Positions 1 through 64,000 of a stretch of 64,000 nt of DNA are shown here, piece after piece; positions within the stretch are counted from its first letter, which is position 1; each line of letters starts with the position of its first letter. Under the pieces are notes generated by a model, which was not told the origin of the DNA, did not search any database, and saw only the letters and a program-made list of their open reading frames with translations. The stretch spans positions 163,513 through 227,512 of the forward strand of contig JAJPYB010000008.1 of NCBI GenBank assembly GCA_021205185.1, written 5' to 3'. Made by a program: the position numbers and the translations under genes. The stretch comes from Ruminococcus sp. (GTDB lineage: Bacteria > Bacillota > Clostridia > Oscillospirales > Ruminococcaceae).

Positions 1-888
<888 letters not shown>

Positions 889-910
889 TCAATCCTTTCC
901 AATACTAATT

Positions 911-1195
<285 letters not shown>

Positions 1196-1219
1196 CTATA
1201 TGATATATAATTTACTGAG

Positions 1220-1246
1220 TTAGCACTCGAACTCCCTGAGTGCTAA
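1220..1246. promoter_or_regulatory. CIRCE operator (HrcA binding site)
   Basis: Perfect match to the consensus: TTAGCACTC at 1220-1228, a 9-nt spacer, and GAGTGCTAA at 1238-1246. It lies directly downstream of the groES promoter in the 5' leader. HrcA binding here represses groESL until heat stress; this role is well established for CIRCE. Confidence 0.98.
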
Positions 1247-1251
1247 AATAT

Positions 1252-1279
1252 ATTGTATCATCTTTTTTTCAAAAAGCAA
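1252..1279 (-). promoter_or_regulatory. groESL sigma-A-type promoter
   Basis: Read on the minus strand, -35 TTGCTT (1274-1279), a 16-nt spacer and -10 TACAAT (1252-1257) lie just upstream of the CIRCE element. The -35 is weak (3 of 6), but the placement relative to CIRCE is typical. Confidence 0.65.
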
Positions 1280-1558
1280 GGGGGCTAATTGCATTTTTTT
1301 CGATTTTTCACAATATTTGGCAATTATGCACAAAAAATATTGCTAAAAGTTGTGTATCTTGTGCAAATTGCTTCTGTTAATCGGAAATTGCTGCAAAATC
1401 GCTCTTAACTACAAAATGTAGTGGTTGAAATTTTATCATATACCGTGTGATGTGGAAAATTGTGAACAAAAAGAGACTAAACTGCAGACAATTTTTAAAA
1501 TTAACAGAATGGAAATATTGTGTTCACAAATAAGACACAATATATTTTGTGAATTTGG

Positions 1559-1564
1559 TATAAT
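1559..1564 (+). promoter_or_regulatory. Candidate -10 box (TATAAT) of the regulator/kinase/HtrA operon
   Basis: A perfect TATAAT lies 129 bp before the regulator ATG. No good -35 hexamer lies at 16-18 nt, and the expected position falls within an inverted repeat (1523-1553). That fits a promoter needing or answering to a regulator, but could also be chance in AT-rich DNA. Confidence 0.45.
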
Positions 1565-1573
1565 AGATGTGAC

Positions 1574-1606
1574 TTCGTAAAAGTTTCGTAACAATTTCTA
1601 AACAGT
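1574..1606 (+). repeat. Three 11-bp direct repeats, probable OmpR-type regulator site
   Basis: TTCGTAAAAGT (1574-1584), TTCGTAACAAT (1585-1595) and TTCTAAACAGT (1596-1606) are head-to-tail with exact 11-bp phasing. OmpR/PhoB-family regulators bind such arrays on one helix face. The array sits upstream of an OmpR-family regulator gene, so autoregulation is inferred. Confidence 0.6.
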
Positions 1607-1692
1607 GTGTTTAAATTAACTTTGCAGCTTGTTAAAACTCAAACGAAGGAATTTCCTTGATTGAATTATGTGTTGACTTGGAGGAAAGCGTT

Positions 1693-2388
1693 ATGTCACT
1701 AGGAAAAATATTGGTTATTGACGACGATAAAAATACCTGTGAGCTTTTAAGGCTATATCTTGAAAAAGAGGGCTACAATGTAATGATATCTTACGACGGA
1801 GAGGAAGCTGTCGTTAAGTTCAACGCCTTAAAGCCTGATATAGTTTTGCTTGATATTATGCTTCCGACTCTTGACGGCTGGCAGGTTTGCAGAGAAATAA
1901 GAAAAAGGTCAAACGTGCCGCTGCTTATGATTACCGCAAAGGGCGAAACCTTCGACAAGGTTTTAGGCCTTGAGCTTGGCGCTGACGACTACATAACAAA
2001 GCCGTTTGAGATTAAAGAGGTAATAGCTCGAATCAAGGCTGTTTGCAGAAGAACGGGACAAGCGTCAGGCGAGGCTGAAGTCAAGGAGGTCAAGCACGAC
2101 AAGCTTGTAGTCAATATGACAAGATACGAACTGAAGGTTGACGGAAAGGTGCTTGACACACCGCCTAAAGAGCTGGAGCTATTGTTCCACTTAGCTTCTA
2201 ACCCTAACAGAGTTTACACAAGAGATCAGCTGTTAGACGAGGTTTGGGGTTTTGAATATTATGGAGATTCAAGAACAATAGACGTTCACGTTAAGAGATT
2301 AAGAGAGAAGCTGGACGGCGTTTCACCGCAATGGGAGCTAAAGACCGTCTGGGGCGTGGGCTATAAGTTCGAGGTTCAGGAGGACTAG
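1693..2388 (+). CDS. OmpR/PhoB-family response regulator
   Basis: DNA-binding response regulator of 231 residues. The receiver domain (about 4-118) has acidic residues D10-D12, phospho-acceptor D54 (IVLLDIMLP) and the TAK switch segment. The winged-helix DNA-binding domain (about 130-228) ends VWGVGYKFE, typical of the family. A TTG at 1657 in frame would add 12 residues, but the ATG at 1693 has GGAGG at 1680-1684 and starts MSLGKILVIDDD, a normal family N-terminus. It is the first gene of an operon with the kinase at 2414 and HtrA at 3211. Specific signal unknown. Confidence 0.93.
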   Translation: MSLGKILVIDDDKNTCELLRLYLEKEGYNVMISYDGEEAVVKFNALKPDIVLLDIMLPTLDGWQVCREIRKRSNVPLLMITAKGETFDKVLGLELGADDYITKPFEIKEVIARIKAVCRRTGQASGEAEVKEVKHDKLVVNMTRYELKVDGKVLDTPPKELELLFHLASNPNRVYTRDQLLDEVWGFEYYGDSRTIDVHVKRLREKLDGVSPQWELKTVWGVGYKFEVQED

Positions 2389-2413
2389 GTAGAGCTTCAA
2401 GGAGGACAACAAA

Positions 2414-3193
2414 ATGGACACCTATTTAATGCGAATTTTTGTATCGTCGTTTGCGATCATACTGCTTATTATGTTTTTGCTGTGGGAAATGTCAGCTAAT
2501 CGTCGCAAGAAGGAAATGCAGGAGCGAGATGAGGAAATGTCGGATCTTATGCACGACATTAAAGCGCCGCTCAATTCTATAAAAGGCTTCGCAGGCGGTA
2601 TGCTTGACAACACTATCAGCGAGAAGGATAGAGGCAAATATCTTGAAATTATAGAAAGCGAAGCTGAAAGGGTCGCTAAAATGGCGGAGGATTTCGCCGT
2701 TTACAAAAAGCTTGACAGCGCAAGGCTTGTCAAGGAAAGCGTTTGCTTATATGACTTGATCTGCGAGATAATTTTGTCGTTTGAAAAAGCGATAACAGAT
2801 AAGGGAATTGAAATAAAGGGACTTGACGTTATCGAAGCAAGTGATGAAAAGAACAGAGAAGTAATGGGCGACAGGCATCTCTTGCACAGAGCCTTTTATA
2901 ACCTTATTCTGAATGCGGTACAGTATACTCCGAAGGACGGAGAAATAGAACTTTCTATTGAGTCGGATTATAAGACCGTTTGCATTTCTCTTTCAAATAC
3001 TGGAGAAATGAACGAGGAGGAGCTAGAAAAGATTTTTGCGAGAAATTATCGTTCGGATAACGCAAAGAGCAAAAATGGAACAGGATTAGGACTTTCTATT
3101 GTAAAGAAGATTGTAAAGCTTCACAAGGGAGAGGTTCAGGCATTTTCAAAGAAGGGTAAAATAACTATTGAAGCAACGCTTCCGGAAAAATAG
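2414..3193 (+). CDS. Small membrane sensor histidine kinase
   Basis: Partner kinase of the preceding regulator, 259 residues. It has one membrane segment at about 7-24 and essentially no extracellular domain, then the HisKA domain with phospho-acceptor H47 (HDIKAPLNSIKG) and the ATPase domain (N box NLILNAVQYT, G2 box GTGLGLSIVKK). The first glycine box reads NTG rather than DxG, a common variant. With no sensing loop, the signal is probably sensed in the membrane or through a partner such as the downstream HtrA. The ATG follows GGAGG at 2401-2405. Confidence 0.9.
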   Translation: MDTYLMRIFVSSFAIILLIMFLLWEMSANRRKKEMQERDEEMSDLMHDIKAPLNSIKGFAGGMLDNTISEKDRGKYLEIIESEAERVAKMAEDFAVYKKLDSARLVKESVCLYDLICEIILSFEKAITDKGIEIKGLDVIEASDEKNREVMGDRHLLHRAFYNLILNAVQYTPKDGEIELSIESDYKTVCISLSNTGEMNEEELEKIFARNYRSDNAKSKNGTGLGLSIVKKIVKLHKGEVQAFSKKGKITIEATLPEK

Positions 3194-3210
3194 CAAGAGG
3201 AAATTTTTAT

Positions 3211-4479
3211 ATGAGCTTTTTTGAAGATGAGGTAGTACAGGAGGACGAAAAGCGAGAGGAAATCTCACGAGAGCTTTTCTGGTCTGAAATTAAAAAGCCA
3301 AAGCAAAAGAAAAACACAGCTTCCGTTTTATTAGCGGTTATGGTAGCGCTGATTTGTCTTTTTGTGGCGTGCGTTATAGTATTAAATATGGTGCTGGGCA
3401 AGGGCTGGTTTACAAATGCGTTTAAAAATGATAGCGGCGTAAGCCTTACTATTGAAATGCAGGATAAGCCAGAGATTGACGACGAATATATCGAAGAGGA
3501 CGGCAGATATACGGTTGAGGGGGTAGCTAAGGTGGCTTCTCCGTCGGTGGTTTCAATTATCGGCTATTGCGAAGATGATGAGACTAACGAATATACTTAT
3601 GCCGGACAGGGCAGCGGAGTAATTTTTACTTCAAACGGGTATATAATCACAAACGCACACGTTGTTTCCTCCGCTACAAAGGGAATAATTGTAGTCGACA
3701 GCGACAACAACGAGTACGAAGCGAAGATTATCGGCTACGATTCAGCCAGCGATATTGCTGTAATAAAGGTTTCGGGCGAGTTTACGCCTATTGAAATCGG
3801 AGATTCAACCCAGACTGAGCTTGGCGAGCAGGTAGTAGCAATAGGAAATCCTGCAGGCTACAGCGGCAGCGTAACGACAGGAATAGTTTCAGGCACCGAG
3901 CGAATGGTAAAGGGCGGCGGAACAGGCACAAGTATGAGCTGCCTGCAGATTGACGCTGCAATAAATCCTGGAAGCTCAGGCGGTGCGCTTGTGAATATGT
4001 GGGGGCAGCTGATTGGCATTACCTCCTCAAAGCTTACGTCTGAAAAGTACGACGGCATCGGCTTTGCAATTTCAACAGAAGCGGCAATTCCGATAGTTGA
4101 GGAAATAATTGAAAACGGATATGTAGCAGGCAGAGCAAAGGTTGGAATAACCTATATTGCCGTTTCGTCAGAGCAGGCGGAGGAATATGACGTAATGGCA
4201 GGACTTTACGTTCAATCGGTTGATGAGGATTGCGACTCGGCTAATGTTTTACAGGTTGGAGATATAATTTTAGAGCTTGACGGACAGACGGTTGAGGATT
4301 CGGAAACTGTTGAAGAAATAATGAACAGCAAACGAGCCGGAGATACAATGACTGTAAAGTTTTTCAGACCCGACTCTGAGGACTCGACAACAGGCGAAAC
4401 GCTAGAAGGCGAGTTTACGCTAGAAGAGGACACAAGCGACCAGCTCGTTGTGGTTACTACTGACGGTGACGACGAGTAG
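3211..4479 (+). CDS. htrA: Membrane-anchored HtrA/DegP-type serine protease with PDZ domain
   Basis: Surface quality-control protease of family S1C, 422 residues. A cytoplasmic N-terminal tail is followed by one membrane segment (about 37-62), the trypsin-like domain with triad H150 (NAHVV), D181 (SDIAVIKV) and S256 (NPGSSGG), and a C-terminal PDZ domain (about 310-400). The ATG follows GAGGAAA. It starts 17 bp after the kinase, so regulator, kinase and protease form one operon. The arrangement recalls CssRS-HtrA secretion-stress control in Bacillus; this is an analogy, not shown orthology. A second HtrA lies at 59261. Confidence 0.93.
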   Translation: MSFFEDEVVQEDEKREEISRELFWSEIKKPKQKKNTASVLLAVMVALICLFVACVIVLNMVLGKGWFTNAFKNDSGVSLTIEMQDKPEIDDEYIEEDGRYTVEGVAKVASPSVVSIIGYCEDDETNEYTYAGQGSGVIFTSNGYIITNAHVVSSATKGIIVVDSDNNEYEAKIIGYDSASDIAVIKVSGEFTPIEIGDSTQTELGEQVVAIGNPAGYSGSVTTGIVSGTERMVKGGGTGTSMSCLQIDAAINPGSSGGALVNMWGQLIGITSSKLTSEKYDGIGFAISTEAAIPIVEEIIENGYVAGRAKVGITYIAVSSEQAEEYDVMAGLYVQSVDEDCDSANVLQVGDIILELDGQTVEDSETVEEIMNSKRAGDTMTVKFFRPDSEDSTTGETLEGEFTLEEDTSDQLVVVTTDGDDE

Positions 4480-4512
4480 CTGATACGCCGCTATTTTAAA
4501 AGTACAAAAGAA

Positions 4513-4545
4513 AAAAGACGCAGATGAAAAATGTCTGCGTCTTTT
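4513..4545. terminator. Bidirectional intrinsic terminator
   Basis: A 12-bp perfect stem AAAAGACGCAGA (4513-4524) / TCTGCGTCTTTT (4534-4545) with a 9-nt loop lies between the convergent htrA and aminotransferase genes. It has A-rich and T-rich flanks, so it can serve both. Confidence 0.9.
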
Positions 4546-4568
4546 CTATTAAAAGGGGAAAGTTGAAC

Positions 4569-5846
4569 TCAATCTGAAAGCTTCTCTGCGCTTGCAAGCT
4601 TAACGGCAGTTACGAAAATCTCCATAGCTGTTTTTAGCTCCTCAAGAGAAGGATAGGTAGGTGCAATTCTTATATTTTTGTCGTCAGGATCGTTTCCATA
4701 AGGATAGGTAGCGCCTGCTTTTGTTAATACAACTCCTGCTTCCTTACAAAGCGAAACGATTCTCTTTGCGCAGCCGTTCAGCGAGTTAAAGCTTACAAAA
4801 TAGCCGCCGTTAGGGTTGTGCCATGTGCCGATGCCGAGCGGCGCAATTTCCTTTTCAAGCGTATCAATTACTACTTTAAATCTCGGAGCGATTACAGCGG
4901 TGTGTTTTTTCATATGCTCTACCAAGCCGTCGTAGCCGCCAAAGAATTTGTAGTGGCGAAGCTGATTGATTTTATCAGGGCCGATTGTCTGAACGGTCAT
5001 TTTTGAAAGAATGTACTTGATATTCTTTTCGCTTGCCGCCATAGCTGCGACGCCGGCACCGGGGAATGAGACTTTCGAGGTTGAAGCGAAAATGTAAATC
5101 ATATCCTCCTTGCCGTTTTTCTTTAGCTCATCCATAATGTTTAAAAGCTTATCAGGCGTATCTGTCAGATGGTGAATGCAATATGCGTTATCCCAGAAAA
5201 TTCTGAAGTCCGAAGCCTTTGGTGAAAGGGCAGCAAATCTCTTTACGACCTCATCGCTATAGGTTATTCCAGTCGGGTTTGAATACATCGGAACGCACCA
5301 GATTCCCTTAATTGCTTCGTCCTCGGCAACAAGTTGCTCTACCATATCCATATCAGGTCCGTCGGAAAGCATAGGAACTGTAATCATTTCAATTCCGAGT
5401 GACTCGCAGATAGCAAAATGTCTGTCGTATCCGGGAGATGGGCAAAGCCACTTGATTTTATCGTATTCCTTCCAGGGCTTGCTTTCACTGTCTGTTCCAA
5501 AAAGAATGTTTCTCACAACAGAGTCGTACATCATATTGAGAGATGAGTTTCCGCCGACAATTACCTCGTCAGGTGAAACGCCGAGCATTTGTGAAAACAT
5601 TACCTTTGCCTTTGGAAGTCCGTCCAGAACGCCGTAGTTTCTGACGTCAGTTCCGTCGGAAGCTAAAAGCGAGGACTCCGAATGAACAGCGTCCAAAAGA
5701 CCAAGCGTCAGATCCAGCTGCTCGGTACAGGGCTTACCTCTCGCCATATTAAGGCTTAAACCCATTGATTTATATTCATCATACTTTTGCTGTTGAGAAT
5801 TTTTGAAATTTAAAAGCTCGTCCTTTGACATTTCGTTTAAAAGCAT
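4569..5846 (-). CDS. PLP-dependent aminotransferase (aspartate aminotransferase-like, class I/II fold)
   Basis: Cytosolic fold-type I aminotransferase, 425 residues. The PLP-binding lysine is K258 in the segment FASTSKVSFPGAG, and the substrate-side motif MARGKP is near residue 35. The sequence resembles the aspartate aminotransferase group (Pfam Asp_aminotransf) rather than AspC or the MocR regulators, and there is no N-terminal DNA-binding domain. The ATG at 5846 has GGGAGG about 8 nt upstream. It is monocistronic, convergent with htrA and ends at the shared terminator. The exact substrate cannot be read from sequence. Confidence 0.85.
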   Translation of the reverse strand: MLLNEMSKDELLNFKNSQQQKYDEYKSMGLSLNMARGKPCTEQLDLTLGLLDAVHSESSLLASDGTDVRNYGVLDGLPKAKVMFSQMLGVSPDEVIVGGNSSLNMMYDSVVRNILFGTDSESKPWKEYDKIKWLCPSPGYDRHFAICESLGIEMITVPMLSDGPDMDMVEQLVAEDEAIKGIWCVPMYSNPTGITYSDEVVKRFAALSPKASDFRIFWDNAYCIHHLTDTPDKLLNIMDELKKNGKEDMIYIFASTSKVSFPGAGVAAMAASEKNIKYILSKMTVQTIGPDKINQLRHYKFFGGYDGLVEHMKKHTAVIAPRFKVVIDTLEKEIAPLGIGTWHNPNGGYFVSFNSLNGCAKRIVSLCKEAGVVLTKAGATYPYGNDPDDKNIRIAPTYPSLEELKTAMEIFVTAVKLASAEKLSD

Positions 5847-6135
5847 CGTGGTATCCTCCCATTAAAATTTAATCCTTTACTATTGTATTACAAATGCGGC
5901 GAAAATGCAAGAGAAAATTTAATTTCTTGCAAAAATTTTTCGATTTCTACTATTTTGGCGGTTTTTAGAAGCTGAAAATGGGCAATTCTTACAAAAATCT
6001 GCCAATTTTTCTTGCTGTAGAGATGACGGCAAAAGTAAATGCTGCAAAATGACAGCTTTCAGGCTTTCTTTAGGCTGTGTTTTTGTGAAAAGAGTGAAAA
6101 TTTAAAAAACGGGAGGGGAAATTTAAGAAATTCTA
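5847..6135. other. Intergenic region, AT-rich, no gene seen
   Basis: Divergent gap between the aminotransferase (minus) and the CBS protein (plus). It is AT-rich with no convincing ORF, RNA motif or repeat; only the promoter at its right end is recognisable. Confidence 0.5.
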
Positions 6136-6164
6136 TTGACATAAGCACCAATTTTTTGTAAGAT
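6136..6164 (+). promoter_or_regulatory. Sigma-A-type promoter of the CBS/CorC gene
   Basis: TTGACA at 6136-6141, a 17-nt spacer and TAAGAT at 6159-6164. The -35 is perfect and the spacing ideal. It leaves a roughly 145-nt leader before the ATG at 6315. Confidence 0.75.
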
Positions 6165-6314
6165 ACTAATATAAAGGTGTCTGGGCGAACGTGAACAGTC
6201 AACTGAACGATAATGTTGAATTGACAAAGAGGCTTGCTAGCTTATCGCTTAAGCCTTGTACATCAGCAAAGCTTAAAAACAAAATATGTCATATTGAAAG
6301 GAAAGAGTGTATAA

Positions 6315-7157
6315 ATGGACGACGGTCACGGGCGACAAAGCTTTTTTTCGGCGTTGTTTGAAAAAATTAAAGGAAGAAATGAAAATCAGTCGACAGACGA
6401 CGAGATAATGGATTATCTCAACACAGAGGAATTTGACGATATAGCACCGTTTCAAAAGGAAATGATAGAGAATATTCTTGATTTTGACGATCTGTATGTA
6501 AACGATGTTATGACACACAGAACGGACATTGCGGGAGTTGAGGTTGACTCTCCGCTAAAGGACGCCTTGCGGCTGATAATTGACGAGGGCTTTTCAAGAA
6601 TACCTGTATACAAAGAGGACATTGACAGCATTGTTGGCGTGCTTTTTGCAAAGGATCTGCTGACTCTGGCACTCGATGAGAGCATTGAGGAGCATACAAT
6701 TTCCGACTTTATGCGCAAGGTTATATATGTGCCAGAAACCAATAGCTGCGCCGAGCTTTTTGAGCAGCTTACCGCTAAGAAAATGCAAATAGCGGTTGTG
6801 CTTGACGAATACGGCGGAACGGCCGGGATAGTGACTATGGAGGATCTTCTCGAAGCGATAGTTGGAAATATTCAGGACGAATACGACGATGAGGAAGCGG
6901 AAATTGATCAAATAACCCCGAATATGTTTGACTGCTTAGGCACAGCTCACCCCTTTGATGTGGCGAAGGCGGTAGGCTTTAGTCTGCCTGAGGATAAGGA
7001 ATACGACACTATGGCAGGATTTTTTATCGACCTTTTAGGACGCATTCCTCAAAATGGAGAAAATCCAACCGTCAGCTATGACAGCGTTAGCTTTAATGCG
7101 CTTATAGTAAATGACAACAGGATAGAAAGAATCAGAATTGCTAAACCTGACGAGTAA
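6315..7157 (+). CDS. CorC/HlyC-like CBS-pair protein
   Basis: Protein of 280 residues with a CBS pair (about 62-180, starting near VNDVMTHRTDI) and a C-terminal CorC_HlyC transporter-associated domain (about 195-275). It lacks the four-helix CNNM/DUF21 membrane domain of the larger relatives, so it matches soluble CorC, which is implicated in Mg2+/Co2+ efflux and adenine-nucleotide binding. It is often called hemolysin-like, but no toxin function is implied. GAAAGGAAAG precedes the ATG. Confidence 0.85.
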   Translation: MDDGHGRQSFFSALFEKIKGRNENQSTDDEIMDYLNTEEFDDIAPFQKEMIENILDFDDLYVNDVMTHRTDIAGVEVDSPLKDALRLIIDEGFSRIPVYKEDIDSIVGVLFAKDLLTLALDESIEEHTISDFMRKVIYVPETNSCAELFEQLTAKKMQIAVVLDEYGGTAGIVTMEDLLEAIVGNIQDEYDDEEAEIDQITPNMFDCLGTAHPFDVAKAVGFSLPEDKEYDTMAGFFIDLLGRIPQNGENPTVSYDSVSFNALIVNDNRIERIRIAKPDE

Positions 7158-7195
7158 GGGTTCTGATTGAAGGTTTATGGAGGGTAAGGCGTATT

Positions 7196-8701
7196 ATGCC
7201 TGAATTTATAAAAATAATGAGCCGAAAGGCTAAAATAGCTACAATTTCAGCGACGGCGGCGGCAGTTGTCCTTTGCGTATCGCTTTGTATTTATTGCGTT
7301 TCGTTTAACGGCGATACAAGCGTTACAACCTCGACAGACAGCGTAGCTGAAACCACAACCTGTACCGACAGCACCACGCAAGCGGCAGACAGCACAGAGG
7401 AGCAAAGCACTACTCAAACCACAGGGGAGGGAGAAACGACCGCATCTACTGAAAAAAACGCCGAGTCGGCGGAGGTTCAGACTACTACTGCGACGGTGAC
7501 TAATGCAAACGGCGGAGTAGCTTATAATTATGTTGAAGAAAACGACGAGGACAGCTCGTCGCAGACAGCAACAATTTCGGAGGGCGATTCATCGGTTGCA
7601 ACCTCCAAAACTACGAAAATTACTCAATCGAGCGAAACAACTGAGGCTAAAACCTTTACGCTGGGGTACAATCTTTCGGCAAATATGCTTTCAAATATGA
7701 CGGACGACGAAAAGGAAGTTTTGTACACGCTGTTAAATGCGATTGAAAATCACGAAACGCAGGTCAGCATAAAAAGCGGAGTTATAAAAAACGGCGATAC
7801 TGAAACGCTTAACGACCTGTTTGTGCTTGTGAAAATTGCTTTAGCAAAAACGGATATGCTCTCGCCCACTTATGTTTATTCGGGCGGAGAATATGTAACG
7901 AGCATTACGCTTACCTATAGATTGACTGAAAATGAAGTAGCGGCGCAAAGAGCGCAGCTCAAGGCGAGGATAAAAAGCATTATGTCGGGCGTCACGGACG
8001 ATATGGACGACTATGACAAGCTTTTGTACTTCCATGATGAAATTATTTCATATTGCAGCTATGACCTGACGGGCGATAACATTCGTTCCGCTTACGGCTG
8101 TCTGGTTGAGGGGAAAGCTTCCTGCGAAGGGTATTCAAAGGCACTTTTAGAGCTTTGCGACCAAGCGGGAATTGACTGCATTATTGAAACGGGTTATGTT
8201 ACGTCAAATTCGCAGACGATAAAGCATATGTGGAATAAGGTCAGAATTTCAGGCAGGTGGTATAACGTCGATTTGAGCTGGGACGATTCAAGCTCGGGAA
8301 GCGGCTACGACTGGTTCTTAGTGACTGACAAGGAGCTTGAGGCTAGCCATACAGCAGAAGAAAATACATTTTATACCTATCCGTCGGCAGTTTTTGAAGC
8401 TGACAACTATTTTGTCAAAAACGGTTTTTATGTTAGGCGCAGCGATTATATCGAGCAAACGGTAAAGTCGGCGATTGAAGCGGCGCTCGTAGGCGGCGAT
8501 ACCAAAGCGTCAATTAAGCTCAGAAGCAACAAGCTCTTTGAGGAAGCAAACGAGCTGTTTTCAGATTCAAATGCCGAGAACCCGATTTTTGATATTTTAA
8601 AAGAGGTAGCGGATGAGCTTGGAGTGAACGTCAACACTTCGTCGGTTTATAAATCAGTAAACGAACAGATGAGAATTATTACATTTGAAATTTCACAGTA
8701 G
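7196..8701 (+). CDS. Membrane-anchored transglutaminase-like (papain-fold) protein
   Basis: Extracytoplasmic protein of 501 residues. A membrane segment (about 12-34) is followed by a Thr/Ser-rich linker (about 40-150) and a transglutaminase-like core with the expected triad C310 (KASCEGYSKAL), H344 (KHMWNKV) and D359 (YNVDLSWDD). In bacteria this fold usually acts as a cysteine protease or amidase on surface polymers; the substrate here is unknown. GGAGGG at 7179-7184 supports the start. An intrinsic terminator follows. Confidence 0.85.
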   Translation: MPEFIKIMSRKAKIATISATAAAVVLCVSLCIYCVSFNGDTSVTTSTDSVAETTTCTDSTTQAADSTEEQSTTQTTGEGETTASTEKNAESAEVQTTTATVTNANGGVAYNYVEENDEDSSSQTATISEGDSSVATSKTTKITQSSETTEAKTFTLGYNLSANMLSNMTDDEKEVLYTLLNAIENHETQVSIKSGVIKNGDTETLNDLFVLVKIALAKTDMLSPTYVYSGGEYVTSITLTYRLTENEVAAQRAQLKARIKSIMSGVTDDMDDYDKLLYFHDEIISYCSYDLTGDNIRSAYGCLVEGKASCEGYSKALLELCDQAGIDCIIETGYVTSNSQTIKHMWNKVRISGRWYNVDLSWDDSSSGSGYDWFLVTDKELEASHTAEENTFYTYPSAVFEADNYFVKNGFYVRRSDYIEQTVKSAIEAALVGGDTKASIKLRSNKLFEEANELFSDSNAENPIFDILKEVADELGVNVNTSSVYKSVNEQMRIITFEISQ

Positions 8702-8711
8702 ACGAAATAAT

Positions 8712-8744
8712 AAAAAATGCCTGTCTTACGGACGGGCGTTTTTT
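8712..8744 (+). terminator. Intrinsic terminator
   Basis: Stem AAAAAATGCCTGTC / GACGGGCGTTTTTT with loop TTACG, followed by a T-run, 10 bp after the transglutaminase-like gene. The following rsmI has no clear promoter of its own in the 23 bp left, so some read-through is likely. Confidence 0.85.
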
Positions 8745-8767
8745 GAAGTAAAACTCAGGGAGGAAAA

Positions 8768-9601
8768 ATGAACGGAAGGCTTTTTGTTGTCGGAACGCCA
8801 ATAGGCAATTTGTCCGATATGACCTATCGCGCGGTTGAAACGCTAAAGAATGTGGATTTTATCTGTGCGGAGGACACAAGAGTAACGGCAAAGCTGTTAA
8901 ATTATTTTGAAATTAAAAAGTCGCTTGTAAGCTATCACGAGCATAATGCGGCGGTAAGCGGAAGAGCTATTCTTTCTAGGCTTTCAGAGGGCGAGGACTG
9001 CGCTATTGTAACTGACGCCGGAATGCCCTGTATTTCAGACCCCGGAGAGGATTTGGTTAAGCTTTGCTACCAATCGGGTATTGAGGTGCTTGTTGTTCCC
9101 GGACCTACTGCGGCGATGAGCGCTATTGCAATCAGCGGACTTGACACAAAGAGGTTTTCCTTCGAGGGCTTTTTGTCAACCACCAAACGAAACAGAACCG
9201 AGCATTTATCTCAGGCGGCAAAAAGCACAAACACGCTTGTTTTCTACGAAGCTCCGCACAAGCTTATTTATACGCTTCAGGATATGCTGGAATATTTTGG
9301 GGACAGGAAAATTTCCCTCTGCCGTGAGCTTACTAAAATTCACGAGGAGGTTATTCGGACAACCATCAGCGAAGCGATTGAATACTATGAGGATAAAACT
9401 CCGAGAGGAGAGTACGTTTTGGTTGTTGAGGGCGCAAGCGAGGAGGAAAGCGACATAACGCTAGATAAAGCCGTGTCTATGGCAAGGGCGCTTGTTAAAA
9501 ACGGCGAAAAGCCGACTGACGCCTGCAAGGCGGTAGCTAAGGAAACGCCATTTTCAAAGGCGCAGCTTTATTCTAAGCTGTTGGAGGGCGAGAATGAGTG
9601 A
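8768..9601 (+). CDS. rsmI: 16S rRNA (cytidine-1402-2'-O)-methyltransferase RsmI
   Basis: SAM-dependent 2'-O-methylation of C1402 in the ribosomal decoding centre. The 277-residue protein has the tetrapyrrole-methylase fold: GTPIGNLSDMTYRAVETL at the N-terminus, CAEDTRVTAKLL, TDAGMPCISDPG and VPGPTAAMSAIAISG. Length and motifs match RsmI (YraL). GGGAGG lies 6-7 nt before the ATG. It overlaps rimI by 8 nt. Confidence 0.95.
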   Translation: MNGRLFVVGTPIGNLSDMTYRAVETLKNVDFICAEDTRVTAKLLNYFEIKKSLVSYHEHNAAVSGRAILSRLSEGEDCAIVTDAGMPCISDPGEDLVKLCYQSGIEVLVVPGPTAAMSAIAISGLDTKRFSFEGFLSTTKRNRTEHLSQAAKSTNTLVFYEAPHKLIYTLQDMLEYFGDRKISLCRELTKIHEEVIRTTISEAIEYYEDKTPRGEYVLVVEGASEEESDITLDKAVSMARALVKNGEKPTDACKAVAKETPFSKAQLYSKLLEGENE

Positions 9602-10031
9602 TATTGTTGTAAAAAGGCTTACAAAAGAAGATGCTTTAGCGGCGGCGCAGATAGAAGAGAAAATTTTTCCTCACGGCTTTAAGAGTGACGACTTTCTGCG
9701 GCAGACAGATGACGGCTCTTTGGTGCTTGCGGCAAAGAAGGGGGATACGCTTGTCGGCTATATAAGCATAAGTATCGTTTTAGATGAAGCGAGCGTAAAC
9801 ACGATTGCTGTAAGAGAGGACTTTCGCCGACAGGGAACGGCAAGCAAGCTTTTAGAAAGCGCAATTGATGAGCTTGAAAGCTGCTGTGCGTTTTTAACGC
9901 TTGAAGTAAGGCGGCAAAATGTAGCCGCTATTTCCCTTTATGAACGCTTTGGGTTTCGTAAGGTTGGCGAGCGGCGAGGGTATTATAGCGATCCTGACGA
10001 CGACGCATTGCTGATGACCCGATTTTTTTAA
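9594..10031 (+). CDS. rimI: GNAT N-acetyltransferase RimI
   Basis: Acetyltransferase of 145 residues that in E. coli modifies ribosomal protein S18. The acetyl-CoA motif V/A is visible as VREDFRRQGTASKLL, and the C-terminal segment AAISLYERFGFRKVGERRGYY is typical of RimI. It overlaps the end of rsmI by 8 nt, indicating translational coupling. The nearby opposite-strand tsaD often accompanies rimI in Firmicutes, which supports the name. Confidence 0.88.
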   Translation: MSDIVVKRLTKEDALAAAQIEEKIFPHGFKSDDFLRQTDDGSLVLAAKKGDTLVGYISISIVLDEASVNTIAVREDFRRQGTASKLLESAIDELESCCAFLTLEVRRQNVAAISLYERFGFRKVGERRGYYSDPDDDALLMTRFF

Positions 10032-10048
10032 ATGAACAAGAGCAAACA

Positions 10049-10079
10049 AAAAAGCAAGGCATAAAACACCTTGCTTTTT
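10049..10079. terminator. Bidirectional intrinsic terminator
   Basis: Perfect 11-bp stem AAAAAGCAAGG (10049-10059) / CCTTGCTTTTT (10069-10079) with a 9-nt loop, between convergent rimI and the DUF308 gene. Confidence 0.9.
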
Positions 10080-10104
10080 GTGTTTTTTAAAGATTTAAAG
10101 GTTC

Positions 10105-10743
10105 TTACTGCCTCTTGCTACGCTTGTCCTCAATTACCTCAACCTCTGCTGACGAGCCGTTTGGATTTACGCCCTTTTTGCGTTGCTTTACGATTTTATT
10201 TATCTTTTGAACAACGGCAATATAGTTGACGATTGAAGAAAGACCGTACCATGTTAGTCCGACGCCTACCAAAATTGCAATAACGTCGCTTGCAGAAACA
10301 AAAATCAGAACCAGTCCGAAAACGGTTGTGACAATTGAATTTATCAGAGCTATTATCCAGCCGTTGTAATTCTTGCCCAAGGTACGCCTTATATAAAGTG
10401 CTTTCTGAAGCGAAACGATTCCGTTTATTACAAGCAAAATGCCGATTATAATCGCCAGAATATCAATAAACCAGACGCTGGTTATAACTAAAATTCCCAT
10501 AACGGCGAACACAACGCCCTTTGCAAGCTCAAAAGAGGGTGAGGCCTTTTCGGGGTCGTCGTCATCTGAGCCTGTAAAAAAGCCGATGGTTACAAAAACA
10601 CCGTAAACTATAAGAGCTATTCCCAAAACCCAGCAGATTGTGTTTAACGCTTGCTTTTGCATAATAAGAAGCCAGATTCCGATAGCCAAGCAGCACACAT
10701 AAAGCAAAACCTCAAACTTGCGTGTTTTTTCTACAAATTTCAT
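10105..10743 (-). CDS. DUF308/HdeD-like multi-pass membrane protein
   Basis: Membrane protein of 212 residues with about six hydrophobic helices in repeated pairs (for example LLYVCCLAIGIWLLIM and IIGILLVINGIVSLQKA), the pattern of the HdeD/DUF308 family. The function of the Firmicute members is unknown. The C-terminal tail is basic. The ATG has GGAGGA about 8 nt upstream. It starts 14 bp after tsaD, so it is the last gene of that minus-strand operon. Confidence 0.8.
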   Translation of the reverse strand: MKFVEKTRKFEVLLYVCCLAIGIWLLIMQKQALNTICWVLGIALIVYGVFVTIGFFTGSDDDDPEKASPSFELAKGVVFAVMGILVITSVWFIDILAIIIGILLVINGIVSLQKALYIRRTLGKNYNGWIIALINSIVTTVFGLVLIFVSASDVIAILVGVGLTWYGLSSIVNYIAVVQKINKIVKQRKKGVNPNGSSAEVEVIEDKRSKRQ

Positions 10744-10757
10744 TTGTCAGTCCTCCG

Positions 10758-11774
10758 TTATATAGAAATTTCATCAAGGCTCATAGTTGCAACGCCGTTT
10801 AAATCAAGCGTTGCTACCTTTCCCGCCTTGAAATCATAGTATCCCTGACAGGCAATCATAGCCGCATTGTCGCCGCAATAGCGAAGCTCAGGCAGATAAA
10901 GCCTGATCCCTGCTTTTTCGCATTCTTTTTTAAATGCTGCACGAACGCCGCTGTTTGCGCTTACGCCGCCCGCAACGGCAAGCGTTTTAGCGTTTAAGTC
11001 CTTTGCGGCAAGCATCGTCTTTTGCGTTAAGATTTCACAAACAGTTTTCTGAAACGAAGCTGAAATGTCGTCCTGGCTCAGCTCTTCGCCCTTTTGCGCC
11101 TTGTTGTGAACAAGGTTAATAACTGCTGTTTTAAGTCCTGAAAACGAAAAGTCGTACTCGCTTCCCGTTACCTTCGGGTGAGGAAACTTAAATGCGTCTG
11201 CGTTGCCACGCTGAGCCGCTTCGTCAATATATTTGCCGCCTGGATAGAAAAATCCTATCGTCCTTGCAACCTTGTCAAAGCATTCGCCAGCTGCATCATC
11301 TCTCGTTCTTCCGACAACACGATATTTTGTATAATCCAGTACCTCAACGATATGGCTGTGTCCGCCGCTTATAATAAGGCAGAGATACGGCGGCTTTAAA
11401 TCCTCGTGGGTGATATAATTCGCCGCAATGTGACCTGCTATATGATGAACCGGAATAAGCGGCTTTCCGGTAGACAGGCAAACGCCTTTAGCGTAGCTTA
11501 TTCCAACTAAAAGTGCGCCGATAAGTCCCGGAGCAAAGGCGACAGCAACAGCGTCAATATCGTCAATCGTAGTGCTTGCCTTAGCGAGAGCTTCCTTAAC
11601 AACCCAGCCTATGTTTTCTGCGTGTCGCCTTGAAGCGATTTCAGGAACCACTCCGCCGTAAAGTCTATGCTCGTCTATCTGCGAAGCGACCACATTTGAC
11701 AAAACGTGAATGCCGTCCTCGACAACGCTTGCGGCAGTTTCGTCGCAGGAGCTTTCAATTCCGAGTATTTTCAT
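10758..11774 (-). CDS. tsaD: tRNA N6-threonylcarbamoyladenosine synthase subunit TsaD
   Basis: Transfers the threonylcarbamoyl group to A37 of ANN-decoding tRNAs, with TsaB and TsaE. The 338-residue protein starts MKILGIESSCDETAASVVE and has the ASKHA nucleotide-binding fold and the metal-binding HHIAGH motif. Length is normal. The start is overlapped by the stop of the upstream 44-codon gene (ATGA), and a GAGAGG ribosome binding site lies within that gene's end. TsaB and TsaE are not in this window. Confidence 0.97.
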   Translation of the reverse strand: MKILGIESSCDETAASVVEDGIHVLSNVVASQIDEHRLYGGVVPEIASRRHAENIGWVVKEALAKASTTIDDIDAVAVAFAPGLIGALLVGISYAKGVCLSTGKPLIPVHHIAGHIAANYITHEDLKPPYLCLIISGGHSHIVEVLDYTKYRVVGRTRDDAAGECFDKVARTIGFFYPGGKYIDEAAQRGNADAFKFPHPKVTGSEYDFSFSGLKTAVINLVHNKAQKGEELSQDDISASFQKTVCEILTQKTMLAAKDLNAKTLAVAGGVSANSGVRAAFKKECEKAGIRLYLPELRYCGDNAAMIACQGYYDFKAGKVATLDLNGVATMSLDEISI

Positions 11775-11905
11775 ATTCCTCTCATCTCGTCAATTTTAAT
11801 ATATTTTTTAAGGCTTGAGCCGAAGACCTCCAGGCAAAGCTTAACCGCTACAAGAGCTCCTGCAACAATTGCTACTATAACAAGCGCCTTACCAAGCTTT
11901 TTCAT
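11771..11905 (-). CDS. Small single-pass membrane peptide coupled to tsaD (unknown function)
   Basis: A 44-codon ORF, MKKLGKALVIVAIVAGALV..., with one hydrophobic helix (about 7-30) and a charged C-terminus. I recognise no family. Support for it being real: ATG at 11905 with an AAGGGA ribosome binding site, a consensus-spaced promoter just upstream, and a 4-bp ATGA stop/start overlap with tsaD. An in-frame start at 11959 gives 62 codons but lies at the -10 box, so it is unlikely. Confidence 0.65.
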   Translation of the reverse strand: MKKLGKALVIVAIVAGALVAVKLCLEVFGSSLKKYIKIDEMRGI

Positions 11906-11950
11906 ATTATCGTCCCTTCTCTTTATCGGTATATGTTTTCTTCTGCCATT

Positions 11951-11979
11951 ATTATACACTATGTTTGAAAATTATACAA
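11951..11979 (-). promoter_or_regulatory. Promoter of the small peptide-tsaD-DUF308 operon
   Basis: On the minus strand, -35 TTGTAT (11974-11979), a 17-nt spacer and a perfect -10 TATAAT (11951-11956), about 40 bp before the first ATG. Confidence 0.7.
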
Positions 11980-12217
11980 GTAAAACTAGTGGTTTTTGGT
12001 TTGGAAATTGTGTGAAAGGCAGGAGAATACAAGCAAGCTTTCCTTAACCGCCTTACAAAATTAAACTTTTTGAAAACAATCTTCCCAAAATCTGTGAATG
12101 CTGCACGAAGGGGTGCAACATTTTAGCTTTTGCAATTTATTGTTGAAAGGGCGAAACAGCGGCCGCTATTTTGCATATTATACTTAAAGGCACTATTTTT
12201 GCGTTTTTGTATACATC
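11980..12217. other. Intergenic region, no gene seen
   Basis: Divergent gap before the CHAP gene. It holds only small palindromes: TGCAC/GTGCA near 12105 and AGCGGCCGCT near 12160. No confident promoter for the downstream gene was found. Confidence 0.4.
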
Positions 12218-12231
12218 AAAGGAGGATTTTT

Positions 12232-13161
12232 ATGAACTGGGAAGATTATTTAGGAAAAAGGCTCGGCGACTTTACAAATTCAGCATATAGCTGGGCAGGC
12301 TTTACAACAGGCAGCTACAAGGGTCAATGCGTAACCTATGTAAGAGGTCGTGCGAAGGAAAAGCTCGGAGTTGAATTTCAAAGCGGAGCAGGCTCTGCTA
12401 AGAATATTGTTGACGTTGCGTTAAAGCGTGGCTACAAGGTCGGAAAAACAGCCAAAGCGGATAGCTTTGTGGTATTCTCCGACGGAAGATATACAGGCGA
12501 CAAATGGGGACACGTCAGGTATCTTGAGGGAATTTCAGGGGATAATTATTACTACACAGAAGCAAATTCCAACAATGACGGCGAGGTTTCAGCCGATGAC
12601 GGAATACTCAAAAAAGCAAGCGTTAAAGCACTTCTTGTCGACAGCTCGTTTTTAGGCTTCGTATATCTGACAAGCTCGTCAAGCTCGACAACCTCAAACT
12701 CTTCAAGCTCGCTGCCAACTAATAAAATCACATTCAAGAAGGGCAACTATACGCTCAGAGCTAATGTAAATGTTCGCACAGGCGCAGGAGTAAGCTACTC
12801 GCAAAAGCTTAAAACCGATCTTACCACGGATGGTCAGGCGCACGCTGTAAACCAGAAGTACGCTTGCTTGAAATCCGGAACTACCGTTACAGTAAAGGAA
12901 GTCAAAAAGATTTCAAATGATGAAGCCTGGGCAAAAATTCCGAGCGGCTGGATAGCGCTTATGTATTCGGGCGACATTTACGTTACCTTCAAACGAAAGG
13001 TAACCGCTACCACGTTGAATGTTCGTGAAAAGGCTTCAACCTCATCGACAATCAAGACCACAAAGAAGTCTGGCGACGTTGTGACGATAACTGCTCAAAG
13101 CGGAGATTTCGGAAAAATTTCAGAGGGTTGGATTCATTTAGGCTATACTGAAGACGTGTAG
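12232..13161 (+). CDS. CHAP-domain peptidoglycan hydrolase with two SH3-like domains, no signal peptide
   Basis: Predicted cell-wall amidase/endopeptidase of 309 residues. The N-terminal CHAP domain (about 15-145) has catalytic C33 (KGQCVTYVRG) and H94 (KWGHVRYL). A Ser/Thr linker (about 148-165) and two SH3b-type modules (about 170-245 and 250-309) with NVRTGAG and LNVREKAS motifs follow. The ATG at 12232 has AAAGGAGG at 12218-12225; a longer in-frame reading exists upstream but lacks such a site. The N-terminus, MNWEDYLGKRLGDF, is not a signal peptide, as in phage endolysins, yet no holin or phage gene is adjacent. Confidence 0.85.
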   Translation: MNWEDYLGKRLGDFTNSAYSWAGFTTGSYKGQCVTYVRGRAKEKLGVEFQSGAGSAKNIVDVALKRGYKVGKTAKADSFVVFSDGRYTGDKWGHVRYLEGISGDNYYYTEANSNNDGEVSADDGILKKASVKALLVDSSFLGFVYLTSSSSSTTSNSSSSLPTNKITFKKGNYTLRANVNVRTGAGVSYSQKLKTDLTTDGQAHAVNQKYACLKSGTTVTVKEVKKISNDEAWAKIPSGWIALMYSGDIYVTFKRKVTATTLNVREKASTSSTIKTTKKSGDVVTITAQSGDFGKISEGWIHLGYTEDV

Positions 13162-13226
13162 ATTAACTCAAAAAAGAAGCTTTGTGATATTTTTGTGTCG
13201 AAAAGTGAAAAAACTAGAAAAAATGA

Positions 13227-13255
13227 TTGATTTCTGAAAATTCCTGTGATAAAAT
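13227..13255 (+). promoter_or_regulatory. Promoter of the Thr-rich lipoprotein gene
   Basis: TTGATT (13227-13232), a 17-nt spacer and TAAAAT (13250-13255), ending about 50 bp before the ATG at 13307. Confidence 0.7.
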
Positions 13256-13306
13256 ATTCTGTACAAAGCGAGCTTTGAATTTTGGCACGAGAAAGGAAGA
13301 CTCAAA

Positions 13307-14011
13307 ATGAAAAGAATATTTTTTACATTTGTCATATTTCTGACGGCGGCATTTATGCTTGTGGGTTGTACTGACTCGAATGATGAAAGCTCGAGTGAGG
13401 ATGGCTCAGCTGTCGAAACCACAACCACCGAAGCTACTACTGAAGATACAACTACCGAAGCTGCCAGCACAACCACTACAACCACTACGACTACAACCTC
13501 GAGCACGCCTATTCCAACTCAGGCGACGCTTAAAACAACGCCGAAAACAACCACAACAACTACAACCACTACTACGACGACTACAACAACCACCACAACC
13601 ACTACTACCACTACTCAGACAACAACGAGCAAGTTTAAAATGACAAGAGGTTCCTACGCAGCAATTATAAACGGCTATACAGTATATCTCGGCGAGAAGA
13701 TAACAAGCAAAATCGACAAGCTTGGCACTCTGCAGGCTACCGTTTCTCAAATAGACGATATTTCTATCTATTCTTATGAGGATTGTAAGATTACCACACG
13801 AGAGGGTTACGTTACTCAGATTTCTATTATTGGAAGCGGCGTTTCAACCGACACAGGAATTTCTATCGGTTCGGCACTTGACGACATTTTAGAAAAATAC
13901 GATAATGCCGCCTACAACGCAAGCGTAGTTTACGCTTCAAATGGAGATTGCGCAATCCAGTTTAATTTAGAGGACGGCGTGGTTACAATGATAACCCTGT
14001 CCGCTTCGTAA
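13307..14011 (+). CDS. Lipoprotein with poly-threonine stalk (unknown function)
   Basis: Surface lipoprotein of 234 residues. The signal peptide ends in lipobox LVGC, lipidation on C21. An extremely Thr-rich stalk (about 35-110) includes an uninterrupted run of 23 Thr at 81-103 encoded by mixed ACN codons. A compact C-terminal domain of about 115 residues follows. I recognise no family for that domain. The stalk probably holds it away from the membrane through the cell wall. An intrinsic terminator follows. Confidence 0.75.
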   Translation: MKRIFFTFVIFLTAAFMLVGCTDSNDESSSEDGSAVETTTTEATTEDTTTEAASTTTTTTTTTTSSTPIPTQATLKTTPKTTTTTTTTTTTTTTTTTTTTTTTQTTTSKFKMTRGSYAAIINGYTVYLGEKITSKIDKLGTLQATVSQIDDISIYSYEDCKITTREGYVTQISIIGSGVSTDTGISIGSALDDILEKYDNAAYNASVVYASNGDCAIQFNLEDGVVTMITLSAS

Positions 14012-14032
14012 AATTTGTATTTTGAAGGTTTT

Positions 14033-14074
14033 ATTTCCACCCATCGCAGTTTAACGGTGAGTGGAAATTTTTGT
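14033..14074 (+). terminator. Intrinsic terminator
   Basis: TTTCCAC (14034-14040) pairs with GTGGAAA (14061-14067), extended inward by CATCG/CGGTG, and is followed by TTTTTGTTTG. Confidence 0.75.
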
Positions 14075-14229
14075 TTGTTATTCACCGTCAGGCAAGTAGC
14101 ATACCACTCACCATCGTGCGACAGCATACTCCCCAATAGTTTTTATTTTTTAGCTCTTGAAATTTTTCCCCGCTTATGCTATACTATTTTTGAATATTAA
14201 AAAAGTAAAAAATTCGGGAGGGAAATAAA

Positions 14230-15183
14230 ATGGCCAGAAAAGAAAAAAAGACATCGCCCTTTAAGGTGTTTGGAATATTGTTCCTTATTGTTTTAATTTT
14301 TGCGTCGCTTTGGGTTATTGCAGTAAGGCTGGTATTTAAAAACCAAAACGTAACCCCGTCAATTTCGGAAACAAGCCTTTATGTTGTAAGAACTACTGAC
14401 ATGGAGCCTGACATTGAGCAAAACACTTTGCTTTTTATAACAAATAAGGTACCGACTCAGGACGATTTAGGAAGCGTTATAGTAGTTGACGACTTTAAAA
14501 GCTATGGTACAGTCGCTGTGCGTCTCAGAAACATTGTAACTGAGAACGATGCTGTGCAGTACGAAGTGGGCTTTGACGTCAGCGACGATTACACACTTGT
14601 AGATTCATCTCAGATTGTCGGCGTAGCGGAAACTATGGATCACTTTGTAGGCTGGGCGATAGTTCAGAGCGGAACAACGCAGGGAATGCTTCTTTTGATA
14701 TTGACCCCGCTATTGCTTGTAATAATTTTCTTTGCGCTTAATTCCTGGTGGAAGCAGAGAAGAAATGCAAAGCAGTACCTTGGACACAAGGAAAAGGTCA
14801 GAGAGCTTGAAAAGCAGGTTGAAGCAATCGAGGCTGAAAAGACTGAGGTCGTTGAGAGGCTGACAAAGGAAAAGGAAAAGCTTCTTAAAGAGGTTGAAAA
14901 GGAAGAAACAAAGGAAGATCCGGAACCGCTTACTCCTGTTGAAGAGATAGTTGAAATCAAGGAGGAGCTAAAGCAGTCGGCAAGCAATACGGCTATCGAG
15001 GAGCTGCTTCGTCTTTGCGAGGAGGAAAACGAAAAGCTCAAGTCGCAGTTTATGGTTTCTGACGACGATGTTGAAACGCCTGCGCCAGAGGTTACAGCGC
15101 CTGAGGAGCCTGTTGAGCCTGTAACGGACGACGATGTTGCGGAAGCTGTAAAGCATATCGCAGAAACGGATCCTGAAGAATAA
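14230..15183 (+). CDS. Signal peptidase I (SipW-type)-like membrane protein lacking the catalytic Ser
   Basis: Protein of 317 residues with two membrane segments (about 14-36 and 153-173) bracketing an extracytoplasmic beta domain that resembles the S26B/SipW signal peptidases. The box that normally reads SMEP is TTDMEPDI, with D57 in place of the nucleophilic Ser, and the usual His of the TH-R motif also seems absent (AVRLRNIV). After the second helix comes a cytoplasmic coiled coil (about 185-235) and an acidic, Pro-rich tail. It is probably a non-catalytic scaffold or regulator. GGGAGG precedes the ATG. Confidence 0.7.
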   Translation: MARKEKKTSPFKVFGILFLIVLIFASLWVIAVRLVFKNQNVTPSISETSLYVVRTTDMEPDIEQNTLLFITNKVPTQDDLGSVIVVDDFKSYGTVAVRLRNIVTENDAVQYEVGFDVSDDYTLVDSSQIVGVAETMDHFVGWAIVQSGTTQGMLLLILTPLLLVIIFFALNSWWKQRRNAKQYLGHKEKVRELEKQVEAIEAEKTEVVERLTKEKEKLLKEVEKEETKEDPEPLTPVEEIVEIKEELKQSASNTAIEELLRLCEEENEKLKSQFMVSDDDVETPAPEVTAPEEPVEPVTDDDVAEAVKHIAETDPEE

Positions 15184-15195
15184 TTTAAAAAGCAC

Positions 15196-15229
15196 AAGCC
15201 TTCGGCAGAATTTGTCGAAGGCTTTATTT
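15196..15229. terminator. Bidirectional intrinsic terminator
   Basis: Perfect 9-bp stem AAGCCTTCG (15196-15204) / CGAAGGCTT (15216-15224) followed by TATTTTT, between convergent genes. Confidence 0.85.
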
Positions 15230-16432
15230 TTATGACGCAAGCTTTAACGTGCTGCTTTGAGCTGAAATGATTTGCTCAAGCTCGTTGCACATAGTTTCGG
15301 CGAAAATACCGTATCCCATATCGCTTGATTCAAGCATTACGTGAGTTACAGCACCCACAAGCCTGCCGTTTTGGATTATCGGACTGCCGCTCATTCCCTG
15401 TAAAATTCCGCCCGTCTTTTTAAGAAGTGAAGGGTCTGTAATTCGTATTACAAGATTTTTTGTGCCGTCCATGGTTATTTGCTCTATTTTACAGGAATAA
15501 TATTTTGGAGTGGTGCCGTCGATGGTTGTCAGAATCTGAGCGTCGCCCTTTTCGACCTCCTGCTTGAAGGCTATTGGAATAGTTTCGCTTTGCTCAATGT
15601 CGGACGACAGTAAGCCATATATTCCGCAGTCGCAGTTTGATAAAATTTCGCCGTTTGTTTTGCCGCTGATAAATTGTCCTTCAAGAGCTCCCGGAGCTGA
15701 GTCGGTCGCCTTTTTGTAGCCAGTAATTTTCGTCTGGCAAATGCTTCCCGAAGAGATGTCAAACAGCTCGTTTGTGTCGGCGTCGCAAATCGGATGTCCG
15801 AGTCCTGCGAAGCCTTTGGTTTCGGGGCAATAGAAGGTAAGCGTGCCGATTCCGGCGGACGAATCCCGGACCCAGAGTCCTGCTTTATTACAGCCGTCCT
15901 GTTTTGATAATGCAGGCTTCAGGGTTACAGTTTTTTCCACATCCTCGTGAATAAGCCGAACGGAAATTTCACTCGAAGCGGCGTTTTTTACAGCGTTTTC
16001 AATATCTTCGTTTGAGGTTATTTCTTTGCCGTCTACCGATAAAATAACGTCGCCGACGCAAATTCCCGCTTGCTTTGCAGGACTTACCCCGTCAACATCG
16101 CCGAGCTTTATAACCAGAACGCCCTTAGACAAAAGCTTTATTCCGACGGGAGTGCCTGAGACTGCAACGCACGGCCGTTCAGTTTTTATAAGCTCCGTTT
16201 CGCCAATAGGAAAAATATTGCAAAGCTTTACGGTTGCAGTTTTGTTTGACGAGGCTGAAGCGGCAGTATAGTTCGATCTTGACAACGACAAAAAAGGAGA
16301 CAAATCAAGGTCGCTTAACGATTCGTAATAAAGTTTTTTCGGCAATGAGCTTGAATAAAAGCTGGCGAGAGAAAGCATAATAATTACAAAAATCATCAGC
16401 GTTAATAAAACAGCTTTAATGGCTCTTTTCAT
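15230..16432 (-). CDS. spoIVB: SpoIVB sporulation serine peptidase
   Basis: Forespore-secreted protease that in Bacillus cleaves SpoIVFA and so triggers pro-sigma-K processing. The 400-residue protein has an N-terminal membrane anchor (about 8-28), a PDZ domain (about 95-165) and the S55 peptidase domain with H213 (GLGHPICD) and the nucleophile motif GMSGSPI (S348/S350). The following sequence GAVTHVMLESSDMGYGIF is characteristic of SpoIVB. A GGAAAGGAG ribosome binding site precedes the ATG. It implies that the organism can sporulate, together with cotJABC at 41535. Confidence 0.93.
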   Translation of the reverse strand: MKRAIKAVLLTLMIFVIIMLSLASFYSSSLPKKLYYESLSDLDLSPFLSLSRSNYTAASASSNKTATVKLCNIFPIGETELIKTERPCVAVSGTPVGIKLLSKGVLVIKLGDVDGVSPAKQAGICVGDVILSVDGKEITSNEDIENAVKNAASSEISVRLIHEDVEKTVTLKPALSKQDGCNKAGLWVRDSSAGIGTLTFYCPETKGFAGLGHPICDADTNELFDISSGSICQTKITGYKKATDSAPGALEGQFISGKTNGEILSNCDCGIYGLLSSDIEQSETIPIAFKQEVEKGDAQILTTIDGTTPKYYSCKIEQITMDGTKNLVIRITDPSLLKKTGGILQGMSGSPIIQNGRLVGAVTHVMLESSDMGYGIFAETMCNELEQIISAQSSTLKLAS

Positions 16433-16617
16433 ACTTTTCTCCTTTCCTTTTGAATTTTCGACGCGTCCTTAGTATAATCTCTCTTGCGTGACAGATTAAA
16501 CGAAGCAATTTTTTCAATGGGTTTTACTTTGCCAGAACTCCGCTTAAGAGTTTGTCAGGAAAAACTTTCCGAAGGACTGCCAACTGAAATTTTCCCTGCG
16601 ACAGACGTATATTGCCC

Positions 16618-16646
16618 TTGAAAAAAGCGTGGATATATGGTAAAAT
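16618..16646 (+). promoter_or_regulatory. Promoter of the membrane-protein gene at 16672
   Basis: TTGAAA (16618-16623), a 17-nt spacer and TAAAAT (16641-16646), 25 bp before the ATG. Confidence 0.75.
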
Positions 16647-16671
16647 GTTAAAATCAAGAGGTGAATGAAAA

Positions 16672-17250
16672 ATGTCAAAAGGCAACAGACTAAGCAAGCG
16701 GCACGAAGCTGAAAAGGAAAAGACAAAAGCGGCAAAAAGCTCAGCGGAAGCTAAAAAGTTTATGAAAAGGGAATCCTTTATATACCTGTTTTTGAAGCTT
16801 TTAATGCTGGCGTCGTTTTTGTATTCCGGACTTTTTTACGGCGGCATTACAGTAGTCGGCGTATATATCGGCGCTATGTCCGTTACCGAAGAGGGAGCGC
16901 TTACAATAGCGAGCGCGAATATGATGCTTGTGGGCATTCTCTTTATGGTTTTAGGGCTTGTTCTGGCATTTTTTAAAAAATACATATTGAGCTTTATACC
17001 GATATTGGTGGGCACCTATCTGTATATATATGTTGCCTACAATCGGGTTATTAAATTTGCGGCGGACAGAGTTACCGAAAGCGGAGAAATTGACCTCGAC
17101 AACAAGTATAAAATCTGGTACTATCCGATTGGTATACTTGTGCTTATTTCATTTGTGCTTGTGGTAATTACAGTTATTAAATTTATCAACAGAAACAGAA
17201 TTACTAAGAAAGAAAGAGATAATGCGCCGGTCAAGAGCATTGTCGACTAA
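16672..17250 (+). CDS. Four-helix membrane protein, unknown function
   Basis: Protein of 192 residues. A very basic N-terminal tail (about 1-40) is followed by four hydrophobic segments (about 42-65, 80-100, 103-122 and 148-172). I recognise no family. An AGAGGTGA ribosome binding site precedes the ATG. It has its own promoter and a strong terminator immediately downstream, so it is at most weakly linked to the acyltransferase operon that follows. Confidence 0.6.
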   Translation: MSKGNRLSKRHEAEKEKTKAAKSSAEAKKFMKRESFIYLFLKLLMLASFLYSGLFYGGITVVGVYIGAMSVTEEGALTIASANMMLVGILFMVLGLVLAFFKKYILSFIPILVGTYLYIYVAYNRVIKFAADRVTESGEIDLDNKYKIWYYPIGILVLISFVLVVITVIKFINRNRITKKERDNAPVKSIVD

Positions 17251-17252
17251 AT

Positions 17253-17274
17253 GTCCGCGAACGGCGGACTTTTT
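17253..17274 (+). terminator. Intrinsic terminator / possible attenuator
   Basis: GTCCGC-GAACG-GCGGAC followed by TTTTT, 3 bp after the stop at 17250 and 41 bp before the acyltransferase start. No clear promoter lies between, so partial read-through may feed the downstream operon. Confidence 0.8.
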
Positions 17275-17315
17275 GCTAGTTGTCAGAGATTAAGAGCTGA
17301 AAGGAGAGCGAAAAA

Positions 17316-18737
17316 TTGATTTTTGCAGACTTGTTTTTTCTATACATATTTCTTCCAATCTGCCTGATTTTTTACTTTGTTTGTAAAAAAACGGTATGGA
17401 GAAATCTTGTGCTGATAGTGTTCTCACTTATATTCTACGCATGGGGAGAGCCTATTTGCGTCTGCCTTTTGGTTTTCAGCGCATTGGTAGACTACATAAA
17501 CGGCAGAATGATTGACAGATACAGAGGTAAGCTTGGCGCAAAGCTGGCGCTTGCGTCGTCACTCATAATAAATCTCGGACTGTTGTTTGTATTTAAGTAT
17601 TTAGGCTTCTTTGTAGAAAACTTAAATTACTTCACAGGGCTTTCAATCCTCGTTCCGTCAATCGAGCTTCCAATCGGTATAAGCTTTTATACTTTTCAGA
17701 CAATCTCCTACACGATAGATTGCTACTGGGGAAAGGTAAAAACTCAAAGGAGCTTTTTAAACTTTCTGATGTACGTTTCTCTATTCCCTCAGCTTGTTGC
17801 AGGACCAATAGTCAGATACGCAACTGTTGAGCAGGAGATAAATTGCAGGCACACAACCGCTCTCGATATATCCGAGGGAATTTCAAGAATTTGTATAGGA
17901 CTTGGCAAAAAGGTTCTGATAGCTGACAATTTAAGTCTTTTGGTTACTGGACTTTTCGGCGACTCGTCAAGCGGCTATGCGGCGCTGAGCGGACTTTCCG
18001 CCGTTGGAACATGGTACGGAGCGATAGCTGTCGGACTTTGGTACTATTTTGATTTTTCAGGCTATAGCGATATAGCAATAGGCTTAGGAAGAATTTTCGG
18101 CTTCCACTTTAACGAAAACTTCAACCACCCGTTTATGTGCAGAAATATAACGGAGTTCTGGCAGCGTTGGCACATTTCGCTCGGAAGCTTTTTCAGAGAT
18201 TATCTTTTCTACCTGCCGATATTCGGAAAAAGGCGGCAGTATCTTAACCTGTTTTTAGTATGGTTCTGTACGGGACTCTGGCACGGAGCGAGCTGGAACT
18301 TTATAATATGGGGACTTTACTGGGGCGTATTCATTCTGATTGAAACGAAGATTGGAAAGAAGCGGCTGAAGAAAATTCCTGCTGTGATAACGCACATTTA
18401 CAGCAAGCTTGTAATAACTATCGGCTTTGGAATATTCTATTTTGAATCGTTTGACAAGCTGGGACTGTTCTTTAAAAATCTCGTTTGTGCGGGCGGCAAC
18501 AAGCTTATCGACTCTAAGAGCGAAACGCTTATGCTTCAATACATATTCCTGATGGCGGCGGCGGTACTTTTAAGCTTCCCGGTTATCGACTTTATAAAGA
18601 AGCTTGCGTCAAAATTCAAAACGTCTTATTATATTGTCAACGGAGCAGGAGTAATATGCAACGGAACAATTTTAGTTTTATCGAGTATAATGCTTGTAAC
18701 GAGTACGGTACATCCGTTTTTGTATTTCAGGTTTTAA
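17316..18737 (+). CDS. MBOAT-family membrane O-acyltransferase (AlgI/DltB-like)
   Basis: Polytopic membrane enzyme of 473 residues that passes an acyl group across the membrane to a surface polymer. Family hallmarks are FWQRWHISLGSFFRDYLF (H286) and the catalytic LWHGASWNF (H323), with 10 or more hydrophobic helices. It begins with TTG at 17316 after AAAGGAGAG; no nearby ATG would keep the first helix. AlgI uses acyl donors in alginate acetylation, while DltB uses carrier-bound D-alanine. Here a carrier-protein gene and an FkbH-type loader follow in the same operon, so the donor is probably carrier-bound, but the polymer and acyl group are not shown. Confidence 0.9.
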   Translation: MIFADLFFLYIFLPICLIFYFVCKKTVWRNLVLIVFSLIFYAWGEPICVCLLVFSALVDYINGRMIDRYRGKLGAKLALASSLIINLGLLFVFKYLGFFVENLNYFTGLSILVPSIELPIGISFYTFQTISYTIDCYWGKVKTQRSFLNFLMYVSLFPQLVAGPIVRYATVEQEINCRHTTALDISEGISRICIGLGKKVLIADNLSLLVTGLFGDSSSGYAALSGLSAVGTWYGAIAVGLWYYFDFSGYSDIAIGLGRIFGFHFNENFNHPFMCRNITEFWQRWHISLGSFFRDYLFYLPIFGKRRQYLNLFLVWFCTGLWHGASWNFIIWGLYWGVFILIETKIGKKRLKKIPAVITHIYSKLVITIGFGIFYFESFDKLGLFFKNLVCAGGNKLIDSKSETLMLQYIFLMAAAVLLSFPVIDFIKKLASKFKTSYYIVNGAGVICNGTILVLSSIMLVTSTVHPFLYFRF

Positions 18738-18749
18738 AGGGAATAAAAA

Positions 18750-19415
18750 ATGAGCGACAATAAAAAACAACAAAAGAATATAGAGGTTACCTCCGTTGAC
18801 GGAATAGTACATGAAAAGAAAAGCGTTGATTTAAAGTCGGTAAACTCAGCACTTAAAAGCTCAGATGATGTCAAGCTCAAAAGTAAGGCGAATAAGCCTG
18901 ATAAGAGTGCTGGTGTAAAGGTTGGGGGCAAGGCTAAAAATAGCAGGAGGTCGAAACAGCCGGAGCTTAAATTCAACGGACACGAAAGAGCGTTTTCTCT
19001 TTTCAATATTATTTTCATAGCGGCGATATTTGTTTCAATTATAGTGTATCTGTTGGTGCTTGAGCGGCCGAGCGGATTTATGGAAAGCGAAAACAGAAAC
19101 TACGCTGAGCTGCCGTCATTTTCGCTGGAGCTTTACTTTAGCGGAGAGTATACCGAGGACGTAGACACCTACTTTACCGACACTACTCCTAACAGGGAGG
19201 AGCTAAAGGAAATTGCAAACCGCTTTTCCTCGCTTTTCGGCTTTAGCCTGAACAATACGACAATTCAAAGCTCAGGTTCCAGCACGGCAACGCACGAAAC
19301 ATTTGACGACAGCAAGGAGATTACAAGCGCTACTGCCGTAACCTTCACAACGACAAGCAAGGAGGAAGCCACAACCGTAGAGGTTGCCGAAACAACAGCC
19401 GTTTCAGATGAATAG
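18750..19415 (+). CDS. Truncated DHHW-like membrane protein (AlgJ/DltD-position accessory)
   Basis: Protein of 221 residues, 12 bp after the acyltransferase. A basic, Lys-rich cytoplasmic tail (about 1-85) leads to one membrane helix (about 88-108). Then comes a segment, ERPSGFMESENRNYAELPSF...YFSGEYTEDVDTYFTD, resembling the membrane-proximal part of DHHW/AlgX-like proteins that partner MBOATs. The catalytic SGNH/DHHW domain that normally follows (about 250 residues) is missing; instead there is a short Ser/Thr-rich tail and a stop. No leftover coding sequence lies in the 30-bp gap to the next gene, so the short form looks stable rather than freshly broken. Confidence 0.65.
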   Translation: MSDNKKQQKNIEVTSVDGIVHEKKSVDLKSVNSALKSSDDVKLKSKANKPDKSAGVKVGGKAKNSRRSKQPELKFNGHERAFSLFNIIFIAAIFVSIIVYLLVLERPSGFMESENRNYAELPSFSLELYFSGEYTEDVDTYFTDTTPNREELKEIANRFSSLFGFSLNNTTIQSSGSSTATHETFDDSKEITSATAVTFTTTSKEEATTVEVAETTAVSDE

Positions 19416-19445
19416 TTATGAGATTTTACAAGGTGGGAGATTAAA

Positions 19446-21224
19446 ATGACAGAGCTTGAATATCCGTTTGACAGCGGCTTGATTTTAAAGAAGAGAAAAA
19501 GACTTAAAAGGGAGCTTTTAGCGTCAGATGACAATAGAATAAAAAAGAAAATCGCTGTATTAGGCGGCTCGACGACCAGCGATATAACGTCAATTTTAGA
19601 GCTGTTTTTGCTGAACGTCGGAATCGAGCCTGAGTTTTACGAGTGTGAATACGCACAATTCTGGCAGGACGTTATGTTTGAAAACGAAAAGCTGTATGAG
19701 TTTTCGCCCGACATTGTGTACATTCACACCTCGATTCGCAACCTTACCGAAAGGGTAGGTGTAAAAATGAGCGAGAGCGAGGTATCGCTTCAGCTCGAGA
19801 GCGAGTACAAGAGATTTGAGGAAATGTGGGAAAAGCTAAAGGCTGACTTTGGCGCAGTAATCATTCAAAACAACTTTGAGCAGCCGTACTTTCGGATTTT
19901 AGGAAATAAGGACGCAAGCGACATTCACGGCCTGACAAATTTTGTAACAAGGCTGAACTTGAAGTTCTACGAATACGCCGAGCGCAACCAGAGCTTTTTT
20001 ATAAACGATATAAATTACCTGTCCGCAGACTTTGGGCTTTCAAAATGGAGCGAGCCGAAGTGGTGGTATATGTATAAATACAGCCTTTGCCTTGACGCTG
20101 TGCCGACACTTTGCTACAATGTAGCAAACATCATAAAGTCGTTTCTTGGCAAGAACAAAAAAGCGTTAGCTCTCGACCTTGACAACACCCTTTGGGGAGG
20201 GGTTGTCGGCGACGACGGAATTGATAAAATCGTCATTGGACAGGAAACAGCCGAAGCGGAAGCCTATTACGAGTTTCAGGAATACATAAAGGCGCAAAAG
20301 GATATAGGAGTTTTGCTGACAGTAGCTTCTAAAAACGACGAAGAAAACGCGCTCGCAGGACTTAACCACTCGGACGCCGCCCTTTCAGCAGACGACTTTA
20401 TCAGCATTAAGGCGAACTGGGAGCCAAAGGACGTAAATATCAAAAATACTGCCGACGAGCTCGGACTTCTGCCAGAAAGCTTTGTTTTCGTTGACGATAA
20501 CCCTGCCGAGCGAATGATAGTTTCCTCACAGCTTGCCGTTCAGGCGCCGCCTATGGAGAGCGTTGACAGCTACATAAAAACGCTTGATCGAAGCGGTTTT
20601 TTTGAGGTGACGAGCCTTTCAGCCGACGACTTAAAGCGAAGCGAAATGTACGAAGCGAACGCTAAGCGAAACATTCAAAGGGCAAAATTTCAAAGCTACA
20701 ACGACTATCTTTTAAGCCTTGAAATGACGGCGGAAATAGCCGATTTTAAGCCGCTTGATTTACAGCGCATAACTCAGCTTACTAACAAGAGCAATCAATT
20801 TAACCTGACGACAAAGCGTTTTACTCAGCCTGAAATTGAAGCTGTTTTTGAAAGTGGCGACTATATACGTCTTTGCGGAAGGCTAAGGGATAAGTTCGGC
20901 GACAACGGAATAGTATCTGTCGTTATCGGAAAAATAAACGGAGATACGCTCGATATAATTCTTTGGCTTATGAGCTGTAGAGTTTTAAAGCGAGATATGG
21001 AATACGCTATGCTTGACACTCTTGTGAAAAAGGCGTATGATATGGGAATAAAGAAGATAATCGGGTATTATTATCCGACGGCGAAGAATAAAATGGTAGC
21101 AACGCTTTATAAGGATTTCGGCTTTGACGAGATTTCAAGAGATGAGAGCGGAAATACTGTATGGTCGCTCGTAATTGACTCTTATCAGCCGAAAAATAAG
21201 GTAATTGATGTAAAGGAGAAATAG
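19446..21224 (+). CDS. FkbH-type glyceryl-carrier loading enzyme (HAD phosphatase + GNAT)
   Basis: Protein of 592 residues. The N-terminal FkbH_N-like domain (about 30-235) starts with the strand-loop AVLGGSTTSD. The HAD-IIIC domain (about 238-375) has catalytic D244 and D246 in ALDLDNTLWGGVVGDDG and FVDDNPAERMI downstream. The C-terminal GNAT-like domain (about 405-575) has LTNKSNQFNLTTKR. Characterised FkbH proteins take 1,3-bisphosphoglycerate, remove the phosphate and load a glyceryl group onto a carrier-protein thiol. The next gene, 3 bp on, is a carrier protein, which supports this. No polyketide synthase is nearby, so a role in surface acylation is inferred. Confidence 0.88.
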   Translation: MTELEYPFDSGLILKKRKRLKRELLASDDNRIKKKIAVLGGSTTSDITSILELFLLNVGIEPEFYECEYAQFWQDVMFENEKLYEFSPDIVYIHTSIRNLTERVGVKMSESEVSLQLESEYKRFEEMWEKLKADFGAVIIQNNFEQPYFRILGNKDASDIHGLTNFVTRLNLKFYEYAERNQSFFINDINYLSADFGLSKWSEPKWWYMYKYSLCLDAVPTLCYNVANIIKSFLGKNKKALALDLDNTLWGGVVGDDGIDKIVIGQETAEAEAYYEFQEYIKAQKDIGVLLTVASKNDEENALAGLNHSDAALSADDFISIKANWEPKDVNIKNTADELGLLPESFVFVDDNPAERMIVSSQLAVQAPPMESVDSYIKTLDRSGFFEVTSLSADDLKRSEMYEANAKRNIQRAKFQSYNDYLLSLEMTAEIADFKPLDLQRITQLTNKSNQFNLTTKRFTQPEIEAVFESGDYIRLCGRLRDKFGDNGIVSVVIGKINGDTLDIILWLMSCRVLKRDMEYAMLDTLVKKAYDMGIKKIIGYYYPTAKNKMVATLYKDFGFDEISRDESGNTVWSLVIDSYQPKNKVIDVKEK

Positions 21225-21227
21225 GCT

Positions 21228-21473
21228 ATGGACAGACAGGATATAATAGATCGCCTGAATGAAGTTTTCAGGGATGTTTTTGACGACGATGAAATTGAAG
21301 TCGATGATGAAACTACTGCTGACGATATTGAGGACTGGGACAGTATAGAGCATATAAACCTTATTTCGGCGGTTGAAAGCGAGTTTGGCATTCGTTTTAA
21401 AATGGGCGAGGTTTCAGGAATGAACGACGTCGGAGAAATGATAAGCATTATAGAGGAAAGAACAGCAAAATAG
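21228..21473 (+). CDS. Stand-alone acyl carrier protein
   Basis: Acidic four-helix carrier of 81 residues with the phosphopantetheine site at S39 in EDWDSIEHINLI. AAGGAG at 21213-21218 sets the ATG, 3 bp after the FkbH-type gene. It is unlikely to be the fatty-acid AcpP because no fab genes are near, the site reads DSIEH rather than DSLDT/V, and it is locked into the MBOAT/FkbH operon. The best reading is the dedicated donor carrier of the acylation system, the equivalent of DltC. Confidence 0.9.
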   Translation: MDRQDIIDRLNEVFRDVFDDDEIEVDDETTADDIEDWDSIEHINLISAVESEFGIRFKMGEVSGMNDVGEMISIIEERTAK

Positions 21474-21496
21474 CAGTTAAAAGCAAGGGGAATATT

Positions 21497-23062
21497 ATGG
21501 CAAAAATGAAGCTGAAGCTTCCGCAAAAGGACTTTAAATATTATGTACAGTCGGCGTTTTCAAGGAAAATCACCATCGTTGTTTTGCTCGCCTTGCAGCT
21601 TCTTTTGTTTGTACTTTTGTATTTCCGTACCGTTTCCAGCTTTGCCGCAATGTACGCTGTTCAAACCGTTTTGGCGGGCGTTATAGCGGTGCTTATTGTA
21701 AATTCAAACGACCACCCGTCATATAAGATAGCGTGGCTTGTTCCAATGGTTATACTGCCGGGCTTTATGTCGTTGGCGTATATTTACCTTCACGCACAGA
21801 TAAACCGAGTTCGGTTTACAAAAAGCATTAATATTGTAAACAAGCAGACAAAGCGCTATATGCCGCAGGAGCAAAGCGTTTTAGATGAGCTTCGGGAGGA
21901 GGACCATTATAGTGCAAGTCTTTCAAGCTATATAAACAAATATGCGGGTTATCCTGTTTACAAAAATACAGACGCTGAGTATTTTAAAATAGGAGAGGAG
22001 CTTTACGCCAGACTTATAGAAGAGCTGAAAGCGGCGCGGCACTATATCTTAATGGAATTTTTCATAATCGACGAGGGCGAAGTCTGGCGCACGATTTTAA
22101 GAATTCTGCTCGAAAAGGCAAACGCTGGAGTTGAGGTTCGCCTGATGTACGACGGTATGGGCAGCGCGTCAATCTTGCCGTGGGGACATGATAAATTCTT
22201 AAACGACAACGGTATAAAATGCAAGGTGTTTAATAAATTCAGACCCTTTCTGGCTTCCGAGCAAAACAACCGTGACCACAGAAAAATTGTAGTAATCGAC
22301 GGAACTACAGCCTTTACAGGCGGCATAAATTTAGCCGACGAGTATATAAACAAGAAGGTGCGTTTCGGACATTGGAAGGACTCCGGAGTAATGCTCAAGG
22401 GCGACGCTGTCTGGAACTTTGCTATAATGTTTTTCCAGATGTGGGAGCTTGACGAGCGGGATTGCGAGGACTATAATCGTTACCGACCGCACAAGGTTTA
22501 TCTTGCAAGTGAAAACGGCGGCTTTGTTCAGCCTTACGGAGACTGTCCTAACGACGCTGAAACTGTTGGTAAAACGGTTTATCTCGATATGATTTCAAAG
22601 GCGAAGGATTATATTTATATTACCGCTCCGTATTTTGTAATAGATAACGAGCTTGTAACCGCTTTAGCGTTTGCAGCAAAAAGCGGAGTTGACGTAAAAA
22701 TAATAGTTCCGGGAATTTATGATAAGTGGTACGTTCACCAGATGTCTATGTGCTACTACAGAGAGCTTTTGCCCTGCGGAGTTAAGTTTTACAGCTATAC
22801 GCCCGGATTTGTCCACGCTAAAAACTTCGTGTCAGACGACAAAAAAGCGGTAGTCGGAACGATAAACACAGACTTCAGAAGTTTATATTTGCATTTTGAG
22901 GACGCAGTTTTTATGTACGATTCGCCTGCGGTAAGTGATGTAAAAGCGGACTTTCTAACGACCCTTAAAAGCTGCAAGGAGCTTACCCTAAAGGACGTAA
23001 ACAAGAATATCTTCTCACGCCTTTTAGGCTCGATAATAAAGGTCTTTGGACCGCTGCTTTAA
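21497..23062 (+). CDS. cls: Cardiolipin synthase (phospholipase D family)
   Basis: Condenses two phosphatidylglycerol molecules into cardiolipin at the membrane. The 521-residue protein has two N-terminal membrane helices (about 22-75) and two HKD catalytic motifs, in NRDHRKIVVIDG and in FVHAKNFVSDDKKAV. An AAGGGGAA ribosome binding site precedes the ATG, 23 bp after the carrier gene, so it is probably co-transcribed. A terminator follows. Confidence 0.93.
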   Translation: MAKMKLKLPQKDFKYYVQSAFSRKITIVVLLALQLLLFVLLYFRTVSSFAAMYAVQTVLAGVIAVLIVNSNDHPSYKIAWLVPMVILPGFMSLAYIYLHAQINRVRFTKSINIVNKQTKRYMPQEQSVLDELREEDHYSASLSSYINKYAGYPVYKNTDAEYFKIGEELYARLIEELKAARHYILMEFFIIDEGEVWRTILRILLEKANAGVEVRLMYDGMGSASILPWGHDKFLNDNGIKCKVFNKFRPFLASEQNNRDHRKIVVIDGTTAFTGGINLADEYINKKVRFGHWKDSGVMLKGDAVWNFAIMFFQMWELDERDCEDYNRYRPHKVYLASENGGFVQPYGDCPNDAETVGKTVYLDMISKAKDYIYITAPYFVIDNELVTALAFAAKSGVDVKIIVPGIYDKWYVHQMSMCYYRELLPCGVKFYSYTPGFVHAKNFVSDDKKAVVGTINTDFRSLYLHFEDAVFMYDSPAVSDVKADFLTTLKSCKELTLKDVNKNIFSRLLGSIIKVFGPLL

Positions 23063-23069
23063 AATTTTG

Positions 23070-23108
23070 TCAATCACCTTTTTAAAAGCATTAAAGAGGT
23101 GATTTTTT
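23070..23108 (+). terminator. Intrinsic terminator
   Basis: AATCACCT (23072-23079) pairs with AGGTGATT (23097-23104) and is followed by a T-run to 23108. Confidence 0.8.
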
Positions 23109-23172
23109 GCGTCTGAGAGAGGAGAGGTAAGACAAAAACTTTTTTAGCGCTCAAATAAAGTAAGCTTTTCTG

Positions 23173-23201
23173 TTGCATTTGACAGGTGTTTGTGATAAAA
23201 T
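23173..23201 (+). promoter_or_regulatory. Promoter of the ddl-murI-argS operon
   Basis: TTGCAT (23173-23178), a 17-nt spacer and TAAAAT (23196-23201). An overlapping alternative is TTGACA (23179-23184) with TATTGT at 18 nt. Either places the start of transcription about 30 bp before ddl. Confidence 0.65.
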
Positions 23202-23237
23202 GTATTGTATGAAAGTATGCATTGAGAGGGTGTTTTT

Positions 23238-24302
23238 ATGGCAAAAACAAGGGTAGCTGTTTTATTTGGAGGACAGTCAAACGAGCATGAAATTTCGCTT
23301 ATTTCGGCTTCAAATATCATAAGAAATATACCGAAGGATAAATACGAGGTAATTACCATCGGAATTACCAAAAAGGGCAGATGGCTTTTGTATCAGGGCG
23401 AGGTTGATTCTATTGAAAACGGACTATGGGAGACAAATCCCGATAACGTATCCTGCGTTTTAAGTCCCGACCCGATACACAAGGGATTTTTAGCTCTTAT
23501 GGACGGCGGCGAGGTTTCGCACATCAGAGTTGACGTTGTATTCCCGGCTCTTCACGGAAAAAACGGCGAGGACGGAACCATTCAGGGACTTTTAGAGTTA
23601 GCGCAGATTTCGTTTGTCGGCTGTGATTTGATCTCTTCGGCAAATTGTATGGATAAGGGTATGACACATATAATTTTACAGGCAGCAGGCATTAAAACCG
23701 CCAAGTGGGTAACAATGATAGAGTCTGAACTTGATGAGATTGAAGCTTTTGCTGATAAAATGGAGGAAAGCCTTATCTATCCGATGTTTGTAAAGCCTGC
23801 TAACTGCGGCTCGTCGGTAGGAATTTCAAAGGTATCTGACAGAAGAGAGCTTATAACGGGAATCAAGACGGCTTTCGCTCACGACAAAAAGGTTGTCATT
23901 GAGGAGGGCCTGACAGGCGTTGAATGCGAGTGCGCCGTTATGGGAAATGCGGAGCCTGTAGCTTCTACTGTCGGTGAAATTGCGGCGGCAAACGAGTTTT
24001 ACGATTACGAGGCAAAATACCAGAACGAGGAAAGCAAAACCTTCATTCCAGCCAGAACTATTCCAGCTGAGAAAATTGAAAAAATAAGAGAAATTGCAAT
24101 CAGAGCGTATAAAGCTCTCGGCTGTTCGGGACTTGCAAGAGTTGACTTTTTCTATCTTGAAAACGGAGAGATATACTTAAACGAGATAAACACAATGCCT
24201 GGGCACACAAAGATAAGTATGTACCCGCAGCTTATGGAATATATGGGAATTTCTCAGAGCGAGCAGGCTGACAGACTTATAACCCTTGCACTCGAAAGAT
24301 GA
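23238..24302 (+). CDS. ddl: D-alanine--D-alanine ligase
   Basis: ATP-grasp enzyme making D-Ala-D-Ala for peptidoglycan precursors. The 354-residue protein has FGGQSNEHEISLISA at the N-terminus, the ATP-binding KPANCGSSVGISKV and the omega-loop EFYDYEAKYQ with its Tyr-Lys-Tyr elements. These favour a true D-Ala-D-Ala ligase over a VanA-type D-Ala-D-Lac ligase. GAGAGG precedes the ATG. First gene of a six-gene operon with intergenic gaps of 3-19 bp. Confidence 0.96.
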   Translation: MAKTRVAVLFGGQSNEHEISLISASNIIRNIPKDKYEVITIGITKKGRWLLYQGEVDSIENGLWETNPDNVSCVLSPDPIHKGFLALMDGGEVSHIRVDVVFPALHGKNGEDGTIQGLLELAQISFVGCDLISSANCMDKGMTHIILQAAGIKTAKWVTMIESELDEIEAFADKMEESLIYPMFVKPANCGSSVGISKVSDRRELITGIKTAFAHDKKVVIEEGLTGVECECAVMGNAEPVASTVGEIAAANEFYDYEAKYQNEESKTFIPARTIPAEKIEKIREIAIRAYKALGCSGLARVDFFYLENGEIYLNEINTMPGHTKISMYPQLMEYMGISQSEQADRLITLALER

Positions 24303-24321
24303 TACATATAGGAGATAGAAC

Positions 24322-25131
24322 ATGAAAGACAGCGCAATAGGCGTTTTTGATTCGGGAGTTGGCGGACTTACAAGCGTCGGCGAGCTCAGACGGATTTTAC
24401 CACACGAAAATATAATATTTCTCGGCGATACAGCAAGGCTTCCTTATGGAACCAAATCGCCTGATACAGTGCATCGCTATGCGCTTGAGGACGCAAGGTT
24501 TTTGCAGGAGCGGGATGTAAAGATGATTATTGTCGCTTGCGGAACCGTTTCGTCGGTAATGATGACAAAGCCTGTTTTTGACGGAAGCCTGCCGTACACA
24601 GGCGTGGTTTATCCAGCCGTTGCAGCGGCAGTCAAGAAAACAAAGTGTAAGCGAATTGGCGTTATCGGCACAAGCGCTACCATAAAGTCGGGTGCTTACG
24701 AACAGGCAATAAAGGACATCGACGACAGCATTACCGTTGTAACCAAAGCCTGCCCGATGTTTGTACCGCTTGTTGAAAACGGTTATACCGATTACGGGAA
24801 TAAGGTAACTGCATCTATCGTTGAGGACTATTTAAGCGTTATGAAGCAGGAGCGTGTTGACGCACTCATTATGGGCTGCACCCACTACCCTCATCTGAGC
24901 GAGTTTTTCAGAGATTATTTAGGCGATTCGGTTGAGCTTATTTCTTCGGGCGGCGAGGCTGCAAAATTTGCATGGAGAGTGCTTGAAGCAAAGGACCTTT
25001 TATCCGACAGAAAGGAAGAAGGCAAAACGGAGCTTTATTGCACCGATAGCGTTGAGCTTTTTTCGGAGAATGTTGAAACCTTTTTGGGAGAAAGTAAAAA
25101 TCTCAGCATTTCCAAATGCGTGCTGAAATGA
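24322..25131 (+). CDS. murI: Glutamate racemase
   Basis: Makes D-glutamate for peptidoglycan. The 269-residue protein has IGVFDSGVGGLTS, LGDTARLPYGTKS and the two catalytic cysteines C73 (ACGTVSS) and C186 (GCTHYPHL). AGGAG precedes the ATG, 19 bp after ddl; both genes feed the same wall pathway. Confidence 0.96.
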   Translation: MKDSAIGVFDSGVGGLTSVGELRRILPHENIIFLGDTARLPYGTKSPDTVHRYALEDARFLQERDVKMIIVACGTVSSVMMTKPVFDGSLPYTGVVYPAVAAAVKKTKCKRIGVIGTSATIKSGAYEQAIKDIDDSITVVTKACPMFVPLVENGYTDYGNKVTASIVEDYLSVMKQERVDALIMGCTHYPHLSEFFRDYLGDSVELISSGGEAAKFAWRVLEAKDLLSDRKEEGKTELYCTDSVELFSENVETFLGESKNLSISKCVLK

Positions 25132-25149
25132 AAAATATGAGGAATTGAA

Positions 25150-25575
25150 ATGGAAGAAAAGAATGTTTTGATAACCTTTAAAACCAGGCAGGACGACGGC
25201 GTCAATCAGGAGGAAATAGAGGTTATTACCGGCGGAAGCTTTTTGAAAACAGACGACGGATATGTAATAAAATATGAAGAAACCGAAGCGACAGGCTTTG
25301 ACGGGTGTCTGACGACGCTTACCGTTACGGGTGAGGAAAAGGTCGTTTTAGACAGAACAGGCGCTGTGCAAAGCCGACTTGTGATTGACAGAAATAAAAA
25401 GCACTACTGTAATTACGGAACCCCATACGGCTCAATTCAGATGGGAGTTCAGACGGGAGAAATCCGCTCAACCCTAAACGACAGCGGCGGTGATTTGTTT
25501 TTTAAGTATGTGATAGATGTCGAAGCAAGTTTGCTTGGAAATTACGAGGTTTCGATAAACGTAAAGGAAAGCTGA
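25150..25575 (+). CDS. DUF1934 (YwiB-like) beta-barrel protein
   Basis: Predicted calycin-like beta-barrel protein of 141 residues, related to B. subtilis YwiB. Family features are the N-terminal VLITFKTRQ strand and the C-terminal GDLFFKYVIDVEASLLGNYE. ywiB lies next to argS in Bacillus, and the same order is seen here with a 15-bp gap. Function unknown. Confidence 0.8.
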   Translation: MEEKNVLITFKTRQDDGVNQEEIEVITGGSFLKTDDGYVIKYEETEATGFDGCLTTLTVTGEEKVVLDRTGAVQSRLVIDRNKKHYCNYGTPYGSIQMGVQTGEIRSTLNDSGGDLFFKYVIDVEASLLGNYEVSINVKES

Positions 25576-25590
25576 GGAAGGTAAAAGACA

Positions 25591-27267
25591 ATGAATATGA
25601 TAGAGGAAGCAAAAAATCAAGTAAGGGAAATTATTTCAGCGGCGGTAAATTCGCTTTTTGACGAGGGCAAGCTTCAAAGAGTCGAGCTGCCGAAGGTCAA
25701 TGTTGAAATTCCAGCAGACAGCAAAAACGGAGATATGTCGTCAAACTTTGCGCTTGCAGGAGCGAGAATTTTCAGAAAATCGCCGAGAGACATAGCCACT
25801 CTTATCAAAGAAGCCGCAAGCCTTGAGGGCAGCTATTTTGAAAAAATGGAAATAGCGGGCGCCGGATTTATTAACTTTTACTATTCGGCTACTTGGTTTG
25901 CAAAAACTGTAAGCGATATAATTTCACAGGGCGAAAGCTACGGCTCGGCTGAGAGTAATGGCAAGAGGGTTCTTATTGAATACGTTTCCGCCAACCCGAC
26001 AGGTCCTATGCATATAGGCAACGCAAGAGGCGGAGCGATTGGCGATTGCTTAGCGTCGGTTATGGAAAAGGCAGGCTGGGAGGTAGACAGAGAGTTTTAT
26101 GTAAACGACGCCGGAAATCAGATTGAAAAGTTCAAGACAAGCTTAGAGTGCAGGTACCTTTCTCTTTACAAGGAGGGAATAGAAATGCCTGAGGACTCAT
26201 ACCATGGCGAGGATATTATAGAGCACGCAAAAAATTATGCTGACATTTACGGTGATAAGCTTCTGAATGTAAGCTCGGAGGAAAGGCGACAGGAGCTTTG
26301 CGACTTTGCGCTTCCAAAGAACATAGAGGGACTGGAGCGGGATTTAAAAAAGTACAGAATAGTATATGATAAGTGGTTTAAGGAAAGCGAGCTTCACCAG
26401 AGCGGAGCTGTTGACGAGATTTTGGAAAAGCTTAAGCAAAGCGGGTACACCTATACTCAGGGCGGCGCACTCTGGTTTAAGTCAAGCGAGCTGGGAGATG
26501 AAAAGGACAGAGTTTTAGTAAGGGAAAACGGAATACCTACCTACTTTGTTCCTGATATTGCCTACCACTACAACAAGCTTGTCACAAGAGGCTACGACAA
26601 GGCGATAGATATTCTGGGAGCTGACCATCATGGCTATATTCCAAGAATGAAAGCTGCTATGGCGGCTCTTGGCGTCGACGCCGATAAGCTTGATATGGTA
26701 ATTATGCAAATGGTAAATCTTGTCAAGGACGGCGAGAGGTACAAGCTTTCAAAACGTTCGGGAAAAGCAATTACGCTTTCAACCCTTCTGGATGAAATTC
26801 CAATAGACGCCGCAAGATTTTTCTTTAATCTTCGTGAACCTGATTCGCACTTTGATTTTGATATTGATCTCGCAATAAGCGAAACAAGTCAGAATCCTGT
26901 TTATTACGTTCAATACGCTCACGCTCGAATTTGTTCAATTCTAAAGGGATTAAAGGAAGAGGGAATCCAGATTGCCGAAGGAGTTGGACTTGAGCTTTTA
27001 ACAACACCAGAGGAAACTGAGCTTATAAAGCATTTAGCAGAGCTTCCGGACTGCATTTTAGAATCTGCTAAGGATTACGACCCCTCGAAGGTTACAAGAT
27101 ATGCGGTTGAAACGGCTACCCTTTACCACAAATTCTATTCATCCTGCAGGGTAAAATGTGATGATGAGAAGCTGATGCTGGGAAGAATTTCACTTTGTCT
27201 TGCGGTAAAGCAGGTAATCAAGAATGTTTTGGATATGCTTAAGATAACCTGTCCTGAGCATATGTAG
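25591..27267 (+). CDS. argS: Arginyl-tRNA synthetase
   Basis: Class I aminoacyl-tRNA synthetase charging tRNA-Arg, 558 residues. The N-terminal additional domain is followed by SANPTGPMHIGNARGGAIGD (the HIGH-type site), the KLSKRSGKA region equivalent to KMSK, and the DALR anticodon-binding domain (about 435-558). The first ATG (25591) has GAGGAAGG 9-10 nt upstream; an ATG two codons on is an alternative. No T-box leader was seen before it; it depends on the upstream operon promoter. Confidence 0.96.
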   Translation: MNMIEEAKNQVREIISAAVNSLFDEGKLQRVELPKVNVEIPADSKNGDMSSNFALAGARIFRKSPRDIATLIKEAASLEGSYFEKMEIAGAGFINFYYSATWFAKTVSDIISQGESYGSAESNGKRVLIEYVSANPTGPMHIGNARGGAIGDCLASVMEKAGWEVDREFYVNDAGNQIEKFKTSLECRYLSLYKEGIEMPEDSYHGEDIIEHAKNYADIYGDKLLNVSSEERRQELCDFALPKNIEGLERDLKKYRIVYDKWFKESELHQSGAVDEILEKLKQSGYTYTQGGALWFKSSELGDEKDRVLVRENGIPTYFVPDIAYHYNKLVTRGYDKAIDILGADHHGYIPRMKAAMAALGVDADKLDMVIMQMVNLVKDGERYKLSKRSGKAITLSTLLDEIPIDAARFFFNLREPDSHFDFDIDLAISETSQNPVYYVQYAHARICSILKGLKEEGIQIAEGVGLELLTTPEETELIKHLAELPDCILESAKDYDPSKVTRYAVETATLYHKFYSSCRVKCDDEKLMLGRISLCLAVKQVIKNVLDMLKITCPEHM

Positions 27268-27283
27268 AAATAAGGGGAGAAAT

Positions 27284-28999
27284 ATGAATAAGCTCTACGA
27301 AAAATATTTTCGTGACAAGAGAAATTGCGACATATTGTACATTATAGGCTTTGTCGGAATACTTCTGCTTTTTATTTACAAAGCGCCGCTTGAAATTCAA
27401 GGGCAGGACGAAGCGTTTTATCTGACAATTCCAAAGAGGCTTTTGGACGGCGACGTTTTCATTTTTGACGAATGGCACGGCTCTCAGCTTTCGGCTCTTA
27501 TTCTGTACCCTATAATGGCGCTTCACAATTTGTTCTTTTCAAACGAAGGAATAGTGCTGCACTTTCGTTACATCTACATATTTTTCCAAGCTCTTTGTGC
27601 AGCGGTGATTTATATCCGCTTAAGAAGCTATAAGCTGTTTGGAGCTATTGCTTCATGGCTGTTCTTTCTGTTTACACCGTATGATATTTTAGCTCTCAGC
27701 TACAACACCATGGGTATTATGCTGATGACGCTAAGCGGAGTTATTGCGGCGACGGCAAAAAGCAAAAAGGCGTACTTTGCAAGCGGACTTTTGTTTGCAG
27801 GCGCAGTTTTGTGCTGCCCTTATCTTTTGGCGGCATATATTATCTTCACATTAGCGACAATTATTGTAGCTGTAGTCAAAAAGGATAAAAAAATAGTGCT
27901 GAGCTGGCTGTTCTTTACGCTCGGAAGCGTGCTGCTCGCAGCAGTTTTAGCTGTGTTTATTTTAACTCGTGTAAGCGTCAGCGACTTTTTTGCGGCGCTG
28001 CCGAATATCTTTGACGACCCTGAGCACGTTTCAAAATCTCTCTTTGCAGGAATCAGAGGCTACTTCAGAGCAATTCGCACAGCCTTCCAGTGGGGAATTA
28101 TATACATTGTCGTCTATCTGCTTGACATCGTGCTTATCATTATCGACAAGCGCAGATACGAGCATAGAGTAGCATACCTGGCAGTTTCCGTTGTAATTGC
28201 AATTTGTATGCTGGCTGAGTTTGCATTTTACCTTGATACAAAGACCTACAACTATATAATGTTTCCGTTAATGCCTGTAGGACTTGTAGCATTTTTGGTT
28301 ACAAAAAATAAAAACTGGCGAGTTTTTGCGCACCTTCTGGTTGGCGGATTTCTGTATACTATGTGCGTTTACTTCTCTTCAAATCAGGCGTTTTATATCA
28401 TCTCGTCTATGTCTGTCGTTGCGGACGTCGGAGCAGTAGCTTTAATTCACGATGCTTTGCTTGAAGAAAAATACAGAAAGGTGCCATGCGGCGAGAAGAC
28501 AAACTTTACAGTAGGCTATGCTATCGTTTTAGCGGTTTTGTTGATTCAATTTCCGCTTATGACATATACCAAGGTCACCCACAAATTCTGGTCGCACGTT
28601 GAAAACTCTCAGCTGACGGTTGAGATAAGCGAGGGAGTTTACAAGGGAATAAAAGTAACGCCAACCACAAAGACCGAATATATAACTGCGCTTTCTGCGC
28701 TTAAAACTATCGACGCCGACGAGGGAGACAGGATTTTATACGCGAGCGATACCGTTTGGTATTATCTCCAGACGGACGAGCTTAAAATCGGTGCGTATTC
28801 TGCCTGGCTTTCGGGTGAAAATGTTACGACAATCAACAGGCTCGACAAGTATTACACTTTAAACCCGGAGAATATTCCTGATATTATATACGTTGACCTG
28901 ACAAACGATTGGCCGCAGGCAGCGTTCAGCGAATTTCTTTCAAAGTACGGCTTTACGCTTGTGTCCGCAGGCGGCGCAAATATTTATTCACGAGGGTAG
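27284..28999 (+). CDS. Polytopic membrane glycosyltransferase-like protein (GT-C type)
   Basis: Protein of 571 residues with about 11-12 membrane helices. An acidic motif in the first external loop (GQDEAFYLTIPKRLLDGD) and a C-terminal extracytoplasmic domain (about 440-571) fit the polyprenyl-phosphate-sugar-dependent GT-C/GT39 layout. It probably transfers a sugar to a surface polymer or protein; no substrate can be inferred. GGGGAG precedes the ATG. It lies 16 bp after argS and 3 bp before the FkbM methyltransferase. Confidence 0.65.
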   Translation: MNKLYEKYFRDKRNCDILYIIGFVGILLLFIYKAPLEIQGQDEAFYLTIPKRLLDGDVFIFDEWHGSQLSALILYPIMALHNLFFSNEGIVLHFRYIYIFFQALCAAVIYIRLRSYKLFGAIASWLFFLFTPYDILALSYNTMGIMLMTLSGVIAATAKSKKAYFASGLLFAGAVLCCPYLLAAYIIFTLATIIVAVVKKDKKIVLSWLFFTLGSVLLAAVLAVFILTRVSVSDFFAALPNIFDDPEHVSKSLFAGIRGYFRAIRTAFQWGIIYIVVYLLDIVLIIIDKRRYEHRVAYLAVSVVIAICMLAEFAFYLDTKTYNYIMFPLMPVGLVAFLVTKNKNWRVFAHLLVGGFLYTMCVYFSSNQAFYIISSMSVVADVGAVALIHDALLEEKYRKVPCGEKTNFTVGYAIVLAVLLIQFPLMTYTKVTHKFWSHVENSQLTVEISEGVYKGIKVTPTTKTEYITALSALKTIDADEGDRILYASDTVWYYLQTDELKIGAYSAWLSGENVTTINRLDKYYTLNPENIPDIIYVDLTNDWPQAAFSEFLSKYGFTLVSAGGANIYSRG

Positions 29000-29002
29000 T
29001 AA

Positions 29003-30070
29003 ATGCTTTGTATTGATGAGTTTTTTAGTCTGAAGTCGTCGTGGGAAAGGCTTGTCCTAACCGATAAGCCGATATACGTTTACGGAATGGGCGACGGCTG
29101 TATAAAGCTTATGAAGCAGTTTGAACGCTTTGGCATAAAAATAGCAGGAATTTTTGCAAGCGACGAGTTTGTCAGAGGTCATAGTTTTTTGGACTTTAAG
29201 GTTCAGAAGCTTAGCGAGGTTGAAGCGCAAAACGACGACTTTGTTATAGCTTTAGCCTTTGCGGCGGGCTATAAGGAGCTGATTGAAAAGATTGACAGTA
29301 TTGCAAAAAAGCACGAGCTTATTGTTCCCGATACGGCAGTTTACGGCGGCGAGCCGTTTTTAAAGGAGACGCTTGAGAGCAGCTTTGACAAGGCAAGTGT
29401 CGTTTACGAGCATTTGAGTGATGAAAAATCGAGGAGCGTTTTTAAAAGCGTCGTAAAATACAAGATAACAGGCGACATTAGCTTTTTGAAGTCCTGTGAA
29501 ACAACTCCCGAGGAAGCGTACCTGAATATTTTGAAGCCGAGCGGCGATGAGGTTTATGTTGATCTGGGAGCGTATACGGGAGATACTGTAAAGGAGTATC
29601 TGACCTTTGCAAAGAGCTATAAAAGGATATATGCGGTTGAACCTAACGGCAGAAATTTCAGAAAGCTAAGCGAGTATATGAGTACGCTTGACAAAGCGGA
29701 GGCTGTAAACGCCGCAGCAACAGATACAAGCGGTAAGGTATATTTTGCGAAGGGCGGCGGAAGACAGGCGAGAATAGACGATAAAAAGGGCGTTCTGACC
29801 GACGCTATAAGCGTTGACAGCTTGCTTATGGGTAAGCCTGTCGACTTTATCAAGTACGACGTCGAGGGCGAGGAAATGAAAGCTTTGAAGGGAAGCGAGC
29901 AAACGATAAAAAATTACTCGCCAAAGCTTTGCGTTGCGCTTTATCACAAGCTTTACGATATGTTTGACCTTCCTCTTGAGGTCTTGCGACTAAACCCCGA
30001 TTATAAGCTTTACATTCGCCATTATCCATATTATCCTGCGTGGGAAACTAATTTGTTTGCTAAAATTTAA
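29003..30070 (+). CDS. FkbM-family methyltransferase with N-terminal Rossmann-like domain
   Basis: Protein of 355 residues. The N-terminal part (about 20-115), starting IYVYGMGDGCIKLMKQF, looks like a nucleotide-sugar-type Rossmann domain. The SAM-dependent FkbM methyltransferase domain (about 170-330) has VYVDLGAYTGDTV, YAVEPNGRNF and IKYDVEGEEMKALKG. Such enzymes often O-methylate sugars in surface polysaccharides. It starts 3 bp after the membrane glycosyltransferase gene, supporting a joint role. Last gene of the ddl operon; a terminator follows. Confidence 0.85.
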   Translation: MLCIDEFFSLKSSWERLVLTDKPIYVYGMGDGCIKLMKQFERFGIKIAGIFASDEFVRGHSFLDFKVQKLSEVEAQNDDFVIALAFAAGYKELIEKIDSIAKKHELIVPDTAVYGGEPFLKETLESSFDKASVVYEHLSDEKSRSVFKSVVKYKITGDISFLKSCETTPEEAYLNILKPSGDEVYVDLGAYTGDTVKEYLTFAKSYKRIYAVEPNGRNFRKLSEYMSTLDKAEAVNAAATDTSGKVYFAKGGGRQARIDDKKGVLTDAISVDSLLMGKPVDFIKYDVEGEEMKALKGSEQTIKNYSPKLCVALYHKLYDMFDLPLEVLRLNPDYKLYIRHYPYYPAWETNLFAKI

Positions 30071-30109
30071 AGCGTCTGAGGTAAGCTTTAAGCTTTCCCG
30101 ACGCTTTTT
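30069..30109 (+). terminator. Intrinsic terminator
   Basis: AAAGCGTC (30069-30076) pairs with GACGCTTT (30100-30107), with an inner GG-AAGCTT/AAGCTT-CC stem, then a T-run. Confidence 0.85.
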
Positions 30110-30130
30110 GCGTGTTTTGCTAACTTGTCA

Positions 30131-30159
30131 TTGTTTTTTCACGCTCTTTGTGGTAAAAT
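30131..30159 (+). promoter_or_regulatory. Promoter of the recG-polA operon
   Basis: TTGTTT (30131-30136), a 17-nt spacer and TAAAAT (30154-30159), 37 bp before the recG ATG. Confidence 0.65.
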
Positions 30160-30196
30160 GAAAGAAATAGATTAAAAGCAAAAGGGAAGTGATAGG

Positions 30197-32224
30197 ATGC
30201 AGCTTGGACTTAACGACAGTATAACCTACCTTAAGGGCGTGGGGCCTGTTCGGGCGGATAACTATAAAAAGCTCGGGATTCTTACCGTTAAAGACCTTTT
30301 GTATCACTTCCCACGTGGCTATATAGATTTGTCGACGCCTTTGTCAATCAAGGATGCGCCACTTGGAGAAACCTGTGCTGTTGCAGGGCGAATTGTAAGT
30401 AAGCTTCCTCCAGCGAGAATAAGAAAAGGGCTTATCATCTTCAAGGCGATTTTTACCGACGACGAGGAGGACCTGACCGTTACAATTTATAACAGCGAGT
30501 ATCTGTTCAATTCTCTTGTTCTGGGTGAGCCGATTATTCTGTACGGAAAAGTAACGGGAAATATGGTGAGAAAGGAAATGAGCTCGCCTACCGTTTTTAA
30601 AATAAGCGCAGGGGCTAATTTGCAGCCTGTTTATCCGCTGACCGAGGGGATAACGCTAAAGCTTATCAGGGAGAATATAAAGAGCGCTCTTGAGCTTTTA
30701 AACGGAAGAATTTACGAACCGGTTCCAAAAGATATTTTAAAAAGGCACAAGCTTTGCTCCCTTCCGTTTGCACTTTACAACATTCATTTTCCAAAGGACG
30801 ATTACAGCTATCAGACAGCAAAGCGGCGGCTTGTCTTTGACGAGCTTTTAACGCTCGGACTGGGAATGTTTATGCTAAAGGGCAGAAACAAGGAGCAAAC
30901 ACCGAACAGGCTGAGCGACAAAAGCATTGACGAGTTTTATAAAAGCCTTCCATTTGAGCCGACAGATTGCCAGATGAAAGCGATTGACGAATGTATAGAG
31001 GATATGAAAAAGTCCTGTCCGATGAACAGACTTTTGCAGGGAGATGTCGGAAGTGGTAAAACGGCGGTTGCGGCGGCGGCAAGCTATTTTGTTTTTAAAA
31101 ACAATAAGCAGACGGCGCTTATGGCGCCGACTGAAATATTAGCCTCCCAGCATTACGAAACCTTTAAAGCGTTTTTAGGGCCGCTCGGAGTGAGCGTTGG
31201 GCTTTTGGTAGGCGCATTGACGCAAAAGCAAAAGGAAAAAATACATGAGCAAATAGAAAGCGGCGAGATAGATGTTATTATCGGCACACAGGCGCTTTAT
31301 CAGCAAAGCGTGAGCTTTAAGGACTTAGCGCTTGTAATTACCGATGAGCAGCACCGATTTGGAGTTGAGCAGCGAGCATCGCTTTCCAAAAAGGGAGCAG
31401 AGCCTCACGTTCTGGTAATGTCGGCAACGCCGATTCCAAGAACCTTAGCCTTGATGATTTACGGAGATCTGGATATTTCCGTGCTTGACAAGCTGCCGTC
31501 AGGCAGAAAAAAGGTTGAAACCTATGCTGTTACCGGCAAGCTCAGAAGCAGAGCGTACAGCTTCATTAAAAAGGAGCTTGATAAGGGTCATCAGGCGTAC
31601 ATAGTTTGTCCGATGATTGAAGAAAACGATTCGGGGCTCAAAAGCGTAAAGGCTTATGCCAAAAAGCTTCAGGACGAGGACTTTTCAGGCTATACTGTCG
31701 GACTTCTACATGGAAAAATGAGTGCCGACGAAAAGGAAAGAATTATGGCGAGCTTCAAGCGTGGAGAAATTGACGTCTTAGCTTCAACTACAGTTGTTGA
31801 GGTAGGAGTTGACGTGGCGAACGCAACGATTATTTTAATCGAGAACGCGGAACGCTTCGGACTTTCACAGCTTCATCAGCTAAGAGGCAGGGTAGGACGT
31901 GGCAGCGAGCAGTCGCATTGCATTTTAGTTACCGACAACCCGACTGAGGACTGCAGAAAGCGACTTAAAATAATATCGGAAACCTCAGGCGGATTTGAGC
32001 TTGCAAGAGAGGATCTTAAAATGCGTGGGCCAGGCGACTTTTTTGGCTCGAAGCAGCACGGACTTCCGAAGCTTAAAATTGCGGATATGTCGGAGGATAT
32101 AGAGGTTTTAAAGGAAGCTCAGGACGAAGCAAAGCAGATTTTTGAAGCGGATCCGCACCTAAAGCTTTCAAGCAATAAGGGCCTCAGAGGGCTTGTTACC
32201 GAGCTTTTTGAAAGGTACAACTGA
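30197..32224 (+). CDS. recG: ATP-dependent DNA helicase RecG
   Basis: Branch-migrating helicase for stalled forks and Holliday junctions, 675 residues. The N-terminal wedge/OB domain begins with the HhH-like YLKGVGPVRADNYKKLGI. Helicase motif I is LQGDVGSGKTAVA, motif II TDEQHRFG, followed by VMSATPIPRTLALMIYGDLD and the C-terminal RGRVGRG. Length is standard. GGGAAG precedes the ATG. First gene of a six-gene operon ending in polA. Confidence 0.97.
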   Translation: MQLGLNDSITYLKGVGPVRADNYKKLGILTVKDLLYHFPRGYIDLSTPLSIKDAPLGETCAVAGRIVSKLPPARIRKGLIIFKAIFTDDEEDLTVTIYNSEYLFNSLVLGEPIILYGKVTGNMVRKEMSSPTVFKISAGANLQPVYPLTEGITLKLIRENIKSALELLNGRIYEPVPKDILKRHKLCSLPFALYNIHFPKDDYSYQTAKRRLVFDELLTLGLGMFMLKGRNKEQTPNRLSDKSIDEFYKSLPFEPTDCQMKAIDECIEDMKKSCPMNRLLQGDVGSGKTAVAAAASYFVFKNNKQTALMAPTEILASQHYETFKAFLGPLGVSVGLLVGALTQKQKEKIHEQIESGEIDVIIGTQALYQQSVSFKDLALVITDEQHRFGVEQRASLSKKGAEPHVLVMSATPIPRTLALMIYGDLDISVLDKLPSGRKKVETYAVTGKLRSRAYSFIKKELDKGHQAYIVCPMIEENDSGLKSVKAYAKKLQDEDFSGYTVGLLHGKMSADEKERIMASFKRGEIDVLASTTVVEVGVDVANATIILIENAERFGLSQLHQLRGRVGRGSEQSHCILVTDNPTEDCRKRLKIISETSGGFELAREDLKMRGPGDFFGSKQHGLPKLKIADMSEDIEVLKEAQDEAKQIFEADPHLKLSSNKGLRGLVTELFERYN

Positions 32225-32248
32225 ATTTTTGCAAAGGAGAAATGAAAA

Positions 32249-32899
32249 ATGGACGAGAAAATTTTAAATCTTATGAAAAAAGCAAGAGATGCGCTGGTTA
32301 AAAATAATATAGCAGCCATTATTGCAAACGACAATGTCGAAGCTGTGGAAATTGCAAGGAGCTTAATACACGAAGGCGATACGATTTCATTCGGCGGAAC
32401 TCAGTCGGTTGTTCAGGCGGGAGTTATGGATATGCTGAAAAACGGCAACTACAAGCTTCTTGACCGCTCAAAGTGCGAAAGCCGAGAGGAGGTTGAAGAG
32501 CTTTACAGAAAAAGCTTCTTTGCAGACTGTTATTTTTGCTCTTCAAATGCCGTTACGCTAAACGGCGAGCTTTATAACGTCGACGGAAATTCAAACAGAG
32601 TGGCGGCAATTTGCTACGGACCAAAGTCGGTTGTTATGATTGTGGGATACAATAAGATTGTTAATAATCTCGAAGAAGCGGTTGAACGTGTAAAAAGAGT
32701 AGCGGCGCCGCTGAATTCAAAAAGATTAAACTGCAAGACCTACTGCCTGAACGCAGAGGAGTGTATGGGAATTGACGGCGATATGACAAGCGGCTGTCAG
32801 AGCGACGAGAGAATCTGCTGCAATTATTTGGTAAGCGCAAAGCAAAGGCAAAAGGGAAGAATAAAGGTAATTCTTGTGGGCGAATCGCTGGGGTATTAA
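32249..32899 (+). CDS. LUD-domain protein (LutC-like)
   Basis: Protein of 216 residues with the lactate-utilisation LUD fold: GDTISFGGTQSVVQAGVMDML, FCSSNAVTLNGELYNVDG and YGPKSVVMIVGYNKIV. The C-terminus carries a cysteine cluster (CKTYC, EECMG, SGC, RICCNY) that could hold a metal or Fe-S site. The partner proteins LutA and LutB are not nearby, so a lactate-oxidation role is uncertain. AAAGGAG precedes the ATG. Confidence 0.8.
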   Translation: MDEKILNLMKKARDALVKNNIAAIIANDNVEAVEIARSLIHEGDTISFGGTQSVVQAGVMDMLKNGNYKLLDRSKCESREEVEELYRKSFFADCYFCSSNAVTLNGELYNVDGNSNRVAAICYGPKSVVMIVGYNKIVNNLEEAVERVKRVAAPLNSKRLNCKTYCLNAEECMGIDGDMTSGCQSDERICCNYLVSAKQRQKGRIKVILVGESLGY

Positions 32900-32908
32900 G
32901 GAGGAAGA

Positions 32909-34615
32909 ATGAAGCATCAAAATAGTTCAGGAGCAAGACCGATAGTCGATCTTTTGTATCCGAGCGAAGAAAAGAAACACTTGATGACAGAGCGTGGAAT
33001 ACAGCTTGAAAAGCTGCCTGACGACTACATTTCAAACCTTGAGATTGCCTCTCTTAGCGAGCTGCTTTGTCCGAGAAATCAATATTTTTGTCAAAGGCTT
33101 TTAACCGAGCTTTGCGACGACGAGGAAATAATCAAGTATCGTCAGGACGCTTTGCAGGACTTTTTAAGCGTCAAAAAGCTAATGCCGGTTCTTTACAAAA
33201 CTATAAATGAAATGCTTACAAACGACAGGACGAACATCCACAACATTGAATCCGTTCAAAGCTTTACGGCTTTAAACGGACAGGTGAGTGCGCTCGACTG
33301 CTATATAAGCTGTATCGACAGGCTTCACGAATTTTTTGAGGAAAACAAGCAGGAGATAAAATCTGAGGCGGTAAACAAGCTCTTTTCGCACTTTGAGGGG
33401 ATTTACTTGTCGGAGGAATACAGCTTTTTAAAGAGCTGTATGGACGAGCTTCACTCAGCGCTTGAAAACAGGATAAGAAGCGTTACTGTCGCTATAAATT
33501 TTGACGAGGAAATGCTTCCCGTTTCAGCAGGAATAGTCGGTTATTCAACAAAGGCGGTTGGAGTCAAGCCTAGTGTTTTTGACAAGCTTATTTACAGAGG
33601 AGCAAATTTCCCCGACCAGACGGTTAAGGGCAGGCTTTTTACAAAGTATATTCCAGAGAAGGGAGTTGCTAGAGAAACTGATTTAAACGAAACGGACAAG
33701 GCGCTTTTTGACGAGCTTGACAAGATAACGGATAAGTATATAAGAACTCTTTCTGAAGCGCTTGCGTCCTATCGGGCGATAGGCTTTGATGAGATTTATG
33801 CGCTTGAAACTCAGCTTGATTTTTACGACGGAGCGGTAAGGTTTATCGAGTCGGCTGAGGCGAGAGGAATTGAAATGTGCCGCCCTGAGATTTTGCCGAA
33901 GGGAAAAAGAATTTTCAAGGCCGAGGGTCTTTTTGACATCGCTTTTTACAAGAGAATAACAGGAATAGAGCATCACAAAAGGGGCGACGATCTGATAGTT
34001 CGCAACGACATTTCATTTGACGACTCGTCACGGTTTTTTATCCTGACGGGAGCTAACAACGGCGGTAAGACGACGTTTGTCAGAGCGATTGGTATCTGCC
34101 AGGTATTTTGTCAGGCAGGACTTTTTGCGCCGGCAAAAAGCCTTAGCACGTCGCTTTGCGATTACATTTATACAAACTTCCCGAAGGAAGAGGAGGTTGG
34201 AATAAATTCCTCAAGATTTACAACCGAGATAAAGGAGTTTAAACAGATAAGCAAAACAATCACAAAGGACAGTCTGCTTCTGATGAACGAGTCTATTCAG
34301 TCGACAACGCCGAAGGAGTGCGTTGATATTGCAAGCGAGCTTGTAAAGATTTTTGCTATAATCGGAGTAAGGGGGATTTTTGCAACTCACCTTACAGACT
34401 TAGCGTATATGTGCGACCAGATAAATTCCGACAAGGATATAAGAAGCAAGCTTAAAAGCATTGTTATGGAAACTGACGAGCAGACAGGCGAAAGAAAGTA
34501 TAAGGTGAAAGAAGGTCTGCCGTCGGCGATAAGCTTTGCGAAAACTGTATTTGAAAAATACGGTATAGACGAAAATATTATCAGGGAGAATGCTAAGCGG
34601 CATGAGGGAGATTAA
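32909..34615 (+). CDS. MutS-family ATPase, short divergent type
   Basis: Protein of 568 residues with a MutS-like lever/core (about 50-340) and C-terminal ABC ATPase. Walker A is GANNGGKT at 381-388, and the signature region FTTEIKEFKQISK follows. Walker B reads LLMNES, with N460-E461 in place of the usual Asp-Glu; His in FATHLTDLA is kept. The mismatch-recognition domain of MutS1 and the Smr endonuclease of MutS2 are absent. It is therefore unlikely to be the mismatch-repair MutS; function unknown. GGAGG precedes the ATG. It overlaps dus by 14 nt. Confidence 0.8.
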   Translation: MKHQNSSGARPIVDLLYPSEEKKHLMTERGIQLEKLPDDYISNLEIASLSELLCPRNQYFCQRLLTELCDDEEIIKYRQDALQDFLSVKKLMPVLYKTINEMLTNDRTNIHNIESVQSFTALNGQVSALDCYISCIDRLHEFFEENKQEIKSEAVNKLFSHFEGIYLSEEYSFLKSCMDELHSALENRIRSVTVAINFDEEMLPVSAGIVGYSTKAVGVKPSVFDKLIYRGANFPDQTVKGRLFTKYIPEKGVARETDLNETDKALFDELDKITDKYIRTLSEALASYRAIGFDEIYALETQLDFYDGAVRFIESAEARGIEMCRPEILPKGKRIFKAEGLFDIAFYKRITGIEHHKRGDDLIVRNDISFDDSSRFFILTGANNGGKTTFVRAIGICQVFCQAGLFAPAKSLSTSLCDYIYTNFPKEEEVGINSSRFTTEIKEFKQISKTITKDSLLLMNESIQSTTPKECVDIASELVKIFAIIGVRGIFATHLTDLAYMCDQINSDKDIRSKLKSIVMETDEQTGERKYKVKEGLPSAISFAKTVFEKYGIDENIIRENAKRHEGD

Positions 34616-35585
34616 AATAGGAAACGTCAGAATAAATGGCTATGCGGCATTGGCGCCAATGGCGTCTGTCGCAGACAGAGCTTACAGAGAAATGTGCAAG
34701 CAGTACGGCTGCGCTTATCTTACAAGCGAAATGATTTCCTCAAAGGGACTGGTTTACGGCGACAAAAAAACGCCGAAGCTCTGTAGGATAATGCCTTATG
34801 AGCGGCCAATGGCGCTTCAGCTTTTTGGCGAGGATCCTCTATATATGGCTAAGGCGGCTGAAATGCTGCTAGAGTTTTCACCCGATATAATTGACGTCAA
34901 TATGGGCTGCCCGGTTCCTAAAATTACAGGAAACGGCGCAGGCTCAGCTTTAATGAAGAACCCCAAGCTTGCTGAACAAATGGTTTCGGAAATGGTAAGA
35001 GCGGTAGACGTTCCTATTACCGTAAAGCTTCGTTCAGGCTGGGACGAGCAGAGCGTAAACGCTGTCGAGCTTTCAAAACGACTTGAGCAGGCAGGAGCGG
35101 CGGCAATCTGCGTTCACGCAAGAACTAAAACGCAAATGTATTCGGGCAAGGCGGATTTAGAGGTTATAAAGAAGGTAAAGCAAAGCGTCAAAATTCCGGT
35201 TATCGGAAACGGAGATATAAAATGCGGCGAGGACGCACAGAAAATGTACTCATATACAGGCTGCGACTTGGTGGCGGTAGGAAGAGCAAGCTACGGAAAT
35301 CCCTTTGTTTTTGCTGAGATAAATGCGTATTTTGAAGGAAAAGAATTTACCGCACCTACTCTTGACGAGCGGCTGAGTGCTATGCGCTTGCACGTTGAAA
35401 AAATAGTAGAGTACAAGGGCGAGTGGCAGGGAATGAAGGAAGCGAGAAAGAATATTGCCTGGTATTTAAAGGGACTTCCAAACGCCGCAAGGCTCAGAAA
35501 CGAATGCGGCACGCTTTCTACTCTTGACGAGCTTTACGATATGATAGAGAGAATTTCAACCAACGGAGAAGCTAATGAATTATGA
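34602..35585 (+). CDS. dus: tRNA-dihydrouridine synthase (DusB-like)
   Basis: FMN-dependent reduction of uridines in the tRNA D-loop. Protein of 327 residues. The TIM barrel starts IGNVRINGYAALAPMASVADRAYR; the catalytic Cys is C103 in VNMGCPVPKITGNGAGSALM; HARTKTQMYSGKAD is typical. An in-frame ATG at 34590 is only 1 nt from GGGAG, so the ATG at 34602 is preferred. It overlaps the MutS-like gene and, by 11 nt, the next methyltransferase. Confidence 0.92.
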   Translation: MREIKIGNVRINGYAALAPMASVADRAYREMCKQYGCAYLTSEMISSKGLVYGDKKTPKLCRIMPYERPMALQLFGEDPLYMAKAAEMLLEFSPDIIDVNMGCPVPKITGNGAGSALMKNPKLAEQMVSEMVRAVDVPITVKLRSGWDEQSVNAVELSKRLEQAGAAAICVHARTKTQMYSGKADLEVIKKVKQSVKIPVIGNGDIKCGEDAQKMYSYTGCDLVAVGRASYGNPFVFAEINAYFEGKEFTAPTLDERLSAMRLHVEKIVEYKGEWQGMKEARKNIAWYLKGLPNAARLRNECGTLSTLDELYDMIERISTNGEANEL

Positions 35586-36288
35586 CGACTTTAAATTTGA
35601 AAAATTAAACGATAAGCTTTTCGTCTGCGTGTCAGGCGAGCATCGCTTTGGAACTGACGCTTTTCTGCTCGCTCACTTTTCACAGACTAGAAGGAAGGAC
35701 TTGGTCTGCGACTTTTGTAGTGGAAACGGAATAGTAGCGCTGCTGCTTGAAAAGTTTTATTCGCCGAAGAAGATATACGCTGTGGAAATTCAGGACAAGG
35801 CGTTTTGTCAGCTTGAAAAGAGCAAGGAGCGTTCCAGGCTTTTAAAGCTTGAAGCTTTTCACGGCGATATAAAGGACTTTAAAGCGAGTGAGGAGCTTGA
35901 CCTTATAACCTGCAATCCGCCGTATAAGGTAACCGGAACGGGAATAATAAGCGATAGTGCTGCGGATAAAATCGCCAGGCACGAAACGCTTTGCAGGATA
36001 GAGGACGTTTGCTGTGCGGCTGAGAGGAATCTTAAGTTTGGCGGAAGGCTTTGTATTACGAATCGCCCTGAGCGACTAGCGGACGTTTTGTGTGCTATGA
36101 GAGAATATAAAATTGAGCCGAAAAGAATAAGATTCGTTTCAAAGGAAAAGGGCGGCGCACCGTGGCTTATGCTTGTCGAAGGCAAAAAGGGAGCAAAGCC
36201 GTTTATGACGGTTGAAAAGGGACTTTACGTTTACGAAGAAAACGGCGAATACAGCGAGGAAATGAAACAGCTTTACAGCATAGACTGA
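35575..36288 (+). CDS. TrmN6-like adenine N6-methyltransferase (tRNA1(Val) type)
   Basis: SAM-dependent methyltransferase of 237 residues. The SAM motif I is VCDFCSGNGIVALLL, and the catalytic NPPY motif (ITCNPPYKVTG) indicates N6-adenine or similar amino methylation. It fits the YfiC/TrmN6 family, which methylates A37 of tRNA-Val in E. coli. The start overlaps dus by 11 nt, linking two tRNA-modification genes. Confidence 0.85.
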   Translation: MNYDDFKFEKLNDKLFVCVSGEHRFGTDAFLLAHFSQTRRKDLVCDFCSGNGIVALLLEKFYSPKKIYAVEIQDKAFCQLEKSKERSRLLKLEAFHGDIKDFKASEELDLITCNPPYKVTGTGIISDSAADKIARHETLCRIEDVCCAAERNLKFGGRLCITNRPERLADVLCAMREYKIEPKRIRFVSKEKGGAPWLMLVEGKKGAKPFMTVEKGLYVYEENGEYSEEMKQLYSID

Positions 36289-36305
36289 CAGCTTGGAGGA
36301 GTAAT

Positions 36306-38846
36306 ATGAAAATTTTGGCAATTGACGGCAACAGCATAATGAACAGAGCCTTTTACGGAATAAAGCTTTTGACAAGTCAAAGCGGCTTTTATACTAATGC
36401 GCTTACAGGTTTTATGAACATCTACCTGAAAACGGTGAACGACGTAAAGCCCGACGGCGTTACGGTAGCGTTTGATCTTCACGAGCCGACCTTCAGGCAC
36501 AAGGCTGATAAAACCTATAAGGCTAACAGAAAACCAATGCCGATGGAGCTAAGAGGTCAGATGACTGTTATAAAGCAAATACTCACGCTCTTAGGAGCAA
36601 GGGTTATTGAGCTTTCAGGCTATGAAGCAGACGATATTTTAGGAAGCGTTTCAAAGGTCCTTTCTGACAGCGGCAACGAGTGCATCATTCTTACAGGGGA
36701 CAGGGATTCATTACAGCTTGTAAACGACAGAGTAACCGTTTATCTTGCAAAAACCAAAGAAACGATAATTTACACTCCTGAAAAAATTATGGAGGAATAC
36801 GGACTTGAGCCAAAGCAGCTTATCGAGGTCAAAGGACTTCAGGGCGATAGCTCAGATAACATCAAGGGAGTTTCGGGAATTGGCGAAAAGACCGCAAGAT
36901 CTTTGATTTTACGCTACGGGTCGATAGAAAAGCTTTACGAGGAGCTTTACGACGGCGGTGTTAATGGAAAAATGCTTGAAAAGCTCGAAAACGGTAAAGA
37001 GGACGCTTTTCACAGTCGCTGGCTTGGAACTATTGTGCTTGACGCACCCGTTGAAAAGGACCCTGAAAAGTATTTGCAGGGCAAGGTTAAGGGTGAGGAG
37101 CTTTACGTGCTTTTAGCCGAATACGATATGTTTAAGCTTGCAGAAAAGCTCGACTTAAAGGACTATGGAACTGCAGTAGAAACAAAGAAGCTTTTGTCGC
37201 AAGGTCTCTCGAGCTTTGAAATCGGCGAGCTTAAAGAACATGATTTAAAGCTTTTTGACAGCGATATAACAGTCTGTTTTATATACGAGTGGGAGGAGCT
37301 TTTCGTTCAAGTTTCGGGAAAAATATACCACACCGACTATAAGGGCCTGATACTTAAATTCTTTGAAAGCGATTGTAAGAAGGAATGCTTTGAGGGCAAG
37401 GAAGCGCACAAGCTTTGTATGCAAAGGGGAACAGAGCTTAAAAACGTCACGTTTATAGCAGACCTTGCAGGATATTTGCTTAATTCTCAGGCAAGCGGAT
37501 ATACCGTCGCAAATTTATGCGCAGCGTATAAGGTAGCCTACCGAAAGGACGTTTCAGACTATGAGGATATAGCGTCGCTTGAGGGTCTTTGTAAAAGGCT
37601 TAAAGAGGAGATAAAGGATAAGGGTCAGGAATATGTTCTGTACGATGTTGAAATACCTCTTTGCGAGGTTCTGGCAAGTATGGAATACATTGGCGTTAAG
37701 GCTGACGCCGACGGAATTAAAGCGTTTGGTGAGGATATCTCTCAGCAAATAGACGCTTTAAAGGCTGAAATTTACGAGCTTGCAGGAGAGGAATTTAATA
37801 TAGCAAGTCCAAAACAGCTGGGAGAGGTTTTGTTTGAGAGCTTAGGACTACCGTTCAAGAAAAAGACGAAAAGCGGGTATTCGACAAGCGCTGAGGTTTT
37901 AGAGGAGCTTCGTGACAAGCATCCGATAATTCCGCTGATTCTGGAGTATAGAACGCTCACAAAGCTTAACTCTGCTTATGTTGAGGGGCTTTTAAGGGTT
38001 ATAAGAGATGACGGGCGAGTTCACTCGTTTTTCAATCAGACGGAAACCCGAACGGGAAGAATTTCCTCCAGCGAGCCGAATATGCAAAACATTCCTGTCA
38101 GAAAAGAAATAGGTCGGGGAATGAGAAAGTTCTTTGTGGCGAAGGAGGGCTATACGCTTTTAGACGCCGATTACAGTCAGATTGAGCTCAGAATACTGGC
38201 CAGTATCTGCAAGGACGAAAACCTTATAAGCGCATTTTTATCAGGCGAGGATTTTCACGCTATGACAGCAAGCAAAATATTTGATATGCCGATTGATTTT
38301 GTAACGGACGATATGAGAAGAACGGCTAAAACCGTAAATTTCGGAATCGTTTACGGAATAGGCGCTTACTCGCTTGCAAACGATTTGGGCGTGTCGATTG
38401 CCGACGCAAAGAAATATATAAATCAGTATAATGCAACATATCCCGGTGTTAAGAAATTTATGGACGAAACCATCAATCAGGCGATAAATACAGGCTTTGT
38501 CACTACGATGTACGGCAGGAGAAGATATATTCCTGAGCTTAACGCAAAGAACAAAATGGTTCAGTCGTTTGGAAAAAGAGCGGCTATGAACGCTCCGATT
38601 CAGGGTACTGCTGCTGATATTATAAAAATAGCTATGGTAAGGGTCTATCAAAGGCTGAAGGAGGAAAATCTTGACGCTAAGCTTATACTTCAGGTTCACG
38701 ACGAGCTTATTATTGAAGCAAGCGAAAAGGATAAGGACAGAGCGGCGGAAATTTTGTCTTATGAAATGGAACACGCCGCAAGCCTTGAGGTACCGCTGAT
38801 TGCCGACGTAAACGAAGGCAAAAGCTGGTACGACGCAAAGGGATAG
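36306..38846 (+). CDS. polA: DNA polymerase I
   Basis: Replication and repair polymerase of 846 residues. The 5'-3' exonuclease domain (about 1-290) has DGNSIMNRAFYGI and helix-3-turn GVSGIGEKTA. The 3'-5' exonuclease-like domain (about 300-460) lacks the usual catalytic acidic residues and is probably inactive. The polymerase domain (about 470-846) has DADYSQIELRILA, RRTAKTVNFGIVYG and LQVHDELIIEA. It ends KSWYDAKG. GGAGGAG precedes the ATG. The last 16-27 bp are repeated 89 bp downstream. Confidence 0.97.
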   Translation: MKILAIDGNSIMNRAFYGIKLLTSQSGFYTNALTGFMNIYLKTVNDVKPDGVTVAFDLHEPTFRHKADKTYKANRKPMPMELRGQMTVIKQILTLLGARVIELSGYEADDILGSVSKVLSDSGNECIILTGDRDSLQLVNDRVTVYLAKTKETIIYTPEKIMEEYGLEPKQLIEVKGLQGDSSDNIKGVSGIGEKTARSLILRYGSIEKLYEELYDGGVNGKMLEKLENGKEDAFHSRWLGTIVLDAPVEKDPEKYLQGKVKGEELYVLLAEYDMFKLAEKLDLKDYGTAVETKKLLSQGLSSFEIGELKEHDLKLFDSDITVCFIYEWEELFVQVSGKIYHTDYKGLILKFFESDCKKECFEGKEAHKLCMQRGTELKNVTFIADLAGYLLNSQASGYTVANLCAAYKVAYRKDVSDYEDIASLEGLCKRLKEEIKDKGQEYVLYDVEIPLCEVLASMEYIGVKADADGIKAFGEDISQQIDALKAEIYELAGEEFNIASPKQLGEVLFESLGLPFKKKTKSGYSTSAEVLEELRDKHPIIPLILEYRTLTKLNSAYVEGLLRVIRDDGRVHSFFNQTETRTGRISSSEPNMQNIPVRKEIGRGMRKFFVAKEGYTLLDADYSQIELRILASICKDENLISAFLSGEDFHAMTASKIFDMPIDFVTDDMRRTAKTVNFGIVYGIGAYSLANDLGVSIADAKKYINQYNATYPGVKKFMDETINQAINTGFVTTMYGRRRYIPELNAKNKMVQSFGKRAAMNAPIQGTAADIIKIAMVRVYQRLKEENLDAKLILQVHDELIIEASEKDKDRAAEILSYEMEHAASLEVPLIADVNEGKSWYDAKG

Positions 38847-38934
38847 CTTAAAGAATTGAGTTCTACATCCCGCCAGCGGCGGGGTGTAGGCGAAATTGCG
38901 CAGAAAAGAAAAGCTGGTACGACGAAAGAAATAG
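38820..38934 (+). repeat. Duplicated polA 3' end bracketing a GC-rich hairpin
   Basis: AAAAGCTGGTACGACG is at 38820-38835 (end of polA) and again, exactly, at 38909-38924; similarity continues weakly to ATAG in both. Between them, CTACATCCCGCC (38863-38874) pairs with GGCGGGGTGTAG (38878-38889) around a 3-nt loop. The second copy keeps the KSWYD reading but lacks the stop codon. It looks like a small inserted element or slipped duplication. Confidence 0.75.
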
Positions 38935-38960
38935 ATTACATACAAGAGAAAAAAGCAACA

Positions 38961-38993
38961 AAAAACGGCCACGAAGCTTCGTGACCGTTTTTT
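38961..38993. terminator. Bidirectional intrinsic terminator
   Basis: A near-perfect hairpin with outer AAAAACGG/CCGTTTTT and inner palindrome CACGAAGCTTCGTG, between convergent polA and the transaldolase gene. Confidence 0.9.
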
Positions 38994-39005
38994 GTCTGTG
39001 CTAAA

Positions 39006-39659
39006 TTATTCGCCAAATACAGCGATATAGTCCTTCTTGAACTTTTCAATTCCCTGATCTGTCAATGGATGCTTTGTCATCTGTTCAATAACGGAATAAG
39101 GAATTGTAGCAATGTCAGCTCCTGCTAAAGCGCAGTCTGTAACGTGAATCGGGTTGCGAATTGAAGCCGCAATGATTTCAGTTTCATAGCCGTAAATTTC
39201 AAAAATATCGGAAATGTCACGGATAAGGTCAATTCCCGGCTGGCTGATGTCGTCAAGCCTGCCCAAGAACGGGGAAACGTAAGTAGCTCCGGCATTTGCA
39301 GCAAGAATAGCCTGATTAGCGGAGAAAACAAGAGTAACATTAGTCTTGATCCCCTCAGCTGAAAGAGCCTTGACAGCCTTTAGTCCCTCGACGGTCATTG
39401 GAATTTTAACAACCATATTCGGGTGGATTTTAGCAATTTCTCTGCCCTCGTTAATCATTCCCTCAGCGTCAACAGTAGTAGCCTTAACCTCGCCGCTGAT
39501 AGGGCCGTCAACGATTGAAGTGATTTCCTTGATTACCTCGTTGAAATCTCTTCCTTCCTTTGCGATAAGTGATGGGTTGGTAGTAACTCCGCAGATAACG
39601 CCCATATCGTTTGCCTTGCGAATATCCTCAACATTCGCTGTGTCAATAAAAAATTTCAT
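39006..39659 (-). CDS. Transaldolase / fructose-6-phosphate aldolase family (small type)
   Basis: TIM-barrel Schiff-base enzyme of 217 residues acting in the non-oxidative pentose phosphate pathway. It starts [15 protein letters not shown] and has [13 protein letters not shown], the Schiff-base lysine segment MVVKIPMT and [11 protein letters not shown]. The short type includes TalC and FsaA; the pairing with xylulokinase favours transaldolase. AAGGAAA precedes the ATG. It is 52 bp after xylB. Confidence 0.92.
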
Positions 39660-39711
39660 AGCAATTTTCCTTTCGTGTGTTTATTCATCAGGGTAAAACC
39701 CCATTGATTTA

Positions 39712-41235
39712 TTATAGTGCTGAAAGCTTTGAGAAGCTTTCCTTAAGAGCGGGATAAATTTCTCTGTAAAGCCGATAATACTTTTCGTATTCTCCAACAT
39801 TTTTCTCGTTTGGCTTTTGAACCTTATTAACCTCAATAACCTGCTTGCAGGCCTCGCCGACAGACGAGTAAATTCCTGCGCCGACAGAAGCTAAAAGAGC
39901 AACGCCCAAAGCGGGGCCTTCCTTAGAAGCAAGCGTTTTAACAGGGCAGTTGTAAAGATCGGCAAGCATTGATCTCCAGAGCGGTGACGAGCCGCCTCCG
40001 CCGCAAGCCATCATATCGTTGATGTTGATTTTCATTTCTCTGAATACTTCGACGCAGTCGCGGAGAGAATATGAAACTCCCTCAAGCACCGAGCGAAGCA
40101 TATCCTTTTTGGTGTGCATTGCTGAAAGTCCGAAGAAAACGCCTCTTGCATCAGGGTCAAGGTGAGGAGTTCTCTCACCCATAAGATAAGGAAGATACAA
40201 AAGTCTGTTTGAGCCAACCTCAACCGTTTCAGCTTCCTTGTCCATTAGATAATATTCGTCAACGCCCATTAAAGAAGCAGTTTCCTTTTCACTTGTGCAG
40301 AAGTTATCTCTGAACCATTTAAGCGAAAGACCTGCGCCCTGAGTAACTCCCATAACGTGCCAAGCGCCCGGTACAGCTGCACAGCAGGTGTGAACTCTTC
40401 CCTTAGGGTCGATTGAAATGCTTGATGTGTGTGCGAAGACAACGCCGGAGGTTCCGATTGTAGTAAACGCCTTTCCATCCTCAACTACTCCTGTTCCGAC
40501 AGCTGCCGCCGCATTATCTCCGGCTCCGCCGACAACGATAGTTCCCTCGTTAAGCCCTGTCAGCTCAGCCATTTCCTTAGTGAGCGTTCCGGTAACCTCA
40601 CAGCTTTCGTAAACCTTTCCGAGCAAGCTTTTGTCGATTTCCAAAGCACTTAAAATCTCGTCCGACCAGCAGCGGTTAGGAACGTCTAAAAGCTGCATTC
40701 CAGAAGCGTCGGAAACCTCAGTAGCGTACTCGCCGGTAAGAATAAATCTTATGTAGTCCTTTGGAAGCAAAATGTGCCTGCAACGCTCGTAATTTTCAGG
40801 CTCGTTATTCTTTACCCAGAGAATCTTTGCCGCTGTCCAGCCTGTAAGAGCAGGATTTGCTGTGATTTCAATAAGCTTTTTCTCGCCGAGAATTGAGTTC
40901 ATTTCCTCGACTTCCTTAGCGGTTCTCTGGTCGCACCAGATAATAGAATTTCTGATAACCTCGTTATCCTTGTCGAGCATAACCAGTCCATGCATTTGTC
41001 CCGAAAGACCAATTCCTTTAATATCGTCCTTAGAAACTCCGCTTTGCGAAACTACCGCCTTTAGTGTGTTTATAGTTGCGTTCGCCCAGTCCTTAGGGTC
41101 CTGCTCAGCATAGCCGTTCTTTGGTTGATACATAGGATATTCTATTGTTTTTGAAGCGATAACCTTTCCGCCCTCGTCAAACAGGACAGTTTTAGTGCCG
41201 CTTGTTCCAATATCAACGCCGATGATATATGCCAT
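39712..41235 (-). CDS. xylB: Xylulokinase
   Basis: Phosphorylates D-xylulose to xylulose 5-phosphate. FGGY-family kinase of 507 residues: IIGVDIGTSGTKTVLFDE, GLSGQMHGLVMLD, IIWCDQRT, and GGGSSPLWRSMLADL near the C-terminus. GGAGG precedes the ATG at 41235. With the transaldolase it channels pentoses into glycolysis. Xylose isomerase and transporter genes are not in the window. Confidence 0.93.
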   Translation of the reverse strand: MAYIIGVDIGTSGTKTVLFDEGGKVIASKTIEYPMYQPKNGYAEQDPKDWANATINTLKAVVSQSGVSKDDIKGIGLSGQMHGLVMLDKDNEVIRNSIIWCDQRTAKEVEEMNSILGEKKLIEITANPALTGWTAAKILWVKNNEPENYERCRHILLPKDYIRFILTGEYATEVSDASGMQLLDVPNRCWSDEILSALEIDKSLLGKVYESCEVTGTLTKEMAELTGLNEGTIVVGGAGDNAAAAVGTGVVEDGKAFTTIGTSGVVFAHTSSISIDPKGRVHTCCAAVPGAWHVMGVTQGAGLSLKWFRDNFCTSEKETASLMGVDEYYLMDKEAETVEVGSNRLLYLPYLMGERTPHLDPDARGVFFGLSAMHTKKDMLRSVLEGVSYSLRDCVEVFREMKININDMMACGGGGSSPLWRSMLADLYNCPVKTLASKEGPALGVALLASVGAGIYSSVGEACKQVIEVNKVQKPNEKNVGEYEKYYRLYREIYPALKESFSKLSAL

Positions 41236-41270
41236 TTTAACACCTCCGAATTTATATTTCCTTACTTAAT

Positions 41271-41299
41271 ATTTTACACTTTGCAATAGGTTTTGTCAA
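41271..41299 (-). promoter_or_regulatory. Strong promoter of the xylB-transaldolase operon
   Basis: On the minus strand, TTGACA (41294-41299), a 17-nt spacer and TAAAAT (41271-41276), 36 bp before the xylB ATG. Confidence 0.85.
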
Positions 41300-41331
41300 T
41301 GGGTTTTTGGTAATAGGAGAGTGTAAGTTAA

Positions 41332-41438
41332 GTAATAATTCCCTCAGCCGTCAGGCTGAGAAATTATTACAGAGGGGAGAGCTTGCCGCTTCCGAAACAC
41401 CTGTTTGCTTTAGCTTCACGCGGCAGTTAGCTATTAAA
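41332..41438. repeat. Long palindromic element between xylB and cotJA
   Basis: GTAATAATT (41332-41340) and CTCAGCC (41343-41349) pair with GGCTGAG (41354-41360) and AATTATTAC (41362-41370), giving a roughly 39-nt cruciform-like hairpin. A second inverted pair, TGCCGC / GCGGCA, spans about 41384-41425. It is not a typical terminator because there is no T-run. It may be a palindromic intergenic repeat; copies elsewhere cannot be checked. Confidence 0.6.
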
Positions 41439-41457
41439 TCGGAGCATATTCCTTTCT

Positions 41458-41489
41458 TTGTCACACATTTACAAATTGTGACATAATAT
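41458..41489 (+). promoter_or_regulatory. Candidate promoter and operator of cotJABC
   Basis: An inverted repeat TGTCACA-N11-TGTGACA spans about 41459-41483. Overlapping it, TTGTCA (41458-41463) with CATAAT (41482-41487) at 18 nt could be sigma-A-like, while CATAATAT resembles a mother-cell sigma -10. cotJ is sigma-E dependent in Bacillus; the choice here is unresolved. Confidence 0.4.
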
Positions 41490-41534
41490 TTATTGGAAGT
41501 AAACCACCAATAACAAATAAAGGAAGGGATAATT

Positions 41535-41795
41535 ATGGATATATTTGACAAGGGCATATTTGACCGCTTTGCAAACGAATCCGATGACGACAAGGCACCT
41601 TTCTGCTGTGGCGAATGCCCGCAGCCGAGGGGAGAATTTCCACGCTATACGCCGGTAGCAATGGCATATGTACCGTATCAGGAATGGGAAAAGACTTATG
41701 ACGAGCAGGCGGCTCTGTCGAGGGGAACTATATTTCCGTCCCTTGACAAACCGTTTATAGGAGAGGAGGCTGTTAAAGGTGACTGCAAAAAATAA
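41535..41795 (+). CDS. cotJA: Spore coat-associated protein CotJA
   Basis: Small protein of 86 residues with the CotJA signature LSRGTIFPSLDKPF and MAYVPYQEWEKTYD. It helps assemble CotJC in the spore coat. AAGGAAGGGA precedes the ATG. First gene of the overlapping cotJA-cotJB-cotJC operon. Confidence 0.9.
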   Translation: MDIFDKGIFDRFANESDDDKAPFCCGECPQPRGEFPRYTPVAMAYVPYQEWEKTYDEQAALSRGTIFPSLDKPFIGEEAVKGDCKK

Positions 41796-42033
41796 GCTGT
41801 TGTGCAAGGTCAGACAGTATTACTTTGCTATGGTTGATTCAAGCCTTTATCTTGACAGTCATCCGATATGCAAGGACGGTCTCGCCTACTTTAAGAAGTA
41901 TAAAAAGCTGTACGAGGAAGCAAAAGAGGAATACGAAAAGGACTACGGACCGCTTGATTTTGAAAGCGGAATAAAAGAAGACAAATGGGCGTGGGCGACT
42001 GAGCCGTGGCCTTGGGAAGGGAGCGAGAACTGA
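41779..42033 (+). CDS. cotJB: Spore coat protein CotJB
   Basis: Protein of 84 residues with the family pattern SSLYLDSHP...YFKKYKKLYEEAKEEYEKDYGPL and the C-terminal WAWATEPWPWEG. It begins with GTG at 41779, with GGAGG at 41765-41769, and overlaps cotJA by 17 nt. Needed for coat incorporation of CotJ proteins in Bacillus. Confidence 0.9.
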   Translation: MTAKNKLLCKVRQYYFAMVDSSLYLDSHPICKDGLAYFKKYKKLYEEAKEEYEKDYGPLDFESGIKEDKWAWATEPWPWEGSEN

Positions 42034-42629
42034 TGTGGGAATATAAGAAAAGACTTGAGTATCCTGTAAAGATTAAAAATCCAAACGCAGCGCTTGCAAA
42101 GGTAATAATCAGCCAGCTTGGCGGGCCCGACGGAGAAGTTGGAGCAGCAATGAGGTATCTCAGCCAGAGATATACGGCTCCTTGCAACGAGGTAAAGGCA
42201 ATACTAAGCGACGTTGGCACAGAAGAGCTGGCGCATATGGAGATTGTTTCGGCAATTCTTTATCAGCTGACAAAGGGCTTGTCCGTTAAGGAAATCAAGG
42301 AGTCGGGATTTGACACCTACTTTGTCGACCATACAACGGGAATTTATCCTCAGGCGGCTTCGGGAACTCCGTTCAGCGCGTTGACATTTCAGTCGACAGG
42401 CGATCCGATAACCGACCTTTCAGAGGATCTGGCGGCGGAGCAAAGAGCAAGACTCACCTATGACAATATTTTGCGCCTTGTTGACGACCCCGACGTTCGT
42501 GACCCGATAAAGTTTTTAAGAGAAAGAGAAGTAGTTCACTTCCAGCGCTTCGGCGAGGGACTGAGAATGGTTCAGGACCAGCTTGACGCTAAAAATTTCT
42601 ATGCATTTAATCCGAGCTTTGACCTATAA
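42033..42629 (+). CDS. cotJC: CotJC, manganese-catalase-like spore coat protein
   Basis: Protein of 198 residues of the Mn-catalase/ferritin-like fold, with metal-ligand motifs AILSDVGTEELAHMEIVSAI and LAAEQRARLTYDNILR. It starts at ATG 42033 inside the cotJB stop (TGATG), with AAGGGAG about 8 nt upstream; a longer frame upstream is not needed. It probably protects spores from peroxide. Confidence 0.93.
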   Translation: MWEYKKRLEYPVKIKNPNAALAKVIISQLGGPDGEVGAAMRYLSQRYTAPCNEVKAILSDVGTEELAHMEIVSAILYQLTKGLSVKEIKESGFDTYFVDHTTGIYPQAASGTPFSALTFQSTGDPITDLSEDLAAEQRARLTYDNILRLVDDPDVRDPIKFLREREVVHFQRFGEGLRMVQDQLDAKNFYAFNPSFDL

Positions 42630-42652
42630 CTAAAAGCAAGATGTCCCCGCCT

Positions 42653-42791
42653 CACGCATTAGGCTTCGCCAAACGCTAGGCGACCGCATTAAAATGCTTG
42701 TCGCCCCGTTCTCTCTACACAAAGTGGAAAAGAGAATGCCAAAACTTGTAGAAATAAACAGCACGCATTAGGCTTCGCCTAACGCTGGGCG
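42653..42791 (+). repeat. Pair of REP-like direct repeats with hairpin potential
   Basis: Two copies, 42653-42682 and 42762-42791, share CACGCATTAGGCTTCGCC then AACGCT-GGCG with 2 mismatches. Each folds into a small hairpin (GCATTAGGC-TTC-GCCTAACGC in copy 2, 8 of 9 pairs). The spacing is 109 bp, and further hairpins lie between them. Confidence 0.75.
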
Positions 42792-42957
42792 GCGGGCTTC
42801 ACTTGCCAGAAGCCTAGATAACATAGAAGCTAGAAAGCTAGAAAGTGTTTACCGCAAAAAGTATAAATCAAAAATCTAGTGTCTAGCGACTAAGCGACTA
42901 GCAATCTTTTTTCAATGGCGGTACAATCCGCTACTGAAACGTTGATGAGCAAGGCTT

Positions 42958-42987
42958 ACCCTCGCTGCCGTCATAATGGCAGCGGGG
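42958..42987 (+). terminator. Terminator-like hairpin
   Basis: CCCTCGCTGCC and GGCAGCGGGG pair around GTCATAAT and are followed by TTCTATTTTCT. The T-tract is interrupted, so the call is moderate. It would close the cotJ transcript. Confidence 0.55.
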
Positions 42988-43112
42988 TTCTATTTTCTCC
43001 CCCCAATTCGTGAAAATAATTTACAAAAACCTCTTTAAAAAGTTCTTGAAGTATGGTATACTTATCTATTATGGTGGGTAAGTTTCAAATGTAGAAGGGA
43101 GTTGACCCGAAG

Positions 43113-44432
43113 GTGAAGAAAATTATATCAGCAGTTCTTGTAACGTTAATTTGCTTAACGCTTGCGGGTTGCTCGATAACTGATAATTTTGCAGCGGACG
43201 AGCTTTTGCAAGCTCCGATGATGACTCAGCAGCAAAAGAGCATTCACGAGGCGCTTACCAACGCTGTCGGCAGCGAAATAGTTCTGAAGTACCCTAAAAA
43301 CGGTGACAACAGAAGCGCGTTTGTCATTCAGAATGTCGACGACGAACCTACTGAGGAAGCGATAGTTTTCTATCAGCACACATCCTCTGATACCGACCAA
43401 AGCACCGCTTATGTAAACATTCTTGATCAGGATGATGACGGCGAGTGGAGCTCTGTAGTTGAGTTTCAAGGATTGGGTTCTGAAATTGACAGGATATTCA
43501 TTTCACCGCTTGAGGAGGGTAAAAGCCCAAGCATAATAATAGGCTATCAGGCGTTAAGCTCAGCGCTCAATCAGTTTCAGATATATTCTTACGATGAGGA
43601 AACGCTCGATACGGTTTATAACGATACTTATACTTTTCTGACTGTTATGGACCTTGACGGCGATGGATATTATAATATCTTTAAGGCGAGTATTGATTCG
43701 GAAACGGGTGAAACGCAGGGTATTGTTATTGAAAAAAGCGGCAGCGATTTTAATACTCTTTCAAAGGTCAGTATGTCGGAATACACGTCGTCCTTTGTAA
43801 ATTGCGTTCAGGGCGAAATATCTGACGGAAGTCAGGCGCTCTTTATTGATACGCTTAAAACTGACGGAACGGTTATGACCGATATTATCACCGAAAGCTA
43901 TGGAACCTTTCAGAATGTAGCTCTTGTCTTTGAAGAAAAGGTTTCCGCAAAGACGGTAAGGCCTTCAAGCTACCTGACGACAGATATTGATTCTGACGGA
44001 GTGTGTGAAATCCCAACGACAAAGACAATGACAGGATATTCGTCGGACGACGGCTCAGGAATGCTGCTTACCATTTGGAACGTATTTAATTCCGATTATA
44101 CGCTAAGCACAAAGTACAAGGGATATTATTCTATCAACGACGGATATTTCTTTAATATGAGCAGCGCTATGATAAAGGGCGCAACGGTTAAGCTTGACGA
44201 AAATACAGGCGAAACGGTGTTTTATAAGCTGGATAATACCGCCGAGGAAAGCACAACCGAGCTTTTCAGAATAAATGTGGTAAACAGCTCGGAGTATGAA
44301 AACTACCGAGAGCTGGGATATATGTTGATTTGCGAGCAGGGGCAGCTTAAATATATAGTTAAACGCTCGGGAATTGACGACTCGCTGTGCTTGAAGCTCA
44401 ACGAGATAAAAGAAAGCTTTTATGTTGTTTAA
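43113..44432 (+). CDS. Lipoprotein upstream of a two-component system (unknown function)
   Basis: Surface lipoprotein of 439 residues with lipobox LAGC (C20). The body contains repeated acidic strand-turns such as DQDDDGEWSSV, DLDGDGYYNI and TDIDSDGVCEI, like the Asp-rich loops of FG-GAP/VCBS beta-propellers. It begins with GTG at 43113 (AAGGGAG about 12 nt upstream). Only 45 bp separate it from the regulator gene, suggesting it is a sensor accessory or target of that system. Confidence 0.75.
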   Translation: MKKIISAVLVTLICLTLAGCSITDNFAADELLQAPMMTQQQKSIHEALTNAVGSEIVLKYPKNGDNRSAFVIQNVDDEPTEEAIVFYQHTSSDTDQSTAYVNILDQDDDGEWSSVVEFQGLGSEIDRIFISPLEEGKSPSIIIGYQALSSALNQFQIYSYDEETLDTVYNDTYTFLTVMDLDGDGYYNIFKASIDSETGETQGIVIEKSGSDFNTLSKVSMSEYTSSFVNCVQGEISDGSQALFIDTLKTDGTVMTDIITESYGTFQNVALVFEEKVSAKTVRPSSYLTTDIDSDGVCEIPTTKTMTGYSSDDGSGMLLTIWNVFNSDYTLSTKYKGYYSINDGYFFNMSSAMIKGATVKLDENTGETVFYKLDNTAEESTTELFRINVVNSSEYENYRELGYMLICEQGQLKYIVKRSGIDDSLCLKLNEIKESFYVV

Positions 44433-44477
44433 ACATTGGCAATAAATCAGTTTATTGTAAAGATACGGAGGATAAAC

Positions 44478-45188
44478 ATGAGAAGACTGTTAGTTTGTGA
44501 GGACGAGGATTCTATCAGAGAATTTGTCGTGATAAATCTTCAGAGGGTAGGCTACGAGGTAGTTGACGTAAACAGCGGCGAGGAAGCGTTAAGGGTTTTT
44601 GAGGAGCAGGACGGAAAATTCGACGTAGCTCTGCTTGATATTATGATGCCGGGAATCGACGGATTTCAAGTGTGCAAAAAGCTCAGAGAAAAGACTCAGG
44701 CTCTCGGAATCATAATGCTTTCTGCGAAAAGTCAGGAAATGGATAAGGTTTCATCTCTTATGATGGGAGCCGACGACTACATAACAAAGCCGTTTTCGAT
44801 TTCTGAACTGATTGCAAGAGTTGACGCTGTCTGCAGACGAGTAGATATGGCGCAGCCAAAGCAGGAGGAGGAAGCGACGACTATAACCTCAGGTCCGTTT
44901 ACTTTGAATCTTCGCAGCAGAACCGTTTACAAAAACGACAAGCAGATTGACTTAACGCAGGTCGAGTATCAGATTATGGAATACTTTTTCAAAAACCAGA
45001 ATACTGCGCTTGACAGAACGAGCATATTAAATCAGATCTGGGGCGATAGCTATTTTGGCGAGGACAAGATAGTTGACGTAAACATCAGAAGAATCAGAAT
45101 GAAAATCGAGGACGAGCCGAGCAACCCGAAATATATTCAGACAATCTGGGGCTTCGGTTATAAATGGGTGGCTGCAAACGAAAAGTAG
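44478..45188 (+). CDS. OmpR/PhoB-family response regulator
   Basis: Protein of 236 residues: receiver with E8, D9 and phospho-acceptor D54 (ALLDIMMPG), and winged-helix output domain ending IWGFGYKWV. The ATG at 44478 has CGGAGG upstream; the longer frame from 44436 has no such site. Partner kinase follows after 41 bp. Confidence 0.92.
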   Translation: MRRLLVCEDEDSIREFVVINLQRVGYEVVDVNSGEEALRVFEEQDGKFDVALLDIMMPGIDGFQVCKKLREKTQALGIIMLSAKSQEMDKVSSLMMGADDYITKPFSISELIARVDAVCRRVDMAQPKQEEEATTITSGPFTLNLRSRTVYKNDKQIDLTQVEYQIMEYFFKNQNTALDRTSILNQIWGDSYFGEDKIVDVNIRRIRMKIEDEPSNPKYIQTIWGFGYKWVAANEK

Positions 45189-45229
45189 CGGTGCGACTTT
45201 GACTGAATCTTTAAAGGAGGGAGTCTTTT

Positions 45230-46837
45230 ATGAAGCTTCAAAAGCTTGAGGATTTTATACTTTCTATTCCCCAGAAGCTTTTGTATCCGTTTAAAAAGCT
45301 TAGCGAAGTCGATTACAAGAAGCTGTTTTCAAAAGAAAGCTTCAAGGGCTTCTTTCACAATCAGAGCATAACAAAGCGCTGGCTGCTAAATATGTTCAGC
45401 GTTATAGCGCTTATAATAACGGTCGTTTGCGTTTCATTGGTGTTTATAATTACACGTTTTTATCGCTCGTCGGTTGAACAGCAGCTCAGAAGCGGAATGA
45501 ATATACTGACGACAGAAATTTCAAGGCTTTCATACGACCAGACGGCAAATCATAATTCTGAAATACGAACGCTTGTCGAAACTTATGAGGACAAGGATAT
45601 TATAGAGCTGATGGCGATAGACCGAAACGGAAATGTAGCGGTTACCTCGTCAGGGTTTGAATTTGATGACAGCTCGCTTTTCGAGGAGCAGTATACAAAC
45701 GACGGAGTTATAAACATCGTTGAGCTTTCAACAGGCGAGGAGGCAATGTCGCTTACAACCTCTATTGACGAATCGGCATCGCAGTTTGTCGCTCTCAGAA
45801 TGGTAACATCTCTTGAAGCGGTAAACAGCAGAATATTTCTTTTAAGTCTTATAGTGATAATAATTTCATTATCGCTGCTGGCGTTTATATTTACTCTTGG
45901 CTTTTACTTTGTGCGAACCATAAAAAAGCCTATCGACAAGATAGCTACAATGGCAAGGCAGTACGCAACGGGCGATTTTTCTAAACGACTTGAGCCTGAG
46001 CGTGACGACGAGCTTGGAAAGCTTTGTGAAAGCGTAAACTTTATGGCTGCCGAGCTTTCAAATTCGGAAACGATGAAGAACGAGTTTATCTCGCAGGTTT
46101 CTCACGAGCTAAGAACGCCGCTTACCGCCATTAAGGGCTGGAGCGAAACGCTTACTGCTATTGACGACAGGGAAACCTTTATAAAGGGAATGAGAGTAAT
46201 TTCCAGCGAAAGCGAAAGATTATCGCAAATGGTTGAGGAGCTTCTAGACTTTTCAAGAATACAGGACGGAAAGCTGATGCTCAATATGGTTAATCTCGAT
46301 ATTTTAGCGGAGCTTGGCGAAACGGTACTTATTTATCAGGAGCGTGCAAAGGCGCTTGGGATTACGCTTAACTATTACGAGCCTGAAATGTTGCCAGCAG
46401 TTTACGGAGATAAGAACAGGCTAAGACAGGTGTTTATCAACATTGTTGACAACGCAATAAAATATTCTGATAGCGGAGATATGGTAAATGTCGAAGCTTA
46501 TGAAGAAAAGGGTCAGGCTGTCATTTCAGTATCAGATACGGGAATTGGAATTGACGCTAACGACCTTCCTAAGGTAAAGACCAAATTCTTTAAGGCTGAC
46601 AGCACAAGGCGAGGCTCGGGAATTGGTTTGGCGGTAGCCGATGAAATTATTACGCTTCACGGCGGTACGCTTGAAATCGACAGCCAGAAGGGCGTCGGCA
46701 CAACGGTAATTATAAAGCTTCCCTGTAAGGAAAGCAAAAAGCCCTCAAACGACAAAAGTGTAAATGTTGAAGTTATTTCAACGGTTGAGGAAAGGAACGA
46801 TTTTACAAATGGCGAACAAAACACAGGAGAAGTTTAA
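45230..46837 (+). CDS. HAMP-domain sensor histidine kinase
   Basis: Kinase of 535 residues. An unusual basic N-terminal tail of about 48 residues precedes the first membrane helix (about 50-77); an external sensor domain (about 78-203), second helix (about 204-228), HAMP (about 229-282), HisKA with H292 (SHELRTPLTAIKG) and ATPase domain (NIVDNAIKYSD, DTGIGI, GSGIGLAVADEI) follow. GGAGGG precedes the ATG. It overlaps the YqhQ-like gene by 29 nt. Confidence 0.93.
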   Translation: MKLQKLEDFILSIPQKLLYPFKKLSEVDYKKLFSKESFKGFFHNQSITKRWLLNMFSVIALIITVVCVSLVFIITRFYRSSVEQQLRSGMNILTTEISRLSYDQTANHNSEIRTLVETYEDKDIIELMAIDRNGNVAVTSSGFEFDDSSLFEEQYTNDGVINIVELSTGEEAMSLTTSIDESASQFVALRMVTSLEAVNSRIFLLSLIVIIISLSLLAFIFTLGFYFVRTIKKPIDKIATMARQYATGDFSKRLEPERDDELGKLCESVNFMAAELSNSETMKNEFISQVSHELRTPLTAIKGWSETLTAIDDRETFIKGMRVISSESERLSQMVEELLDFSRIQDGKLMLNMVNLDILAELGETVLIYQERAKALGITLNYYEPEMLPAVYGDKNRLRQVFINIVDNAIKYSDSGDMVNVEAYEEKGQAVISVSDTGIGIDANDLPKVKTKFFKADSTRRGSGIGLAVADEIITLHGGTLEIDSQKGVGTTVIIKLPCKESKKPSNDKSVNVEVISTVEERNDFTNGEQNTGEV

Positions 46838-47771
46838 ATCCAAAATTGGAGGACAGGCTCTTATCGAAGGAATTATGATGAGAGGAATTGATAAGGCGTC
46901 TATGTCCCTGAGACTTCCGACAGGCGAAATTGAAACGGAAACGTGGGAAATTAAAAATGGAAAAAATCCGCCTTGGTACAGAAGGTGTCCGTTTATAAGA
47001 GGCTCGTTTAACTTTGTAACCTCAATGGTTGACGGCTATAAGTGTCTTTCAAAATCAGCTGATAGAGCTATGGATTTTGAAGAGGAGGATGAGGAGCCAG
47101 AAACAAAGTTTGAAAAATGGCTTGACGACCATATCGGCGACAAGCTTATGCCGATAGTTATGACGCTTGGAATTATTTTGGGCGTTGGCTTGGCGATACT
47201 ATTGTTTATGTGGCTGCCGTCTATGATTTCAAGACTTATAAGTAAGGTTATACCTCTTGGCTCGATTGCTAAAACAATTATCGAGGGGGTTATAAAAATA
47301 GTGCTGTTTTTAGCGTATATGGCGCTGACGGCGCTTATGAAGGATATAAGGCGAACCTATGAGTATCATGGCGCTGAGCATAAAACGATAACCTGCTATG
47401 AAGCGGAAATGGATTTAACTGTCGAGAATGTAAAAAAATGCTCTCGCTTTCACCCGAGATGCGGAACCAGCTTTATAATTCTGACGCTTATTGTCAGCAT
47501 TATTATAACCTCTGTTTTGCATCTTCCGTGGGATAATATTGCGCTCAGAATGATTATCAAGATCTTGCTGCTGCCTGTTTATGTGGGTATAACTTATGAG
47601 TTTATTCGTATTGCGGGAAGATATTCAAATCCGTTTACGAGGATTTTGTCAGCTCCAGGTCTATGGGTTCAAAGAATAACTACAAGAGAGCCTGACGACA
47701 GCGAAATCGAGGTAGCTATCGAAGCCCTTAATGCTTGTAAGCCTGACGACCAGTCGATAGATAGATGGTAG
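46809..47771 (+). CDS. DUF1385 (YqhQ-like) membrane protein
   Basis: Protein of 320 residues with the family start KIGGQALIEGIMMRG, two central membrane helices (about 113-135 and 150-180), the conserved YHGAEHKTITCYE, RFHPRCGTSF and further C-terminal helices. The ATG at 46809 gives the usual N-terminus and lies inside the kinase 3' end. DUF1385 genes often sit just upstream of prmC in Clostridia, as here. Function unknown. Confidence 0.88.
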   Translation: MANKTQEKFKSKIGGQALIEGIMMRGIDKASMSLRLPTGEIETETWEIKNGKNPPWYRRCPFIRGSFNFVTSMVDGYKCLSKSADRAMDFEEEDEEPETKFEKWLDDHIGDKLMPIVMTLGIILGVGLAILLFMWLPSMISRLISKVIPLGSIAKTIIEGVIKIVLFLAYMALTALMKDIRRTYEYHGAEHKTITCYEAEMDLTVENVKKCSRFHPRCGTSFIILTLIVSIIITSVLHLPWDNIALRMIIKILLLPVYVGITYEFIRIAGRYSNPFTRILSAPGLWVQRITTREPDDSEIEVAIEALNACKPDDQSIDRW

Positions 47772-47775
47772 GATA

Positions 47776-47804
47776 TTGACAGAAGGCTTTTGAAATGATA
47801 TACT
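47776..47804 (+). promoter_or_regulatory. Near-consensus promoter of the prmC-recA-rimO operon
   Basis: TTGACA (47776-47781), a 17-nt spacer and TATACT (47799-47804). A LexA box follows 10 bp downstream. Confidence 0.9.
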
Positions 47805-47812
47805 TAGTTCAG

Positions 47813-47828
47813 TAGAACGGTTGTTCTA
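47813..47828. promoter_or_regulatory. LexA (SOS) operator
   Basis: A perfect 16-bp palindrome TAGAACGGTTGTTCTA containing GAAC-N4-GTTC (47815-47826), the Gram-positive LexA/DinR consensus. It sits at about the start of transcription of the operon that carries recA, where LexA binding would block transcription. Confidence 0.88.
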
Positions 47829-47842
47829 ACGGTGGAGTGAGA

Positions 47843-48697
47843 ATGAAACTTAAAGAAGCATACGAAATAATTGAGGAAAGGCTTATTCAGAATGGAATAG
47901 CTGAAAAAAGGGACACTCACGAGCTTATTATGTACGGAATTGGAGTAAGCGAAAAGGAGGAGCCTGAAAAGGAGCTTTCAGAGTCGCAGCTTCAGATTTT
48001 AAACGAGCTTATGAGGAGAAGAGTGGACCACGAGCCGCTTCAATACATAATAGGCGAGTGGGACTTTTTCGATAAGACATTTAAGGTCGGCGAGGGAGTT
48101 TTAATTCCAAGACCCGATACTGAAACGCTTGTTGAAAAGTGTATCGCTGATAATAGCGAGAGTAAAGGCTTGACGCTTATCGACCTTTGCGCCGGAAGCG
48201 GCTGTATCGGCTTAACGCTTGAGGGCAGACTTAATGTAAGCGAGCTTTATATGGTTGAAAAAAGCGAAAGCGCTTATAAGTATTTATCTCAGAATGCAAG
48301 CGACTTTGGCTCGCAAGCAAGGCTGATTTTAGGCGATGCGTTTGACAGAGAGATAATTGACTCTCTCCCTCAGGCTGATATTATTACCTGCAATCCGCCG
48401 TATTTAAATGTGTCTGATATGACACCGGGCGTTTTGCAAGCGGAGGTAGCTTACGAGCCCTTTGAAGCGTTGTACGGCGGCGAGGACGGACTGGAATATT
48501 ACAGGCTTATAGCTCGCCTTTATAAGAAAAAGCTTAAAGAAACGGGTAAGCTTTATCTTGAGATTGGCATGGGACAGGAAGCGGAGGTTATGAGAATACT
48601 CATTCAGAATGGCTTTACCAACGTCAGAAAGATAAAGGATTACGGACAGATTTACAGGGTTATAACGGCAGGGGTAACGAATGAGTATGCTGACTGA
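47843..48697 (+). CDS. prmC: Peptide chain release factor N5-glutamine methyltransferase PrmC
   Basis: Methylates the GGQ glutamine of release factors RF1/RF2. The 284-residue protein has the N-terminal helical domain, LIPRPDTETLVE, SAM motif DLCAGSGCIGLTL and catalytic ITCNPPYLN. The ATG at 47843 follows GGTGGAG; a GTG six bases upstream is less likely. First gene behind the LexA-controlled promoter. prfA, its usual neighbour, is absent here. Confidence 0.95.
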   Translation: MKLKEAYEIIEERLIQNGIAEKRDTHELIMYGIGVSEKEEPEKELSESQLQILNELMRRRVDHEPLQYIIGEWDFFDKTFKVGEGVLIPRPDTETLVEKCIADNSESKGLTLIDLCAGSGCIGLTLEGRLNVSELYMVEKSESAYKYLSQNASDFGSQARLILGDAFDREIIDSLPQADIITCNPPYLNVSDMTPGVLQAEVAYEPFEALYGGEDGLEYYRLIARLYKKKLKETGKLYLEIGMGQEAEVMRILIQNGFTNVRKIKDYGQIYRVITAGVTNEYAD

Positions 48698-48974
48698 TTT
48701 TTTAAGGGAGCATTTCTTACTTGTCGGTGCCTTGATACTTGTTATGAATATAATAACGCTTGCGGCGTTTGGAGTGGATAAATTAAAGGCTAAAATGGGG
48801 ACCTACAGAATACCCGAAAAGGTGCTTTTGACCCTAAGCTTTTTGTACGGAGCTGTCGGGGGAGTGATAGGTATGTATGCTTTTCACCACAAGACAAGGA
48901 AAGCGAAATTCTACATTTTTGTACCGCTTTTTGCGGTACTGCAAATCATATCGCTATGCGTTTTGTATATTTAA
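48681..48974 (+). CDS. DUF1294 membrane protein
   Basis: Protein of 97 residues with the DUF1294 pattern FGVDKLKAKMGTYRIPEKVLL, GAVGGVIGMYAFHHKTRK and three hydrophobic segments. It overlaps prmC by 17 nt and lies 45 bp before recA. Function unknown. Confidence 0.85.
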   Translation: MSMLTDFLREHFLLVGALILVMNIITLAAFGVDKLKAKMGTYRIPEKVLLTLSFLYGAVGGVIGMYAFHHKTRKAKFYIFVPLFAVLQIISLCVLYI

Positions 48975-49019
48975 ATCACGAGACGGTTTACTTTTAAAAT
49001 TTTGGGAGGAATAATAAAA

Positions 49020-50216
49020 ATGGCAGCAAAGAAATCTGATACTAAAAAACAGCCGGTTGTGGCTGTAAAGGGAGAGGAAAAGAAAAAAGCGCTTGAAACG
49101 GCGATAGCTCAGATTGAAAAAACCTACGGCGCAGGCGCAGTAATGAAGCTGGGTCAGAACAAGACGCTCAACATCGATGCTATTCCGACAGGCTCAATGA
49201 CGCTCGATATGGCGCTTGGAATAGGCGGCGTACCGAGAGGAAGAATTGTTGAAATTTACGGGCCTGAAAGCTCAGGAAAAACTACTGTTGCGCTTCATAT
49301 TGCAGCTGAAGCTCAGAAGCTTGGCGGAGAGGTTGCGTTTATTGACGTTGAGCACGCACTCGATCCTATATACGCTAAAAATCTCGGAGTAGATATAGAT
49401 TCGCTTTTGGTTTCTCAGCCCGACAGCGGCGAGCAGGCGCTCGAAATTGCCGAAGCGTTGGTACGTTCGGGAGCTATCGACTGTATCGTTCTGGACTCGG
49501 TAGCTGCAATGGTAACCAAGGCGGAAATTGACGGCGATATGGGAGACACCCATGTAGGACAGCTTGCAAGACTTATGTCGCAGGCTATGAGAAAGCTTAC
49601 AAGCGTAATTGCAAAGAGCAACTGCGTGGCAGTTTTTATAAATCAGATAAGAGAGAAAATCGGCATTATTTACGGAAATCCTGAAACAACTCCGGGCGGT
49701 CGTGCGCTTAAGTTTTACTCATCTGTAAGAATTGAGGTAAGACGAGGCGAGCAGATCAAGCAGGGCAGCGAGGTAGTCGGAAACAGAACACGCTGTAAGG
49801 TTGTAAAGAATAAGGTTGCGCCGCCGTTTAAGACCTGTGAATTTGATATTATGTACGGTACGGGAATTTCACGAGTAGGCGAGGTTCTCGATATGGCGGT
49901 TGATTTGGGTATTGTCAAAAAGGGCGGAGCATGGTTCAGCTACAATGATATCAAGCTCGGTCAGGGCAGAGATAACTCGAAGGAATTTATAAGGACCAAC
50001 GTAGAGCTTATGAATAAAATCGAGGAGAAAATTCATGAGAAAATCAAGGACGGCGCAGTAGTTAATACCTCAAAGGCAAGCAAGAAGGAAGCAAGCCTTA
50101 AGGCTGCAAGCGAAGCGGCGGTAAATAAAGCTGACGAGCAGGCAAAACCTGTATCGAGCGTTGTTGTAAACGCTGACGATGATTTTGAAGAGTTTTCGCC
50201 GATTGATGCTGAATAA
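49020..50216 (+). CDS. recA: Recombinase RecA
   Basis: Strand-exchange protein and LexA co-protease, 398 residues. Walker A is [58 protein letters not shown] and the C-terminal acidic tail are all present. The tail is long and Ala/Lys-rich (about 345-398). The ATG at 49020 has GGGAGGA about 9 nt upstream; the longer frame from 49002 would begin inside that site. It overlaps recX by one base (TAATG). Confidence 0.98.
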
Positions 50217-50821
50217 TGAAAATAGAAAAGATTGAAAAATATAAAGGGAAAACCTTTGGAGTTTATTTTGAGGACGCAGAGCCAATTTTTATAAACGGCG
50301 AGATAGTTTCGCAGTTTCATTTGAAGGCGGGAACGGAAATTCCTGAAAGTGCGATTTCTCAGGTAATAAGAGCTAATGATGTAAGGCGTGCGAGAGAACG
50401 CGCGCTTTATCTTCTTGATGCAAGAGAGTATTCCTACACGGGACTTTTTAAAAAGCTGGAGCTGAATTATGACGAGGACATCTGCTATGAGGTTTTGAAT
50501 AGCCTCAGCGAGCAGGGACTTGTAAACGACAGAAGATATGCGGAGCATTTAGGCGAATATTATATGGTGACTAAATGCTATGGCAAATATCGGGCGAGTC
50601 AGGAAATGTACCGGAAGGGAATTTCAAGAGAGCTTACAAACGAGGTTCTCGAAAGCTACGAGCAGGATAGCTGTCAAAGACTCTATGAGCTTGTAAAGTC
50701 GAAGTACGAAAGGTACCTGACCGACGATAAGGGCATTACAAAGGTTAAAAATGCGCTTGCTCGCAGAGGATTTTCATTTGATGACATAAATGTTGTCATA
50801 AAAACGATTTTAGAAGAATAG
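50216..50821 (+). CDS. recX: Regulatory protein RecX
   Basis: Modulator that binds RecA filaments and limits their growth. All-helical protein of 201 residues with RARERALYLLDAREYSYTGL, YAEHLGEYYMVTKCYGKYR and ALARRGFSFDDINVVI. The start overlaps the recA stop, so translation is coupled. 12 bp before rimO. Confidence 0.92.
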   Translation: MKIEKIEKYKGKTFGVYFEDAEPIFINGEIVSQFHLKAGTEIPESAISQVIRANDVRRARERALYLLDAREYSYTGLFKKLELNYDEDICYEVLNSLSEQGLVNDRRYAEHLGEYYMVTKCYGKYRASQEMYRKGISRELTNEVLESYEQDSCQRLYELVKSKYERYLTDDKGITKVKNALARRGFSFDDINVVIKTILEE

Positions 50822-50833
50822 GTTGAGGAAGAA

Positions 50834-52156
50834 ATGACCAGAATAGGAATGGTATCTTTAGGCTGCCCGAAAAATCAGGTGGACGCAGAGAGAATGTTAG
50901 CGCTTTTGCTCGACGAGGGATATGAGCTTGCTTACGATGCGGCGCTAAGCGACGTTGTAATTGTAAATACCTGCGGATTCATTCAGTCTGCAAAGGAAGA
51001 GGCAATTGAAACAATCCTCGAATTTTGCACCCTCAAAAAAGAGGGGAGAATAAAGGCTGTCGTTGTAACAGGCTGCTTGGCTGAGCGGTATCGGGAGGAG
51101 ATTTTGTCTGAAATTCCTGAGGTAGACGCGGTTGTCGGCATTGGAAAAAACGACGAGCTTGCAGATATTATAAGGCAGGTTTATTGCGGCGAGCAGGTTT
51201 GTACCTTCGGCGATAAGGCTGATTTGTGCTTTGACGAAAAGAGAATTTTGTCGACACCTTCGTACTTAGCTTATCTTAAAATCGCAGAGGGTTGCGACAA
51301 CAGATGTACATATTGCGCAATTCCAAGCATCAGAGGCCCTTTCAGAAGCCGCAGTATTGAGAGTATTGTTTCAGAGGCAAAAAGCTTAGCTGAAAGAGGA
51401 GTTAAGGAGCTTGTTTTAATAGCGCAGGATACAACACGCTACGGCGAGGACTTGTACGGCGAAGGTAAGCTTGCGGAGCTTTTGCGAGAGCTTGCAAAAA
51501 TTGAAAAGCTAAAGTGGATAAGAACGCTTTATCTGTACCCTGAAAGAATAACAGACGAGCTTATCGACGTTTTTGCAAGCGAGGAAAGGGTAGTTCCTTA
51601 TATGGATATACCCATTCAGCATTGCAATAAGGATATTTTAAGAAAAATGAACAGAAGGGGCGACGAGCAGTCGCTTATCGATTTAATTCAAAAGATAAGG
51701 CAGAGAGTTCCTGACGTGATTTTAAGAACAACGCTTATAGCTGGATTCCCGTCCGAGAGCGAGGAGCAGTTTGAAGAGCTTTGTAAATTCGTTCAAAAGG
51801 CGAGGTTTGATAGGCTCGGCTGCTTTGCGTATTCCGCAGAGGAGGGTACTGCGGCGGCGGAGTTTGACGGACAGATAGACGACGACGTCAAGGAACGCAG
51901 AGCTGAAATCGTTTATGACGAGCAGTCGAGAATTGCGCTTGAAAAGAGCGAGGAGCAGATTGGAAAGACGCTCGAGATCGTTTGCGAAGGCTTTGACAGA
52001 TATGCGGAGTGCTACTTTGGAAGAAGCTATATGGACGCGCCTGAAATAGACGGAAAGATTTTCTTTACAGCAGATGTAAAGCCGACAGCAGGCGAATTTA
52101 TAAAGGTTAAAATCACCGACACACTCGATTATGACCTTTTAGGAGAGCGAGTTTAA
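50834..52156 (+). CDS. rimO: Ribosomal protein S12 methylthiotransferase RimO
   Basis: Radical-SAM enzyme that adds a methylthio group to an Asp of S12. The 440-residue protein has the N-terminal UPF0004 domain (MVSLGCPKNQVDAERML), the radical-SAM cysteines in CDNRCTYCAIPSIRG and a C-terminal TRAM domain (about 372-440). RimO rather than MiaB is indicated by LGCPKNQVDAE and the TRAM sequence. GAGGAAG precedes the ATG. Last gene of the SOS-controlled operon. Confidence 0.95.
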   Translation: MTRIGMVSLGCPKNQVDAERMLALLLDEGYELAYDAALSDVVIVNTCGFIQSAKEEAIETILEFCTLKKEGRIKAVVVTGCLAERYREEILSEIPEVDAVVGIGKNDELADIIRQVYCGEQVCTFGDKADLCFDEKRILSTPSYLAYLKIAEGCDNRCTYCAIPSIRGPFRSRSIESIVSEAKSLAERGVKELVLIAQDTTRYGEDLYGEGKLAELLRELAKIEKLKWIRTLYLYPERITDELIDVFASEERVVPYMDIPIQHCNKDILRKMNRRGDEQSLIDLIQKIRQRVPDVILRTTLIAGFPSESEEQFEELCKFVQKARFDRLGCFAYSAEEGTAAAEFDGQIDDDVKERRAEIVYDEQSRIALEKSEEQIGKTLEIVCEGFDRYAECYFGRSYMDAPEIDGKIFFTADVKPTAGEFIKVKITDTLDYDLLGERV

Positions 52157-52178
52157 AAAGCTTTCATCAAAGTTTCAC

Positions 52179-52207
52179 TTTACAATTTTAAACGTAAATG
52201 CTATAAT
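52179..52207 (+). promoter_or_regulatory. Promoter of pgsA
   Basis: TTTACA (52179-52184), a 17-nt spacer and a perfect TATAAT (52202-52207), 63 bp before the ATG. Confidence 0.8.
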
Positions 52208-52270
52208 ATCTAGGTGATGAATCTGTCAGGCTGATAAATTAAAATTGCTATCTTAGAAAGGATAAATGAG

Positions 52271-52843
52271 ATGAATCTGAATTTACCAAACAAGCTAACG
52301 GTTGTTAGAATGCTTTTGATCCCATTTTTTGTAGCAGGAATGATACTTAGCCGATTTTTCGGCGGAGAAAACATAAACGTCTTCGTGTTAGTATCCTTGG
52401 CAATTTTTATTGTAGCGTCAATTACAGACTGGTTTGACGGAAAAATCGCCAGAAAGCAGGGGCTTGTCACTACGTTTGGAAAATTCTTAGACCCGTTGGC
52501 GGACAAAATGCTCGTTATGAGTGCGCTTATACTTTTTTCAGCGCAGTCGCCTCAATGGATCGACGCTGTTGCGGTAATAATTATTATGGCGAGAGAGCTT
52601 ATGGTTTCGGGAATAAGACTAGTCGTCGCAAACGAGGGCGTAGTCGTTCCGGCAGGAATGCTAGGAAAGCTCAAAACGGCGTTTACAATGATAGCAATTG
52701 TTTTAATAATGTTTTTGGAAGGCATAGGAATCCATATATTTTGGCTCAATGAAATACTTATCTGGATAGCGGCTGCTCTTACTGCTGTTTCGGGAATACA
52801 GTATCTCTTGGCTTATTGGGACAAAATAGATTCTAATAAATAA
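52271..52843 (+). CDS. pgsA: CDP-diacylglycerol--glycerol-3-phosphate 3-phosphatidyltransferase
   Basis: Makes phosphatidylglycerol phosphate at the membrane. The 190-residue protein has LPNKLTVVRMLLIPFFV and the CDP-alcohol phosphotransferase motif spanning D-WFDGKIARKQG...FGKFLDPLADK, with about five helices. It supplies the phosphatidylglycerol used by the cardiolipin synthase at 21497. AAAGG precedes the ATG. Confidence 0.93.
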   Translation: MNLNLPNKLTVVRMLLIPFFVAGMILSRFFGGENINVFVLVSLAIFIVASITDWFDGKIARKQGLVTTFGKFLDPLADKMLVMSALILFSAQSPQWIDAVAVIIIMARELMVSGIRLVVANEGVVVPAGMLGKLKTAFTMIAIVLIMFLEGIGIHIFWLNEILIWIAAALTAVSGIQYLLAYWDKIDSNK

Positions 52844-52861
52844 CTAAAAGGCGGAAGAAAT

Positions 52862-53605
52862 ATGAAAAAGATATTAGTTGGTATTCTGGCGCTTACTTGT
52901 CTTTGCGCAACAGGCTGCACGGAGGAAATGACAAAATCAACCGTTGATTACAGCAAGTATGAAACAGAGGATGTTGTTACAGACACGATTGATTATACTT
53001 ATTACAATATCATAAATGCGGAGCTTGCAATAACAGGGCAAAACGACACCACGGATTATTACTATGATACAAATGTCAAGCCGCTTACCTCGACAAACGA
53101 GTATTCGATAATCAACTACATTTCTCAAAGCGTCGGAGATTTTGTAGCGTACAATTATGTTATGTTCGACGGCGACAATTCAGCTTTGGAGTCGGGTCAT
53201 ATTGCATACACAGATGACAGCGATATGCCTGAAAACGCTGTGCTTTCAGTAACTCTTAACGTTGGAGATGATCAATACAGCTTCTACGTTTCAACAGGCG
53301 AGTGGAAAACCCGTGACAAAAAGTCGTCACAGGTAGACGACATTTCCGATCTTTACGCTAACGGAACTGCAACTGCTCAATACACTGTAAAGGAAATAGA
53401 TACAGGCACGGAGCTTGTTATGGAAACCATCGAATACGGCGACGACAGCTCGGCTTGCTTGTTTTTTGACGAAAACGGAACTCTCGTAGCTCAGGGAACA
53501 TACACCACCAGCGCAGCAACTATCACAAGAACCGCAACAGTAACTGATGTGGATGCAGAAAAGCTTGAGGAATATATTAACGCCGCAACAGGTACGGACG
53601 AGTAA
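52862..53605 (+). CDS. Lipoprotein, unknown function
   Basis: Protein of 247 residues with lipobox CATGC (C19). The mature part is acidic and Thr/Tyr-rich with mostly beta character; I recognise no family. GGAAG precedes the ATG, 18 bp after pgsA, so it is probably co-transcribed. A terminator follows. Confidence 0.7.
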   Translation: MKKILVGILALTCLCATGCTEEMTKSTVDYSKYETEDVVTDTIDYTYYNIINAELAITGQNDTTDYYYDTNVKPLTSTNEYSIINYISQSVGDFVAYNYVMFDGDNSALESGHIAYTDDSDMPENAVLSVTLNVGDDQYSFYVSTGEWKTRDKKSSQVDDISDLYANGTATAQYTVKEIDTGTELVMETIEYGDDSSACLFFDENGTLVAQGTYTTSAATITRTATVTDVDAEKLEEYINAATGTDE

Positions 53606-53633
53606 AAAAACAGAATATTTTTAGCAAAATAAA

Positions 53634-53671
53634 CCCTGCCAGGTAAGTACACTCGGCAGGGCTTGTTTTTT
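53634..53671 (+). terminator. Intrinsic terminator
   Basis: CCCTGCC (53634-53640) pairs with GGCAGGG (53655-53661), then CTTGTTTTTT. It lies between convergent genes. Confidence 0.8.
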
Positions 53672-53682
53672 CATTTTGATTT

Positions 53683-56601
53683 TTATTCTTCTGAATCTTC
53701 TATTGTTAATACTCCCTTAGCGTAAGAATTTATAATTCCTACATCGGCAGTAGTTACCTCTCCGTCACAGTTTATGTCAGCTCTTGCAAATTCCTCGTCT
53801 GATAAAGTCTTTACACCCTTAGCCTGAGCGTTTGCAAGTCCTACATCTGCTGTGGTAATTTTTCCGTCATCGTTTACATCTCCGAGCAGACCGACACTAA
53901 TTTCTTCTTCCGTATAGTCGCAATAGATTGAACCTACACAAAGCGAGCCTTCTGTAACTCCGTCCTCAAAGCGGTAAACCGGTCTTTTTCCATCTACAGT
54001 ATAGTCGGCGGTTGCTATTGCAAAGCCCTCGTAGTTTTTAGTAGTGTCAAGTCCTGTTGGCGCTAAAACGTGAACAATATCTACCGAGTCTGTGCCGTTA
54101 AAGGTAATCTCCGCCATTTTGTTGCTGTAGCCGTTGTCGGAGGCAACTCGCAAAATTCCTTCATAGGTGTCGTAATCAAGCGCCATTGCTCCGCCAAGAC
54201 AGCTATCTATGTCTGCTATCAGAGTGGCTGTGCTGTCGCTGTTAAGAACCCACGCATAAACGTGTCCGTTGTCCTCAAGCGCTGTGAAGAAAACTCCGTT
54301 TGCAGTTGCATCTGGATAATTTGTCGAATCAAAGACGTCGTTTGTGTTTTGGTCAAATAGCTTGCCCTCAACGTCTTCGTTCGATACCCATTCAACAGCT
54401 TCAATACCCATATTAGCTGCAACCTCAGGCAGAAGATCTGTAATATCCCATTCCTGCATTGCTACAATTCTATCTCCCTCTGTGTCAGGGTCAACCTTTA
54501 AAATAACGTCGTAATTTACGCCCTTTTCAGAATTATCTCTTTCGGAAGCTATATACACAAATCCGTCCTCGTCAACGGTAATTCCTTCTGCGTCAGGTCC
54601 TTTTGCAGTAAGGTCGTCAGCGTCCTTCTGAAATGCTATAGTCTTACCGTTTTCGTATCCTTCTGCAAGCGTCAGCGTTCCGTCTTTTGCTACGTCGATA
54701 ATCCAGAATGTTGCCGTGCCGTTGTCGACAGCGTAAAGCTGACCGTTGTAGAAATCCAGTCCTGATGAATCCTCTAAGAATGTAAGGTCGCTCAGAGTTA
54801 CTGAATCTGTTTCTTCGTTTCCTTTGTTCCAGGCAATAGTATCTGGTACGCCTTCAAATACGTTTGCTTCACCAGGAGTTGCTTGCTTGGTGTTTCGGTA
54901 TTCGCTGCCGTTTACATCCGGATAAAGTCCCCAGGTAGGAGAGGTGTGCGTGCCGCTCGGCCATGTTGTGCTTTGAATGAGCATTTGCTCACCGCCGATA
55001 GTTTCATAAATTCTTACCGAGTCGCCCTTTCCCAATCCAAAGCCAAATTCAGTATCATAAATCACTAAAAATCCGTTTGCCTCAATTGTTGTTTCGTCTG
55101 GAATAATATACTCGTGACTGTCATCGTCGTCTTTAACGATAAGTCCTGATATGTCAAGCTCCTCATCTGTCGGGTTTGCAAGCTCTATCCAGTCAGGTCC
55201 GCCGTCAGGGTCGTTCGATTGAACCTCGTTTATAACAACAGCGTTCGTTTCAATGTTTGCTCTGCCCTTTGTAGCTGTCGCAAAGTCCTGAAATTCGCCT
55301 GTGCCGTCTGGGATTCTGGCGTAAACACCAGAAGCGTGAGAGGTCCAGCTGTAGCTGTCGATTACAACTCCGTCCTTGTTGAAAACGGTTGCGGTGTCGT
55401 CCTTGCCAAGACCAAATGTAAAGTCAGCTCCGCTGCTGCCGCCTTCAAACACATAAAACTCGCCCGGAGCTAATATTGTTCCGTCTGCAACTGGCGTTAC
55501 ATCGGATATGTGACCAGTTTCGTCGTTGTCAAGCAGGTAATATCCGCTGATGTCAACCTCTGTCGTTCCAGCATTGTAAATCTCTACCCAGTCGTTACCG
55601 CCGTCAGGGTCGTTGGATTCAATTTCGTTTATTACAATCTGCGGAGCGTACCATTCGTTAGCCTCTCCCGGCGTTTCCTTAGTAAGTGTAAACGAGCCTG
55701 TTCCGTCGGGGTATCTTCCGTAAGAAGCCAAGGAATCCTGTCCGTCGTAGCTTGCGTGTGAGGTCCAGGAATATTCGTCAAGAAGATTTCCGTCATCGTC
55801 GTACAATCTGATGGAATCTCCCGAGCCGATACCTATATCAAACACACCTGCTTCATATTCTCCAGTAGTATCGTTATACATTAAGCCCTCTGTTGAACCG
55901 GCAGTTACCAGAATTATCTCGCCTGCTGCGACAACAGTACCGTCTGCAAATTTCCATCTGTGATCATCGGAATTGTCACGGATTTCATATCCTGAAATAT
56001 CAACACTAGACTCTCCGATGTTTATAAATTCAATCCAATCGTCAGGCGCAGAGTTTATCTCGTTGATAACAAGCTGACCTTCATCTGAAGGATCTTCCTC
56101 GATAACATTTTCTGCGCCCTTTGTAGCTTCCATATCTACAAACTCCAGCGTTTCAGGGTCACGGGAATATGTGCCTGCTGAAGCTGATGTCCAAGTGTAG
56201 CTGTCAATTAAATTCTTGTCTGCGTCGTATAGAGCAACCATATCCTTCTTTCCAAGGCCGCACCAATCAGCTCCGAGCGATTGCTCCAGCACGTAAATTC
56301 CGCCAGCCGATAAAACTGTGCCGTCGGGAACAATCCAAGCTTCGTTTGAAGAAAGTCTGTCGTCAAGACCTTTGTCATCTACAAGAATCCAACCGCTGAT
56401 ATCAACGGAAGAATCTCCCATATTCTTTAGCTCTACCCAGTCGCCGTCATCGCCGTTCATATCAATTTCGTTAATGAGTACGCCGCTAACGTCTGTTGCA
56501 TCGGTTACAACATAGCTCATCGAAGAAAGAGATGATGTGCCGACAATCGCTACAGAAAGCGCTAAGGTCAGCAAGCGTTTTAAATGCCATTTTTGTTTCA
56601 T
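53683..56601 (-). CDS. Secreted multidomain protein: four lamin-tail domains, esterase-like beta-propeller, dockerin
   Basis: Protein of 972 residues. A signal peptide (about 1-33) is followed by four lamin-tail (LTD) domains at about 39-150, 173-310, 320-450 and 453-585, each opening V/L-INE and closing with DISG-type strands. The next domain (about 588-890) resembles the esterase-like-of-phytase/propeller family (SGLDFYNGQLYAVDNG, GPDAEGITVDEDGFVYIASERD, YEGFAIA). The C-terminal type I dockerin (904-963) has two Ca-binding loops, GDVNDDGKITTADVG and DINCDGEVTTADVG. The dockerin implies docking to a cohesin scaffold not seen in this window. GGAGG precedes the ATG. Confidence 0.88.
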   Translation of the reverse strand: MKQKWHLKRLLTLALSVAIVGTSSLSSMSYVVTDATDVSGVLINEIDMNGDDGDWVELKNMGDSSVDISGWILVDDKGLDDRLSSNEAWIVPDGTVLSAGGIYVLEQSLGADWCGLGKKDMVALYDADKNLIDSYTWTSASAGTYSRDPETLEFVDMEATKGAENVIEEDPSDEGQLVINEINSAPDDWIEFINIGESSVDISGYEIRDNSDDHRWKFADGTVVAAGEIILVTAGSTEGLMYNDTTGEYEAGVFDIGIGSGDSIRLYDDDGNLLDEYSWTSHASYDGQDSLASYGRYPDGTGSFTLTKETPGEANEWYAPQIVINEIESNDPDGGNDWVEIYNAGTTEVDISGYYLLDNDETGHISDVTPVADGTILAPGEFYVFEGGSSGADFTFGLGKDDTATVFNKDGVVIDSYSWTSHASGVYARIPDGTGEFQDFATATKGRANIETNAVVINEVQSNDPDGGPDWIELANPTDEELDISGLIVKDDDDSHEYIIPDETTIEANGFLVIYDTEFGFGLGKGDSVRIYETIGGEQMLIQSTTWPSGTHTSPTWGLYPDVNGSEYRNTKQATPGEANVFEGVPDTIAWNKGNEETDSVTLSDLTFLEDSSGLDFYNGQLYAVDNGTATFWIIDVAKDGTLTLAEGYENGKTIAFQKDADDLTAKGPDAEGITVDEDGFVYIASERDNSEKGVNYDVILKVDPDTEGDRIVAMQEWDITDLLPEVAANMGIEAVEWVSNEDVEGKLFDQNTNDVFDSTNYPDATANGVFFTALEDNGHVYAWVLNSDSTATLIADIDSCLGGAMALDYDTYEGILRVASDNGYSNKMAEITFNGTDSVDIVHVLAPTGLDTTKNYEGFAIATADYTVDGKRPVYRFEDGVTEGSLCVGSIYCDYTEEEISVGLLGDVNDDGKITTADVGLANAQAKGVKTLSDEEFARADINCDGEVTTADVGIINSYAKGVLTIEDSEE

Positions 56602-56741
56602 AACTTACCTCCGTGTAATTTTTAAACAAATCCTCTATAGATTTATTTTCCAATACTTAAATTATACGGTAGGTAAATTTTATCTACTATCACATAGCGG
56701 TAAAGTTTGAACTATCTTTGTGTAAAGTTTTAAGAATAAAA

Positions 56742-56771
56742 AAATCCCGACCATAAAAATGATCAGGATTT
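56742..56771 (-). terminator. Intrinsic terminator (minus strand)
   Basis: AAATCC and GGATTT pair (56742-56747 / 56766-56771) with a mostly paired interior. On the minus strand it is followed by a T-run at 56745-56735. It ends the surface-glycan gene trio. Confidence 0.8.
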
Positions 56772-56787
56772 ATTTTCTGATAAGCTA

Positions 56788-57210
56788 TCAGCCTTGTTTC
56801 TCTTGTGCGCAACTTGCTATGCTTCCTCTTATTTCAAAAAGATAAACTATAATCCCCAGAAAAACAAATATTAAGCCTGCAAGCCAATAGACTGAGATAA
56901 GGCTGTTCGTTGTGCCGTAAATTTCAAGCACTCCGTTAAAAATACTTCCAACGCAGAGTGCGGCAATTCCTGAATTGTAAAGGTTAAACGAAGCCTTTTT
57001 GGGAACAGGCAGGTGAGAGAGAAAAATACAAAGGAAAACCAGCGTGCCGCCTACAAGCGGAATCATAAAGGCGTAAAGCATATAGTAGGAATATACCTCG
57101 TGACTGAAGTATTCATATACAGCACCGAATAAAACGCATACGAGCGATATAATGAGGTAGACAAGGCTTGTTTTCGCCGATTTTTTCCGATTAGTATCCG
57201 ATGTAGACAA
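56788..57210 (-). CDS. Four-helix membrane protein, unknown function
   Basis: Protein of 140 residues with four hydrophobic segments (about 15-35, 42-64, 78-98 and 106-128). It begins with TTG at 57210, with AAAGGAG about 11 nt upstream and inside the preceding gene, which it overlaps by 20 nt. No family recognised; the overlap ties it to the phosphodiester glycosidase. Confidence 0.65.
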   Translation of the reverse strand: MSTSDTNRKKSAKTSLVYLIISLVCVLFGAVYEYFSHEVYSYYMLYAFMIPLVGGTLVFLCIFLSHLPVPKKASFNLYNSGIAALCVGSIFNGVLEIYGTTNSLISVYWLAGLIFVFLGIIVYLFEIRGSIASCAQEKQG

Positions 57211-58156
57211 TGTCGCTCACGCTCCTTTCCTTGATTGTCTTTCCGTCGGTGGTGGGATTGTTTATAACCTCGCCGTTAAAGTACATTGTAGACGAGCCGC
57301 CGCCGTCAAGATTGTACGCTGTAGTAACGCCAAGCCCCTGCATAAATTCGGCAAGCTCAGAAAGTGAAAGACCTGCGCTTTCGCTTGTCCGTCCGTCGGA
57401 AACTACAAAAACATAGTGAAGTGAGTCGATTATTCCAATCGCTGTTCGAGGGTTGCTCGCCTTCGCTTTTCCGACCTCCTCGCCTTCAGAAACCGAAACC
57501 TCGCCGTCGGTAACCAAGGCTGGTCCGAAGGATAATACCTGCTCAGCGCCGCTTTCCAGCAGCTCGTCTGCCGTAATCTCGCCTTCTGAAACGATTCCAA
57601 AGTCGCCGTTTGAATAAATTACCAGATCCTCAGCATCAGAGGAAGCCGTATCTCTGTAAATTACGCCGTTTCTGAGAACGTAGCCCTTTTCCTGAGAGCC
57701 GTAATAATCGCCGTTGATAGCTAAAATAGCTCCTACTCCTTCGGCTATACTTGACGTTTTCTCGGTGACGTTTTTACCGTAAGCGCTTTGAGCAAAGGCG
57801 GTTTTTAAATATTCAGCCGATGCAAGCACAACATCTGCAACATATATGCTGGTTTCGTTTTCTCGGTATTCGGTAATTGTAATGGTGATATTTTCGTCGC
57901 TGTAAGAGCTTTCGGTAATTGTTGTACCGCTTGAGCCTTCATCATTGTTTTCACTTTCGGCTGAAGCTTCGGTGGTTGAATTTGTGTCATCCCTTTGCGT
58001 GGTAGTTGTAGTTGTGGATTGTATTTGATCGCTGCTGTCGTTTGTAACAACAGTATAAACCTCGCTTACTACAAAGGTGTTCATTGCAATATAAATTGTA
58101 AAGGCAATCAAAAGAAGGCTGTAAATCAACGCCCACCAGTGACGGCGAAAAAACAT
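57191..58156 (-). CDS. Phosphodiester glycosidase (NAGPA) family surface protein
   Basis: Protein of 321 residues. A membrane anchor (about 10-30) and a Thr/Ser-rich linker (about 38-80) lead to the NAGPA domain (about 85-320) with AILAINGDYYGSQEKGYVLRNG, SNPRTAIGI and the hallmark YNLDGGGSSTMYFNGEVINNP. The family removes sugar-1-phosphodiesters, so the likely target is a phosphodiester-linked surface glycan. AAGGGGA precedes the ATG. 24 bp after the GT2-GtrA gene. Confidence 0.88.
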   Translation of the reverse strand: MFFRRHWWALIYSLLLIAFTIYIAMNTFVVSEVYTVVTNDSSDQIQSTTTTTTQRDDTNSTTEASAESENNDEGSSGTTITESSYSDENITITITEYRENETSIYVADVVLASAEYLKTAFAQSAYGKNVTEKTSSIAEGVGAILAINGDYYGSQEKGYVLRNGVIYRDTASSDAEDLVIYSNGDFGIVSEGEITADELLESGAEQVLSFGPALVTDGEVSVSEGEEVGKAKASNPRTAIGIIDSLHYVFVVSDGRTSESAGLSLSELAEFMQGLGVTTAYNLDGGGSSTMYFNGEVINNPTTDGKTIKERSVSDIVYIGY

Positions 58157-58180
58157 ATAAAAATCCCCTTTCGGTGTAGC

Positions 58181-59227
58181 TTAGCTTTTTTTCTCCATTT
58201 TGCGGAAGATTACAAGCCGCTGAACCAGCCAGCTTATTATGAAAAACAAAAGCTCTGTGATAAGCTTCGCTATGAATCTGTTTATGCTCAGATAATCGGT
58301 CAGGAAATTAAGCACCAGCGTATTTCCCACTAAAATCGCCGCCGCTAAAGCAAAGTATTGAAGTGCGGTTTTTGCAACACTTTCACGGCTTTTAAAGACA
58401 AGCCGCTTGTTAAGCGTATAATTAACGCTGGAGCTTACCACTCTTGCGCCGACGTTTGAAATGGTAACAGAAGCGGTAAGCCCTGAGGTTACAAGGCTTA
58501 AAATGCTGAACAGAATGTAGTCTATTAAAAAGCTTAAAAACGACGAAGCGGAAAACTTTAAAATTTCCTTGTAAATTCGGTATGAATCCTTTATGGTATC
58601 AAAGTGCGAATCTGAATTTCCGTTGATGTATATCGTTTCAATTTCATGTTCAAAAATAGTAATTTTTTCCTTTGGACAGTAAAGCAGTACGTTCATCTCG
58701 TACTCGTAACGCTCGCCGGGAATTTCAATAAGCCGCTTCGCTAATGAAACGCTGAACGCCCGAAGACCTGTTTGTGTGTCGTGAAGCTTAATGCTGGTTG
58801 ATAATCTGTAAACAAACCGCGTAACCGAATTTCCAAACTGACTTCTGAGCGGAACATTCTCCTTTAGCATTCTGCTTCCTAAAACAAGCCAGTCGGGGTG
58901 TTCGTCTGCTATCTTGCAAATATTCTCAGCGTCTGATTCTGTATGCTGACCGTCTGCGTCCATAGTTACAATAGTACAGTCAGGTGAAAAATGCGTGATT
59001 ATATATTTCAAGCCTGTCTTTATCGCTCGCCCCTTTCCATGATTTTCAGGGTGGGTTAAGACTGTTGCGTACTCTTTGGCTCTTGAAAACAGCTCGTTTG
59101 CGCTCTTGTCGCTTCCGTCGTTTACAACGACAATTTCAAAGCCGCTTCTTTTTACCTTTTCTAAAAGCGCCAGCATTAACGGTGCCGGCTGGTACGCCGG
59201 AATCAGCGCAATCCATTTGTTTTTCAT
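58181..59227 (-). CDS. Bifunctional GT2 glycosyltransferase / GtrA-like membrane protein
   Basis: Protein of 348 residues. The N-terminal GT2 domain (about 1-215) has ALIPAYQPAP, VVVNDGSDKSA and TMDADGQH, like polyprenyl-phosphate sugar synthases. The C-terminal GtrA domain (about 222-345) has four helices and VNYTLNKRLVFKS. GtrA proteins are thought to flip polyprenyl-phosphate sugars, so one polypeptide may make and flip the donor. GAGG precedes the ATG. It starts 33 bp after the HtrA-like gene. Confidence 0.9.
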   Translation of the reverse strand: MKNKWIALIPAYQPAPLMLALLEKVKRSGFEIVVVNDGSDKSANELFSRAKEYATVLTHPENHGKGRAIKTGLKYIITHFSPDCTIVTMDADGQHTESDAENICKIADEHPDWLVLGSRMLKENVPLRSQFGNSVTRFVYRLSTSIKLHDTQTGLRAFSVSLAKRLIEIPGERYEYEMNVLLYCPKEKITIFEHEIETIYINGNSDSHFDTIKDSYRIYKEILKFSASSFLSFLIDYILFSILSLVTSGLTASVTISNVGARVVSSSVNYTLNKRLVFKSRESVAKTALQYFALAAAILVGNTLVLNFLTDYLSINRFIAKLITELLFFIISWLVQRLVIFRKMEKKS

Positions 59228-59260
59228 TTATTACCTCACTTTGAGTTGTTCGGAGCAAGA

Positions 59261-60223
59261 TTAAAATGTGTCGATAATTTCCAGAACCGTAGAAATCGGT
59301 ATCGCATATCCCATTCCTTCAACATCTGTGGAGGAAATTTTAGCTGTGCTTATTCCAACAAGCTCGCCGTCCATATTAAATAACGCTCCGCCACTGTTTC
59401 CGGGATTTATAGCGGCAGTAGTTTGAATGTAGGTCTGCGAGGTTGTGCCGTCGCTTATCGTTCTGTCAACAGCGCTTACTATTCCTGTTGTAACCGATTG
59501 ACCGTAGCCTAAAGCGTTTCCTATTGCGACTACCTGTTCGCCAACCAGAAGCGAATCGGAATCTCCGCAGGTAGCTACTGCGATCTGAGAAATTGTGTCA
59601 GATGAAAGCTCTGACATACCAACTGTAAGAAGCGCTATGTCGCTGTCCTCGTTATAGCCGTAAAGGCTCGCTTCGTAGGTTTCGTCGTCGGCAAAGGTAA
59701 CCGAAAGGGTAGTAGCGTCCTCGATTACATGGTAGTTTGTTACCATATATAAATACGAGTCGTCGGAATAAATTATTACCCCTGAGCCGCAGCTTGTAGT
59801 TTCTGTGGTTTCTGTCTGGCTGCGTCCGTTCCTTCCAAACATACCAAAGTAGTTGTCGACCTCCTGAACTGAAATGTTTGTAACAGCTACAACTGAAGGC
59901 AGTCCTGAAGAAGCTATGCCTGTAACGTCAAGCGATTGACTTGTAGAGTCTGATGAAGAATATGACGTCGATTGAAGTGAAATAGAGCTGTCGGAGCCGC
60001 TGGTAGTTGTTGCTGCGGAGTCTGAGAGATAATTATTAACTCCGTAAAATGCGCCTCCTGCAACGCCGCCGAAAATAGCGGCGCTTACCATGAGCGTTAA
60101 TATCCTTCTGAAACCGCCTTTTTTCTTGCGCTTTTTTGGCGGCCGAGGAGCCGGCATTGGATCTTGCTGATATACTACCTCGTTTGGCTGGTAAACTGAT
60201 TGATACTCGTTTTCGTTATACAT
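59261..60223 (-). CDS. HtrA-type serine protease without PDZ domain
   Basis: Protein of 320 residues. A Pro/Lys-rich cytoplasmic tail (about 1-38) and one membrane helix (about 40-60) lead, through a Ser/Thr linker, to the S1C protease domain with H165 (TNYHVI), D195 (SDIALL) and S277 (NPGNSGGAL). The protein stops at ISTVLEIIDTF, just where a PDZ domain normally starts; only 33 bp remain before the next gene. The ATG at 60223 has AAAGGAG about 9 nt upstream; a longer frame to 60385 crosses the promoter. Located downstream of a kinase/regulator pair. Confidence 0.9.
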   Translation of the reverse strand: MYNENEYQSVYQPNEVVYQQDPMPAPRPPKKRKKKGGFRRILTLMVSAAIFGGVAGGAFYGVNNYLSDSAATTTSGSDSSISLQSTSYSSSDSTSQSLDVTGIASSGLPSVVAVTNISVQEVDNYFGMFGRNGRSQTETTETTSCGSGVIIYSDDSYLYMVTNYHVIEDATTLSVTFADDETYEASLYGYNEDSDIALLTVGMSELSSDTISQIAVATCGDSDSLLVGEQVVAIGNALGYGQSVTTGIVSAVDRTISDGTTSQTYIQTTAAINPGNSGGALFNMDGELVGISTAKISSTDVEGMGYAIPISTVLEIIDTF

Positions 60224-60274
60224 AATATCTACTCCTTTCAAGTGAATAATAGTTGTTTTTCTTTTTGTGAGTAA

Positions 60275-60306
60275 AGTATAAAACGCAAATCTTAACCCAA
60301 CTTTAA
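60275..60306 (-). promoter_or_regulatory. Promoter with 11-bp direct repeat before the PDZ-less htrA
   Basis: On the minus strand, TTAAAGTTGGG and TTAAGATTTGC (7 of 11 identical) lie head-to-tail at 60306-60285, just upstream of -10 TATACT (60280-60275). No good -35 is present. The layout suits an OmpR-type activated promoter; the neighbouring regulator at 61683 is the obvious candidate. Confidence 0.5.
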
Positions 60307-60393
60307 AGAGTGCCTTAAGCAAAGCTAAATATTGTAAAAGTTTGGTGAAAAGTAGATTAAATAAGCTTTCATAGGAGGAAAACACAAAAAATA

Positions 60394-60433
60394 AAAGTCC
60401 TGCCCTGAGATAAAAATCTCAAAGCAAGACTTT
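60394..60433 (-). terminator. Intrinsic terminator after the kinase gene
   Basis: On the minus strand, AAAGTC...GAGAT pairs with ATCTC...GACTTT and is followed by TTATTTTTT. It separates the regulator/kinase transcript from the HtrA gene. Confidence 0.8.
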
Positions 60434-60445
60434 AAATAATGTCTT

Positions 60446-61690
60446 TTAAGCTGTAAACGAAACAGTAATAAGCAGGGATTTTTCGTCCTGAGTAGAGGCC
60501 GAAATCTTTCCCTTGTGCGTGGCAACTATTGCCGAAGCGATAGAAAGCCCTAAGCCGTGACCACCTGTTTGCGAATTTCTTGATTCGTCCGCTCGGTAAA
60601 AACGGTCAAACAGATGCGGTAGACTTTCCTTAGAAACAAATTCTGCTGTGTTATAAACGCTCAGGCGAATTATGTTCTTTTGCTTATCTAGCGTTATCGC
60701 AATTTTTCCGTTGTCGTCAGAATACTTGATCGCATTATCCATAAGGATTGTTATAAGTCTGCGAATATCTTTTTCGTCGCCAACCATAGAAACCATCGGT
60801 TGAATTTGCACGTCAAGTGTTTTTCCGTGCGTTCTGGCAGGAGCTTTAAAATTCTCCGCCGTTTCCTCCACAACGTCAGACAGCGGAAATTCAATCATTT
60901 CATTAGCAGTCTGCGCTTCCTCTGCACGAGAGAGAAGTATAAGATTGTTTGTAAGCTCCGCTAAGCGGCCGGTTTGACTTTGAATATCCGAAAGCCATTC
61001 ACTTTTACCAAAATCCATTTCTAAGATTTGAGCGTCAGCGTCAATTATAGTAAGCGGAGTTTTAAGCTCGTGGCCTGCGTCGGTGATAAAGCGCTTTTGC
61101 TTTTCATAGTTTTGAGCAAACGGCTTTGCTATGCGCCCTGACAGGAATACCAATAGCAGCAAAACGGTTATCAAACCTGCGACAGAAACGCCAACAGCAG
61201 TTAAAATAAACGAGTATAGTGAGTTTAGCTTTCGTCCACAGTCTAAAAATATAATGTGAACTTCATCGTCGGAGCTGTATACGATATACCTGTAGCTGTC
61301 TTTAAAGCCCTCTTGCTTACCAGAGTCTAAAACCTCTTTGGCGTAGACGATAGCCGTATCGGTATCAACGGCAGCTATTTTTATAGTATTTGTAGAAGCT
61401 ACATTTCCTTCCGCAGTAAAGAAGACTGAAAAATACCTCGATTCATACGGAAGCTCAAGTGAGTCGGGATCGTTGTTCTTTTTTGGAGATTCCTTATCAT
61501 TTGCAGGATTCCCCATATCAGAATCAGGAAACTCACCGTCGTTATCCGCAAGAATAGCAAGAGTTTCGTCAGCGTCAGAAACAATATCATGGTAGTTGAA
61601 AAACGAAATAGCAACTACTATAATAGCTAAAACGATGAAAAGCGAAAGCATTGCCGCAAAAACAATCTTAATGCGGAGCTTTTTAATCAT
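60446..61690 (-). CDS. Sensor histidine kinase
   Basis: Kinase of 414 residues with two membrane helices (about 8-30 and 158-182), an external sensor domain of about 125 residues, HisKA with H207 (GHELKTPLTIIDADAQ) and ATPase domain (LMDNAIKYSDDNG, GGHGLGLSIASAI). The start overlaps the regulator stop by 8 nt. Partner of the regulator at 61683; the HtrA gene lies downstream beyond a terminator. Confidence 0.92.
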   Translation of the reverse strand: MIKKLRIKIVFAAMLSLFIVLAIIVVAISFFNYHDIVSDADETLAILADNDGEFPDSDMGNPANDKESPKKNNDPDSLELPYESRYFSVFFTAEGNVASTNTIKIAAVDTDTAIVYAKEVLDSGKQEGFKDSYRYIVYSSDDEVHIIFLDCGRKLNSLYSFILTAVGVSVAGLITVLLLLVFLSGRIAKPFAQNYEKQKRFITDAGHELKTPLTIIDADAQILEMDFGKSEWLSDIQSQTGRLAELTNNLILLSRAEEAQTANEMIEFPLSDVVEETAENFKAPARTHGKTLDVQIQPMVSMVGDEKDIRRLITILMDNAIKYSDDNGKIAITLDKQKNIIRLSVYNTAEFVSKESLPHLFDRFYRADESRNSQTGGHGLGLSIASAIVATHKGKISASTQDEKSLLITVSFTA

Positions 61691-62363
61691 CCTCTCTCTT
61701 CTCCAATGAGTATCCTACATTTCTGATAGCTTTAATTAGAATGTTAGCGTGTAAAGCTGTAAGCTTTTTACGCAAATAGGAAATATATACCCAAACAACA
61801 TTGATTTCAGAATCGCTGTCATATCCCCAGACTCTTTCCATTATACGTTCTGTAGGAATGACCTTGTTAGGGTTCATCATAAGAAGCTCAAGAAGCTGGA
61901 ATTCCTTATTTGTTAAACGGAAGTTTCCTTTTGGTGAGGATAGCTCATATGTAGCTCTGTCCAAGGTAATGTTTCCAAGCGTGAGCTTTGAGCTTCCCTG
62001 TGCCATTTGCGCTCTTGTCATTGCACGGATTCTGGCCATCAGCTCAGGAATGCTAAACGGCTTTGTCAGATAGTCGTTAGCTCCGGCGTCAAGTCCTAAA
62101 ACCTTGTCGTCAGTTTCTGACTTAGCAGTCAAAAGCAGCACAGGAACAAGATTTCCCTTTTCACGTATAGTCTTTAAAACGGTAATTCCGTCAACCTTTG
62201 GCATCATAACATCCAGGATTACACCATCGTAATTATCAGTTTCAAGATATTCAAGAGCGGTTTCCCCGTCAAATACCCTGTCAACCGAATAACGATTACG
62301 CTCAAGTATAGTTCCAAGTGCCTTTGACAAAGGCTGTTCGTCTTCTGCAAGAAGCAGTCTCAT
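61683..62363 (-). CDS. OmpR/PhoB-family response regulator
   Basis: Protein of 226 residues: receiver with E7, D8 and phospho-acceptor D51 (VILDVMMPKVDG), and winged-helix domain ending IRNVGYSLE. AAGGAGG precedes the ATG at 62363. Two TATACT boxes lie upstream on the minus strand (within about 62385-62415) but no clear -35. Confidence 0.92.
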   Translation of the reverse strand: MRLLLAEDEQPLSKALGTILERNRYSVDRVFDGETALEYLETDNYDGVILDVMMPKVDGITVLKTIREKGNLVPVLLLTAKSETDDKVLGLDAGANDYLTKPFSIPELMARIRAMTRAQMAQGSSKLTLGNITLDRATYELSSPKGNFRLTNKEFQLLELLMMNPNKVIPTERIMERVWGYDSDSEINVVWVYISYLRKKLTALHANILIKAIRNVGYSLEKREDD

Positions 62364-62727
62364 AGTTATTCCTCCTTTTTACCATAGTATAACCATAGCT
62401 TTTATTGTAGTATACAATACGTACTTTAAATAAACCTAAAAATCCTTTACCGAATTGACGGTAATTTCTGCAAAAAATCCGAATTTTTGTAACAGATGAC
62501 AGATTTTGGCTTATTTATTGTCAATTATAATAAAAAAAGTAGAAAATGTCAAGTAAAAAAATAAGTCGGTAGTTTTCACATAGAGTGATACTCCGACTAG
62601 GAATTTAGTTAAAAAAGGAATAACCAGACAAGAATATGAAGCGAGCACAAATGATGTTTTATTGTTTTTTGTTGGAATAGGCAGCTTGTTCAATTAAAAA
62701 AGGAAGAAAAACTCAGATGTTAAAAAT
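62364..62727. other. Intergenic region, no gene seen
   Basis: Very AT-rich. Its left end holds the upstream region of the regulator gene, and 62551-62598 the terminator of the SleB-like gene. Nothing else recognised. Confidence 0.5.
62551..62598 (-). terminator. Intrinsic terminator of the SleB-like gene
   Basis: AGTCGG (62564-62569) pairs with CCGACT (62593-62598), extended inward by AGT/ACT and TCAC/GTGA. On the minus strand a TTATTTTTTTACTT tract follows. Confidence 0.75.
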
Positions 62728-63219
62728 TTATGAACAAAAGCGATGCTCGCCGATTGTGACGATGATAGGCCTTGCGTGCATAAAAGCGTTCGAGGTTTTT
62801 GCAGGATTATAATAGTATATAGCGCCGCCTGTAGGATCCCAGCCGTTTAGAGCGTCTCTGGCAGCATCGTAAGCGGAATCGGAGATGGGTTCGTTAAACT
62901 GTCCGTCAACGATTGCAGTAAAAGCGCCTTCCTGATAGATAACGCCTGAAAGGGTGTCAGGGAAGGAGGGGTGCTTTATTCTGTTTAATATAACGGCGCC
63001 AACCGCAACCTGACCGGTATAAGGCTCGCCTCTGGCTTCTGCTGAAATGATTCTTGCAAGCAGATAGATGTTGGATTCTGTAGCGTCCGGAATGGAGCCA
63101 GATGCTAAAGCAGTATAGGTTGAATCTTCAGCAGATGAGCTTGGTATAAAGGAAACGGTTGCAAGAGCAGCAAAGGTTATTGTAAGAGTTGTTAAAAGTG
63201 CAGCAATTCGAGTTTTCAT
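62728..63219 (-). CDS. SleB-type cell wall hydrolase (Hydrolase_2 family)
   Basis: Secreted protein of 163 residues. A signal peptide (about 1-30, ending SSSA) is followed by the SleB/CwlJ catalytic domain: ISAEARGEPYTGQVAVGAVILNR with the probable catalytic Glu in SAEARGE, FPDTLSGVIYQEGAF and a C-terminal H. In Bacillus these lytic enzymes break spore cortex; vegetative roles are also known. There is no cortex-binding domain. GGAGG precedes the ATG. Confidence 0.9.
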   Translation of the reverse strand: MKTRIAALLTTLTITFAALATVSFIPSSSAEDSTYTALASGSIPDATESNIYLLARIISAEARGEPYTGQVAVGAVILNRIKHPSFPDTLSGVIYQEGAFTAIVDGQFNEPISDSAYDAARDALNGWDPTGGAIYYYNPAKTSNAFMHARPIIVTIGEHRFCS

Positions 63220-63413
63220 AGATTACCTCCGAGCAAAAAATTTGATATTTTTATGGTGACACATATTTTGAAAATTATGCATAAGATAACTATTGTGTGA
63301 GGTAAAATAGGCTCAAATTCGGGCGAATTTTGTGCAAATTGCCCAGTAAATTCCAAAATTTTGCCCCTGAAAATAAACTTTCCCACAAACACCAAAAAAA
63401 TTGCAAAAACCGC
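63220..63413. other. Intergenic region upstream of the rRNA promoter
   Basis: AT-rich with no gene seen. The A-rich stretch just before the -35 (about 63380-63412) could act as an UP element for the rRNA promoter. Confidence 0.45.
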
Positions 63414-63442
63414 TTGACAAGGGAAAAGAGGTGTGATATAAT
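63414..63442 (+). promoter_or_regulatory. Consensus rRNA operon promoter
   Basis: TTGACA (63414-63419), a 17-nt spacer and TATAAT (63437-63442), matching sigma-A consensus at all twelve positions. It leads into a roughly 215-nt 16S leader that carries processing sequences, including the phrase ACCTTGAAAATTGAACAAT at about 63490. Confidence 0.95.
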
Positions 63443-63664
63443 AGTCAAGCACTCGAAAAACGGGGGCAAGACGTTTTGCGGGTGAAACGCACCTTGAAAA
63501 TTGAACAATATTGAAACACGAAAAAGAAACCCTTGAGATTCCTTGAGTGAAATTAAGGAATGATAGTAAAGGTCTGAGCGAAACAGACATAAATAAAATG
63601 AGGAAGAAGCTAGAGTAATCTGGTCAGGTATTAACAACTGCAGATGCAGTGGATAATATAAAAA

Positions 63665-64000
<336 letters not shown>

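Follow-up and report, generated by a model that had tools for sequence, protein, structure and literature searches.

A four-gene Ruminococcus operon that may carry a glycolysis-derived glyceryl group to a surface polymer through an FkbH protein, a carrier and a PatA-like MBOAT

A four-gene operon in a 64,000-nucleotide stretch of the Ruminococcus sp. contig JAJPYB010000008.1 (the whole stretch analysed, hereafter the window) encodes proteins that probably act together in passing a glyceryl group drawn from glycolysis to an extracellular polymer. The four genes code for an MBOAT acyltransferase, a short membrane protein of the DHHW family, an FkbH protein and a carrier, and many relatives have all or part of the operon. 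At the level of sequence, its genes, their conservation, their motifs and the split of its SGNH transferase into two halves of common descent are established.

The four genes lie on the plus strand between positions 17316 and 21473, separated by gaps of 12, 30 and 3 nt, and purine-rich stretches precede their starts (Table 1). This agrees with the initial annotation of this DNA, which had described four genes tightly packed on one strand.

Table 1. Coordinates of the operon genes and their immediate neighbours in the window
Feature	Position	Strand	Basis or remark
Small membrane protein, 192 aa, directly upstream of MBOAT	16672..17250	+	Possible accessory part
MBOAT acyltransferase, 473 aa	17316..18737	+	PF03062 match
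DHHW/SGNH N-terminal half (stub), membrane-anchored, 221 aa	18750..19415	+	Partial PF14286 match, hydropathy
FkbH, predicted glyceryl loader	19446..21224	+	TIGR01686, PF21211
Carrier protein, 81 aa, probably dedicated	21228..21473	+	PF00550 match
Cardiolipin synthase, 23 nt past the carrier gene	21497..23062	+	TIGR04265, 330 bits (cut-off 290)

The small upstream protein gave nothing above cut-off in the family profile scan, and a relative of it is present at nine of the 15 loci that carry the full gene quartet and absent from the other six. The cardiolipin synthase gene is probably co-transcribed with the operon as a non-core neighbour and is found at just four of these 15 loci (L013, L014, L015 and L018), the closest relatives of the window; downstream of it, L014, L015 and L018 carry genes that we named by eye as fab-like. 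Farther along, a scan of seven proteins encoded at 29003-38846 identified an FkbM-type methyltransferase, RecG, a LUD-domain protein, a MutS-like protein, Dus, a methyltransferase and DNA polymerase I, and from these identities we rejected the idea that the operon is embedded in a cluster for a capsule or another glycan. The 571-aa protein at 27284, for which the family profile scan returned no match, is presumably a GT-C-like membrane protein.

The FkbH protein, the only one in the genome, matches TIGR01686 with 278 bits (cut-off 147) and also PF21211. It consists of an N-terminal domain, a HAD domain (D244, D246, K296, D350 and D351) with the DLDNT motif at 244-248 already noted in the initial annotation, and a GNAT-like domain containing Cys511 (codon 20976-20978), which we take to carry the glyceryl group; searches of open-access texts on the FkbH mechanism did not lead to a source for a catalytic cysteine. 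The HAD residues and Cys511 are invariant in 12 of 12 rows of alignment A1 (A1, A2 and A3 are hand-picked subsets of 12, 10 and 20 rows, respectively). Fold matches were to 3slr and GNAT enzymes. Because the AlphaFold model is poor between domains (pTM 0.45), we drew no active-site claim from it. Going by the reaction established for FkbH enzymes, the group carried would be a glyceryl, and excerpts of PMC7489565 propose that FkbH and a free-standing ACP form glyceryl-ACP in tetronate and methoxymalonate pathways.

The carrier protein scores 21.7 bits against the PP-binding family (PF00550; cut-off 20.8), and its phosphopantetheine site is Ser39 (codon 21342-21344), the residue singled out in the initial annotation; W37, D38, S39 and H42 are invariant in all ten rows of alignment A2. 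Against the AcpP model it reaches 18 bits (cut-off 70), versus 90 and 89 bits for the two AcpPs of the genome, while a further carrier scores 47 bits; the two AcpPs above cut-off and this further carrier speak against the operon carrier being the fatty-acid ACP, despite the fab-like genes of L014, L015 and L018. A search of the genome with the DltA model (TIGR01734) returned two matches, of 95 and 54 bits, none above the cut-off of 560. With no DltA above cut-off and with a pair of true fatty-acid ACPs encoded elsewhere in the genome, the operon carrier is probably a dedicated one. The earlier proposal that FkbH takes the place of DltA is likewise upheld in that FkbH occupies the place of the loader that such a system requires.

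The best 80 of 337 confirmed FkbH loci were all used in the neighbourhood counts, and they bear on the identity of the acyl group. It is unlikely, in our estimate, that the same MBOAT-SGNH route delivers another acyl, such as lactyl, hydroxymalonyl or acetyl, which the carrier would bring once additional steps had modified its load or a different loader had supplied it. Such a route would accord with the MaoC-like cluster at 11 and the glyoxalase-fold cluster at 14 of the 80 loci (one member of each was scanned), many of whose members lie near an MBOAT, and with the oxidation and methylation of glyceryl-ACP proposed for polyketide pathways in excerpts of PMC7489565. However, no MaoC, SDR or glyoxalase family was found among the scanned neighbours in the window (those encoded at 23238-27267 were identified by eye only), and the HAD and Cys511 positions of FkbH are kept.

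The MBOAT matches PF03062 with 77 bits (cut-off 27), and the initial annotation correctly placed its predicted catalytic histidine, H323 (codon 18282-18284), in LWHGASWNF; the histidine of WHG is invariant in 20 of 20 rows of alignment A3. The protein scores 143.9 bits against the DltB equivalog TIGR04091, below the cut-off of 375. Its C-terminal end reads FLYFRF, which matches the FXYXXF acyl-shuttle motif, with Tyr470 (codon 18723-18725) as the tyrosine, and in the predicted structure helices 400-419 and 435-462 lie past the part aligned with DltB (1-384). According to excerpts of PMC12148441, FXYXXF has been proven to act as the acyl-tyrosine shuttle in PatA, and MBOATs that bear it have the motif on two transmembrane helices missing from DltB. 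Judged by sequence and model, the operon MBOAT is PatA-like at its C-terminal end and not Dlt-like at the membrane step. The Dlt-like machine of the initial annotation was thus not borne out, given that the MBOAT carries its own FXYXXF as PatA does and that the SGNH half is a DHHW/PatB1-family protein.

The full MBOAT-DHHW-FkbH-carrier quartet was present in the same order at 15 of the best 80 FkbH loci, and an ACP lay within 600 nt downstream of FkbH at 61; no carrier was recognisable at 13, and an SGNH protein occurred without an MBOAT at eight. L041 and L065 combine an SGNH protein, FkbH and a carrier but show no MBOAT close by. The co-conservation of MBOAT, FkbH and a stand-alone carrier, which the initial annotation had named as a check, is observed, and the window contains no open reading frame of polyketide-synthase size. 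In a sample of 297 family genomes, drawn evenly from a larger group, 103 had FkbH (E<=1e-100), as did 50 of the 126 genera. Of the best 30 family loci, 27 were outside the genus and were examined in stretches too short to reach the MBOATs; a carrier lay downstream of FkbH at all 27 and an SGNH-DHHW protein upstream at 24; L114 and L118 have FkbH and the carrier with no SGNH protein beside them.

These counts also bear on whether FkbH and the carrier are mere neighbours that serve a separate pathway, with the MBOAT and SGNH proteins performing acetyl-CoA-dependent O-acetylation like PatA, which we regard as rather improbable. Three genus genomes (G006, G009 and G012) that have no FkbH match nevertheless contain MBOAT relatives (44-45% identical) adjoining a DHHW protein, so the MBOAT-SGNH core does not always depend on FkbH. 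In addition, both the MBOAT and the SGNH protein are missing from the retrieved DNA at 23 of the 80 FkbH loci, some of which are cut by contig ends, and in excerpts of PMC10143770 the suomilide/varlaxin peptide clusters hold FkbH and an MBOAT in separate steps. Against this stand the fixed gene order of the 15 quartet loci, the SGNH protein preceding FkbH at 24 of the 27 family loci, the occurrence of two very different MBOAT groups near FkbH and the fact that no other user of a glyceryl-carrier was recognised nearby. The initial annotation had considered that FkbH might act in a biosynthetic cluster elsewhere; the 23 loci leave room for such a role in other genomes, whereas the window genome has its single FkbH in this operon.

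The short DHHW-like membrane protein of the initial annotation is indeed a membrane protein with a PF14286 (DHHW) match, but it lacks the catalytic motifs and represents one half of a protein that has been split. Its match (32 bits, cut-off 25) covers only columns 1-99 of the 385 in the profile, and its sequence contains no HW, no DS[FY] pair and no catalytic motif, so that this stub is ruled out as the transferase itself. Hydropathy places a transmembrane segment at about 86-104, and the frame ends in a Ser/Thr-rich tail. This tail, the start of FkbH 30 nt on and the presence of stubs (193-285 aa) in the four genus relatives also rule out a local frameshift accident.

The catalytic SGNH half lies outside the window, and the initial annotation did not include it. 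SGNH homologues in the genome were found with the DHHW model, the stub's own match being to DHHW only, and the catalytic half is a lipoprotein encoded on another contig (G000:C4:105671-106741, minus strand). This orphan lipoprotein has the motif blocks KDSF, DVRY and TDHHW, which are absent from the operon stubs; excerpts of PMC9487903 describe three motif blocks in PatB1, and all three are present here. A fused form, a full-length DHHW protein with catalytic motifs, occurs at 13 related loci, and the lipoprotein is ~60% identical to its closest fused relatives. In the fused L016 protein, residues 119-229 are the part to which the stub aligns, and in the genus group the stub and the lipoprotein align to successive parts of the full-length DHHW protein. 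In the SGNH tree, the orphan lipoprotein groups with L016, L017, L019, L020 and L025 (98% for the joint group), and in the MBOAT tree the window MBOAT groups with the same five loci (100% for the joint group). The SGNH tree comprised 24 sequences and is unrooted, so that "sister" is a reading with the remaining sequences as outgroup; it left out the five stubs (which have no SGNH domain), L024, L034, L041, L048, L065 and the second SGNH proteins of L029 and L031. The MBOAT tree comprised 61 sequences and was midpoint-rooted, with G006 represented by a 313-aa part. As judged from these alignments, the SGNH/DHHW protein is split in the genus group and its halves share common descent. We infer that the orphan lipoprotein is the SGNH partner of the operon MBOAT. 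Its closest solved relative is EUBSIR_00411 of Eubacterium siraeum (PDB 4NZK, E 2e-83).

The orphan SGNH protein and FkbH co-occur in five of 15 genus genomes. The window ArgS, used as a control, gives the identical five genomes, which behave as one clade; this co-occurrence is thus not independent evidence, and we dropped it as support. The orphan gene adjoins a gene for a PASTA-like lipoprotein in all five genomes, and its product could work with this neighbour instead of with the operon. That the operon is decaying in the genus group, having lost the catalytic half of its DHHW protein while the orphan serves something else, is very improbable despite the motif-less stub and the PASTA-like neighbour, since the frames of FkbH, MBOAT, stub and carrier are open in all five genomes, the same five have both stub and orphan, the orphan and MBOAT trees agree, and L081 has the split arrangement inside one operon, where a stub and two SGNH proteins (both reading TEHHW instead of TDHHW) are adjacent.

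For the acyl group, the order of transfer, the docking of the parts and the acceptor, we infer the following glyceryl route. FkbH would take the glyceryl of 1,3-bisphosphoglycerate, strip the phosphates with its HAD domain and load the glyceryl, probably via Cys511, onto the phosphopantetheine arm that the carrier bears at Ser39. Because the glyceryl is already activated as an acyl phosphate, an ATP-using loader such as DltA would not be needed. The MBOAT, with H323, would then move the glyceryl across the membrane onto its own Tyr470, and the lipoprotein SGNH transferase, which the operon stub likely docks to the MBOAT, would accept it on the serine of KDSF and esterify the surface polymer. 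Teichoic acid is a possible acceptor, and the genome has an LtaS-like synthase. The change in wall charge or acidity put forward in the initial annotation does not follow: a glycerate joined through its carboxyl is a neutral ester by chemistry, so a D-alanine-like change in charge or acidity is unlikely.

Acetyl-CoA (for PatA) and D-alanyl-DltC are known donors in envelope acylation. We lean, by a little, towards regarding the operon as a third acyl-donor class for envelope decoration, in which a glycolytic acyl phosphate, rather than acetyl-CoA or an ATP-activated amino acid, is the source of a group passed to a carrier and then, by a PatA-type tyrosine shuttle, becomes a neutral glyceryl ester, with the SGNH transferase split into an operon stub and a lipoprotein encoded elsewhere. 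Among the papers listed in searches of open-access texts, which are weak as a sign of absence, no title or abstract opening describes an FkbH-carrier-MBOAT-SGNH pathway. If FkbH loads glyceryl, the surface would be esterified with a glycolysis-derived group, at a cost of one ATP not made as compared with one ATP spent on a loader, and surface chemistry could be tied to carbon flux. The natural split of the transferase could moreover reveal the part that docks to the MBOAT. According to excerpts of PMC12148441 (2025), MBOAT-SGNH pathways other than Dlt have no similar carrier protein, a rule to which this operon, present in many gut bacteria, looks like a counter-example.

The features of the broad MBOAT-SGNH group (PatA/PatB, PatA1/PatB1, AlgI/AlgJ and Dlt) are found here as H323 of the MBOAT and as the SGNH triad motifs of the orphan lipoprotein and the 13 fused loci. 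PatA1/PatB1, which O-acetylates the secondary cell wall polysaccharide of Bacillus cereus, and Gram-negative PatA/PatB likewise pair an MBOAT with an SGNH transferase; as here, the PatA MBOAT ends in the FXYXXF shuttle, and PatB1 is of the DHHW family with KDS, DXRY and TDHHW blocks. However, PatA uses acetyl-CoA and no carrier, whereas this operon includes a carrier and FkbH, and in the genus group the SGNH protein takes the form of a membrane stub plus a separately encoded lipoprotein. The Dlt system (DltA, DltB, DltC, DltD and DltX) shares the MBOAT fold, a carrier as presumed donor and an SGNH final transferase, but it uses DltA where FkbH is found here, has its shuttle motif on DltX rather than on the MBOAT itself and adds a cationic D-alanyl rather than the predicted neutral glyceryl; the SGNH protein here is of DHHW type.

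The polyketide glycerate-utilisation and methoxymalonyl-ACP modules also have FkbH next to a free-standing carrier, although they feed a polyketide synthase, in whose place the predicted user of the glyceryl-carrier here is a membrane acyltransferase. In the suomilide/varlaxin clusters, as described in excerpts of PMC10143770, an MBOAT likewise occurs together with an FkbH that loads a carrier domain with glycerate, but this FkbH is a peptide synthetase domain, and the role assigned to the MBOAT is to decorate the peptide in a separate, later step. Excerpts of PMC10642750 and PMC6972965 report glyceric acid in the lipoteichoic acid of Clostridioides difficile, and those of PMC9912281 report N-glyceroyl pseudaminic acid in a surface glycan of Tannerella; these groups are sugar-linked glyceric acid or an amide, and the excerpts of the three papers do not name a carrier-and-MBOAT route for them. 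Finally, EUBSIR_00411 is a solved but uncharacterised relative of the orphan lipoprotein, and our analysis proposes a function for its crystal structure (4NZK), for which a role as a glyceryl transferase is suggested.

The four open reading frames that the initial annotation had described were borne out at the positions it gave, with intergenic gaps of 12, 30, and 3 nt, and family scans assigned them to the MBOAT, DHHW, FkbH, and PP-binding carrier families (Table). The operon DHHW protein, however, matched only the first quarter of the DHHW profile; we refer to it as the stub. The window also contains a lipoprotein-like ORF with long threonine runs, and Thr-rich linkers like these occur in other surface proteins of the same genome.

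Table. Locations of the operon genes and of associated features in the same genome and its relatives.
Feature	Location	Remark
MBOAT	window 17316-18737	plus strand
DHHW protein (stub)	window 18750-19415	plus strand
FkbH	window 19446-21224	plus strand
Carrier	window 21228-21473	plus strand
Cardiolipin synthase		23 nt past carrier gene
Thr-rich lipoprotein-like ORF	window 13307-14011	
Orphan SGNH lipoprotein	G000:C4:105671-106741	own genome, minus strand
PASTA-like lipoprotein gene	L004:2482-3087; L093-L096	precedes orphan SGNH gene
WYG MBOAT paralogue	L003:8713-10062 (own genome, C8); L143-L156	open frames of 449-493 codons
Further MBOAT-SGNH pair	L002:8064-10768 (own genome, C9)	

At 13 related loci (L016, L017, L019-L023, L025, L028, L029, L031, L033, and L085), 10 of them loci with the full quartet, a fused DHHW-family protein of 444-632 aa combines a stub-like N-terminal part with SGNH motifs, including TDHHW in 12 of the 13 and SDHHW in L029. 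The window and four genus relatives have a stub of 193-285 aa where others have the fused protein, and a genus-wide search (n=15) found a DHHW gene apart from any MBOAT in these five genomes and in none of the others. These orphan SGNH proteins lack a membrane segment, contain TDHHW, KDSF, and D[VI]RY, and begin with what by eye is a lipoprotein-type signal, although a strict pattern fits only three of five. On the L016 fused protein, the stub aligned to residues 119-229 and the orphan to residues 257-551 (61% identity); orphan identity was 60% to L017, L019, and L025 and 43-50% to L021, L028, and L085. The five orphans were sister to L016, L017, L019, L020, and L025 in the SGNH tree (joint group 98%) and distant from the G006, G009, and G012 enzymes. 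The MBOAT tree also paired the window group with these five loci (joint group 100%), so the two halves seem to have a common history. A single operon in Candidatus Woodwardibium (L081) encodes an MBOAT, a stub of 127 aa, a pair of SGNH proteins, FkbH, and a carrier; both SGNH proteins begin like lipoproteins and have TEHHW in place of TDHHW.

KDS, DXRY, and TDHHW blocks mark PatB1-type enzymes, in which changes to Ser337, Asp200, His202, or Arg359 of PatB1 lowered or abolished activity (PMC9487903). The solved structure closest to the orphan, 4NZK (E. siraeum EUBSIR_00411), was reported without biochemical characterisation. The PASTA-like gene precedes the orphan gene in 5/5 genomes, a possible sign of wall targeting; the one copy scanned matched its model at 58 bits, under the cut-off.

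FkbH reached 278 bits (cut-off 147), and its nearest named record among the matches listed was from a Ruminococcus sp. MAG (95% identity). HAD residues D244, D246, K296, D350, and D351, and likewise Cys511 in MSCRVLKRDMEYAM, were invariant in 12/12 aligned relatives, and the predicted fold, from an overall poor model, resembled 3slr in its N-terminal and HAD part and also resembled GNAT enzymes. No FkbH match besides the operon copy turned up in the genome (1.75 Mb, 13 contigs), in which the best matches to the DltA model reached 95 and 54 bits (cut-off 560). The carrier is probably dedicated, because it scored 18 bits against the AcpP model compared with 90 and 89 bits for two AcpPs above the cut-off and 47 bits for a further carrier. 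The window contains no polyketide-synthase-sized ORF, the largest being 972 aa.

Co-occurrence of MBOAT, FkbH, and carrier, proposed as a check in the initial annotation, was seen across genomes: the full quartet occurred in 15 of the best 80 of 337 FkbH loci, several of which end at contig ends. The fetched DNA held an MBOAT in 49/80 (34 outside the quartet set), an SGNH without MBOAT in 8/80, and neither in 23/80; a recognisable carrier was present in 67/80, at most 600 nt downstream of FkbH in 61. The small membrane protein encoded just before MBOAT had a relative in 9/15 quartet loci, and the cardiolipin synthase was present in 4/15. FkbH was found in 103/297 family genomes drawn (50/126 genera), and in the 27 best-scoring family loci outside the genus a carrier always followed FkbH and SGNH preceded it in 24, the remaining three comprising two without SGNH and one starting near a contig end. 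Within the genus, the window ArgS form was present in the same five genomes as FkbH; these behave as one clade, so the co-occurrence of FkbH and orphan represents one event rather than five.

MBOAT-DHHW pairs without FkbH occur close by in evolution, and in G006, G009, and G012, genomes that gave no FkbH match, a DHHW protein adjoins an MBOAT. The C9 MBOAT gene may be broken, because the N-terminal end of the match spans several stop codons. Another paralogue, in which WYG replaces the catalytic WHG and the C-terminal FXYXXF is missing, is open in 15/15 genus genomes and followed by a second long ORF in 13/13 with a long enough fetched stretch; it is likely a conserved MBOAT pseudoenzyme. Seven loci (L035, L044, L047, L052, L054, L055, and L058) represent a second kind of FkbH-MBOAT locus, in which a glyoxalase-fold gene lies on the strand opposite FkbH and carrier, with an MBOAT on each side; a GDSL-lipase-like lipoprotein lies upstream in 6/7, and most have glycosyltransferase-like genes (by eye) nearby. 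At L026, L030, L036, and L050, FkbH is followed by two transketolase-like half genes (by eye), then a MaoC-like gene in 3/4, with an MBOAT; chain-building on the glyceryl-carrier before export is possible there. Two tandem SGNH-DHHW proteins precede FkbH at L029, L031, L034, L041, and L065 (recognised carrier in 4/5), where the fetched DNA contained no MBOAT, which may lie elsewhere in those genomes.

The acyl group, docking of the stub, and the acceptor are predictions that we infer. An LtaS-like synthase is encoded in the genome, scoring 253 bits with the LtaS equivalog model (cut-off 970), so polyglycerol-phosphate is a possible acceptor. The change in surface charge or acidity proposed in the initial annotation does not follow, since a glyceryl ester is neutral; hydroxyl masking or altered hydration would be more likely.

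Among the matches listed from open-licence PMC literature, no described envelope MBOAT system was fed by FkbH. The suomilide and varlaxin peptide clusters name both FkbH and MBOAT, although in separate steps (PMC10143770). Glycerate on surface glycans is not new in itself, given glyceric acid as a sugar-linked residue of C. difficile lipoteichoic acid (PMC10642750, PMC6972965) and glyceroyl in amide linkage to a sugar of a Tannerella glycan (PMC9912281). We file the operon as a putative variant of MBOAT-SGNH envelope acylation that would be carrier-fed and FkbH-loaded, with the SGNH enzyme split in this genus group; whereas non-Dlt MBOAT-SGNH pathways are said, in the 2025 PatA paper (PMC12148441), to be without a similar carrier protein, the operon here includes one.
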